Of a stretch of DNA of 31,501 bases, positions 1 through 31,501 are shown in pieces. Within the stretch, counting starts at the first letter, position 1. The number at the start of each line of letters is the position of its first letter. The DNA is from a virus. The stretch covers positions 1-31,501 of IMG/VR virus record IMGVR_UViG_3300000268_000002; one strand, given 5' to 3'. Below the pieces are notes generated by a model. That model had not been told where the DNA came from. It did not search any database and worked only from the letters and a program-made list of their open reading frames with translations. The translations under genes were made by a program, and so were the position numbers.

Positions 1-2
1 AA

Positions 3-107
3 GCTGGAATCATGCGTGGTTTTGCTGTGCTAGATGAGAAGCGTTTTAAAGCGTGGTTAAACGAGCGTGATAACAGAGTTTTTAGAACTCGGACTGGAGT
101 GGTATGA
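3..107 (+). CDS. C-terminal end of an unidentified upstream protein (partial)
   Basis: Only the last 34 residues are in the window; the frame opens at base 3 and closes with TGA at 105-107. The tail is basic and polar, with a WLNERDNRVFRTRTG-type ending. The stop overlaps the next start in an ATGA, the coupling used throughout this genome, so I treat it as a real gene end. It precedes the adaptor, so a head or head-completion protein is likely by position only. Too little is present to name it. Confidence 0.6.
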   Translation, partial: AGIMRGFAVLDEKRFKAWLNERDNRVFRTRTGVV

Positions 108-724
108 GTTTCGCAACATACTCTGATTTAAAAACCTCAATTGCAGGATATTTGGCTCGGTCTGACTTGACCAGCCAGATTCCAGACTTCATTACATTTG
201 CTGAGAATCGACTCCGTAGAGAGTTGCGTATCCGTCAAATGCTAAAGTCAGTAACGACATCGACTGTATCTGGTGACTCTACTGTTGAGTTACCTGCTGA
301 CTTTATTGAGATTCGTGATTTTGTCGTAATGACAAACCCAATTCAGCCAATGAGTTACTCTAGCCCATCGGCATTGTCTAATGACCCAAGAGCATCAGAA
401 GTTGGTGTTCCTAAGTCTTACACAATTCTGGCTAACGAGTTCTTGCTGTCTCCTCCTCCTGATGGCATTTACACATTGAGAATGTTGTACTTTGCTGCAC
501 CTGCATATCTATCAAGCAGTAACGCATCTAATGTGTTTTTGAATATCGCACCTGATGCTTTGCTCTATGCTTCTTTGATTGAGGCAGAGCCGTATTTAAT
601 GAATGACGCTCGAATCAATACATGGGGAACTATGTACGACAGAGCGATTGCCTCTCTTGCCAAGTCTGACGAACAAGGTCAGTATTCTGGTGTTCCTTTA
701 GCAATGAAACTTACTCCAAGGTGA
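104..724 (+). CDS. Head-tail adaptor protein (SU10/P22 gp4-like)
   Basis: A 206-residue protein resembling the adaptors that form the ring under the portal in short-tailed phages. The N-terminus is helical (YSDLKTSIAGYLARSDL, then IPDFITFAENRLRRELRIRQM). It is followed by a beta-rich middle (LPADFIEIRDF) and a C-terminal helical part with LYASLIEAEPYLMND. This helix, beta insert, helix order and the length fit the family I know from SU10-like podoviruses. GGAG lies four bases before the ATG. It starts the tail module, five genes before the ejection proteins. The family assignment is by pattern recognition. Confidence 0.8.
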   Translation: MSFATYSDLKTSIAGYLARSDLTSQIPDFITFAENRLRRELRIRQMLKSVTTSTVSGDSTVELPADFIEIRDFVVMTNPIQPMSYSSPSALSNDPRASEVGVPKSYTILANEFLLSPPPDGIYTLRMLYFAAPAYLSSSNASNVFLNIAPDALLYASLIEAEPYLMNDARINTWGTMYDRAIASLAKSDEQGQYSGVPLAMKLTPR

Positions 725-728
725 AACT

Positions 729-1115
729 ATGGCTGAAATGTCAAACTATCTTGAGAACGCCTTAATTAACGGCACTCTCCGAGCAACATCCTACACAGCA
801 CCAACAACTGTGTATTTGGCACTCTACACTTCTGACCCAACAGACGCTGACACAGGTACTGAGGTATCTGGTACATCGTATGCTCGTCAGTCAATTACCT
901 TTGGTGCGCCTAGCAATGGTGCGACTACCAACTCTGCTGCTATTGAGTTTCCTCAAGCTGGTGGCTCATGGGGTACTGTTGCCTACATTGGTATTCGTGA
1001 TGCTTCTACAGCGGGTAACTTGCTGTATCACTCTCCGCTAGATGCTTCTAAGACTATTGCAACTGGCGATGTGTTCCGTATTGCGGCTGGTTCGTTGAGC
1101 GTCACATTGGCGTGA
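729..1115 (+). CDS. Small tail protein, mycobacteriophage Gp80-like/tail-fibre-like family
   Basis: A 128-residue all-beta-looking protein. It has the layout MSNYLENALINGTLR, then TVYLALYTSDPT, then SYARQSITFGAP, then a WGTVAYIGIRDA segment, ending in a hydrophobic DVFRIAAGSLSVTL. I recognise this order from a widespread small phage structural family often labelled tail-fibre-like or Gp80-like. GGTGA lies four bases before the ATG. Its place between adaptor and nozzle supports a virion role. Its exact position in the tail is unknown. Confidence 0.65.
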   Translation: MAEMSNYLENALINGTLRATSYTAPTTVYLALYTSDPTDADTGTEVSGTSYARQSITFGAPSNGATTNSAAIEFPQAGGSWGTVAYIGIRDASTAGNLLYHSPLDASKTIATGDVFRIAAGSLSVTLA

Positions 1116-1116
1116 G

Positions 1117-2007
1117 ATGGCTGATTTACTGCCTCCGTGGACGATTGATTCGCTAGACCAATTAAAGTCTAGCATTGATGACTTAACACTCACACTCGAT
1201 AGTCCACTTTATGAAACCTCAGTAACCCTCTGGGATGCTTATGCGTCCGTGAGTGCGTCTGCGACTGTTACAGCGGATGCTACTAGGGTTCAGTATGGTG
1301 GGGCGGCAGTAAATGGAACGGCAACAGTAACGGCTGATGGCACTCGTGTCCAGTTAGCAAGTGCAAGCATTGATTGTTCTGCAAGCGTTACTTGTGCAGG
1401 TACAAGAGTACAGAACGCCTCGGTAGGAATTGATGCAGTAGCAATTGTTACTTGCGATGCTATCAGGGTTCAGTTTGCTAGTGCAAGTATTACGGCAAGT
1501 GCTGATGTAACTGCTGTAGGCGGCATTGTTAAGGATGGTGTTGCCTCGATTACTGGAAATGCAACTGTTACGGCTAATGGCGGTATTGTTGCTGAAGGTG
1601 TAGCGGCTATCACAGGAAACGCTACAGTAAGCGCCTCTGGTATTCGTGTTCAGAACGCTGTTAGTAGCATAGACGCAACGGCTACTGTAACTGCTGAAGC
1701 AATCAGGGTAGCAGATGCAAGTGCAAGTGTTAGTGCTAATGCAACATTGACAGCAAATGCAACTGCTGATTATGCAGGTTCTGCGGCTGTAACTGGTACG
1801 GCTACGATCACAGCAAAGGGTGTTATTCTTGGTGAAAACTGGACACCAGTACCAGAGGATGAGAATACTTGGACACCAGTATCTAGCGATTCAAACACTT
1901 GGACAGTAGTTTCTAGTGACACAAATACATGGACACCTGTGTCTGCTAATGACAACACATGGACAATACAGGCTCAAGGAAGTAACACATGGCTACGACA
2001 AAACTAA
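1117..2007 (+). CDS. Tandem-repeat tail protein (20-residue and 10-residue periods)
   Basis: A 296-residue protein starting one base after the previous stop. Residues 13-32 (LDQLKSSIDDLTLTLDSPLY) form a box that reappears in the next gene. Residues 43-242 are ten gap-free 20-residue units of the form xASIxAxATVTAxxxRVQxA. From about 241 a 10-residue unit with NTW at its head (NTWTPVSSDS type) repeats about six times to the C-terminus. Ser/Thr/Ala/Val dominate and charge is low, which suggests a beta-solenoid or stacked beta arms. The last 19 bases overlap the nozzle gene. A fibre or tail-surface role is inferred from context. Confidence 0.75.
   Translation: MADLLPPWTIDSLDQLKSSIDDLTLTLDSPLYETSVTLWDAYASVSASATVTADATRVQYGGAAVNGTATVTADGTRVQLASASIDCSASVTCAGTRVQNASVGIDAVAIVTCDAIRVQFASASITASADVTAVGGIVKDGVASITGNATVTANGGIVAEGVAAITGNATVSASGIRVQNAVSSIDATATVTAEAIRVADASASVSANATLTANATADYAGSAAVTGTATITAKGVILGENWTPVPEDENTWTPVSSDSNTWTVVSSDTNTWTPVSANDNTWTIQAQGSNTWLRQN
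1243..1842 (+). repeat. Ten 60-bp coding repeats
   Basis: Bases encode ten consecutive 20-residue units without indels. Units differ at third positions and at variable residues, so nucleotide identity is partial while the protein period is exact. The end of each unit is most often RVQ plus a small residue. Confidence 0.8.
1843..2004 (+). repeat. Five to six 30-bp coding repeats (NTW units)
   Basis: Each unit encodes NTW followed by seven residues. In the last three units Thr-Trp is written ACATGG, which creates an out-of-frame ATG. The last of these is the start codon of the nozzle gene at 1989. Confidence 0.75.
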
Positions 2008-3434
2008 CATTTGGTGAATGGATGCCTGACCAACCTAGCATTACTGGTGCTTTGGTTGATGCTAAGAATGTAGTTTCTCAGGCTGTAGGCTACGGACCAC
2101 TTCCCACAGCGGCTACTTTCTCTGCTGCGGCTTCTGAAAACCTTACTACATTGGTAGCAGGGAAAACCCCAGTAAACGCTACTAAGTTGTTTGCTGCTGG
2201 CTCAACTAAGATTTTTGATGTTTCTGGTGTTGGTGCTTTGACCAATGTCTCAAAGTCTGGTGGTTACACACCTAATGCTAACAACGACAGATTCCGTTTT
2301 ACTCAGTTTGGCAATGTGATTATTGGCACTAACAATAGTGATGCAATGCAAGCCTACACTTTGGGTACTTCTACGGCATTTGCTGACTTAGCGGCTGGTG
2401 CGCCTATATGTAAGTTTTTGACTGTCGTGCGTGATTTCGTGGTGACAGCGTTTACGACTGAGAGTTCTACTGTCTATCCTGCTCGTGTTAGATGGTCTGG
2501 AATCAACGATGAGACTACATGGGGAACAAGCCAAGTAACTCAAGCAGACTTCCAAGATATTCCTGATGGTGGTCAGATTGTTGGCATCCGTGGTGGTGAG
2601 TTTGGTCTTGTCTTGATGGAAAAAGGTATTAGCCGCATGAGTTATGTCGGCACTCCTTTCATTTTCCAATTTGACAATATCTCTCGTGGTAAGGGATGTA
2701 TTGCGGCAGGTTCTATTGCTCAAATCCAAGGTGTTACATTCTTCTTGAGTGACGATGGCTTTTATATGTGTGATGGACAGCAAGTCACAGCCATTGGATC
2801 AGAGAAGGTTGATCGGTGGTTCTTCTCAAACGCTGATGAGAGTGGCTTTGACACAATGTCAGCGGCTGTTGACCCTGTACGCAAGTTGGTTATCTGGAAT
2901 TTCAAAACTACATTTGCACAGCGTCAACTAATCATTTATAACTTCAGAACACAGAAGTGGACTTATGGCGATGCAGGTACTGATTACATTTCAGACGCTT
3001 CTACCTCTGCCACTACGCTTGAGGGATTGGATTCGATCTCTAGCAGCATTGACGCTTTGACAGTATCTCTGGACTCTATTCTGTACATGGGCGGTAAATA
3101 CTTCCTTGGCGGTACAAGTGGTGCTTATGTGATTACCTATAACGGAGCAAACGCTACTGGAAACATCATTACAGGCGATTTAAACGCTGGTGGTAGATCG
3201 GTAGTTACTTTGGCTCGTCCATTGATTGACGGAGGCTCTGCGACTGTTGCTGTGGCTTCTAGGACGCTTTTGAGTGAGCAACCATCGTTTGGAACAGCAG
3301 TAGCGGCTGATTCTGACAATAGAGTCTCACTAAGGTCTAATGGCAACTTCCATCAGTTTAGAATTGTTCCGACTGGCACATGGAAAACTGCTGTTGCTTT
3401 GGATGTTGAAGTCCAAGGACAGGGGACTCGCTGA
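1989..3434 (+). CDS. Tail nozzle / packaged-DNA stabilisation protein (P22 gp10-like)
   Basis: A 481-residue protein matching the beta-propeller tail-hub family (P22 gp10, SU10 nozzle). The N-terminus has the typical opening LTFGEWMPDQPSITGALVDAKNVV. Propeller-like strands include KLFAAGSTKIFDVSG, FRFTQFGNVIIGTN, VRWSGINDETTW, FFLSDDGFYMCDGQ and LIIYNFRTQKWTYG. Residues 347-366 hold an LDSxxSSIDALTVSLDS box shared with the preceding gene. The start lies inside that gene's last repeat, a 19-base overlap, so translation is probably coupled. It would close the tail tube below the adaptor. Confidence 0.82.
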   Translation: MATTKLTFGEWMPDQPSITGALVDAKNVVSQAVGYGPLPTAATFSAAASENLTTLVAGKTPVNATKLFAAGSTKIFDVSGVGALTNVSKSGGYTPNANNDRFRFTQFGNVIIGTNNSDAMQAYTLGTSTAFADLAAGAPICKFLTVVRDFVVTAFTTESSTVYPARVRWSGINDETTWGTSQVTQADFQDIPDGGQIVGIRGGEFGLVLMEKGISRMSYVGTPFIFQFDNISRGKGCIAAGSIAQIQGVTFFLSDDGFYMCDGQQVTAIGSEKVDRWFFSNADESGFDTMSAAVDPVRKLVIWNFKTTFAQRQLIIYNFRTQKWTYGDAGTDYISDASTSATTLEGLDSISSSIDALTVSLDSILYMGGKYFLGGTSGAYVITYNGANATGNIITGDLNAGGRSVVTLARPLIDGGSATVAVASRTLLSEQPSFGTAVAADSDNRVSLRSNGNFHQFRIVPTGTWKTAVALDVEVQGQGTR

Positions 3435-4219
3435 TGTTTAGAAGTCTCCCTCCTTTTGGTGGCGATCAGCGTCAAGTTGCTGAGGTTGTCCGTGGCATCA
3501 TGGATGGCAAGACCAACAACACAGGGACTGTCACTTTGGCGACTGGTGGTGCTACTACTACCACTTTGAATGATCTTAGGATAGGTGGAAACAGCGTTAT
3601 TTTGTTTGCTCCTACCTCTGCTGCTGCCTTTGCTGATTCTATTCCCTATGGGGCTTTTCAGGACTCTACAGACCAGACTGCTGCTAGTACGACTGTTGCT
3701 TATCCTATTACCTTTGATACAACCGACTTCTCTAATGGAATTACGTTATCAAATAGTTCTAGGTTAAATGTAAAAAACGCAGGACTCTACAACTTACAGT
3801 TTTCCATTCAGTTTAAGAACACCACAAACGATGGTCAAGATGTGGATGTTTGGTTTCGTAAGAATGGAACAAATATCGCAAACTCAAACAGTAGATTTCA
3901 CCCTCCTCCGAGGAAAAGTGCTGGTGACCCAAGTCATATCATTGCTGCATTGAATTTCTTTGTTGACATGGCTGCTAATGATTATGTTGAGATTATGTGG
4001 AGAACTGAAAATACTGGTGTAAGTATTGAGCATTTTGGGACAAGCACAAGCCCAACAAGACCTGCTGTGCCATCAGTTATAACGACTATGAATTTAGTGG
4101 GTGGTTCTGGTGCTTTTGATGGTATTTATGTTAGTAGCCAAGGACAAGGAACAGCTACGATCACGCACTTTGCAAATTCAACCGCCAATAAGACTTACAA
4201 ATATGTTGTTATTGGTTAA
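3434..4219 (+). CDS. Virion surface protein with a C1q/TNF-like jelly-roll middle
   Basis: 261 residues, starting at a TGATG junction with the nozzle. The first 50 residues are low complexity. From about residue 95, YPITFDTTDFSNGITLSN, then NVKNAGLYNLQFSIQFKN, then VDVWFRKNGTNIANS, and later DYVEIMWRTENTGVSIEHFGT follow the strand order of C1q/TNF-type jelly rolls common in phage receptor-binding or decoration proteins. The C-terminus is a separate beta segment (YVSSQGQGTATITHF). A fibre-associated or host-binding role is inferred from fold type and position. Confidence 0.6.
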   Translation: MFRSLPPFGGDQRQVAEVVRGIMDGKTNNTGTVTLATGGATTTTLNDLRIGGNSVILFAPTSAAAFADSIPYGAFQDSTDQTAASTTVAYPITFDTTDFSNGITLSNSSRLNVKNAGLYNLQFSIQFKNTTNDGQDVDVWFRKNGTNIANSNSRFHPPPRKSAGDPSHIIAALNFFVDMAANDYVEIMWRTENTGVSIEHFGTSTSPTRPAVPSVITTMNLVGGSGAFDGIYVSSQGQGTATITHFANSTANKTYKYVVIG

Positions 4220-4234
4220 CTTTCAATCTATAAT
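4206..4234 (+). promoter_or_regulatory. Sigma70-type promoter for the ejection/fibre genes
   Basis: A perfect -10 TATAAT (4229-4234) stands 17 bases after TTGTTA (4206-4211), a 4/6 match to the -35 consensus. The predicted start near 4241 gives a leader of about 43 bases before the gene at 4284. The -35 lies in the last codons of the upstream gene. It is one of the best consensus promoters in the window. Confidence 0.65.
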
Positions 4235-4264
4235 GGATTCCGTGGATGACCCGCTATGGAATCC
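4235..4264 (+). promoter_or_regulatory. Inverted repeat/hairpin overlapping the transcription start
   Basis: GGATTCC (4235-4241) pairs with GGAATCC (4258-4264), and inside it GTGG (4242-4245) can pair with CCGC (4251-4254). No T-run follows, so it is not an intrinsic terminator. Because the predicted start is about 4241, the full hairpin forms only on read-through RNA from upstream. On DNA it could be an operator. Confidence 0.5.
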
Positions 4265-4283
4265 GAAACTCTAGGAGTAAAAC

Positions 4284-5105
4284 ATGGCGACTACTACCAC
4301 TTCTCAAATTGACCCAACAATCCAACCATTTCTAACTTATGGTTTGACTGAGGCACAAAAGCTGTATCAAGGCGGTGGTCCTCAGTACTATGGTGGTCAG
4401 ACTTATGTAAGCCCATCTGAGACTACTCAAACTGGTTTACAGGCTCTTGAGCAACGAGCAAAGTTGGGTAATCCATTACTTCAGTCTGCACAAGGTCAAT
4501 TGCAAAACACTATTTCTGGTGGATTCTTGCAAGGCAATCCATTCTTTCAAGGTGCTTTCCAACCTGCGGCAACAGCGGCAGAGGCTCAGTTTAAGCAAAC
4601 ATTGGGTGATGTAGGTTCTGCGGCATCCAAAGCAGGTCGCTATGGTGGCGGTGCAATGCAATCTTTGCAAGATCGTGCAAGCGGTCAATTTGCTAAGAGT
4701 TTGGCTGATACTGCTGGACAACTGGCTTATCAGAACTATGCCCAAGAAAGAGCCATGCAACAAGCGGCTACGATGGCTGCCCCACAAATGGCTTCTGCTG
4801 ACTACCAAGACATTCAGAACTTGTTAGCGGCAGGTCAGGCTCGTGAGGGTTATACAGGTCAACAGCAACAAGCTGATATTGCTCGATTTAACTTCTTGCA
4901 AAACCAACCACAACAGAACTTGCAGAACTATCTGTCATTGGTTTATGGCAACCCATTGGGTCGTGTTGGTCAATCTACAACAAGTGGTGCGGCAGACACT
5001 TCTGCTCTGCAAAACTTGTTAGGCGGTGCGGCTGTATTAGGTGGACTAGAAAAGAATACAGGGTGGCTCAGTAAGGGATGGAACGCCTTGTTTAATACAC
5101 CTTAA
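4284..5105 (+). CDS. Putative DNA-ejection / internal virion protein
   Basis: 273 residues, Gln/Ala/Gly-rich and helical. After a Thr-rich start it has the block NPFFQGAFQPAATAAEAQF, then VGSAASKAGRYGGGAMQSLQ, then a long Q-rich helix (ENYAQERAMQQAAT-like region near 150-200), and a Gly/Ala segment LLGGAAVLGG near the C-terminus. I associate this layout with P22 gp7-like ejection or tail-lumen proteins. GGAG lies seven bases before the ATG. It is first of three such genes and directly follows the promoter at 4206. Confidence 0.6.
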   Translation: MATTTTSQIDPTIQPFLTYGLTEAQKLYQGGGPQYYGGQTYVSPSETTQTGLQALEQRAKLGNPLLQSAQGQLQNTISGGFLQGNPFFQGAFQPAATAAEAQFKQTLGDVGSAASKAGRYGGGAMQSLQDRASGQFAKSLADTAGQLAYQNYAQERAMQQAATMAAPQMASADYQDIQNLLAAGQAREGYTGQQQQADIARFNFLQNQPQQNLQNYLSLVYGNPLGRVGQSTTSGAADTSALQNLLGGAAVLGGLEKNTGWLSKGWNALFNTP

Positions 5106-5115
5106 GGAATAAATC

Positions 5116-6393
5116 ATGGCTGGACTATTAGACATTTTTGGTACTGGTGGAGTGGACACTATGGGTCTGCTCGGTATGTCTCCCGAGGACATTAAGCGTA
5201 GTCGTGACGATGCTCAAGCACAAGCCTTGTATGCCCTAGCAGGTAGATTGTTCCAAGGTGGTAATACTGGTCAGTCTATTGCTGAAGGTTTGCAAGCTGG
5301 TCAGAAAGCCTACAAAGGTGGCATTACTGATGTTATGCAAGGTCAGTTGCAGAATGTTCAATTGCAAGACTTGATTCGTAAGCGTCAATTAGAACAACAA
5401 GGATTGGCAGAACAAAAGCGTATTCAGACTATATTGAGTCAAGGCGTAACTCCAGAACAAGTTACATACGATGGCGTACCAAGTCAATTCCCTGCCCGGG
5501 ATGACCAAGGTAACTTAATGCCAAATATGGCTATAAAACCATCTGGTTTTGATATAGGTCGTATTGCACCGCAGTTAATGGGTTCTGCTGAAGGACGCAA
5601 GACATTGGCTGAATTGATGGCTGCTCAAAAGGCGATATCAGGTGAGACTACTACATTGGCTGAAGGTGCTAATCTTATTAGGATTAACCCTGTTACAGGA
5701 AAAGTTGAAACTGTTGCTCAAGGCGCACCAAAGCGTGAGCCAGTACCTAGTGCAATTGCTGAATACAATTTTGCAAAAGACCAAGGTTTTAAAGGAACTT
5801 TCCAAGATTTTGAGTTGGCTAAACGATCCGCTGGCGCACCTAAATTAGCGGTAGATTTAAAAGACCCAACAGCAGTAGCAAAAGCACAATCTGATGTTTT
5901 AAAAGATTGGCGTGGTGTTGTAAAAGATACTGGTGCAATGGAAGTTGCTGATAGATTTAAAGCGGCAAAATCTGCTGTTCAAGAGGGCAACTCAGGAAAC
6001 AAAGCCGCTGATGGTGCATTGATTTATGCAATCGGTAAGATTTATGACCCATCAGGCGCTGTTCAAGAAGGCGATAAAGCCACAATTCTTGGCAATCGTT
6101 CTATCCCACAATCAATTAAAGCCTATGCTCAACGAGCATTGAATGGTCAATCATTGCTCCCAGAAGAACGAGCAGGTTTGCTTGCAGTAGCGTCTAAGGT
6201 TGTTGAGTCAAAGGCTCGTAACCTTGAAGCACAAAAAGCACCTTATACAAGTATTGCTCAACAATTAGGCGGTAATGGTTCTTTGTTGCTAAACCCTCTT
6301 TCAGAAGCGCTGGCTGCTACTGTTGAAATGTCTCCTGCAATGCCATCGATGGCTGACATTCAAGCTGAGATTGCTCGTAGAAGGAAACCATAA
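5116..6393 (+). CDS. Putative internal virion/ejection protein
   Basis: 425 residues, mainly helical, Gln- and Ala-rich. The N-terminus (LLGMSPEDIKRSRDDAQAQA, LAGRLFQGGNTGQSIAEGL) is followed by a predicted coiled coil near 75-105 and a middle without recognisable motifs. The C-terminus ends in a short amphipathic MADIQAEIARRRKP helix. AAGGA lies seven bases before the ATG, and the stop overlaps the next start (TAATG). Its place between two ejection-like genes supports co-packaging and release with the DNA. Confidence 0.55.
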   Translation: MAGLLDIFGTGGVDTMGLLGMSPEDIKRSRDDAQAQALYALAGRLFQGGNTGQSIAEGLQAGQKAYKGGITDVMQGQLQNVQLQDLIRKRQLEQQGLAEQKRIQTILSQGVTPEQVTYDGVPSQFPARDDQGNLMPNMAIKPSGFDIGRIAPQLMGSAEGRKTLAELMAAQKAISGETTTLAEGANLIRINPVTGKVETVAQGAPKREPVPSAIAEYNFAKDQGFKGTFQDFELAKRSAGAPKLAVDLKDPTAVAKAQSDVLKDWRGVVKDTGAMEVADRFKAAKSAVQEGNSGNKAADGALIYAIGKIYDPSGAVQEGDKATILGNRSIPQSIKAYAQRALNGQSLLPEERAGLLAVASKVVESKARNLEAQKAPYTSIAQQLGGNGSLLLNPLSEALAATVEMSPAMPSMADIQAEIARRRKP

Positions 6394-8291
6394 TGGACTT
6401 AACTAAACTGTCAGACGAGGACTTGTTGGCGCTGCAATTAGGCGACTTATCAAAAGTCTCTGATGCAGGTTTGGCTATTCTTGGTGGGACTGCTGTTGAG
6501 CAACCAAAGCCTACTAAGAAAATGACAAGGGCAGAGGCTATCAAGGAAATCACTACTGCACCTAAAGCTGAACAAATGCAATTAGGTAGTGTTAGTGATT
6601 TTGGTCGCCAATTAGGTTTGACAGGCAGAGCCGCAGTAACTGGTGCTTTGTCTATTCCTACAATGGGTGCTGATGCGCTTACAGGGCTTATCAATCTGTT
6701 AGCAGGTCGTCAAGTCATGCAACCTACTAGCCAAGCATTGCAAGGCTTAATGACGCAAGCTGGTGTTCCTTCTCCACAGACACCACAAGAGCGTGTCGTT
6801 CAAGATGTAACAAGTGCAGGTTTTGGTGTTGCTGGTCCTGCATCTATGGCTAGAAATATGCCATCGGCAGTACAAGAATTCTTCACTAAGAGTTTAGGTA
6901 CTCAGGGCGCTGCGGCTACGGCAGGTGCATTGGCTTCTGGTGCGGCTAGAGAAAGTGATGTTGGTCCTGTTGGTCAAACTGTTGGCGCTTTGATGGGTTC
7001 TATTGGTGCGGGTGGTGCGGTAGGTGCTGCTCCTGTTCTTGCTAGAACTACTAAAGAGATTGTTCGTCCATTTACACAAGCAGGTCGTGAAGTTATCACA
7101 GGCAATGTGTTGCGTGGTTTGGCTACTGATGCTGAACAAGCAATTAAAGCAGGTGAGACTTTTGTGCCTAAAGTTGGTGGATATACGCCTACTACTGCAC
7201 AAGCCACAAGAGATATTGGTTTGATTAGCGCAGAGACTCCTATCCGTGGATTGGATGTAACTGGTGGTCGTTTTGGTGTTCAGACTGCTGAAGCTAATCA
7301 GGCTCGTATGGCTGTATTGAATCGTCTTGCAAAGGACGAGGATGTATTGCAAGCGGCTTTAAAGAAGCGTGATGAGGTTACTGCACCATTGAGAGAGCAA
7401 GCATTTGCCAACTCTACTGTTGACCCTGACACATTCCAGTCTGGTGTTGCTTTGACTGTTAACAAGACTATTGATGACATTCTCAATTCTCCTGTTGGCA
7501 AGCGTCAGACTGTCATGTCTGTGCTAAACGATGCTAAAGACGATATTGCTAGAGCATCTACCCCTGCTGAACTGTATGAGATTCGCAAGGATTTGAGGGC
7601 TGCTGCTCAAGGCTTGTTAGACAAGTCTGCTAAGAACGGACCTACCTCTGGTGCATACAGAGCCGCTAAACCTCAACTTGAGGCTGTTATTCGTGCGGTG
7701 GACGATGCTATTGAAGCAGGTGCTACTGGATACAAAGATTACTTGAGAAAGTATGCGGCTTCTAGCAAAGGAATTGAGCGTCTTGAGGCGGCACAAGAGT
7801 TCAAGAACAAGGTTCTATCTACAACTCCTGACCCATCAAGAGTTAACGACTATTTGATTTCTCAACCTAAGTTTTTAAATGCTATTCGTTCAGCAGAAAA
7901 AGAGACTAAGTTGTCTAACACTCAGTTGGCTGTTTTGCGTAAGGTGGCAGAAGACTTAGATAGTGGTGTATTGCCAAGAGCAACAAAGCCAGCAGGTTCA
8001 GATACATTTAAAAACATGAGTACCGCTAATGTGATTGGTGGAATGATTGGTAAACAGATGTTTGGTGATGTTCCACTTGCTTTGCAAAAGGTAACTGCAC
8101 CAATGAATTGGCTTTATAACGGCACAGACGATGCTATTCGTGAGTTGTTGGTTGATGCAATGCTAGACCCTAAACTAGCGGCTACATTGATGAAAAAAGC
8201 ATCAGTTATGACAGTAGAGCCTCTAAACAGAGAATTGCAACGCAAAGCACTAGCATTGGGCTATGGTGCTGCATTTGGATTAACGGAGTAA
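6393..8291 (+). CDS. Large ejection protein with hydrophobic Gly/Ala segments
   Basis: 632 residues. About 90-250 is rich in Gly/Ala/Val with stretches such as GFGVAGPASMARNMP, GAAATAGALASGAA and VGALMGSIGAGGAVGAAP that could insert into membrane. The remainder is charged and helical (NQARMAVLNRLAKDEDVLQAAL, AYRAAKPQLEAVIRAVDDAIEAG). Pore-forming ejection proteins of short-tailed phages have this division into hydrophobic Gly/Ala and soluble helical parts. GAAGGA precedes the ATG. No lytic transglycosylase motif was seen. The function is inferred from composition and context. Confidence 0.58.
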   Translation: MDLTKLSDEDLLALQLGDLSKVSDAGLAILGGTAVEQPKPTKKMTRAEAIKEITTAPKAEQMQLGSVSDFGRQLGLTGRAAVTGALSIPTMGADALTGLINLLAGRQVMQPTSQALQGLMTQAGVPSPQTPQERVVQDVTSAGFGVAGPASMARNMPSAVQEFFTKSLGTQGAAATAGALASGAARESDVGPVGQTVGALMGSIGAGGAVGAAPVLARTTKEIVRPFTQAGREVITGNVLRGLATDAEQAIKAGETFVPKVGGYTPTTAQATRDIGLISAETPIRGLDVTGGRFGVQTAEANQARMAVLNRLAKDEDVLQAALKKRDEVTAPLREQAFANSTVDPDTFQSGVALTVNKTIDDILNSPVGKRQTVMSVLNDAKDDIARASTPAELYEIRKDLRAAAQGLLDKSAKNGPTSGAYRAAKPQLEAVIRAVDDAIEAGATGYKDYLRKYAASSKGIERLEAAQEFKNKVLSTTPDPSRVNDYLISQPKFLNAIRSAEKETKLSNTQLAVLRKVAEDLDSGVLPRATKPAGSDTFKNMSTANVIGGMIGKQMFGDVPLALQKVTAPMNWLYNGTDDAIRELLVDAMLDPKLAATLMKKASVMTVEPLNRELQRKALALGYGAAFGLTE

Positions 8292-8294
8292 AAC

Positions 8295-10559
8295 ATGGCA
8301 AAGACAAAAATCTCAGAATTCAGCGCTACCCCTGCGAATAACACAGACATTGACAATATCAATATCGCAGAGGGCTGTGCGCCTAGTGGTATCAATGATG
8401 CTATCCGTGAGTTGATGGCTCAATTGAAAGATTGGCAATCTGGCACTTCTAATGACCCTTATGTTGTTGGCTCGTCTGGTAGCCTAACGCTTAATCAAGG
8501 TACTGCCAATGGAGTAGCGTATTTAAACGGCTCTAAGGTCGTTACAAGCGGTTCTGTCCTCACATTTGACGGAGCAATCCTTGGTGTGAATGGAATTTCT
8601 GTTGGTCGTGGTGCAGGTGCTGTGGCTTCAAATACTGCGGTGGGTGTTAGTGCTTTGGCGGCTAATACGACTGGTCTTGCAAACGATTCTTTTGGCTATC
8701 AATCACTTAATAGCAATACTACAGCAAATGAAAATGTGGGTTTTGGCTATCAAACTTTATATTCTGCTACAACTGGTGGAACAAATACAGCACTAGGAAG
8801 TGCCGCTGTTCGCAGTACCACAACAGGCGCAAGCAACACAGGCGTTGGCTATCGTGCCCTCTATTCCAACACTACAGCATCAATGAACACCGCAGTAGGC
8901 AACCAAGCCGCTTACAGCAACACTACAGGAACTGGAATTCTTGCTATTGGTAGCCGAAGCCTGTACAGCAATACTACTGGAACAGGCAACTTGGCTGTTG
9001 GTACTTCTGAAAGTGGTGGATATGAGGGAGCGCTTTTTGCAAACACCACTGGTGCAAATAACACTGCTGTTGGACAGCGCTCAATGGTTGCAAACACCAC
9101 AGGTGGAAGTAATGTAGCTGTTGGTCGTGATGCCCTTTTTGCCAACACCACAGCATCAGGAAGCACTGCTGTTGGTTATCAAGCTGGCTATAGTGGAACA
9201 ACAGCGCAATACAACCAATACTTTGGCTATCAAGCTGGCTACGCAACCACTACTGGTTCTGGAAATAATGCGTTTGGAACGCAAGCGCTTACGGCTGTAA
9301 CTACTGGTCAGTTAAATGTGGCGATGGGTAACAGCGCCATGATTTCCAACACTACAGGCTCTAATAACATTGGTATTGGTGATAATGCACTTCGCTCTAA
9401 CACCACAGCAACCTATAACACCGCTGTAGGCTATCAGTCATTGTATGCAAATACTACTGGTGTAAATACCGCAGTAGGTGCTGGAACATTGGATGCCAAC
9501 ACAACAGGCACAGGAAATACCTCTATGGGGTATTTCACTCTGTCTGATAACACAACTGGAAGTAACAACACCGCATATGGGCAAACAGCACTTGCCGCCA
9601 ATACTACGGCATCTAACAACACCGCTGTAGGTTATGAAGCGTTGTACGCAAATACTACAGGAACTGCCTCAGTTGCGGTTGGTAGGAGGGCTGGTTACGC
9701 AAACACAACAGGAGAATATAATGTCTTTGTTGGAGAGCAGTCTGGTTTATTCAACACCACTGGGTCTGGAAACACTTTTGTTGGTGAATACACTGGAAGT
9801 GCCGTAACAACAGGTGGCGGCAATACATTTATTGGTTCTACTATTACTGGTTTTGGTTCTGGCTATCTTGTAACAACAGGATCAAAAAACTCTATTCTTG
9901 GCGCTTACTCAGGCAACCAAGGTGGCTTAGACATCCGCACTGCCAACAACTACATCGTGCTGTCTGATGGGGATGGGAATCCACAAGCGTTATGTAACAA
10001 CGCTGGGGGATGGTACGCAGGGATGGGGACAAAGAACGAAGATGGGCTTTTGTCGCTTTTATCAAAAGAAGCCGATACAAACGGACCTGTTTTAATCGGA
10101 AGAACTGGAGCGCTTGGAAGCACAACAGCACGATGGTACGCAGGTTCATATTCATGGGTTAAAGGCGGTACTAACTACGACAACTTTACTGTTGCTTCTG
10201 GCTCTGCTGGCAGTGGAGGCGTATATCTTTCCGCTGGCGCAACATCTTGGGCTTCTGCTTCTGATGAGCGTAGAAAAGATATTATTGAGCCAATTATTGA
10301 TGCAGCAAACAAGGTAACTCAACTGCGTGCAGTTATTGGTAAATACAAAACAGATGAAGAAGGCACTCGCAGAAGTTTCTTGATTGCTCAAGATGTGCAA
10401 GCAGTATTGCCAGAGGCTATTGTTGTTTCACAAGATAGAGATGGCGAAGTGCTTGGCGTTCAATACACCGATGTAATCCCACTTCTTGTAGCCGCAATCA
10501 AAGAACAACAAGCAATCATTGAATCACTCAAGGCACGCTTGGATGCCGCTAATCTTTAA
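8295..10559 (+). CDS. Long tail fibre with C-terminal S74 intramolecular chaperone
   Basis: 754 residues in three parts. Residues 1-100 are a fibre N-terminus (ISEFSATPANNTDIDNINI, INDAIRELMAQL) likely to dock to the virion. Residues 124-520 hold about 23 units of 17 residues of the NTTGxxNTAVGxxALxA type, resembling YadA-type head beta-roll repeats, hence probably a trimeric shaft. The C-terminal 99 residues are a Peptidase_S74 domain starting SDERRKDI (Ser656, Lys661 as the expected catalytic pair) with FLIAQDVQAVLPEA and YTDVIPLLVAAIKE. Self-cleavage before Ser656 would release the chaperone after folding. GGAG precedes the ATG. Confidence 0.88.
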   Translation: MAKTKISEFSATPANNTDIDNINIAEGCAPSGINDAIRELMAQLKDWQSGTSNDPYVVGSSGSLTLNQGTANGVAYLNGSKVVTSGSVLTFDGAILGVNGISVGRGAGAVASNTAVGVSALAANTTGLANDSFGYQSLNSNTTANENVGFGYQTLYSATTGGTNTALGSAAVRSTTTGASNTGVGYRALYSNTTASMNTAVGNQAAYSNTTGTGILAIGSRSLYSNTTGTGNLAVGTSESGGYEGALFANTTGANNTAVGQRSMVANTTGGSNVAVGRDALFANTTASGSTAVGYQAGYSGTTAQYNQYFGYQAGYATTTGSGNNAFGTQALTAVTTGQLNVAMGNSAMISNTTGSNNIGIGDNALRSNTTATYNTAVGYQSLYANTTGVNTAVGAGTLDANTTGTGNTSMGYFTLSDNTTGSNNTAYGQTALAANTTASNNTAVGYEALYANTTGTASVAVGRRAGYANTTGEYNVFVGEQSGLFNTTGSGNTFVGEYTGSAVTTGGGNTFIGSTITGFGSGYLVTTGSKNSILGAYSGNQGGLDIRTANNYIVLSDGDGNPQALCNNAGGWYAGMGTKNEDGLLSLLSKEADTNGPVLIGRTGALGSTTARWYAGSYSWVKGGTNYDNFTVASGSAGSGGVYLSAGATSWASASDERRKDIIEPIIDAANKVTQLRAVIGKYKTDEEGTRRSFLIAQDVQAVLPEAIVVSQDRDGEVLGVQYTDVIPLLVAAIKEQQAIIESLKARLDAANL
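8664..9854 (+). repeat. About 23 coding repeats of 51 bp
   Basis: Each unit encodes 17 residues starting (N/T/V)TT(G/A). Exceptions are one unit with a 7-residue insertion (GGYEGAL region near 9010) and one shortened by a residue (NTTGVNTAVG, near 9455). ACTACAGGA/ACCACAGCA-type segments recur. The tract is prone to recombination and to assembly collapse. Confidence 0.8.
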
Positions 10560-10574
10560 ACTGAAAGGTAAATC

Positions 10575-10796
10575 ATGTCTGAAATTATTGAACAATCATC
10601 CGCAGAAGAAATTGCAAAGCACTACAGCGCTTGCATGGACTCAGTAAACCTGATTAACGCAGGTCAACCAGAAGGCATGGAAGATGCTGACTGGGCTGAT
10701 ACTGTTGCTCGTAACAAAGAGCATTTGAAGATCATGCTTGCTAAGACTTTCTGGACAACACAAGACTTGTCTGCAATTCGTTCAGCATCAGCTTAA
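10575..10796 (+). CDS. Small acidic protein after the fibre, unknown function
   Basis: 73 residues with no recognised domain: acidic helical N-terminus (SEIIEQSSAEEIAKHY), a Cys in YSACMDSVNL, a turn rich in E/D/W (PEGMEDADWADTV) and a helical C-terminus (KEHLKIMLAKTFW). AAAGGT precedes the ATG. Small ORFs right after fibre genes are often fibre assembly or structural helpers, but nothing in the residues proves this. Confidence 0.6.
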   Translation: MSEIIEQSSAEEIAKHYSACMDSVNLINAGQPEGMEDADWADTVARNKEHLKIMLAKTFWTTQDLSAIRSASA

Positions 10797-10803
10797 ACGA
10801 GAA

Positions 10804-10825
10804 GCCATCACTCGATCTTGATGGC
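10804..10825 (+). promoter_or_regulatory. Hairpin before the lysis operon
   Basis: GCCATCA (10804-10810) and TGATGGC (10819-10825) form a perfect 7-bp stem with an 8-base loop, ending about five bases before the CTAGGAG ribosome-binding site of the next gene. There is no U-tract, so it is more likely an RNA processing or stability element, or a weak pause site, than a terminator. Confidence 0.5.
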
Positions 10826-10841
10826 ACACTAGGAGAAAATC

Positions 10842-11063
10842 ATGGGCGAGAAAAAAACAAACCCTGTGACAATCGATGGCGTTGATTACGATGTTAATGA
10901 CTTTACTGACCAACAGAAAATTCTGTTAGATCATGTGGTTGACTTAGATCGTAAACTCAATTCAGCTAAGTTTGCAGCCGATCAGCTTCAAGTTGGTCGT
11001 GACGCTTTTTTCACAATGTTGAAGCAATCACTTGATAAAGTAACGGATGTAGAGGCAAAGTAA
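10842..11063 (+). CDS. DUF6447-like small phage protein
   Basis: 73 residues with the layout PVTIDGVDYDVNDFTDQQKILLDHVVDLDRKLNSAKFAADQLQVGRDAF. That is a short beta hairpin followed by a long helix likely to pair as a coiled coil. I associate this TIDGxxYxxxD...D(Q/E)(K/A)xxL pattern with DUF6447. AGGAG lies six bases before the ATG. The gene is immediately upstream of the holin, and no function is known to me. Confidence 0.6.
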   Translation: MGEKKTNPVTIDGVDYDVNDFTDQQKILLDHVVDLDRKLNSAKFAADQLQVGRDAFFTMLKQSLDKVTDVEAK

Positions 11064-11288
11064 ATGGACAATCACACCACAGAAGTAGCATCAGCAGTCG
11101 CTACTAAAGCATCCTCCGTGGCTACCTATGGTGGCGCAGGGAGTGCCGTATTCTTTGGTTTATCAGCCAATGAGTTCGGTGCTTTGTGTGGTGTGGTTAT
11201 CGGCTTGATTGGTCTTGTCGCAAACATCTACTTTAAGTATCAACATTTGCAGGTGGCGAAAAAAGAGTCTGGTTGGTATAACGAATGA
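11064..11288 (+). CDS. Holin, class II-like (two TM segments)
   Basis: 74 residues with two predicted membrane segments (about 18-34 and 38-58, FGALCGVVIGLIGLVANIYF). A polar N-terminus and a charged C-terminus (KYQHLQVAKKESG) follow the size and layout of class II holins such as Phage_holin_3. It directly follows the preceding stop and is the first membrane gene of the lysis cassette, upstream of spanins and endolysin. AGAGG precedes the ATG at a loose spacing. A second two-TM gene at 12216 could share or replace this role. Confidence 0.68.
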   Translation: MDNHTTEVASAVATKASSVATYGGAGSAVFFGLSANEFGALCGVVIGLIGLVANIYFKYQHLQVAKKESGWYNE

Positions 11289-11410
11289 GTTGGGCGCTTG
11301 TATTAGCACTTCAAACTGCTGAATACAGGTGTGTAAGGTGGTCATGGACAGGTGATGTTTATAACCGCAAGGTAGTTTGCCTTGAATGGAAAAAGGTAGA
11401 GCGGAAATGA
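11285..11410 (+). CDS. Tiny 41-residue conserved-type phage protein
   Basis: It starts in an ATGA overlap with the holin stop and ends in another ATGA with the next gene. The product has a hydrophobic start (MSWALVLALQ) and the core YRCVRWSWTGDVYNRKVVCLEW with two Cys. I have the impression that this CVRW...GDVYNRxVVCLxW pattern recurs among small phage lysis-region proteins. The two Cys and several Trp suggest a small exported or membrane-associated peptide. The function is unknown. Confidence 0.65.
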   Translation: MSWALVLALQTAEYRCVRWSWTGDVYNRKVVCLEWKKVERK

Positions 11411-11901
11411 TAGACCCGATAACAGCCCTAAACGGACTTCAGAGCGCCATTTCGATGGTCAAGAAGGCGAGTAAGGTCGCCAATGATTTAGGCTCTCTAG
11501 CGCCAATGCTAGGCAAGATGTTTGACGCTAAGAGTCAAGCAACCAAAGCCATGATTCAAGCCAAGAACTCTAAAAAGGGTTCTAACATGGGTGCTGCTCT
11601 ACAGATTGAGATGGCACTAGAGCAAGCCAGAGCGTTTGAGGAAGAACTCAAAATGCTCTTTATGCAGACAGGCAAGATTGATGTCTGGAACAAGATCAAA
11701 GCTAGACAAGCAGAGATGGACAGAGATGATGCCAAAGAAGTGGCAGCGTTAAGAGCCGAGGAAAAGAAAGCCAGAGAGCGAGAGGAAGAAATGCAAGAGT
11801 GGGCAATCATCATTGGTGGTATTGTCTTTGTTTTGTTTCTCGTATTTATTGGAATCAACGAATTGATGAGCCTGTGTCCTAAAGGTGGATGCGGAAGATG
11901 A
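11407..11901 (+). CDS. Coiled-coil protein with a single C-terminal TM anchor
   Basis: 164 residues. I chose ATG 11407 (MIDPITALNGLQSAI) rather than 11386 because it forms an ATGA with the upstream gene and begins with the motif usual for this type. The N-terminal 35 residues are amphipathic, about 62-130 is a charged coiled coil (EVAALRAEEKKAREREEEM), and about 132-152 is one TM (WAIIIGGIVFVLFLVFIGI). A short Cys/Gly tail follows (CPKGGCGR). Its place in the lysis cassette suggests an inner-membrane accessory protein; no enzyme motif is visible. Confidence 0.65.
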   Translation: MIDPITALNGLQSAISMVKKASKVANDLGSLAPMLGKMFDAKSQATKAMIQAKNSKKGSNMGAALQIEMALEQARAFEEELKMLFMQTGKIDVWNKIKARQAEMDRDDAKEVAALRAEEKKAREREEEMQEWAIIIGGIVFVLFLVFIGINELMSLCPKGGCGR

Positions 11902-12047
11902 ACGAATACCAGAAACAGTTTGATATGTTTCTAAAGGTGTTCATTTATGGATGTGTTGCTTGGTGGTTTCTAGGCTTTCTGAAGTTCTTGCCTGATGACT
12001 TGTCAGACAAGATTGTGGCTCTCTTGCTAGGAAAAATTGGCTTATGA
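11898..12047 (+). CDS. Small membrane protein (49 residues)
   Basis: ATGA overlaps at both ends tie it into the operon. One hydrophobic segment (MFLKVFIYGCVAWWFLGFLKFL) is followed by DDLSDKIVALLLGKIGL, an amphipathic or second weak membrane helix. No motif identifies it. Membrane-active character and position make it a holin or antiholin candidate, which is inference only. Confidence 0.6.
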   Translation: MNEYQKQFDMFLKVFIYGCVAWWFLGFLKFLPDDLSDKIVALLLGKIGL

Positions 12048-12244
12048 GATATTTACTGTTGTTGTTACTGTTAACAGGCTGTGAAGATCGTTACAGGTAC
12101 TTTTGTCAAAACCCTGATAACTTTGTACATCCTCATTGCCAGAAACCTAAGTGCCAATTTACCCAGACTTGCCCTGAGTATTTGGTAGCCCCTATTCTTG
12201 AAAAAAAGGTTAACGATGTCCAAGAAACAAAGACCAACAATTGA
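12044..12244 (+). CDS. Small Cys-rich lipoprotein
   Basis: 66 residues. The start MRYLLLLLLLTGC is a compact signal peptide ending in a lipobox with Cys13 as the lipidation site. The mature part carries five further Cys (FCQNP, PHCQKPKCQF, QTCPEYL), so disulfides in the periplasm are likely. It overlaps the previous stop by ATGA and the next gene by 29 bases. It is too short and Cys-rich for an ordinary o-spanin, and a separate o-spanin exists at 12918. An exclusion or lysis-accessory role is possible but unproven. Confidence 0.62.
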   Translation: MRYLLLLLLLTGCEDRYRYFCQNPDNFVHPHCQKPKCQFTQTCPEYLVAPILEKKVNDVQETKTNN

Positions 12245-12710
12245 GGAAGTAGAAACCTATGTCTGGGGCTTTGTGGTCATTATGGTCACATTGATTCTTT
12301 GCTTCATTGTGATGGCTTTGCTCTACTCAGTTACCTTTGTTACTCAACCCATCAAAAGTATGGCGCCAATTGACATGGCTTACACCAAGATGCTGAACGA
12401 CATCGTTTTGCTCATTGTTGGTGGCATTGGTGGTGTTATCGGTAAAAAGGGCGTAGGAACGGCTGTAAACGCCATCCAGAACGCTGTAACGCCTCCGACA
12501 GCACCTAGTCCAACTCCAAGTAGCCCTACGCCTGTTCAAGCGCCTGTAGCGGCTTCTGTAGCCTCAACAAACTACAACTGGATGGGCTTTAAGAACGCTG
12601 ATCTTGACGAGTCTTGGACACCTCCTCCTCCTCCGACTACACCTCCTGATTTATTGGAAGATGACCATGAGCGTGAACAATTGGCAATGGCTCGTAAAGA
12701 GGCTAACTAA
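12216..12710 (+). CDS. Two-TM membrane protein with Pro-rich tail, possible second holin
   Basis: 164 residues from ATG 12216. A longer TTG-start reading from 12198 is less likely, since AAGG stands six bases before the ATG. TM segments lie at about 17-39 (VWGFVVIMVTLILCFIVMALLY) and 60-76 (LNDIVLLIVGGIGGVIG). A 20-residue Pro/Thr/Ser stretch (about 93-110) and a charged end containing a WTPPPPP run follow. It ends in a TAATG with the spanin gene. A holin-like or scaffold role in lysis is inferred from topology and place. Confidence 0.6.
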   Translation: MSKKQRPTIEEVETYVWGFVVIMVTLILCFIVMALLYSVTFVTQPIKSMAPIDMAYTKMLNDIVLLIVGGIGGVIGKKGVGTAVNAIQNAVTPPTAPSPTPSSPTPVQAPVAASVASTNYNWMGFKNADLDESWTPPPPPTTPPDLLEDDHEREQLAMARKEAN

Positions 12711-13207
12711 TGTTTGGCATACCATTACCTTGGTTGCTGTTCGGACTCTGTATAACCTTATTTGGCACATACAGAGGTGGCTACCACTTTGGTTGGTCTG
12801 ACAGGGATAAGGAAATGCAGATTGAGATTGCTCGAAAGAATGAGGAATCTCGTCAGACAGAATTGAAACTTACTGAAGAACTAAACGCTAACGCTAATAA
12901 ATTACTGGAGGTTAACAATGTTGTCAATCAGAAACAGTCTGCTCTTGATCGTGCTATTAGGGCTGGTAGGGTGCGCCTCCCCTCCACAAGTTGTGTACAA
13001 GCCTCCCCAAGTCCCTCCGTTGCCCCCACAGATCAAGAAACAAGAAGTCAACCTGACAGACAGACTAACGAAGCTACTGATGCCGAACGAGCAACCCTCG
13101 CAGCCATTGCAGAAATAGTCGCACAGGGTGATAGAAACACAGCCCAACTAAATGCGTGTATTGACGCTTACGAAACTGTTAGAGAGCAATTAAATGGTAA
13201 ACGCTGA
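12710..13207 (+). CDS. Inner-membrane spanin (i-spanin, Rz-like)
   Basis: 165 residues. A signal-anchor at about 6-24 (LPWLLFGLCITLFGTY) is followed by a periplasmic charged helix (ELKLTEELNANANKLLEV) and a C-terminal helix (TDAERATLAAIAEIV). With the o-spanin gene nested inside it in the +1 frame, this is the classical Rz/Rz1 arrangement. It would span the periplasm and fuse the membranes after endolysin action. The start is in TAATG, and the end overlaps the endolysin start by 14 bases. Confidence 0.82.
   Translation: MFGIPLPWLLFGLCITLFGTYRGGYHFGWSDRDKEMQIEIARKNEESRQTELKLTEELNANANKLLEVNNVVNQKQSALDRAIRAGRVRLPSTSCVQASPSPSVAPTDQETRSQPDRQTNEATDAERATLAAIAEIVAQGDRNTAQLNACIDAYETVREQLNGKR
12918..13118 (+). 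CDS. Outer-membrane spanin lipoprotein (o-spanin, Rz1-like), nested
   Basis: 66 residues read in the +1 frame wholly inside the i-spanin gene. The signal (MLSIRNSLLLIVLLGLVGC) ends in a lipobox with Cys19, giving a 48-residue mature lipoprotein. That is rich in Pro (PPQVVYKPPQVPPLPPQ), as in Rz1 proteins. TGGAGG lies seven bases before the ATG. Nested position, lipobox and Pro content together make this call strong. Confidence 0.85.
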   Translation: MLSIRNSLLLIVLLGLVGCASPPQVVYKPPQVPPLPPQIKKQEVNLTDRLTKLLMPNEQPSQPLQK

Positions 13208-13793
13208 ACAACTAAAGAAACTTCACATTGGTGAACAATGGGTAGAGCCATTAAATGAGACTTTTGCTAGGTTTGATATTTCTACGCCTATTCGTCAAGC
13301 ATCGTTTATTGGTCAATGTGGGCATGAGTGTGGTGGATTTAAGACACTTGAGGAAAATCTGAACTATCGTGCAGAAACTTTAATGAAGCTATGGAAAAAT
13401 CGTTTTCCAACGCTTGAGGTTGCAAACCAATATGCTAGAAATCCTAAAAAAATTGCTAATAAGGTTTACGCCTCAAGGATGGGGAATAGAGATGAATCGT
13501 CTGGTGACGGCTATCGTTTCCGTGGTCGTGGTTGTATTCAGCTTACTGGTCATGCTAATTACTATCACGCTGGTACTGCTTGCGGTGAGGATTTTGTTAT
13601 TAATCCTGATCTAGTGGCAACGCCTAAGTATGCTGCTATGACTGCGGGTTGGTTCTGGAATACGCACAAACTCAATAAATACGCTGATCTGCAAGATTTC
13701 TTGATGATGACAAAAAAGATTAACGGAGGCACGATAGGATTGGACGATAGGATTCGTCACATCAATCATGCTCTGGATGTTTTAAATGGCTAA
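13194..13793 (+). CDS. Endolysin, glycoside hydrolase 19 (chitinase-like) family
   Basis: 199 residues. The N-terminal active-site block reads FIGQCGHECGGFKTLEENLNY. Glu45 (in HEC) is the expected catalytic acid and Glu54 the second acidic residue. GDGYRFRGRGCIQLTG (105-119) is the typical GH19 phage-endolysin substrate motif, followed by WFWNTHKLNKYAD. There is no signal peptide, so release depends on a holin. The 200-residue length is normal for single-domain GH19 endolysins. It overlaps the i-spanin end and the next start. Confidence 0.9.
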   Translation: MVNAEQLKKLHIGEQWVEPLNETFARFDISTPIRQASFIGQCGHECGGFKTLEENLNYRAETLMKLWKNRFPTLEVANQYARNPKKIANKVYASRMGNRDESSGDGYRFRGRGCIQLTGHANYYHAGTACGEDFVINPDLVATPKYAAMTAGWFWNTHKLNKYADLQDFLMMTKKINGGTIGLDDRIRHINHALDVLNG

Positions 13794-14160
13794 CATACCC
13801 ACTCAACAAGACGCTGAATTATTTGCCAAGAGTGTTAAAAAGTGGCAACAAGTCTTGAGTTTGGGTGATTGGAGAATTGAAAAAGGTACGAAGCCAGCTA
13901 AACAGGCAATGGCTTCTGTAGAGTTCAACGAGTCGGCAAGACTAGCTGTCTATCGTTTGGGTGACTTTGGTGCTGAAAAGATTACGCCTGAGTCACTAGA
14001 TAAGACTGCCTTACATGAACTACTGCATATATTCCTACATGATTTAATGGTGGTTGCTACAGACCCAAAGTCCTCAGACGAGGATATTGAAATGCAAGAG
14101 CATAGGGTCATCAATCTGCTTGAAAACTTGATTTTTAAGGATTCTCATGGGCGCACATAA
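13786..14160 (+). CDS. HELLH zinc-metalloprotein, SprT/phage metallopeptidase-like
   Basis: 124 residues with H77-E78-L-L-H81-IFLH85, an HExxH zinc signature in a helix. A downstream EMQEHRVINLLENLIF helix carries Glu105/His106 as a possible third ligand. The N-terminal part (KKWQQVLSLGDWRIE) is typical of small phage metallopeptidase-like proteins. It follows the endolysin with an 8-base overlap and lacks a signal peptide. The substrate is unknown; the lysis operon gives a place, not proof of function. Confidence 0.65.
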   Translation: MANIPTQQDAELFAKSVKKWQQVLSLGDWRIEKGTKPAKQAMASVEFNESARLAVYRLGDFGAEKITPESLDKTALHELLHIFLHDLMVVATDPKSSDEDIEMQEHRVINLLENLIFKDSHGRT

Positions 14161-15130
14161 TGAAACTTGTTCCGACACAGAGTTCATCCAACTATGGGGT
14201 CAACTTGAATCTGCGGCAAGAATGGCTGAACACCTCCAGATCAACATTAGAGCGATTCATTTGCGTAGAAGGTGGATTGAGCAGCACTACAAAATTACTC
14301 TAGGTGCATCAGATCATCGTGGTTTGGCTTACGATAAAAGACCTCAATCATTCTCTCCCTTAAAACAGATAGACCTCGGTATCCTAGATGGTACTGTCAT
14401 TGTTTTCTCTGATGCTCACTTCATACCCAACCAACGATCAACAGCGTTTAAAGGGCTTCTATGGGCTATCCAAGAGTTCAAACCAAAGGCGGTGATATGT
14501 AATGGTGATGCTTTTGATGGCTCGTCTATATCGAGGCATGATGTAACTGATCTACCGCAGACATCTGTTATTCAAGAGTTAAAGGCTTGTCAGGCAATGC
14601 TTGGCGAAATAGAGGAGATTGCAAAGGATGTCCGACATAATGTAAAGCTACTGTTTACATTCGGAAATCACGATGTAAGGTTTGCCAATAGACTTGCCCA
14701 ACACGCACCACAATTTAAGGATGTAAAAGGTTTTAAGCTGACAGATCACATTCCTGATTGGGAATTCTGTTGGTCAGTATGGGCTACACCTAACTGCATC
14801 ATTAAGCACCGATACAAGGGCGGCATCCATGCGACTCATAACAATACTGTGAACGCTGGTGTATCAATCGTAACTGGACACTTGCACAGCCTTAAAGTAA
14901 CGCCATTTAGCGACTACAAGGGTGCTAGGTATGGTGTGGATACAGGAACACTTGCTGAGATAGATGGTCCACAGTTTACCTACGCTGAAGGCAATCCAAG
15001 TAACCACAGATCAGGTTTTGCAGTATTGAACTTCTTTAACGGCACATTGTTGTTGCCAGAGTTGGTGCAGAAGTTTGATGAGGACTTGATCGAGTTCCGT
15101 GGTGAAGTTATTGATGTAGGTGCATTTTGA
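14147..15130 (+). CDS. Calcineurin-like metallophosphoesterase
   Basis: 327 residues. The full set of metallophosphoesterase motifs is present in order: D89-A-H91, G120-D121 (NGDAFDG), GNHD 173-176, H228/H231 (GIHATH) and GHLH 244-247. The first 60 residues are an unrelated helical region that may bind DNA (MAEHLQINIRAIHLRRRW). The substrate is not predictable; phosphodiester or nucleotide substrates are known for the family. AAGGA lies six bases before the ATG, with a 14-base overlap with the metalloprotein. Confidence 0.87.
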   Translation: MGAHNETCSDTEFIQLWGQLESAARMAEHLQINIRAIHLRRRWIEQHYKITLGASDHRGLAYDKRPQSFSPLKQIDLGILDGTVIVFSDAHFIPNQRSTAFKGLLWAIQEFKPKAVICNGDAFDGSSISRHDVTDLPQTSVIQELKACQAMLGEIEEIAKDVRHNVKLLFTFGNHDVRFANRLAQHAPQFKDVKGFKLTDHIPDWEFCWSVWATPNCIIKHRYKGGIHATHNNTVNAGVSIVTGHLHSLKVTPFSDYKGARYGVDTGTLAEIDGPQFTYAEGNPSNHRSGFAVLNFFNGTLLLPELVQKFDEDLIEFRGEVIDVGAF

Positions 15131-15270
15131 GTGCTTGGCTAATCATTCTCACAGGGGCGATCTACGCCTATATAGCTGGTGAGCAGCTATGGAAAGATAA
15201 CCCACACATGGCTATCGTGTACGCAGGGTACGCCTTTTCAAATGTGGGTCTTTACTTACTTGCTAAGTAG
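15127..15270 (+). CDS. Two-TM membrane peptide with TTG start
   Basis: 47 residues read from TTG at 15127, overlapping the preceding TGA. Two hydrophobic segments (SAWLIILTGAIYAYIAG and AIVYAGYAFSNVGLYLLA) flank a short charged loop (EQLWKDNPHM). I have the impression that this IYAYIAG...YAGYAFSNVGL layout recurs in small phage membrane proteins. Its TAG overlaps the convergent MazG stop by eight bases. It closes the rightward late region. Confidence 0.65.
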   Translation: MSAWLIILTGAIYAYIAGEQLWKDNPHMAIVYAGYAFSNVGLYLLAK

Positions 15271-15571
15271 AGTCTTTAACAAACAATCCATTAGGCAATA
15301 GTATGCCTTTCCGATTCTTAATCTGATCGTATGCAACTTCCATGCAGTCTACCAGATTTAGGTCTTGTAGAGCGCAGTAATTAACAAGGCATACCATAAC
15401 ATCCCCGACACTATCAACAATAGCGTCACGATCTTTTTTAATGGTTGCATCTGCTAGTTCTCCGAGTTCAGACATAGCCTTGAGAAGCTGAGTCTCTGGT
15501 GTACTGTTAGGAATAATTTTCCTAGCTTCAGACCATTGAATGATCTTTATTTCAACATTTGCGTATGACAT
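15263..15571 (-). CDS. MazG-like nucleotide pyrophosphohydrolase
   Basis: 102 residues from the ATG at 15571, with GGG in the preceding codons as Shine-Dalgarno. An earlier in-frame ATG at 15586 adds five residues. The MazG signature is E35-L-G-E38 followed by VDSVGDVM (D53, D57), and the AYDQIKNRKG end is typical of phage MazG-like proteins. It would hydrolyse NTPs or dNTPs, or lower alarmone signals during infection. It is last in the leftward operon and overlaps the previous gene by 20 bases. Confidence 0.82.
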   Translation of the reverse strand: MSYANVEIKIIQWSEARKIIPNSTPETQLLKAMSELGELADATIKKDRDAIVDSVGDVMVCLVNYCALQDLNLVDCMEVAYDQIKNRKGILLPNGLFVKDST

Positions 15572-15872
15572 TCCATTCCCTTTCATTTCTACCTGAGTTA
15601 GATTTGACTGTGTTTCCTGTTAACTCAATCAATCCGATTATTTTCATTTCATTCAAACGCCTAGCGACTTGGTTGCCATCTAGTTTGGTTAGACTGGCGA
15701 TACCATCTTTACCAAGCGCACCATGCTCTTGTAGGCACTCTAAGATAATCTGGTGATGCTGAGATGCTACTGGCTTGATTGCCTCTGCTGCTTCAAAAGA
15801 AGTGAGTGGGTCTGATGCCCTTACTCTTGGGAAGTCAGGAAAGATGCGATCAAAATACTTTTTGTAATCCAT
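15552..15872 (-). CDS. Winged-helix DNA-binding protein
   Basis: 106 residues from ATG 15872, preceded by AAGGAG at good spacing. The ORF stays open upstream to 15917, but that ATG has no site. The core is SDPLTSFEAAEAIKPVA, then IILECLQEHGALGKDGIASLTKLDGNQVARRLNEMKIIGLIEL, a winged helix-turn-helix with recognition helix near 66-76, ending in a basic SNSGRNEREW. I associate this SDPxTSxEAA start with small phage regulators in recombination operons. The operator is unknown. Confidence 0.7.
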   Translation of the reverse strand: MDYKKYFDRIFPDFPRVRASDPLTSFEAAEAIKPVASQHHQIILECLQEHGALGKDGIASLTKLDGNQVARRLNEMKIIGLIELTGNTVKSNSGRNEREWNVIRKC

Positions 15873-15957
15873 TATTTTCTCCTTGAGGCGGGTACTCGCT
15901 GCGTCTGTTTGCCACAAGGTGTTCCGAGTGGCGAGGGCTATTACCTCCCTCCAGCAT
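15850..15957 (-). CDS. Possible 35-residue gene in a structured leader
   Basis: On the minus strand an ATG at 15957 has AGGGGA six bases upstream. It opens a 35-codon frame (MLEGGNSPRHSEHLVANRR start) that ends 23 bases inside the winged-helix gene, so coupling is possible. The DNA can also form two hairpins, GAGGG/CCCTC (15933-15937 with 15947-15951) and GCCAC/GTGGC (15911-15915 with 15928-15932). Whether it is a gene, a structured leader, or both is undecided; no family recognised. Confidence 0.4.
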   Translation of the reverse strand: MLEGGNSPRHSEHLVANRRSEYPPQGENNGLQKVF

Positions 15958-15979
15958 CCGCTTTCCCCTATTAACTTAT

Positions 15980-16225
15980 TTAAAATGGCGCATCGTCAAA
16001 GTCATCTCTAAGAGAACGCTTTGTAGGTGCTTTAGCTTCCTTCTGATCTTTAGCCTTGATAGACAAGGACATAAATTTAGCGCCATCTTTGCTTTCTTTT
16101 AGCCATGCGCTAATCCAGAAATCTACACCCTCTACATTGAGTGACCCTTTGTAGTGAGGAAACTTCTCATCATCTCTACGCTCGTTCTTAAATAAAGCGC
16201 CTCTATTTTCATTGTTGTATTCCAT
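15980..16225 (-). CDS. SSB-like protein with acidic C-terminal tail
   Basis: 81 residues with strong AAGGAG six bases before the ATG. The layout is YNNENRGALFKNERRDD, then HYKGSLNVEGVDFWISAWLKES, then FMSLSIKAKDQ, a single small beta domain related by look to the DUF736-type proteins. It ends in DDFDDAPF, an acidic tipped tail like the protein-docking tail of single-strand binding proteins. It lies between HNH and winged-helix genes, downstream of the annealing protein. DNA binding is an inference. Confidence 0.6.
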   Translation of the reverse strand: MEYNNENRGALFKNERRDDEKFPHYKGSLNVEGVDFWISAWLKESKDGAKFMSLSIKAKDQKEAKAPTKRSLRDDFDDAPF

Positions 16226-16718
16226 TTAATGCTCCTTTATAAGCTGAAAACTCTTTATGCAACTTGTTGGTTGCTTCTATTGCTACTAGTTCAGCTAATT
16301 CCTTATTGTCGTAGTAACCAAAACTATGACACTTTGAATTAACTCTTATTTGCACATACCATTTTTTATCTCTTTTGTGCCACATTACTCCTTTAATTCC
16401 TGTTGTATTACGAGTGCTAACTTTTTGATTCATGCAATTTTGAGACTTTGTTGCTTCTCTCAAATTTTCAATTCGATTGTTAGTTTTGTTGTTGTCTATG
16501 TGGTCAACATAGTCTGGCAAATATCCATAGTGATACAGAAAAATTAGCCTGTGAGTTTTATGCAGTTTTGAGTTGACATGGATTCTGTAATAGCCAGTTT
16601 TTTCGTCTAATGAGCCAGCAGCCTGACCTATTTTTATAGCATTGGCTTTTTTGACTTTCCAATACAAAACTCCATCTGCATAATCAAAATATTCACAGAC
16701 TTCTTTTTGTGTAATCAT
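16209..16718 (-). CDS. HNH endonuclease with AP2 domain, homing-type
   Basis: 169 residues. The HNH_3-type core has H56-R57, then VDHIDNNKTNNRIENLREAT (D72-H73 and N80-N81 region). After it the AP2-like TTGIKGVMWHKRDKKWYVQIRV at about 105-155 probably contributes DNA binding. The gene starts directly after the ERF stop (TAA then ATG) and its last codons contain the ribosome-binding site of the SSB-like gene. It is more AT- and Lys/Asn-rich than its neighbours, suggesting recent arrival as a free-standing mobile gene. Confidence 0.85.
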   Translation of the reverse strand: MITQKEVCEYFDYADGVLYWKVKKANAIKIGQAAGSLDEKTGYYRIHVNSKLHKTHRLIFLYHYGYLPDYVDHIDNNKTNNRIENLREATKSQNCMNQKVSTRNTTGIKGVMWHKRDKKWYVQIRVNSKCHSFGYYDNKELAELVAIEATNKLHKEFSAYKGALNGIQQ

Positions 16719-17324
16719 TTATAACTCCTTAGACTTTTTGATAGAACTTCTCACTTTACTAGGCAACAGAGTCCACAAGGCTACTTTTTGTTCAGCGTCT
16801 AGGTTCTCTGCTTCCAACTTTACCCAAGCGGTCTTAGGTTCTTCTTTATCACAGAGAGCAATTAAATCCATTGCTAACTCTTTGAGATAAATCTGTTCGT
16901 CCTCTGGGAGACTATCCATTGCACCTTGTGTAGGTGTGATGATTACCTCTTTGATAGGCGCAGAGGAGTCCAGAGCATCATGCTCAACAATCTCCATTGC
17001 TGTTACCCAAAGGTAGCGTCTGGTGTAGGTTTCTACAGCACCAAGGTTCTGGATAGGATGGCAACCCTTTAGGTTAGCATCAGCCATTGGTGAAGTGATG
17101 ATGATGTTAGTACCATCGTCTGTGTCTGTGATGGTCAGGCTTGCAATCTCAGCATCGTATGAGACTACGCCACAAAGACCAACTTCATTAAAGATTGAAT
17201 TGATTGTGGGGATAAAGTCACCAAGTTCAAAGTATGAGTAGCCAGCAAACTTATTGTGACCAGACTTCTTGAGTGGTGCGTTTTGCAACATGATTCGTGC
17301 TTGCATTAACTTCTTATGTACCAT
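16719..17324 (-). CDS. ERF-family single-strand annealing protein
   Basis: 201 residues from ATG 17324 with AAGGA at 5-7 bases; a weaker upstream ATG at 17339 adds five residues. The ERF signature is NKFAGYSYFELGDFIPTINSIFNEVGL, then KGCHPIQNLGAVETYTRRYLWVTAMEIVEHDALD. The TYTRRY and late HDALD parts are conserved in this recombinase group. It would anneal complementary strands in recombination-dependent replication or repair. The C-terminal 80 residues are a helical, charged extension. Confidence 0.82.
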   Translation of the reverse strand: MVHKKLMQARIMLQNAPLKKSGHNKFAGYSYFELGDFIPTINSIFNEVGLCGVVSYDAEIASLTITDTDDGTNIIITSPMADANLKGCHPIQNLGAVETYTRRYLWVTAMEIVEHDALDSSAPIKEVIITPTQGAMDSLPEDEQIYLKELAMDLIALCDKEEPKTAWVKLEAENLDAEQKVALWTLLPSKVRSSIKKSKEL

Positions 17325-17496
17325 TTGAATTTCCTTCATTTAAATATTCTTCAATCATTGCTTCTTTGTCTTCCTCGTATAAATCCTCGAAAGGTACGAA
17401 GTGGTTTTCTCCACAGCATGAGCCTGATCTCTTAGGATTAGCACAGTAGCAGCAGTATTCGCCTTGTAAATCCTTGATAGCGTCTTCTCTAGTCAT
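17314..17496 (-). CDS. Small Cys-rich, probably zinc-binding protein
   Basis: 60 residues. The block GEYCCYCANPKRSGSCCGENHF packs five Cys and a His into about 20 residues, likely one zinc site. The remainder is acidic and helical (DLYEEDKEAMIEEYLNEG). It overlaps the upstream stop by ATGA and the ERF start by 11 bases. No family is recognised; a role helping the annealing protein is positional inference. Confidence 0.6.
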   Translation of the reverse strand: MTREDAIKDLQGEYCCYCANPKRSGSCCGENHFVPFEDLYEEDKEAMIEEYLNEGNSNGT

Positions 17497-17651
17497 TGGA
17501 TTCTTTCAATTGGCTTTGCAACTAACCACTTGTCACCAAGCTGTAGAACTGATCTAACCCACTTGCGTTGGTTGTACTGGTTGACCTCTTGTGAGACTAG
17601 CTTGTTGTTATAAAGCTGTCTTGCCTTGCGTCTTAGTTGTTCTGTTTGCAT
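17493..17651 (-). CDS. Small basic protein, unknown function
   Basis: 52 residues from ATG 17651, which overlaps the TAA of the preceding TM gene (TAATG) and has GGAG six bases before. A longer reading from 17711 is rejected for that reason. The sequence is basic, with QTEQLRRKARQLYNNKLV, then NQRKWVRSVLQLGDKWLVA; the latter is a pattern I associate with small phage proteins. It may bind nucleic acid by charge only. Confidence 0.6.
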   Translation of the reverse strand: MQTEQLRRKARQLYNNKLVSQEVNQYNQRKWVRSVLQLGDKWLVAKPIERIQ

Positions 17652-17743
17652 TAACCTCTCCATGCCAACAAAACACCCCAACCGCCAAAGATAACGATTG
17701 CCAATGTCCACTCAACTAGCGTTTGAATAATCTTGCTTTTCAT
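17651..17743 (-). CDS. 30-residue single-TM peptide
   Basis: ATG 17743 has AAGGAA six bases upstream, and the TAA at 17651-17653 overlaps the next ATG. The peptide MKSKIIQTLVEWTLAIVIFGGWGVLLAWRG is one TM helix with Lys at the front and Arg-Gly at the end, so N-in orientation is plausible. It is the first gene of the leftward operon. It may be a small membrane factor or a leader peptide that sets up coupling to the next gene. Confidence 0.62.
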   Translation of the reverse strand: MKSKIIQTLVEWTLAIVIFGGWGVLLAWRG

Positions 17744-17792
17744 CTTAATTTCCTTAAAAAGACCCACTTACGATTTGCTGTGGGCTGACGCA

Positions 17793-17820
17793 AGTATAGC
17801 AAACTAAACGAACTAAACAA
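17793..17820 (-). promoter_or_regulatory. Early leftward promoter with extended -10
   Basis: On the minus strand TATACT (17798-17793) has the TG of an extended -10 and follows TTGTTT (17820-17815) at 16 bases. The element reads GTTTAGTTTGCTATACT (17809-17793). The predicted start near 17786 gives a leader of about 43 bases to ATG 17743. Just upstream the octamer GTTTAGTT occurs twice, nine bases apart. Confidence 0.62.
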
Positions 17821-17847
17821 GATATTTTTACTAGGAAAAACCCTTAG

Positions 17848-17864
17848 ATCAACATTTTGTTGAT
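17848..17864. promoter_or_regulatory. 17-bp operator-like palindrome between divergent promoters
   Basis: ATCAACA and TGTTGAT are perfect 7-base inverted arms around TTT. The site lies where the -35 of the rightward promoter should be, five bases before its -10. Its size and place fit the binding of a Cro- or CI-type dimer, with the adjacent Cro-like gene at 17882 as the obvious candidate. Binding is not shown. Confidence 0.55.
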
Positions 17865-17875
17865 TTTGCTATACT
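17859..17875 (+). promoter_or_regulatory. Early rightward promoter, extended -10, leaderless product predicted
   Basis: GTTGATTTTGCTATACT (17859-17875) holds TATACT with the TG of an extended -10 and no good -35. It matches the leftward element at 15 of 17 positions. The -10 ends six bases before ATG 17882, so transcription should begin at the start codon. The palindrome at 17848 overlaps it. Confidence 0.62.
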
Positions 17876-17881
17876 CGAAGG

Positions 17882-18034
17882 ATGGACAAACAAACTGCAA
17901 TCAAACTTGCTGGCTCACAGAGTGAGCTTGCTCGTATTCTTGGAATCAAACGAGCGGCTGTCTGGCATTGGAAGACTATCCCTCTGTTAAGAATTTATCA
18001 ACTTAAAGAACTAAGACCAGATTGGTTTAAATGA
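17882..18034 (+). CDS. Cro-like helix-turn-helix regulator (YdaS/Cro type)
   Basis: 50 residues. The helix-turn-helix is about 13-31 (SQSELARILGIKRAAVWHW), with a short N-terminal MDKQTAIKLAG helix; this is the usual size and layout of phage Cro/YdaS proteins. The predicted leaderless mRNA recalls cI of phage lambda. It probably binds the 17-bp palindrome next to its own start. The stop overlaps the next ATG. No lysogenic repressor or integrase is visible here, so the protein may only time early genes. Confidence 0.75.
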   Translation: MDKQTAIKLAGSQSELARILGIKRAAVWHWKTIPLLRIYQLKELRPDWFK

Positions 18035-18399
18035 CTCAAGCACAAATTATCAAAGCACTCCAGAATGGTCCGTTGACCTCAAGAGAGATTTCTAACCTGA
18101 CTGGTATGCCACAAGCTACTGTCCTGTCAACAGCAAAGAAACTGCGCTACCAAGGCAAACTAGCGACTGAGTTGGTCAAATCAGGCAAGCATTGGGTTGC
18201 CCAGTACACACTCTCTGAGGCGCTTGTAGAGGCTAAGAAACCGAAGGAAGATCGCTGCTTGCTAAACCCATTTGATATTCGTAACGCCAAGGGCATATTC
18301 ACCCCTGCTGAGTATCGAGTGATGAACGCACAAGCTAGAAGACTGTTTAACGGAAACCCTAATTTCACAAAAGAAATTACGAACAATCAATTTATTTAA
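18031..18399 (+). CDS. Winged-helix protein
   Basis: 122 residues. The first 60 (AQIIKALQNGPLTSREISNLTGMPQATVLSTAKKLRYQGKLATE) form a MarR/IclR-like winged helix with recognition helix around 27-40. The rest (NPFDIRNAKGIFTPAEYRVMNAQARRLFNG) is an unassigned charged helical tail. It is coupled to the Cro-like gene by ATGA and precedes the replication initiator. Its likely role is a second regulator or a loader helper; the DNA target is unknown. Confidence 0.65.
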   Translation: MTQAQIIKALQNGPLTSREISNLTGMPQATVLSTAKKLRYQGKLATELVKSGKHWVAQYTLSEALVEAKKPKEDRCLLNPFDIRNAKGIFTPAEYRVMNAQARRLFNGNPNFTKEITNNQFI

Positions 18400-18427
18400 G
18401 TTTACAGTAGGCTTTTTTAAGTTTACA
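18395..18427 (+). repeat. Two 12-bp direct repeats 21 bp apart
   Basis: TTTAAGTTTACA occurs at 18395-18406 and 18416-18427. The 21-base period, close to two helical turns, places both copies on one DNA face. They sit at the end of the winged-helix gene and about 110 bases before the initiator gene, in an AT-rich stretch. A binding site for a regulator or initiator (iteron-like) is possible. No other copy was noticed nearby. Confidence 0.5.
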
Positions 18428-18457
18428 ATTGTTTGAAACACGGCTAGGTGCGAAGTC

Positions 18458-18541
18458 ATGAGCGCACCGAAAAGAGTTACCCCTTCTCCTGCCGAAGTTT
18501 CTTTTAAGGGGCTTTTAAAAAGCGGCAAAAATTATGGCTAA
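18458..18541 (+). CDS. 27-residue upstream ORF coupled to the initiator
   Basis: The ATG at 18458 has AGGT seven bases upstream, and the frame ends at 18541, 8 bases inside the next gene. The product (MSAPKRVTPSPAEVSFKGLL start) is basic, with a Pro-rich beginning and a short amphipathic helix. The initiator start at 18534 has no clear Shine-Dalgarno, so it may depend on ribosomes ending here. It may be a leader peptide or a tiny gene. Confidence 0.45.
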   Translation: MSAPKRVTPSPAEVSFKGLLKSGKNYG

Positions 18542-19301
18542 TCCGTGGTTTCGACTCTATTCAGAGTTCGCACATGACCCAAAAATTCAAATGCTTCCAG
18601 AGGCTATGCAAAGACGCTATGTCATGCTTATGTGCCTTAGATGTAGCGAAACACTTGAAACGTTACATGAAACAGAGATAGCGTTTCAACTACGCTTATC
18701 AGAAGCAGAACTCATTGAAACAAAACAACTGTTTATCAGTAAGAATTTTATTGATAAGCAATGGAATTTATTGAATTGGGATAAACGTCAATTTGTTTCA
18801 GACTCAAGCACCATGCGGGTTCGCAAGCATCGAGACAATAAGAAACAACCAAGTAACGATGAAGAAACGTTACAGAAACGTTCAAGTAACGCTATAGATA
18901 CAGATACAGATACAGATAAGAAACAGATACAGAATAAAGCAACTGTCGTTGCAACACCTGTCGGTGTTTCTGATTCTGTTTGGCAAGAATTCAAATCTTT
19001 GAGAAAAGCCAAAAAAGCACCAATAACTCAAAGAGCCATTGACTCATTAACAAATGAAGCAAACAAGGCTGGTTGGACTTTAGAGAAAGCCTTAGAGGAA
19101 TGTATTGTTCGTGGTTGGCAAGCATTTAAAGCAGATTGGGTAATGGCTAAACCTAATCCTGCTGACAACATAAGGCTCACAGTACCACCATCAAATGAGC
19201 CTAATCTTGTTTTACTAAAAATAAAGCAAGACGAGAAAAATGCTGCCCCTATGCCTGACTTTGTTCGTCAATTTGCTAAAAAAGTAAAAGGAAATATATG
19301 A
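18534..19301 (+). CDS. Replication initiator / replisome organiser (lambda O-like layout)
   Basis: 255 residues. Residues 1-90 (NPWFRLYSEFAHDPKIQMLPEAMQRRYVMLMCL... LRLSEAELIETKQLF) resemble the N-terminal winged-helix domain of phage replisome organisers. A Lys/Asp/Thr-rich hydrophilic linker contains TDTDTDTDK, encoded by a six-base microsatellite. The C-terminal 100 residues (VWQEFKSLRKAKKAPITQRAIDSL... LEECIVRGWQAFKADWV) are the module usual at the end of such proteins. It would bind the phage origin and recruit the host replication machinery; no phage polymerase or helicase is visible here. Confidence 0.7.
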   Translation: MANPWFRLYSEFAHDPKIQMLPEAMQRRYVMLMCLRCSETLETLHETEIAFQLRLSEAELIETKQLFISKNFIDKQWNLLNWDKRQFVSDSSTMRVRKHRDNKKQPSNDEETLQKRSSNAIDTDTDTDKKQIQNKATVVATPVGVSDSVWQEFKSLRKAKKAPITQRAIDSLTNEANKAGWTLEKALEECIVRGWQAFKADWVMAKPNPADNIRLTVPPSNEPNLVLLKIKQDEKNAAPMPDFVRQFAKKVKGNI

Positions 19302-19486
19302 AATTTCTTAAACAACATCCAATTGAATTTTATGTATCGGTTGCTGGTTATCTTGTTTTTCAGAACTATGAAATAAAAATAGCATTAACACCCGAACAAA
19401 CAAAAGTTTTACAAAAACAACTTCCTGAATTGATGGAGTTGCAAGATAAACATTGGACTGGGATTGATGAAAATGTCGCACTCTGA
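19298..19486 (+). CDS. Small helical protein, unknown function
   Basis: 62 residues beginning in an ATGA overlap with the initiator. The sequence has a hydrophobic beginning (PIEFYVSVAGYLVFQNYEIKIAL), then TPEQTKVLQKQLPELMELQDKHW, a helical part. It is not long enough for a real TM. It ends 14 bases inside the next small gene. Nothing recognisable; an operon member by spacing. Confidence 0.55.
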   Translation: MKFLKQHPIEFYVSVAGYLVFQNYEIKIALTPEQTKVLQKQLPELMELQDKHWTGIDENVAL

Positions 19487-19580
19487 TGCTATGAAACTAC
19501 TAGACAAGGTGCGTGAAGGCGTACCTTATCCTCTACACCTGATAAACAAAGCATTGGAATTGACAGGTGATTTGGAGTAG
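19473..19580 (+). CDS. 35-residue small phage protein
   Basis: ATG at 19473 within the end of the previous gene, TAG at 19578-19580. The product (DAMKLLDKVREGVPYPLHLINKALELTGDLE) is one amphipathic helix pair with VREGVPYP and LINKALELTGD. I have the impression that this pattern recurs near replication genes in similar phages. The frame overlaps both neighbours, typical of the dense packing here. Confidence 0.55.
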   Translation: MSHSDAMKLLDKVREGVPYPLHLINKALELTGDLE

Positions 19581-19779
19581 AAAAAATGTAGAAAACCCAA
19601 GCGATAAGGTAACTCTTGAACAAGCAGAGGCAAGGGAACTTTATCGCACTTGGGAAACAAATAACGATCGTGACTTTGTGCGTGGTCGGCTAGAGAGAGC
19701 AGAACGAATCTATGGCTCTGGCGCTAGAGATCGTATCCGCACCTACATGAACATGATTAAAGATGGGACTTTTGAATGA
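19567..19779 (+). CDS. Small protein with GTG start
   Basis: 70 residues. The only usable upstream start is GTG at 19567, since a TGA in the same frame closes the region at 19561-19563. The product begins with a basic patch, and the core RELYRTWETNNDRDFVRGRLERAERIYGSGARDRIRTYM is strongly helical with many Arg and Glu. It overlaps the previous gene by 14 bases and the next by ATGA. Function unknown; the charge pattern allows nucleic-acid or protein binding. Confidence 0.6.
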   Translation: MIWSRKNVENPSDKVTLEQAEARELYRTWETNNDRDFVRGRLERAERIYGSGARDRIRTYMNMIKDGTFE

Positions 19780-20360
19780 GAGTTTTAGTTGCTTGCGAAT
19801 ACTCTGGAACAGTAAGAGATGCTTTTATTGCTTTAGGACATGAAGCAATGTCGTGTGACTTGCTGCCAACAGATGTTGAAGGTCCTCACTATCAGGGTGA
19901 TATTTTTGATGTTCTTGACGATGGTTGGGATTTAATGGTTGCACATCCTCCATGCACTTATCTTTCAAATGCTGGCGCTAGACATCTTTATCCTAAAAAG
20001 TTTCTAAATCAACAAAGATATGAGCAAGGATTGGAAGCAAAGCAATTCTTTATGAAGTTGTTAACTTGCAACATCAAAAAAATCTGTGTCGAGAATCCAG
20101 TTCCATCATCAATCTTTGGATTGCCTAAATATCATCAAGTTATTCAGCCTTATGAATTTGGACATCCTTATCAAAAGAAAACTTGTCTTTGGTTAAAAAA
20201 TTTACCCCCATTGATGGCAACAATGTATGTGCAAAAACAAGAAAGCACTAAGGTTGTTGGCAATTGGTTTAATGCTGGTGGCAAAGATAGACAAAAAAAC
20301 AGGGCAAAAACCTTTGACGGAATAGCCTCAGCAATGGCAAACCAATGGGGTGCAGTATGA
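19776..20360 (+). CDS. C5 cytosine methyltransferase-like protein, reduced
   Basis: 194 residues. MRVLVACEYSGTVRDAF is a Rossmann SAM-binding start that lacks the usual DLFxG form. HPPC (57-60) is motif IV with Cys60 as the expected nucleophile, and ENP (106-108) corresponds to motif VI. NRAKTFDGIASAMANQW near the end resembles the late motif. A recognisable motif VIII and a target-recognition region are missing, and the length is far below the usual 300 or more. It may modify phage DNA, or act in another way; DNA target unknown. Confidence 0.6.
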   Translation: MRVLVACEYSGTVRDAFIALGHEAMSCDLLPTDVEGPHYQGDIFDVLDDGWDLMVAHPPCTYLSNAGARHLYPKKFLNQQRYEQGLEAKQFFMKLLTCNIKKICVENPVPSSIFGLPKYHQVIQPYEFGHPYQKKTCLWLKNLPPLMATMYVQKQESTKVVGNWFNAGGKDRQKNRAKTFDGIASAMANQWGAV

Positions 20361-20623
20361 GACGAGCAGCTAGGGTAGATGCTAACCAAGAACAGATAGT
20401 CTCAGCCTTGCGAGGTGCAGGGGCTTACGTCTGGATTATTGGCTTACCAGTTGATCTTTTGGTTGGCTACAAAGGTCACACCTTTCTGGTGGAGATTAAA
20501 ACAGACTCTAAAAAGCGTTTAACCAAGCTACAAGCAGACTTTTTCGAGAATTGGTCTGGAAGTACCTTGGCAAGAATAGATAGCCCAGAAGCGGCATTAC
20601 GAATGATCGGAGTAGTCAAGTGA
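20357..20623 (+). CDS. VRR-NUC-like nuclease
   Basis: 88 residues from ATG 20357 (ATGA with the previous stop). A PD-(D/E)xK core is visible: Glu12 in the first helix, LPVDLLVGYKGHTFLVEIK with Asp33, Glu46 and Lys48, then a helix KLQADFFENW. This is the short stand-alone VRR-NUC form common in phages. It could process branched DNA or help recombination. Its neighbours are the methyltransferase-like gene and a small helical gene. Confidence 0.75.
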   Translation: MRRAARVDANQEQIVSALRGAGAYVWIIGLPVDLLVGYKGHTFLVEIKTDSKKRLTKLQADFFENWSGSTLARIDSPEAALRMIGVVK

Positions 20624-20952
20624 AAGCACCCTACAAAGCCATTGAGTTCATCTTAGAAAACGCACCAAAGTATGCCGAGGCTAAAGCACAGCGCATATAC
20701 CTTGAGGAATTCCGTAAAACAAAAAAAGCCTTGTTGATGAAGGACGCTATGGCAAGAGGAATTGACTCTGGTGTAGCCCAAGAGAGAGAAGCCTATGCCC
20801 ACTACGAATATGCTGATCTACTCAAAGGACTAATGGTTGCTATTGAGGTAGAGGAAACACTAAAGTGGAAACTGACTGCTGCCCAGATGAAAGCTGACAT
20901 TTGGAGATCAGAGCAAGCTAGTGAGCGTCTTGGTGTAAAAACTACAGAATAG
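20620..20952 (+). CDS. Helical protein with GTG start, unknown function
   Basis: 110 residues. GTG at 20620 overlaps the TGA of the nuclease. The sequence is almost wholly helical (YKAIEFILENAPKYAEAKAQRIYLEEFRKTKKALLMK, then AQEREAYAHYEYADLLKGLMVAIEVEETLKWKL, then QMKADIWRSEQASERLG). I associate this layout with a common phage family of unknown function. It ends the segment before the promoter at 20974. Confidence 0.62.
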   Translation: MKAPYKAIEFILENAPKYAEAKAQRIYLEEFRKTKKALLMKDAMARGIDSGVAQEREAYAHYEYADLLKGLMVAIEVEETLKWKLTAAQMKADIWRSEQASERLGVKTTE

Positions 20953-20973
20953 GGAAAGTACCTATATTGATAT

Positions 20974-20990
20974 GTTTAGTAAACTATACT
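20974..20990 (+). promoter_or_regulatory. Third copy of the early promoter element
   Basis: GTTTAGTAAACTATACT matches GTTTAGTTTGCTATACT at 14 of 17 positions, with the same spacing to TATACT. The predicted start near 20997 lies 45 bases before ATG 21042. AAAGTACC (20955-20962) and GGTACTTT (21021-21028) are inverted repeats on either side. GTTTAGTAAAC itself is an 11-base palindrome. Confidence 0.6.
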
Positions 20991-21041
20991 ACAATCACAT
21001 CAGCCCAAGCAATTCGCAAGGGTACTTTTAAGGATTAAGTC

Positions 21042-21305
21042 ATGGAACACGAATTCAAATTTGAAACAACTACTGGTGCTGGTGACGAGACTGTGCAATG
21101 CGTCTTAACCTACGAGACTGATGAGGAAGGCACATATGCTGAGAATCTAAAGTCTATCCACTACCAAGGTGTAGATGTATTTGCTTTGCTGTCTGATGAG
21201 CAATTTGTAGAGATTGAGATGCGTGGCACGATGATGCTGTCAAGCCACTTGATTGCAGAAGCTGACCATTCCGCAAGTGTTGACTACGACATGAGAGCAA
21301 TCTAA
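21042..21305 (+). CDS. Small acidic beta/alpha protein, unknown function
   Basis: 87 residues with AAGGA seven bases before the ATG. An acidic beta-rich start (FKFETTTGAGDETVQCVLTYETDEEG) is followed by VDVFALLSDEQFVEIEMRGTM and an ending DHSASVDYDMRAI. It is the first gene after the promoter at 20974. No family recognised; the acidic character could suit a DNA mimic but that is speculation. Confidence 0.6.
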   Translation: MEHEFKFETTTGAGDETVQCVLTYETDEEGTYAENLKSIHYQGVDVFALLSDEQFVEIEMRGTMMLSSHLIAEADHSASVDYDMRAI

Positions 21306-21454
21306 TGTTATTGGGATGCAAGCCAGTTTTAATTGGTGTTAAGTGCCAGAACTGTAAAAGACTGGTTGCTGATGCTAAGTTCTATGTGAATGTAAAAAGT
21401 TCCAAGGACTTGGCTTGCATCTACATCCCTATATCTTTACAGGTGAAATCATGA
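21305..21454 (+). CDS. Small Cys-containing protein (49 residues)
   Basis: It starts in a TAATG overlap and ends in an ATGA overlap. The product has a CxxC pair (VKCQNCKRLV), one Cys before and one after (LLGCKP and LACIY). A single zinc or redox site is possible. It is too short for the usual ORF size cut-off. Coupling on both sides supports it as a gene. Confidence 0.5.
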   Translation: MLLGCKPVLIGVKCQNCKRLVADAKFYVNVKSSKDLACIYIPISLQVKS

Positions 21455-21660
21455 CACAAGATGAAATTACTAAGATAGCAAAAGAGGTTGGATTTTCTGA
21501 TGAGGAAATTGATAAGTGTCAATTGATGTTTGAACGCTTTGCTCATCTAGTTGTCCAACAAGAGCGTGAGGCGTGTGCAAGGGTGTGTGAAGAATATGCA
21601 GATGATGCTCACACAGGTGCTACTTGCGCCAGAGTAATCCGAGCAAGGGGACAAGCATGA
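21451..21660 (+). CDS. Small helical protein with REACARVCEE motif
   Basis: 69 residues from ATG 21451, with AGGTGA four bases upstream and an ATGA overlap with the previous stop. A longer reading from 21415 is rejected. The layout is TQDEITKIAKEVGFSDEEI, then FERFAHLVVQQEREACARVCEEYAD, then ATCARVIRARGQ. I associate the R/E-REACA(R/K)VCE segment with a common small phage protein type. Function unknown. Confidence 0.62.
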   Translation: MTQDEITKIAKEVGFSDEEIDKCQLMFERFAHLVVQQEREACARVCEEYADDAHTGATCARVIRARGQA

Positions 21661-21890
21661 CTGAATGGACAAAAGAGGAAGACGAAGCCTTCAACGATGT
21701 TGAAAGAAACAGCAATCTTGGTAAGCAGATATTGCGAGACTTAGGGCAGCCATACCACTTTGATGTTTATGTCTCTCCATCTCAAAGAAACCATGTGCTA
21801 GAGGAAGTTGCTTTAGAGTTTGACAAGATGAAAGCATTTGGTGCTACTGGCGAATCATTTGCAAGTTTTGTAAGGGGCATGAAAAAATGA
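21657..21890 (+). CDS. Small acidic protein, unknown function
   Basis: 77 residues from ATG 21657 (ATGA overlap); an in-frame ATG at 21624 lies inside the previous gene and is not preferred. Acidic start (EWTKEEDEAFNDVERNSNLGKQILRDLG), then QRNHVLEEVALEFDKMKAFGATGESFASFVRGMK. No motif assigned. It overlaps the next gene by four bases. Confidence 0.58.
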   Translation: MTEWTKEEDEAFNDVERNSNLGKQILRDLGQPYHFDVYVSPSQRNHVLEEVALEFDKMKAFGATGESFASFVRGMKK

Positions 21891-22084
21891 GCAAAGGTAG
21901 TTCGCCAAGACCTTTCAAAGTAAGCAATCAAGAATACGCAAACAGATGGGATGCCATATTTGGCAGAGATAATGAGAAAGAAAACAAAGCGCAAAGTCTG
22001 GAATCTGATCGACCCGATACAGCACGGAATAATCGGAGCAGCGATAACTCAGAGGGACAAGCTAGACAAACTAAGGATGCTTGA
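21887..22084 (+). CDS. Small protein with overprinted C-terminal half
   Basis: 65 residues, ATGA start. The first 28 (MSKGSSPRPFKVSNQEYANR, then WDAIFGRD) carry the S-PRPF...EYxxRWDAIF pattern that I associate with small phage proteins. The rest is low-complexity and polar, and lies over the first 113 bases of the following gene in another frame. Probably only the N-terminal part is constrained by its own function. A pattern of this kind is common in this part of the operon. Confidence 0.58.
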   Translation: MSKGSSPRPFKVSNQEYANRWDAIFGRDNEKENKAQSLESDRPDTARNNRSSDNSEGQARQTKDA

Positions 22085-22430
22085 GTATTCCGCTTTAGAG
22101 TCGGTCACAAAAGGCTCTGGAACAGTCCATGACTGGCGTACTTTAGTAGATGTACTAAATCTCTCTGAAATGATGGGCAGGGGTGGAATAGGACCAGAGG
22201 TGTTGCCAATATGCGAGAAGGCTCAAAAAGCGCTACATGAGGCGGCTATCAGGTTTGAGAAAACTAAGAAACTAGGATTAAGCGGAGAGGGTATTCAAGC
22301 AATCAGAGAATTGATAGAGTATGCTGATCTACAACAAGCCAGTATCTCAAGATCAGAGTTTGAGAGATACATTAAGAAAACAAAAGACTACATTCGATCA
22401 CATGGAGATAAAGTCGTTGAAATATCCTAA
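21972..22430 (+). CDS. Conserved-type helical protein of the early operon
   Basis: 152 residues from ATG 21972 (MRKKTKRKVWNLIDPI). Earlier in-frame ATG 21951 is less likely. The layout has LDKLRMLEYSALESVTKGSGTVHDWRTLVDVLNLSEMM, then GIGPEVLPICEKAQKALHEAAIRFEKTKKLG, then LIEYADLQQASISRSEFERYI. I recall proteins of this type in many phages, without a known function. The 113-base overlap with the preceding gene is unusually long here. It may bind DNA through the basic N-terminus. Confidence 0.65.
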   Translation: MRKKTKRKVWNLIDPIQHGIIGAAITQRDKLDKLRMLEYSALESVTKGSGTVHDWRTLVDVLNLSEMMGRGGIGPEVLPICEKAQKALHEAAIRFEKTKKLGLSGEGIQAIRELIEYADLQQASISRSEFERYIKKTKDYIRSHGDKVVEIS

Positions 22431-22737
22431 ATTCCCATATTTCCGTAGCACTACCCATTTGAGGAATGTAGCCTCACTACCATGCCAATGGTGTGGAATG
22501 GATGATGGATGCCAAGCCGCACACTCAAACATGGCAGAGCATGGCAAGGGTAGAGGCATCAAGGCAAGTGACGAGTACACAGCCGCTTTATGCCAAACTT
22601 GTCATTACCAACTAGATCAGGGAAGCAAACTGTCCAAACAAGAACGCCAAGATATGTGGACAGAAGCCCACAAACGGACATACAATAAACTCAAGTCTTT
22701 GGGTCTATGGTCTAAAGATGTGCCAATGCCTTACTAA
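22402..22737 (+). CDS. DUF968/Ref-like HNH zinc protein
   Basis: 111 residues from ATG 22402; the frame is open further upstream. Cys28-QW-Cys31, His41 (QAAHSNMAEHGKGRGIKASD) and Cys64-QT-Cys67-His68 with Asp72 (LCQTCHYQLDQG) form the zinc and HNH-type core seen in DUF968 and in RecA-dependent Ref nucleases. Recombination-linked DNA cutting is the family's known activity for Ref. It is the last gene before the terminator at 22752. Confidence 0.75.
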   Translation: MEIKSLKYPKFPYFRSTTHLRNVASLPCQWCGMDDGCQAAHSNMAEHGKGRGIKASDEYTAALCQTCHYQLDQGSKLSKQERQDMWTEAHKRTYNKLKSLGLWSKDVPMPY

Positions 22738-22751
22738 GTTGCCAAGGTTTT

Positions 22752-22778
22752 GAGAGGTCTTGTACCTCTCTTTTTTTT
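22752..22778 (+). terminator. Intrinsic terminator of the early rightward operon
   Basis: GAGAGGT (22752-22758) and ACCTCTC (22764-22770) form a perfect 7-bp stem with a 5-base loop, followed by eight T's (22771-22778). It lies 15 bases after the stop of the last early gene. It is the clearest terminator in the window. Confidence 0.9.
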
Positions 22779-22788
22779 GTGTGATAAT
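22760..22788 (+). promoter_or_regulatory. Promoter for the packaging/head genes, overlapping the terminator
   Basis: TTGTAC (22760-22765) in the terminator loop and stem stands 17 bases before GATAAT (22783-22788), which has an extended TG. The predicted start near 22795 leaves about 18 bases before ATG 22813, with TGAGGA in between. The -35 match is weak, so the extended -10 must carry it. Confidence 0.5.
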
Positions 22789-22812
22789 GGTTAAAACTCC
22801 ATGAGGACTACC

Positions 22813-23292
22813 ATGTCTGGACTGCTAGAGCCATCCGTAAAGATTGAAATTGAGATACAAAGCCAAGAGAAAAATGGCGATGCTTGTCCAGTAGCGACAG
22901 GTGATGTTGCTGTCAATCTTGAGAATCGTGAGAAGGCTATCGAAAAAGCCAACTACGGACCAATGAATCCAAACGAAGCCAACATGGATTACTGGCGTGA
23001 AATCTCTCGTGCTTGGCGTATTGCACCTGCACAGGCTAAAAAGTCTCGCTGTGGTAATTGCGCTGCATTTATCCAAACCCCTAAGATGTTGGCTTGCATT
23101 GAGTCAGGTCTTGAGTCTAATGGCGAGGAAATGGATGCTTGGGAAGTTATCGAAGCTGGTGACTTAGGTTACTGCGAGATGTTTGACTTTAAGTGTGCTT
23201 CTAAGAGAACTTGTGAAGCATGGATTAGTGGTGGTCCGATTACTGAGGAATCAGAAATGGACAAAGAAGACGAAATGTCTGAAGGAGAGTAA
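22813..23292 (+). CDS. Six-Cys acidic protein, first gene of the head/packaging operon
   Basis: 159 residues from ATG 22813 with GAGGA five bases upstream; an earlier ATG at 22801 is part of that site. NLENREKAIEKANYGPMNPNEANMDYWREIS is followed by a Cys set: Cys80/Cys83 (RCGNCAAF), Cys95 (ACIESG), Cys121 (GYCEMF), Cys128 (KCAS) and Cys134 (RTCEAW). It ends with an acidic run. This could bind zinc or an iron-sulfur cluster. I know this Cys order from common phage proteins but not its function. Its leading place in the operon is constant with early packaging genes. Confidence 0.65.
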   Translation: MSGLLEPSVKIEIEIQSQEKNGDACPVATGDVAVNLENREKAIEKANYGPMNPNEANMDYWREISRAWRIAPAQAKKSRCGNCAAFIQTPKMLACIESGLESNGEEMDAWEVIEAGDLGYCEMFDFKCASKRTCEAWISGGPITEESEMDKEDEMSEGE

Positions 23293-23294
23293 TC

Positions 23295-23435
23295 GTGGGC
23301 ACTACCAATATGCAAGCTGCTGAAATGATGGGTCTTTACTTGGACAAAGCTGCCAAGAAGAAACCTGCACAGAAACCAATGCCTATGCGTGGTGAGCGTA
23401 CTGCTAAAAACGCACAGAAGAAGCCTAAAAAATGA
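23295..23435 (+). CDS. 46-residue Lys-rich protein, GTG start
   Basis: GTG at 23295 has AAGGAG seven bases before. After an amphipathic helix (NMQAAEMMGLYLDKAA) the rest is Lys/Pro/Met-rich (KKKPAQKPMPMRGERTAKN). It ends in ATGA with the next gene. Strong positive charge allows DNA binding. First of four tiny basic genes in a row. Confidence 0.6.
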   Translation: MGTTNMQAAEMMGLYLDKAAKKKPAQKPMPMRGERTAKNAQKKPKK

Positions 23436-23590
23436 ACGGCTTGTACGCTAACATCCATGCTAAACAAAAGCGGATTGAAGCGCAAAAGGCTGCTGGCAAG
23501 ACTCCAGAGCGTATGCGTAAAGTTGGCTCGAAGGGTGCGCCAACTGCGTCTGCGTTTAAGCAAGCGGCTAAGACTGCTAAAAAGAAGTGA
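23432..23590 (+). CDS. 52-residue basic protein (GLYANIHAKQKR type)
   Basis: Starts in the ATGA of the previous gene and ends in GTGA with the next. The sequence (NGLYANIHAKQKRIEAQKAAG, then RMRKVGSKGAPTASAFKQAAKTAK) is a pattern I recognise as very common among phage contigs upstream of terminase genes. Strongly basic and without hydrophobic core, it may coat DNA or help capsid assembly; no experiment is known to me. Confidence 0.65.
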   Translation: MNGLYANIHAKQKRIEAQKAAGKTPERMRKVGSKGAPTASAFKQAAKTAKKK

Positions 23591-23838
23591 TTAAGCGAGG
23601 CACAGAGCAGTTTTCTGGCTATAACAAGCCTAAGAAGACTCCTGACCATCCCACCAAGTCTCACGCTGTTTTAGCGAAGTCTGGTGAGGATGTGAAGCTG
23701 ATTCGTTTTGGTCAACAAGGGGCTAAAGGCTCACCTGATGGCAGTAAGCGTAACGAAGCATTTAAGGCTCGTCATGCGGACAATATCGCCAAGGGTAAGA
23801 TGAGTGCGGCATTTTGGGCAAACAAGGTTAAATGGTGA
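23587..23838 (+). CDS. DUF6321-like small basic protein
   Basis: 83 residues with GTG start overlapping the preceding TGA. The layout YNKPKKTPDHPTKSHAVLAKSGEDVKLIRFGQQGAKGS, then NEAFKARHADNIAKGKMSAAFWANKVKW is the order I associate with DUF6321. The KPKxTPxHPxKSH and KARHAxNIxKGKMSAxxWAxKVKW parts are the most telling. Its function is not known to me; its basic character and place before the terminase suggest a virion or packaging role. Confidence 0.7.
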   Translation: MIKRGTEQFSGYNKPKKTPDHPTKSHAVLAKSGEDVKLIRFGQQGAKGSPDGSKRNEAFKARHADNIAKGKMSAAFWANKVKW

Positions 23839-23843
23839 ACAAC

Positions 23844-24008
23844 ATGAAAATGACAAAAGCTGGTCAGAAAAAAGTTGGCAAGGTCATGGGTGAATACAAA
23901 GAAGGCACATTGCACTCTGGTAAGGGTGGAAAAGTTGTCAAGAGCCGTGACCAAGCGATTGCCATTGCTATGAGCGAAGCTGCTAAAAAGATGGGCAGGA
24001 TGAAATAA
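23844..24008 (+). CDS. DUF6496-like small basic protein
   Basis: 54 residues from ATG 23844, with GGTGA five bases upstream; ATG 23832 would add four residues. KKVGKVMGEYKEGTLHSGKGGKVVKSRDQAIAIAMSEAAKKMG has the KVMxEYKxGxLHSGKGGxVVKxRxQAIAIAxSEA order of DUF6496 proteins. TAATG couples it to the next gene. Completes the run of four short basic genes. Confidence 0.72.
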   Translation: MKMTKAGQKKVGKVMGEYKEGTLHSGKGGKVVKSRDQAIAIAMSEAAKKMGRMK

Positions 24009-25438
24009 TGGCTGAACTAAGGGCAACTCCAATGTCAAACCCAATTATGGGTTTACTTGCTGATCGCCTAAAGAAAGCCCAACAATTTGGTGCAAAGCCA
24101 TTTGGTTACAACAACCCTCCTGTAGAGATGTTAATGAATCTCTTAGGAGTACCTGCTGTTCAGCAAACAATGGAAAGAATGGCTTATGGTGAGCCGTTAA
24201 CTACTGGTAGTGGAATGACCACTAAGCCTCGTCCAGAAGCGATTGAGGCGGCTATGACGCTGTTACCTGCTTCTGTAGGTTTAGCAAAGGCTACTAAGGG
24301 TTTACCAGTAGGTGCAAGTATTGAAAAAGTAGGTAAGTTTGATATTGTCAAACGAGATGCGTCTGACATTTTTGGTGAAGGCGCACAAAGAATTAGATAT
24401 ATTGACCCAAAAAGCAATGGTCAAATAGAGGTTTTGGCTCGTAAAGATGGGACTGCATCTGTATTGAGTTTAGAAGTTCCTGAGAAGTTTCGTGGACAAA
24501 AAATAGGTGAAAGTCTACAGAAGCAAGTTTTGCAAGACTTTCCTGATATGCAAGGTCAAGTGTCATCTAAGGCGGCAGCTACTACTGCTTACAGATTAGG
24601 CAGAAGACCAGTTGATATGCCAGATGCAACACTAAAAGATGTGCATAAGATGATTGATGAGGATTCGTCAGTCAATATGATTTCTCCAAAAATGCAAGAG
24701 AGAATAAGCCCATCTGCAAGTTATCCACAGCAAGAAGCACTAGATACAGCCCAAAGAAACGCTACATTGCCTGTTGAGGAAGGTGGTCTAGGACTTCCTA
24801 AAGACAATACGCCTGAGATGAGGGCGGAGGCTATGGGTGGCATTGATGCTGTTCATTTTTCAAGAAGGGGTGGAGATTACACAGAATTAGATTCTGGTAA
24901 GTTTGCTATTGCACCTTTTGATGCTGTTGGTACTCATGTTGGAACACCACAGGCAGCAATGGAAAGATTCCAGAATACTGTTGGTTATAAAGTTAACAAT
25001 CCTAATTACGCTTTAGATGAGTTAACAGGGTCTTCATATCCAGTTAAGGTTTTAGGTAATAAACCATTACTAAACCAAAATGGGATGCCTTGGGGTGAAG
25101 ATGACTTAAACACTTTTTTAAGACAAACTGGCGGTCATAACTATTCAGATATAAATGGTGGAAAACTTACATATCAAGATTTAAATGCTGATTTAAGAAA
25201 AAAGCTATTTGATGAGCAAGGATATACAAGCATCCCTTATTTTAATGAAGTAGAAGGTAAAGGTAGCGTAAGTTATATTGTTCCTCCTAAAAATCTCCGT
25301 TCACAATTTGCTGCTTTTGACCCAATGCGTAGGAATGAGCCAGACATTCTTGCTGGTGTGCTACCATTAGGACTACTAGCAGACGAAGAACAGCGTAAGA
25401 AACTCTATGAACTTATGCCGTCACTACTAGGTCAGTAA
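24008..25438 (+). CDS. Polyvalent-type protein: GNAT-like and ADP-ribosyltransferase-like domains
   Basis: 476 residues, AGGA before the ATG. About 145-200 resembles a GNAT acetyltransferase core, with VPEKFRGQKIGESLQKQVL as the possible acyl-CoA loop. About 280-440 resembles ART-PolyVal/MuF-type ADP-ribosyltransferases: DAVHFSRRGGDYTELDSG, then GTHVGTPQAAMERF, then EQGYTSIPYFNEVEGKGSVSYIVPPKNL, then RSQFAAFDPMRRNEPDILAG, the family's usual ending. His283, Gly312 and Glu414/Glu416 are the candidate active-site positions. In polyvalent proteins such domains travel into the host with the DNA. Its place before terminase is compatible with a virion effector. Confidence 0.62.
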   Translation: MAELRATPMSNPIMGLLADRLKKAQQFGAKPFGYNNPPVEMLMNLLGVPAVQQTMERMAYGEPLTTGSGMTTKPRPEAIEAAMTLLPASVGLAKATKGLPVGASIEKVGKFDIVKRDASDIFGEGAQRIRYIDPKSNGQIEVLARKDGTASVLSLEVPEKFRGQKIGESLQKQVLQDFPDMQGQVSSKAAATTAYRLGRRPVDMPDATLKDVHKMIDEDSSVNMISPKMQERISPSASYPQQEALDTAQRNATLPVEEGGLGLPKDNTPEMRAEAMGGIDAVHFSRRGGDYTELDSGKFAIAPFDAVGTHVGTPQAAMERFQNTVGYKVNNPNYALDELTGSSYPVKVLGNKPLLNQNGMPWGEDDLNTFLRQTGGHNYSDINGGKLTYQDLNADLRKKLFDEQGYTSIPYFNEVEGKGSVSYIVPPKNLRSQFAAFDPMRRNEPDILAGVLPLGLLADEEQRKKLYELMPSLLGQ

Positions 25439-25478
25439 TTACTAACTTAACCTTGACCAACCCTAGAGGAGTCAAACA

Positions 25479-25745
25479 ATGATTGAAAAACAATCAAACA
25501 TTTCAAACCGAGGCGGTGCTAGAGAAGGCTCTGGCAGACCTAAAGGTAGCCTAGACAAAGGTAACGCTGTCATAAGAGAGATGATCTTAGAAGCACTAGA
25601 GGGTGCTGGCGGTGTTGCATATTTGATCGACAAGGCAGAGAGCCATCCACAGGCTTTTATGGGACTGATCGGTAAAGTCTTACCACTCCAAGTAACTGGA
25701 GAAGAAGGTAAAGACATTCAGATAAGTGTCCAATGGCAGAAGTAA
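25479..25745 (+). CDS. Terminase small subunit-like DNA-binding protein
   Basis: 88 residues with GAGGAG eight bases before the ATG. The GGAREGSGRPKGSLDKGNAV start is a basic arm typical of small terminase-like proteins, followed by IREMILEALEGAGGVAYLIDKAESHPQAFMGLIGKVLPL. It overlaps the large terminase start by 13 bases. It would recognise the packaging site and control the large subunit. Confidence 0.75.
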   Translation: MIEKQSNISNRGGAREGSGRPKGSLDKGNAVIREMILEALEGAGGVAYLIDKAESHPQAFMGLIGKVLPLQVTGEEGKDIQISVQWQK

Positions 25746-26995
25746 TCGAGATAGCTTACAAACCCAGAGAACAACAACTTTCTATCCATGAGTTAATGGA
25801 TGAAAAGCGTTTTGGTGTTGTTGTTGCTCATAGGCGTATGGGTAAAACTGTCTCTGCTATCAACCATCTAATCAAGGATGCAGTCCTCAACCAAAAGGAA
25901 GCCCCTAGATACGCTTATATAGCCCCTACATACGGACAAGCAAAGCGAGTGGCATGGGACTACCTTGTGAAGTATGCAGAGCCTCTGGGAGGCACTAGCA
26001 ATATCTCTGAGTTACGAGTTGACTTCTGGGGTAGGCGCATCCAGTTATTTGGCTCAGACAATCCAGAAACACTTCGAGGTCAATACTTTGATGGGGTAAT
26101 CCTAGATGAGATTGGCGATCAAAACCCAAAGATATGGACTGATATTGTTCGCCCTGCACTAGCTGACAGAAAAGGCTGGTGCTTATTCATTGGCACACCA
26201 AAGGGACACAACCACTTCAAAGAACTGCGAGATAGGGCAGAAAAGGAAGATGGATGGGGTTTGCTAGAGTTCAAAGCCTCAGAGACAGGAGTGGTGGATG
26301 ACACAGAACTAAAGGCTGCTCGCAATGAGATGGGTGAGGATAAGTACCGCCAAGAGTTTGAATGTAGCTTTGACGCTGCTGTAGAGGGTTCGTACTACGG
26401 ACAAATCCTAAACGAGTTAGAAGATAAGAAGCATATGCAAGAGATTCCTCACGAGGAAATCAGCAGAACTTTTACCGCATGGGACTTGGGAATGGGTGAC
26501 TCAACATCTATCTGGGTTGCTCAGTTAGTAGGCACAGAGATCAGATTGATCGACTATTACGAGAATCATGGTGTTGGACTAGACCACTATGTGAAGTGGA
26601 TTAAGGATAACGACTACGCAAAGGCAGAGCATATCTTGCCCCATGATGTCCGAGTCAGAGAGTTAGGTACAGGAAAGAGCCGTCTTGAGATGCTCGAGGA
26701 AGCTGGACTAGAGATCAAGATAGCACCCAGAATGAGCCTAGACGATGGTATTCAAGCAGTAAGGCGTATCTTGCCAAGGTGTTGGTTCAATGTGCCAAGG
26801 GTACAGACTGGACTCAATTGCCTGAGAAACTACCGCAGAGATTACGATGAGAAGCGTAAGATTTTCTATGAAAGACCACTTCACGATTGGTCAAGTCATG
26901 GAAGTGACAGTTTTCGCTACTTAGCCCTTGGACTTGATGAAGGTCACAGCACATGGTCTAAGCCTATTAACCAAGCACCGAAATGGATTGTGTAA
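25733..26995 (+). CDS. Terminase large subunit
   Basis: 420 residues. Walker A is AHRRMGKT (32-39), an Arg-rich variant used by phage terminases; Walker B is VILDE (122-126), and the coupling motif is IGTPKGHNHF (153 on). The nuclease half has TAWDLG with Asp251, then LPHD (302-305) and HGSDSFRY with Asp392. These three acids form the RNase H-like metal site. It would package concatemeric DNA into the head. The stop overlaps the next start by TAATG. Confidence 0.92.
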   Translation: MAEVIEIAYKPREQQLSIHELMDEKRFGVVVAHRRMGKTVSAINHLIKDAVLNQKEAPRYAYIAPTYGQAKRVAWDYLVKYAEPLGGTSNISELRVDFWGRRIQLFGSDNPETLRGQYFDGVILDEIGDQNPKIWTDIVRPALADRKGWCLFIGTPKGHNHFKELRDRAEKEDGWGLLEFKASETGVVDDTELKAARNEMGEDKYRQEFECSFDAAVEGSYYGQILNELEDKKHMQEIPHEEISRTFTAWDLGMGDSTSIWVAQLVGTEIRLIDYYENHGVGLDHYVKWIKDNDYAKAEHILPHDVRVRELGTGKSRLEMLEEAGLEIKIAPRMSLDDGIQAVRRILPRCWFNVPRVQTGLNCLRNYRRDYDEKRKIFYERPLHDWSSHGSDSFRYLALGLDEGHSTWSKPINQAPKWIV

Positions 26996-27174
26996 TGTAT
27001 GTAGAACGACAAGGGGTCAATCTTTCCCCAAAGATAAAAGAACTTGAAACTCGACTCGAAATGTTAGAAAATGTGGTAAAAGCATTACAATTGGAAAAGC
27101 CCAGAATGGGTCGCCCCCCAAAGGACAAACATGGCACAGAACGAGTTGAAGTCAATACTACAGGCAGAGATTGA
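26995..27174 (+). CDS. Small coiled-coil protein with AT-hook-like tail
   Basis: 59 residues from ATG 26995 (TAATG with terminase). An earlier ATG at 26983 falls inside the terminase and is rejected. SPKIKELETRLEMLENVVKALQLE is a coiled coil; MGRPPKDK resembles an AT-hook. It overlaps the portal start by 44 bases. A DNA or terminase accessory role is inference. Confidence 0.65.
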   Translation: MYVERQGVNLSPKIKELETRLEMLENVVKALQLEKPRMGRPPKDKHGTERVEVNTTGRD

Positions 27175-29263
27175 CGATTCTATCGGCTACATCGAGAGCG
27201 AGACTGTAGATCAACGAAAACAAGCTCTACAGGCTTACTTGCGTCAACCTTACGGAAATGAGGTAGAAGGCAAGTCTCAGATCGTTACTGGTGAGGTAGC
27301 TGAAGCCATTGATGGCGCATTGCCTAGCCTAGTCCGTATCTTCACAGGCTCTGACAATATCGTGGTTTTTGAGCCACAAGGACCTCAAGACGAAGCGTCT
27401 GCCAAGCAAGCAACTGACTACTGTAACTGGGTTTTTAACCGAGACAACGAAGGTGTAGCCATTCTGCACGACTGGTTTAAAGATGCTTTGCTACAGAAGA
27501 ACGGCATCGTAAAAGCCTATTGGGAAGATAAAGAGGACATCACTAAAGAGCGTTACTTTAACTTGTCTGAGGACGAGTTAGCCATGCTGATGAGCGATGA
27601 GAGCATGGAGATTGTCGAGCAAGATACGACAGAATTCCCGATATTTGACCCAATGGGACAGCCAGTTGTTGACCAGATGGGTATGCCAGTTATGGGTGCG
27701 ACACACAATGTCGTAGTCCAAAAGAAAAAGAAATCAGGCAAGGTAACGATTGAGAATGTTCCTCCAGAGGAATTCTTGATTAGCAAAAATGCTCGTACTA
27801 TTGCTGATAGCCCATTCGTAGCCCATCGTCAAATGATGACTCGTAGTGATCTGATTGCTATGGGTTTCAACAAGAAGCAAGTTGAAGGATTGCAAATTGG
27901 TGATGCTCTAGCTTATACGCCAGAGCGTGTGGTTCGTTTCTCTGCGGGTGAGCAGCCTTACCAAGTTCAGACTGATGACCCATCAATGCAAGAGATTGAG
28001 GTCTTTGAGTGCTATATCAAAACTGATATAGAGGGCAAAGGTATTGCTTCACTCGTCCAAGTGTTCTATGCCTCAAACGAGATTCTTGAGGACGAGAATG
28101 GTAAGGAAATGGTTGAGGAAGTGGACTATGTGCCATTCCACTCAATCTGCCCTATCCCAATTCCGCACAAGTTCTTTGGCAACTCACTTGCTGACAGAAC
28201 AACAGACTTACAGTTAATCAAAACGACTATCACTCGTCAAATGTTGGATAACTTATATCTGACAAACAATGCACGAGTTGTCGCTGTTGAAGGGCAGGTA
28301 AACCTTGATGACTTGCTTACATCTACTGCTGGTGGTGTTATTCGTGCTAAGTCTCAAGGTGCTGTTCAACAACTTGTAGTCCAGAATGTAGCATCTCAGG
28401 CTTTCCCAATGCTTCAGTACTTGGATACAGTCCAGTCAAAGCGTACTGGTGTATCTGATGCTTCTCAGGGCTTAGACCCATCTATCTTGCAGAATGTGAC
28501 TGCTGCGGCTGTTGCTTCTATGCAACAAGCTGGCGCAGGTAAGATTGAACTAATGGCTCGAATCTTTGCTGAGACAGGTGTTAAGTCTTTGTTCCAAGGC
28601 ATCTTGCATCTCTTGTGTAAGTATCAGGACAAGCCTCGTTTGGTTCGTATGCGTGGTGAGTTCGTAGAGTTTGACCCTCGCACATGGGCTAACCAATACG
28701 ATGTTTCAATCAATGTTGGTTTGGGTGCTGGTAACAGACAAGAACAGATGGCTATGCTGTCGATGGTTCTTGCCAAACAAGAGCAGTTGATTGCTCAGTA
28801 TGGTCCTGCTAACCCTTATGTTTCACCTGCACAGTATCGTGGCACTTTGGGTCGTATGGTTGAGATTGCTGGCTTTAAGGACTCTGCTGAGTTCTACAAG
28901 GCTATTACACCAGAGCAAGATCAGGCTTTGAGCAATCCTCCCCCACAGCAACAGCAAATGCCTCCAGAGGTTCAAGCTATCATGGCTAGAACACAGGCTG
29001 AGATACAAGCTAACCAAGCCAAAGCACAAGCTGACATTCAGTTGAAGCAACAGCAAATGCAGATTGACATGGAGATGGCTCAACAAAAGGCAGGTCTTGA
29101 AATGCAATTGATGCGTGAGAAAGAGGCTGCTAAGTTGATGCTTGAGCGTGAGAAACAACAGGCTTACTTTGCGATGAAACAGCAAGAGTTTGAGGTTGAG
29201 GCTCAATTGAAAGCAATGAAGGTAGGTGCTGGCATTACTAGCAATGTAGAAATTAAGGGCTAA
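27131..29263 (+). CDS. Portal protein
   Basis: 710 residues, AAGGA five bases before the ATG. The order IDDSIGYIESETVDQRKQAL, then VTGEVAEAIDGALPSLVRIFTGSD, then WVFNRDNEGVAILHDWFKDALLQKNGIVKAYWE, then PVPHSICPIPIPHKFFGNSLADRT-like middle (FHSICPIPIPHKFFGNSLAD), then TAAAVASMQQAGAGKIELMARIF is the portal layout of P22-type short-tailed phages. The last 110 residues are a long Gln/Ala/Met-rich coiled coil (barrel-like, reaching into the head). It forms the dodecameric ring on which head and tail meet. Confidence 0.88.
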   Translation: MAQNELKSILQAEIDDSIGYIESETVDQRKQALQAYLRQPYGNEVEGKSQIVTGEVAEAIDGALPSLVRIFTGSDNIVVFEPQGPQDEASAKQATDYCNWVFNRDNEGVAILHDWFKDALLQKNGIVKAYWEDKEDITKERYFNLSEDELAMLMSDESMEIVEQDTTEFPIFDPMGQPVVDQMGMPVMGATHNVVVQKKKKSGKVTIENVPPEEFLISKNARTIADSPFVAHRQMMTRSDLIAMGFNKKQVEGLQIGDALAYTPERVVRFSAGEQPYQVQTDDPSMQEIEVFECYIKTDIEGKGIASLVQVFYASNEILEDENGKEMVEEVDYVPFHSICPIPIPHKFFGNSLADRTTDLQLIKTTITRQMLDNLYLTNNARVVAVEGQVNLDDLLTSTAGGVIRAKSQGAVQQLVVQNVASQAFPMLQYLDTVQSKRTGVSDASQGLDPSILQNVTAAAVASMQQAGAGKIELMARIFAETGVKSLFQGILHLLCKYQDKPRLVRMRGEFVEFDPRTWANQYDVSINVGLGAGNRQEQMAMLSMVLAKQEQLIAQYGPANPYVSPAQYRGTLGRMVEIAGFKDSAEFYKAITPEQDQALSNPPPQQQQMPPEVQAIMARTQAEIQANQAKAQADIQLKQQQMQIDMEMAQQKAGLEMQLMREKEAAKLMLEREKQQAYFAMKQQEFEVEAQLKAMKVGAGITSNVEIKG

Positions 29264-29265
29264 TC

Positions 29266-31501
29266 ATGGCTAGAAATAACTTTTACTCAATGGTCAACGA
29301 TGATGGCGAGGTATCGCTTGAAGACTTGTTGATGCAAATTGAGCAGTTACAGCCTGTCTACCAAGAGCCAGATGTTGATTATTACGCACAGCAATTTGCA
29401 CCAGATGTATTTGCTGAAGTGCCTACTCAAGTCTATCAACCAGAGCCTGTATATCAACCTACATATCAGCCAGAGCCAGTTTATCAGCCTGTCTATCAAG
29501 AGCCAGTTTACATTGCACCAGAGCCTGTGTACCAAGCACCTGCGCCTGTATATGTAGCACCAGAGCCAGTTTATGCAGCGCCAGAGCCTGTATATCAAGA
29601 GCCTGTGTATCAGCCAGTCTTTCAACAACCAGAAGTTCAACAGCCTTATGTTGAGCCACAAACTGTTCAAGAAGTTATCAATCAGATAGCAGCACAATTT
29701 CCTCCGTCTGTGGTCAACGAGATCATTGCTAGAGAGCCAATTGAGCAACCTATTCAACGAGATGCAGACGCACCAGTTGAGCAGTTGCAACCTGCACAGC
29801 CAGTAGAAGAAACTAAGCCTTCAGCATCGGTTATTGATAACCTAACAAAGCAAATATTAGGCTCTAGCGACACTTCTCAATGGAAAGGTGGCGTAAGTGC
29901 TGAGACTGCCGCTAAAGACATGGCTAAGATCATGGCTGGCATTGGCATCACAGACATTAGTCAGTTTGGCAAGATCACACAAACTGGCTTGCAAGAGGAT
30001 GTCCGTCCTGATGGTCGTGGTGGTTATGTTGACCAACGAGGCAATCCTGTTGACCCTAACATTGTCCAAACAGGTTCGTACGAGACTGAAGGCGGTCGCA
30101 TTGACTATGCTACTGCACCTATTGGCACACAAGTAACTTACGGCAACAAAGAAACAAACCAAGCTGTACCGATCACATATAGTGAGCGTCAGACTGGTAA
30201 CGCTTTTGGTGGTACTTTTGAGGGCAAAGGTAACACAGGCTATCGAGTAGATTTTGATGCTTCTGGTAAGCCTGTTTTCTATACGACTGGTGCTTCAAGC
30301 CGTGATGACATTGGTGTGTTTGCACCGATTATTGCTGCGGCTTTGACTCCTATTCTCGGTCCTGCTGCCGCTTCATTGCTTGGACCAACAGCCTCAACAC
30401 TAGCCACAAACGCACTAACTGGTGCTTTGGTCGGTGGTAGCACTTCAGCGATTACTGGCGACAGTATTGCAAAAGGTGCATTGCTTGGTGGTGCAGGTGG
30501 CGCTGTTGCAGATATTGTCAGTCCTTATTTGCCATCAGCACCAACAGAATTGACTGAGCGTCAGTTTGCAATTGCTGATGCCAAACAATTGGCTGCTAGT
30601 GGTATACCGCCAGAGCAAATATCAGAAATATTAAGTGTTGGTGGATATAACGATGCTATTGTCAATAGGGCAATGGACGCTATTGCAACAGCACCAGTAG
30701 CTGTTACTACACCAACTACTCAGCCTCCAATTGAGACTGTTCAAGTTTCTGCGCCTGTAGCGACAACACCAACAGCAAGTCAAGTAATCAATGCGATTGT
30801 TAACCAACAACCAGTTCCTCAAGTAGCTGCACCAGTAGAAACAGTACAGGTGACTGAGCCTACTCAGCCTGTTCAGACAACTACACCAAGTGTAAATGAA
30901 GTAATCAATTCGATTATTCAGCCTGTATTAACAGAGCCGCCAGTCGTTGAGCCAACTCCTACATCAGTTGCACCAGTTGAGACTGTGCAAGTTAACGAGC
31001 CTGTTCAACCTACTACACCGACTGTTAGCGAAGTAATCAATTCGATTGCTCAGACACCAGTTGTCCAACCTACTGTTACAGCACAACCAACTGTTGAAGT
31101 TGTTGCTAAACAAGCGCCAACACAAGTAGAGCCAAGCGTAATAAACGCTGTTAATTCATCTATTGCGGCTAATGCAATTCGTCCTGTTGAAACTGTTAAT
31201 GTTTCTGCTGCATCAGAAAAGCCTACAACAGTAAATCAAGTTCTTGCGACAATTGCTAATCCATCTGCTGTTACCCCTTCTACACCAGAGGTGGTTGTAA
31301 AGTCTTCAGCACCTAAAGAAGAGCCAGTTACACCTATTGTTACGCCTATTGTTAATGAAACACCAACAGTAGAAGTAACATCAATTCGAGAGAAGCCAAG
31401 CACGATTACAAACGAGACAGAGCCAGCCCCTGTGATTGTTGCGCCTCCGATTACTGGAACAGTACCTCCTAAGACCTACACAGCCTCTGAGATCATTGAT
31501 A
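29266..31501 (+). CDS. Giant repeat protein after the portal (partial, 3' end outside the window)
   Basis: At least 745 residues from ATG 29266 (AAGGG seven bases before), open to the window end. Parts: acidic start; residues about 55-125 of EPVYQ/EPVYxAP repeats; a charged, Gly-rich middle; a Gly/Ala hydrophobic part about 350-420 that could insert in membrane; then Pro/Thr/Val-rich linkers separating short (E/Q)V(I/L)NxI segments near 136, 506, 545, 589, 625, 658 and 742. No enzyme motif seen. Its place where scaffold or coat genes usually lie is striking. A virion role is likely but not identified. Confidence 0.65.
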   Translation, partial: MARNNFYSMVNDDGEVSLEDLLMQIEQLQPVYQEPDVDYYAQQFAPDVFAEVPTQVYQPEPVYQPTYQPEPVYQPVYQEPVYIAPEPVYQAPAPVYVAPEPVYAAPEPVYQEPVYQPVFQQPEVQQPYVEPQTVQEVINQIAAQFPPSVVNEIIAREPIEQPIQRDADAPVEQLQPAQPVEETKPSASVIDNLTKQILGSSDTSQWKGGVSAETAAKDMAKIMAGIGITDISQFGKITQTGLQEDVRPDGRGGYVDQRGNPVDPNIVQTGSYETEGGRIDYATAPIGTQVTYGNKETNQAVPITYSERQTGNAFGGTFEGKGNTGYRVDFDASGKPVFYTTGASSRDDIGVFAPIIAAALTPILGPAAASLLGPTASTLATNALTGALVGGSTSAITGDSIAKGALLGGAGGAVADIVSPYLPSAPTELTERQFAIADAKQLAASGIPPEQISEILSVGGYNDAIVNRAMDAIATAPVAVTTPTTQPPIETVQVSAPVATTPTASQVINAIVNQQPVPQVAAPVETVQVTEPTQPVQTTTPSVNEVINSIIQPVLTEPPVVEPTPTSVAPVETVQVNEPVQPTTPTVSEVINSIAQTPVVQPTVTAQPTVEVVAKQAPTQVEPSVINAVNSSIAANAIRPVETVNVSAASEKPTTVNQVLATIANPSAVTPSTPEVVVKSSAPKEEPVTPIVTPIVNETPTVEVTSIREKPSTITNETEPAPVIVAPPITGTVPPKTYTASEIID
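29428..29640 (+). repeat. Coding repeats of EPVYQ type
   Basis: The tract repeats CCAGAGCC(T/A)GTxTAT and CAGCC(T/A)GTxTATCAA words about eight times, encoding Glu-Pro-Val-Tyr units with Gln, Pro or Ala spacers. Unit length varies. Antisense ORFs here come from this composition and are not genes. Confidence 0.75.
30781..31501 (+). repeat. Spaced coding repeats with VINxI core
   Basis: GAAGTAATCAATTCGATT is identical at 30898-30915 and 31030-31047; weaker copies are at 30781, 31138, 31237 and 31489. Core spacing is about 33-44 codons with one longer gap, and an ETVQV segment recurs between them. Confidence 0.65.

What the first reader, a model, noticed from the sequence alone, without database searches (positions are those of the whole stretch)
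1117..2007. Strictly periodic tail protein: ten 20-residue then six 10-residue units
Residues 43-242 repeat every 20 residues with no gap, then the chain switches to exactly half that period (NTW units). A change by a factor of two suggests one turn per 20 residues in a beta-solenoid followed by a half-turn form, or a change from stacked to capped arms. Indel-free repetition is under strong length control.
Basis: partly seen in the sequence, partly recalled or inferred. Interest (0 to 1): 0.55.

Follow-up and report, generated by a model that had tools for sequence, protein, structure and literature searches.

The report
Repeat "rope" partner of phage beads
This gene of a short-tailed phage encodes a chain of exact 20-residue repeats that, judged by the gene it constantly travels with, is probably the string that holds bead proteins together in a flexible fibre on the virus particle, a kind of fibre known in detail from one phage and apparently much more widespread.

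Summary
The repeat is real. ORF 1117-2007 (296 aa) has ten gap-free 20-residue units (43-242), then a tryptophan array of period 10 (six W; five full units). In 187 distinct relatives, 1381 of 1436 unit spacings are exactly 20; lineages differ by whole units.

A confident beta-solenoid is not supported (AlphaFold2 mean pLDDT 44), and the 'exact half period' is not general: tail arrays of comparable proteins have period 9, 10 or 13.

The best clue lies next door. The preceding gene (729-1115) belongs to Gp80, the bead of 'fiber I' of podophage GP4. Of 134 loci fetched by this bead alone, 113 carry exactly one strongly period-20 ORF (63 of 66 with at least 5 kb downstream), against 1 of 1283 other ORFs. 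Conversely 32 of 37 repeat-bearing records hold a bead gene, including all 24 of at least 28 kb. Bead neighbours without detectable homology, in Burkholderia phages, marine podophages and mycobacteriophages, show the same period.

I conclude that this is the rope threading Gp80 beads, as in GP4 fiber I (paper recalled, not readable). Its N-terminus copies a segment of the phage's own nozzle. Binding and extended shape are inferred. Confidence 0.62.

The parts
1117..2007 (+). rope protein, 296 aa (P0001)
   Evidence: directly follows the Gp80 gene with one base between
1117..1242 (+). N-terminal anchor segment, residues 1-42; residues 9-32 (1141-1212) match the nozzle protein of the same phage
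   Evidence: 96% mean identity to the window among 70 other distinct 296-aa relatives
1243..1842 (+). ten ungapped 20-residue units, residues 43-242
1843..1992 (+). five 10-residue units, residues 243-292, W at every tenth residue from 242
1993..2007 (+). C-terminal LRQN and stop; 1989-2007 overlaps the start of the nozzle gene
729..1115 (+). bead protein, Gp80 family (GP4 fiber I)
   Evidence: Pfam PF23140 E 1.6e-51; PDB 8jou E 2.9e-14
104..724 (+). tail adaptor
   Evidence: Pfam SU10_adaptor E 2.7e-35; PDB 7z47 and 9nwi
1989..3434 (+). tail nozzle / stabilisation protein
   Evidence: phrog_3287 E 2.5e-72; PDB 8zkk nozzle gp16 E 3.2e-13
3015..3086 (+). nozzle segment (residues 343-366) that resembles the rope's N-terminal anchor
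   Evidence: local score 70 against shuffled 27.7 +/- 4.3, 0 of 500 as high

Best explanation
P0001 is the rope of a 'beads on a rope' virion fibre of the GP4 fiber I kind. Shown here: it is the fixed genomic partner of the Gp80 bead gene, is built of indel-free 20-residue units that change in number by whole units, and carries an N-terminal segment resembling part of the phage's nozzle. Inferred: each 20-residue unit (two beta strands and two turns) docks onto one Gp80 subunit, so ten units would seat ten subunits, the five dimers that I recall being reported for GP4 fiber I. The N-terminus would hold the fibre at the tail neck by imitating the nozzle segment, and the tryptophan array would be a separate end module (cap, or second attachment). 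Whole-unit indels would then add or drop beads without disturbing the rest, whereas an indel inside a unit would put the following units out of register, which would explain the strict period.
For: Upstream neighbour is Gp80. Of 134 gp80-selected loci, 113 have exactly one strongly period-20 ORF (90 adjacent, 23 further downstream, none upstream), 63 of 66 where at least 5 kb downstream is held; control 1 of 1283 non-rope ORFs. Reverse: 32 of 37 rope records hold gp80, all 24 of at least 28 kb; the 5 misses are 19-24 kb fragments. 17 of 17 MEP402-type loci have gp80 directly upstream. Of 20 named gp80-selected records, 15 have a directly following gene with z20 of 2.8-10.6, in families that do not cluster at 40% identity. 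Mycobacteriophages: the gene directly before gp80 has z20 6.4 and 5.0, then a Gly_rich_2 domain. GP4's own adaptor gene is gp81, and a paper calls its ORF78 tail fiber II, so synteny leaves gp79 as GP4's rope candidate. Nozzle-like N-terminus: 94% of 148 pairs at z above 5.
Against: No complex is shown. AF2 of a bead-rope read-through chain gave no interpretable docking and modelled the rope part as a beta-helix (pLDDT about 50-65; Z 16.9 to the beta-helical antifreeze protein 3p4g). P0001 has no PHROG match, thus no detected homology to phrog_19041, the family of the Burkholderia counterparts. A profile of three of these finds no chain in the PDB, so the GP4 rope is not confirmed by sequence. 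Of 20 named records, MW202496 and Octadecabacter DB2 show no period-20 gene in the short stretch read; jumbo phages X1 and ACP17 have gp80 without one in the neighbours tested. Unit numbers range from about 5 to 11 or more by eye, and the bead count in any relative is unknown.
Confidence: 0.62

Rival explanations
1. P0001 is a beta-solenoid (20 residues per turn) or trimeric beta fibre that stands alone, and Gp80 is a separate component that only shares the operon.
For: Alternating small/aliphatic pattern in each unit; AF2 models are beta-helix-like for P0001 and for the MEP402-type rope (Z 16.9 to 3p4g).
Against: Low confidence (pLDDT 44 and 50-65), and AF2 is known to make such models from perfect repeats (PMC11795689). 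A shared operon does not explain why unrelated bead neighbours use 20 residues too, nor why rope and bead occur together when kilobases apart. A ten-turn solenoid would be about 5 nm long (4.8 angstrom per turn, textbook value), too short to join five bead dimers.
Confidence: 0.2
2. Each unit forms a short solenoid-like or hairpin domain of its own that docks end to end with Gp80 beads: a partner of Gp80, but folded rather than rope-like.
For: Same co-occurrence data; beta-rich prediction.
Against: The GP4 partner is recalled as an 'elongated rope protein'; 20 residues is small for a domain.
Confidence: 0.13
3. P0001 is a low-complexity adhesin or linker without a defined partner, kept in place by synteny.
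For: Database names such as 'serine-rich adhesin' on relatives; AF2 confidence is low.
Against: Exact spacing in 1381 of 1436 cases; no random indels; two-way co-occurrence with gp80 also when not adjacent.
Confidence: 0.05

Closest known systems
Fiber I of Ralstonia podophage GP4 (Zheng et al. 2023, J Mol Biol 435:168258; PDB 8jou)
   Same: Bead protein of the same Pfam family directly upstream; the gene in the rope position of related Burkholderia phages has the same 20-residue period.
   Different: No sequence homology detected between P0001 and the Burkholderia-phage counterparts; P0001 has a tryptophan tail and a nozzle-like N-terminus. The five-dimer and rope details are recalled from the abstract; the paper was not held.
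Bead-chain neck fibre of Anabaena myophage A-1(L), gp82/gp81/gp80 (PMC10966104; outline, abstract and passages read)
   Same: Flexible beaded fibre, five per virion, at the neck.
   Different: Beads there are trimers and no repeat rope is described in the passages read; whether A-1(L)'s own gp80 is related to GP4 Gp80 was not tested (the shared number is only a gene number).
LSH1 gp34-gp36 module (PMC13243795, section 16 read)
   Same: gp35 matches 8JOU_g; neighbouring gp34 ends in a region the authors model as a poor beta helix and suspect of a repetitive motif, as a rope would look.
   Different: The LSH1 sequence was not held, so a 20-residue period there is untested.
phrog_416 minor tail proteins of mycobacteriophages (JoeDirt gp21, prophiGD21-1 gp50)
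   Same: Next to a Gp80-like gene; period 20 over about 165-175 residues (z20 7.2 and 6.9).
   Different: Upstream rather than downstream, and fused to a Gly_rich_2 domain.
Two-strand beta-solenoid repeats (antifreeze protein 3p4g)
   Same: AF2 model of a rope relative resembles it (Z 16.9).
   Different: Low-confidence model; no confident prediction for P0001.

Membership tests
GP4-type fiber I module (Gp80 bead plus rope) | Gp80-family bead protein (PF23140) encoded next to it | tested here: met
   E 1.6e-51; 8jou E 2.9e-14
GP4-type fiber I module (Gp80 bead plus rope) | rope physically links Gp80 dimers | not testable with these tools
   single-chain prediction only; read-through chain gave pTM 0.41
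GP4-type fiber I module (Gp80 bead plus rope) | co-occurrence of bead and rope across genomes | tested here: met
   113 of 134 loci; 32 of 37 records
GP4-type fiber I module (Gp80 bead plus rope) | 15-fold fiber-tail adaptor as anchor | not tested
   the window starts just upstream of the adaptor gene; feature recalled from the GP4 abstract
phrog_19041 (Burkholderia-phage protein in the rope position) | sequence homology | tested here: not met
   P0001 matches no PHROG at E up to 1; BcepIL02 gp56 and BcepMigl gp57 do. Hence 'works like', not 'is a member of'
beta-solenoid fibre | confident solenoid model | tested here: inconclusive
   pLDDT 44, pTM 0.39; beta-helix-like matches Z up to 11.8
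trimeric tail fibre / tailspike | homotrimer with a receptor-binding or chaperone domain | not testable with these tools
   no Pfam domain above cut-off in P0001; the S74 chaperone lies in another gene, 8295-10559

The most novel reading that the evidence does not exclude
A general two-gene appendage of tailed phages: a small Gp80 bead, and a rope in which the number of 20-residue repeats sets the number of beads (a molecular ruler outside the tail). Anchors and tips are swappable: a nozzle-like peptide, an MFG-type start, a glycine-rich tip in mycobacteriophages, a baseplate domain in Bacillus-type myophages. Rope sequences have diverged beyond recognition while the 20-residue period stayed.
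Probability: 0.4. Interest if true: 0.75.

Novelty: new variant of a known kind. Interest (0 to 1): 0.55.

Why it matters
Gp80-like genes are annotated as 'head protein', 'minor tail protein' or 'hypothetical' in hundreds of phages (483 records), and their repeat partners as 'serine-rich adhesin', 'E3 ubiquitin-protein ligase HERC6' or nothing. If they form one module, a class of flexible beaded fibres becomes recognisable from sequence alone through a 20-residue period beside a Gp80 gene, in podo-, sipho- and myophages. It also gives a simple countable test of one unit per bead, and a case in which the period, not the sequence, is what is conserved.

Tried and rejected
Beta-solenoid as main reading: rejected as unproven. 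The 'half period' as a structural rule: rejected, as other ropes end in arrays of period 9 or 13. Direct PDB match of P0001: none of use (best E 0.95); of the Burkholderia rope and the Itty13 neighbour: none. Pfam DUF5649 (E 0.02, below cut-off): not followed. Cellular genomes: the P0001 scan of genome contigs found no relative. LSH1 test of the rope idea: record not held; the first 50 kb of Slicko01 held no gp80 match. Jumbo phages X1 and ACP17: gp80 without a period-20 neighbour, a miss for the generalisation. Lietuvens and PVJ1: the whole next protein is weak (z20 1.5 and 2.7); only its first 135-150 residues give 4.3 and 5.3, and that range was chosen by eye afterwards. The first bead-rope alignment (A3) put rope rows into bead columns and was replaced by A4. 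Literature searches for a rope or 20-residue repeat in such fibres listed no paper that describes this protein family; only a PMC open-licence library was searched.

Full report
OBSERVATION. ORF 1117-2007 (+) encodes 296 aa. Residues 43-242 are ten ungapped units of 20 (lag-20 identity 49%, z 15.2); from residue 242 a tryptophan recurs every 10 residues, six in all, with five full units. Consensus over about 1600 units from relatives: ASITGTATVTADGIRVQFGS, with small or aliphatic residues at odd positions 1-13, as in two strands joined by turns.

RELATIVES. A viral-contig scan gave 207 relatives (best 80 kept); two more scans with diverged members gave 79 loci each. Of 242 loci, 241 had a matching ORF, 231 a complete one, 187 of them distinct (incomplete ORFs were dropped). 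Unit spacing is exactly 20 in 1381 of 1436 cases and W spacing exactly 10 in 807 of 822. Four of the 187 were parsed poorly (0, 0, 2 and 3 units at lengths 181, 221, 221 and 325). Lengths fall in steps of about 20: 296, 276, 238, 218, 198 aa and others. Between 296-aa relatives a unit matches the unit at the same position best in 73% of cases over 2205 pairs, and in the closest relative the divergence sits in single units (against L001, units 8 and 9 are 65% and 50% identical, the other units 95-100%). Units are thus positional but change as modules.

NEIGHBOURHOOD. Order: adaptor (104-724), Gp80 bead (729-1115), P0001, nozzle (1989-3434), then putative ejection proteins and an S74 tail fibre. 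Gp80 is Pfam's 'Podophage GP4 fiber I protein' and matches 8jou, which holds ten chains of that sequence. I recall from the abstract of Zheng et al. 2023 that GP4 has five fiber I, each of five Gp80 dimers linked by an elongated rope protein; the paper is not held, its title is confirmed by reference lists, and the entry title 'Fiber I and fiber-tail-adaptor of phage GP4'.

TEST OF THE PARTNERSHIP. (a) Named phages found by Gp80 similarity alone: 20 records fetched before the idea was tested numerically; the directly following gene has lag-20 z of 2.8 or more in 15: BcepMigl 3.5, BcepIL02 8.2, JC1 4.3, PBC5 4.3, Atu_ph08 2.9, POI1126 7.0, phiM5 3.3, DSL-LC06 4.5, CRP-5 3.4, CRP-4 2.8, MW202879 10.6, MEP401 8.6, MEP402 9.8, C72C1 5.6, Itty13 2.9. 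In CRP-4, CRP-5, JC1, Itty13, Atu_ph08, phiM5, DSL-LC06, MEP401 and MEP402 another lag scores higher than 20 (40 or 41 in five of them). Venkman and MW202481 carry the repeat gene elsewhere; Lietuvens only weakly; MW202496 and Octadecabacter DB2 not in the short stretch read. Five control proteins have z20 below 2. (b) Of 326 gp80 ORFs, 311 have a following ORF of at least 100 aa; these are 249 distinct proteins in 27 clusters at 40% identity; 13 clusters have z20 of 3 or more in their longest member. Most clusters without it look like fibre genes. (c) Loci selected by gp80 only (134 newly numbered; loci already held are not counted): 113 have exactly one ORF with z20 of 5 or more and top lag 20 or 40; 90 adjacent, 23 at about 0.5 to 4.5 kb downstream, none upstream; 21 have none, of which 18 have less than 5 kb downstream. 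Many of these loci are close relatives, so they are not independent; (a) and (b) are the check on that. (d) Background: of 1336 other ORFs of at least 130 aa, 54 have z20 of 5 or more, and 53 of these match the rope profile, leaving 1 of 1283. (e) Reverse: 37 repeat-bearing records, chosen for contig length, hold gp80 in 32; all 24 of at least 28 kb do. (f) MEP402-type ropes: 17 of 17 loci have gp80 directly upstream. (g) Two mycobacteriophages, fetched after the idea was formed: the gene directly before gp80 has z20 6.4 and 5.0 and ends in Gly_rich_2. (h) Three further phages: PVJ1 positive in its first 150 residues only, a range chosen afterwards; X1 and ACP17 negative.

ENDS OF THE ROPE. 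Residues 9-32 match nozzle residues 343-366 (score 70; shuffles 27.7 +/- 4.3; 0 of 500); eight other window proteins give nothing comparable. In relatives with the same N-terminal type 94% of 148 pairs exceed z 5; with the MFG-type N-terminus 0 of 49; 'other' types 44% of 32. The C-terminal arrays have period 10 (W), 9 (R-x-L-x-V, Burkholderia and rhizobium phages, mostly weak, z 1.1-4.0) or 13 (MEP402, z 5.4): a recurring short-period end module, but not a fixed half of 20.

STRUCTURE. AF2 on A1: pLDDT 44, pTM 0.39. AF2 on an artificial bead-rope read-through chain of L399: pLDDT 60, pTM 0.41; the bead part matches 8jou (Z 14.1, rmsd 2.2, 125 aligned), the rope part is beta-helix-like at pLDDT about 50-65. 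This neither shows docking nor excludes a solenoid. The bead also resembles small neck-region proteins of phages Sf14 (9c39) and Bas63 (9mt4) (Z about 10).

MECHANISM. Committed reading: P0001 is the rope; units seat beads; the N-terminus anchors at the neck by nozzle mimicry; the W-tail is an end module. Shown: pairing, period, whole-unit change, N-terminal similarity. Inferred: binding, one unit per subunit (ten units and ten GP4 bead chains is a coincidence of numbers from two different phages), extended shape, polarity. Polarity is unclear: in mycobacteriophages the extra domain is C-terminal and tip-like; in Lietuvens and PVJ1 the C-terminal part belongs to a baseplate-region protein.

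NOVELTY. The kind (GP4 fiber I) is known; P0001's family has no PHROG, no Pfam above cut-off and no solved relative by sequence. New here are the gene assignment by pairing, the breadth, and the swappable ends.

Noticed in passing
1141-1212 and 3015-3086: Rope residues 9-32 and nozzle residues 343-366 of the same phage share a motif (SSIDxLTxxLDSxLY); conserved pairwise in relatives.
   Followed up: partly
1989-2007: The last TWLRQN of P0001 overlaps the nozzle start codon, so part of its conservation may come from the nozzle gene; in L081 the two genes do not overlap.
   Followed up: no
L254:2211-2720: In Agrobacterium phage Atu_ph08 the rope-position ORF is not annotated; an opposite-strand gene is annotated over part of it.
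   Followed up: partly
L416:4801-5976 and L417:3819-4973: Mycobacteriophage minor tail proteins (phrog_416) consist of a period-20 region followed by a glycine-rich domain, next to a Gp80-like gene.
   Followed up: partly
L248:4403-5326 and L420:7402-8427: Next to Gp80, Bacillus-type myophages have a baseplate-region protein whose first 135-150 residues show period 20 (z 4.3 and 5.3, range chosen by eye).
   Followed up: partly
8295-10559: S74-chaperone tail fibre with a long run of NTTG-rich repeats.
   Followed up: no
29266-31500: ORF open at the window end; N-terminal part is a proline/tyrosine-rich repeat (EPVYQP), and later parts look repetitive too.
   Followed up: no
16209-16718, - strand: Translation looks like an HNH homing endonuclease (recalled motif; not searched).
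   Followed up: no

Follow-up and report, generated by a model that had tools for sequence, protein, structure and literature searches.

Podoviruses carry ejection proteins (P22 gp7/gp16/gp20, T7 gp14/gp15/gp16 and SU10 gp20-24) with membrane-like segments; some have enzymatic domains, and mosaic exchange of domains and modules between them has been described (PMC8954989). A giant protein encoded at the right-hand end of the DNA stretch analyzed here (the window; 31,501 nucleotides of an IMG/VR virus record) resembles these proteins in its predicted membrane-like segment and in its mosaic, partly enzymatic family, and the window phage, an uncultured short-tailed virus, also has an SU10-type portal and a nozzle. 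It differs from them in that no sequence or fold match is detectable and in that its gene adjoins the portal gene instead of following the nozzle. T7 gp15 is described as highly folded and helical (PMC8954989), whereas the giant appears mostly disordered with repeated helix motifs.

Three other systems offer comparisons. By eye, and from genes alone, the proteins annotated as tail (length) tape measure in Caulobacter phage GB2A and phage DSL-LC04 follow the same plan as the giant, with a folded part, a Gly/Ala hydrophobic segment, Pro/Thr linkers (bearing VDEIVVTP-like motifs in GB2A) and a C-terminal domain; however, they have no BLAST-detectable copy of its folded domain, D1, and their C-terminus is unlike that of the window type. 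Sinorhizobium phage phiM5, whose head operon is LUZ24-like, encodes a GDSL/SGNH particle protein (ARV77515) from a gene flanked by those for coat and tail, but at 436 aa this protein has, by eye, neither a Gly/Ala membrane-like segment nor VINxI repeats. The internal proteins of T4 (IPI-III and Alt) join a constant tag to a variable passenger and are packaged and injected; their tag is N-terminal and is cleaved there, while the constant part of the giant is C-terminal.

Results and Discussion

A repeat-rich reading frame at the window end

The giant's frame has no stop up to the window end. The original prediction, made from the sequence of the window, had described EPVYQ repeats, a Gly/Ala hydrophobic segment and at least six VINxI modules; we confirmed the EPVYQ tract, the segment and six VINxI motifs. 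In 2000 shuffles, which keep composition only and, here and below, ignore kinship among proteins, the mean counts of EPVY, PVYQ and the VINxI-type pattern [VI][IV]N.[IV] were 0.02, 0.03 and 0.20; the window giant has 7, 7 and 6 copies, the last starting at residues 137, 149, 507, 546, 590 and 625. Hydrophobicity peaks at residues 348–375 (Kyte-Doolittle 1.85), inside the Gly/Ala-rich stretch. The protein lacks Cys, as do the three ejection-type proteins of the same phage (ej1-3); the scaffold is Cys-free too. Mis-assembly of repeats as the origin of the frame is unlikely, because nucleotide repeats within the gene are only 60–90% identical and because independent contigs (L002-L008) carry the same gene.

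Table 1. Features of the giant gene and related genes in the window.
Feature	Coordinates	Strand	Remarks
Ejection-type gene set of the window phage	4284..8291	+	273 aa, 425 aa, 632 aa
Portal protein (SU10/LUZ24-like)	27131..29263	+	PF23899 SU10_portal, 2e-217; directly upstream of giant
Giant mosaic protein	29266..31500	+	ATG, 745 codons; frame open at window end
Motif copy 1, SLEDLLMQI	29314..29340	+	residues 17-25, close to N-terminus
EPVYQ/PVYQ Pro-Tyr-Glu-Gln tract	29356..29625	+	N-terminal module, swapped among relatives
Motif copy 2, TVQEVINQI	29662..29688	+	residues 133-141
D1 domain, VIDNLTKQILGSSDTSQW...ERQTGNAFGGTFEGKGNTGYRV...TTGASS	29830..30300	+	AlphaFold2 pLDDT near 90 over most of it
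Gly/Ala hydrophobic, membrane-like segment	30307..30516	+	residues 348-417
TERQFAIADAK...YNDAIVNRAMDAI module	30553..30687	+	residues 430-474; swapped among relatives; ends placed by eye
Bipartite repeats [VETVQV(T/S/N)-(A/E)-P] + [TVxEVINxI], Pro/Thr/Val linker	30721..31275	+	
Motif copy 3, TASQVINAI	30772..30798	+	
Motif copy 4, SVNEVINSI	30889..30915	+	
Motif copy 5, TVSEVINSI	31021..31047	+	
Motif copy 6, TVNQVLATI	31228..31254	+	

An additional gene between portal and scaffold

Relatives were collected as 44 loci at first, and then as the best 80 of 324 confirmed stretches by D1 and the best 80 of 225 by C-terminus. Where the locus of a giant with this C-terminus extends into the neighbouring genes, these run from terminase through portal, the giant, a 79-aa gene, scaffold, coat, adaptor and nozzle to the ejection-type genes. 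The giant had been proposed to stand in the place of the scaffold, and this proved incorrect: a separate scaffold gene (311 aa; PHROGs phrog_3927, 4.5e-52) follows one small gene later, with the major capsid protein (phrog_1328, 5.9e-115) after it, and dozens of relatives have a giant between the portal and a separate scaffold. The scaffold profiles (phrog_3927/9013) did not match the giant. We therefore rejected the identification of the giant as the scaffold. The two ends of the window map 2.86 kb apart in L005, so that the missing stretch corresponds to the rest of the giant, the 79-aa ORF, the scaffold and the coat. Three LUZ24-like isolates, tf, phiM5 and Venkman, lack the giant and have a small gene of about 75–85 aa between portal and scaffold (phiM5 has an additional 37-codon ORF there); thus, the giant is an extra gene. 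Methylophilales phage Venkman is the closest isolated relative by portal (54%).

The portal stop lies 2 bp from the start of the giant, and DNA similarity between relatives and the window breaks off at this boundary. In 53 of 66 loci the break fell no more than 30 nt from the start codon of the giant; the upstream portal DNA was conserved (82–98% identity, except for three loci near 70%). The other loci are close relatives or have the N-terminal motif in common, and most of them stayed similar past the start. The clearest case is L023, with 98.0% identity to position +5 and nothing beyond. Because similarity stops at the start codon though the portal DNA is conserved, the giant gene is, judged by these alignments, an exchange slot next to the portal.

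In one contig, L168, another giant body is encoded on the reverse of the first (3168-3809), and 134-nt inverted repeats of 86% identity flank the C-terminal region. This arrangement suggested a DNA-inversion switch, but the contig is more probably chimeric, since the 79-aa gene ends abruptly near the join. L138, which has head genes on both strands, is probably chimeric as well.

A mosaic family without a name

Relatives of D1 were found in at least 324 viral contigs and relatives of the C-terminus in at least 225. No D1 relative was confirmed among 84,980 cellular genomes, and none of the C-terminus in cellular genome contigs; with no cellular relative confirmed for either part, an origin as a prophage or host gene was set aside. 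The 68 distinct complete proteins of the slot range from 433 to 1061 aa, and full-length relatives are mosaics in which a swapped N-terminus leads to a middle domain, the Gly/Ala segment and repeat linkers; a second short hydrophobic stretch, seen by eye, comes next, and the C-terminus is constant. The N-terminal modules comprise the EPVYQ tract, GDSL/SGNH, dockerin, a Gln/Ala coil and an ANP-type helical module, as classed by rough regular expressions that left 29 proteins without a class. The middle domain is D1 or one of several alternative types distinguished by eye. GDSL/SGNH families matched 14 of 42 relatives scanned (L026, for example, has a GDSL domain at its N-terminus) and dockerin matched 2 of the 42; Pfam detected no GDSL/SGNH domain in the window protein. 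The hydrophobic segment peaks at 1.4 or above on the Kyte-Doolittle scale, a measure from sequence only, in most relatives.

AlphaFold2 gave a pLDDT near 90 across most of D1, and confidence outside D1 in a short relative was mostly low, including the hydrophobic segment and the linkers. D1 is a confidently predicted domain with no fold match in the PDB, and fold searches of PDB and BFVD gave no match at E≤0.001. Sequence search of the PDB gave no match, with a single hit for the C-terminus at E 0.25. In Pfam, PHROGs and NCBIfam the window protein matched no named family above the cut-off (phrog_342 matched the giant only weakly, at E 0.01–0.09), and no fibre or receptor-binding family matched it in Pfam or PHROGs. 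The suggestion that no described family has this arrangement therefore held against these databases. The giant belongs to a new, unnamed mosaic family, seen here only in viral sequence, which is abundant and marks a portal-adjacent recombination slot. Among its members, the giants of L023 (4155-7340) and L024 (6094-9516) have long, coiled-coil-like repeats after D1, with weak matches to Apolipoprotein and HTH_SUN2 models.

A C-terminal motif specific to the slot

The VINxI modules belong within a wider, SINDVISGI-like motif, [ST][ILVAT]x[DEQN][VILA][ILV][NSAM]x[IV], which occurs 232 times in 69 slot proteins (the 68 complete ones and that of the window), whereas composition shuffles yield 2 on average. 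Its most constant copy, SINDVISGIQNQYGQ, is at the C-terminus: SINDVISGI or a variant lies within the last 40 residues of 67 of the 68 complete proteins. This copy falls beyond the window end and had been overlooked, as had a strand-like V-x-V/I-T-A/G motif that often stands 15–21 residues upstream of the VINxI helix (62 pairs family-wide versus 6.5 in shuffles). A further 140 copies are internal, and 23 of the 69 proteins have the motif within their first 60 residues. The helix half of the repeat has a hydrophobic moment of 0.283, compared with 0.145 when shuffled.

The portal, scaffold, coat, nozzle and ejection-type proteins of these phages contain no copy of the motif, or hardly any. Its enrichment in the slot and near-absence from other virion proteins point to a partner specific to the phage type, which would most simply be a head protein. 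Giants of other slots showed no enrichment with a looser pattern, save weakly in a type fused to an ejection-type protein (see below); the C-terminus of giants placed after the coat gene (SQDYFNAIQQNY) resembles, by eye, that of the slot. The original prediction of short motifs in a disordered chain that bind multivalently is supported in part by the enrichment, the near-universal C-terminal copy and the slot specificity. Its option of DNA as the ligand is disfavored, because the window giant has a net charge of −50 and all complete members of the slot are acidic. We also considered mimicry of the TonB box (ETVQVTAP resembling DTxVVTA). The TonB-box consensus begins with a conserved [DE]-T. 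Of the 54 distinct repeat units, just 16 preserve both of these residues, and the core conserved among the units is instead V-x-V/I-T-A/G; this reading is therefore unsupported.

D1 within and beside ejection-type gene sets

The first protein of the window phage's own ejection-type set, ej1 (273 aa), matches a DNA ejection protein family (phrog_4287, 3.1e-12), and an ejection-type role is assigned to the 425-aa and 632-aa proteins from gene position only. In this phage type the giant lies outside the post-nozzle ejection set, whereas D1 relatives in other phages lie inside such sets. Elsewhere D1 occurs in three settings. In L012, L016, L019 and L022 it stands alone, preceded by the coat gene and p110B; larger phages have it behind the nozzle; and in a third group it is part of a fusion at ejection slot 1. 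In this last setting, seen in L065, L091, L098, L104 and L105, D1 and a hydrophobic part are joined to the slot 1 protein of the ej1B family. Proteins of the L030 type similarly join an SGNH-like N-terminus, the hydrophobic segment and repeats to an ej1B-like part, which is 51% identical to stand-alone ej1B over 222 aa. Among 12 B-backbone contigs, a giant after p110B (with stand-alone ej1B) and an ej1B fusion were never found together (5 versus 7, in a hand tally of contigs that are not phylogenetically independent and that includes the L044 giant, which has no BLAST-detectable D1).

The D1 giants found behind the nozzle in larger phages precede a further gene set. The nozzle-adjacent set of L095 ends in a vRNAP-like protein of 1279 aa (13137-16976), and it is the C-terminal end of this protein that hits the family of virion RNA polymerases (phrog_2206, 2.6e-14). 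Another D1 giant, that of L078, has the C-terminus common to the GB2A and DSL-LC04 "tape measure" proteins, whose genes head sets closed by a "lytic tail" or "DNA transfer" gene. Apart from the weak phrog_342 matches, searches of PHROGs and, at E≤0.001, of PDB and BFVD linked the giant itself to no known ejection protein by sequence or by fold. Homology between the ej1 of the window type (ej1A) and ej1B, which are syntenic, was rejected after hhalign detected none, and ej1B is accordingly classed as an ejection protein by position only.

What the giant may do

The likeliest reading, to which we give about an even chance, is that the giant is an internal virion protein of modular build that belongs to the ejection (pilot) kind and uses its C-terminal motif to dock in the head. 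It would be made together with the head proteins, and SINDVISGIQNQYGQ, aided by the internal copies, would dock it to portal, scaffold or coat and so allow its packaging. During infection it would exit via the portal and nozzle. Its Gly/Ala segment would then insert in a host membrane, and whichever N-terminal module it carries, be it an enzyme, a calcium-binding unit or a repeat tract, would act upon the host envelope. The slot, the D1-ej1B fusion, the hydrophobic segment, the GDSL/SGNH matches and the Cys-free composition are consistent with such a role, as are the lack of contigs with both a giant and a fusion, the post-nozzle D1 giants, the C-terminus common to L078 and the "tape measure" proteins, and the module swapping described for ejection proteins. 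Against it, A-type phages already own a three-gene ejection-type set elsewhere, the Cys-free trait is not distinctive given the scaffold, the hydrophobic segment and linkers are low-confidence regions of the model, and SGNH and dockerin modules would also fit a surface protein.

That last fit leads to a rather unlikely alternative, a surface-exposed virion protein (a capsid or tail decoration, or an adhesin-enzyme) that docks by its C-terminus and whose N-terminal modules bind or deacetylate polysaccharide of the host or the environment. The enzymatic and dockerin matches would suit it, as would the annotation of the phiM5 SGNH protein, encoded between coat and tail tube, as detected in particles; B-backbone giants precede tail-fibre-like genes, and rapid module exchange, as in this family, is typical of host-contact proteins. 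However, a Gly/Ala hydrophobic segment in most members would be odd for a surface fibre, other phages have D1 inside their ejection-type gene set or joined to one of its proteins, and the window phage has its own S74-chaperone fibre. An organizer of head assembly that binds portal or scaffold, gathers subunits through its repeated motifs and may not be retained in the virion is close to the original prediction and agrees with the slot in the head operon, the slot-specific, near-universal C-terminal motif with its internal repeats, and an acidic, Cys-free composition like that of the scaffold. We consider it improbable, given the separate scaffold, the missing gene in related isolates, the unexpected enzymatic N-termini and hydrophobic segment, and the ej1B fusion that puts the same modules elsewhere. 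Less probable still is a non-virion late protein that acts on the host envelope or defence and owes its operon position to expression only; extreme N-terminal turnover and related isolates without the gene speak for it, but the C-terminal motif is fixed despite N-terminal exchange, and in other phages the modules are placed in, and fused to, ejection-type sets.

If the ejection-type role is correct, short-tailed phages would swap envelope-crossing modules while leaving the head untouched. A broader form of this idea, which we regard as unlikely, is a polymorphic delivery system in which a fixed C-terminal docking tag, SINDVISGIQNQYGQ, loads interchangeable N-terminal passengers into the capsid for injection. 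Internal copies of the tag would add avidity, the passengers would be hydrolase, calcium-binding, repeat and D1 domains, and phages would exchange them by recombination at the portal-adjacent start codon. The fixed C-terminal motif is a candidate packaging tag open to direct test.

Other genes in the window

A 296-aa protein (1117-2007), conserved in relatives, directly precedes the nozzle gene and is built of ASITGNATVTA-like repeats, after which come TWTPVSxDxNTW repeats. The fibre (8295-10559), 754 aa long, contains many repeats of the form N-T-T-G-x-x-N-T-A-V-G and terminates in a Peptidase_S74 chaperone (1.7e-7). The window also encodes a GH19-type endolysin candidate (13194-13793; 1.8e-12) and a metallophosphoesterase (14147-15130; 6.2e-7).
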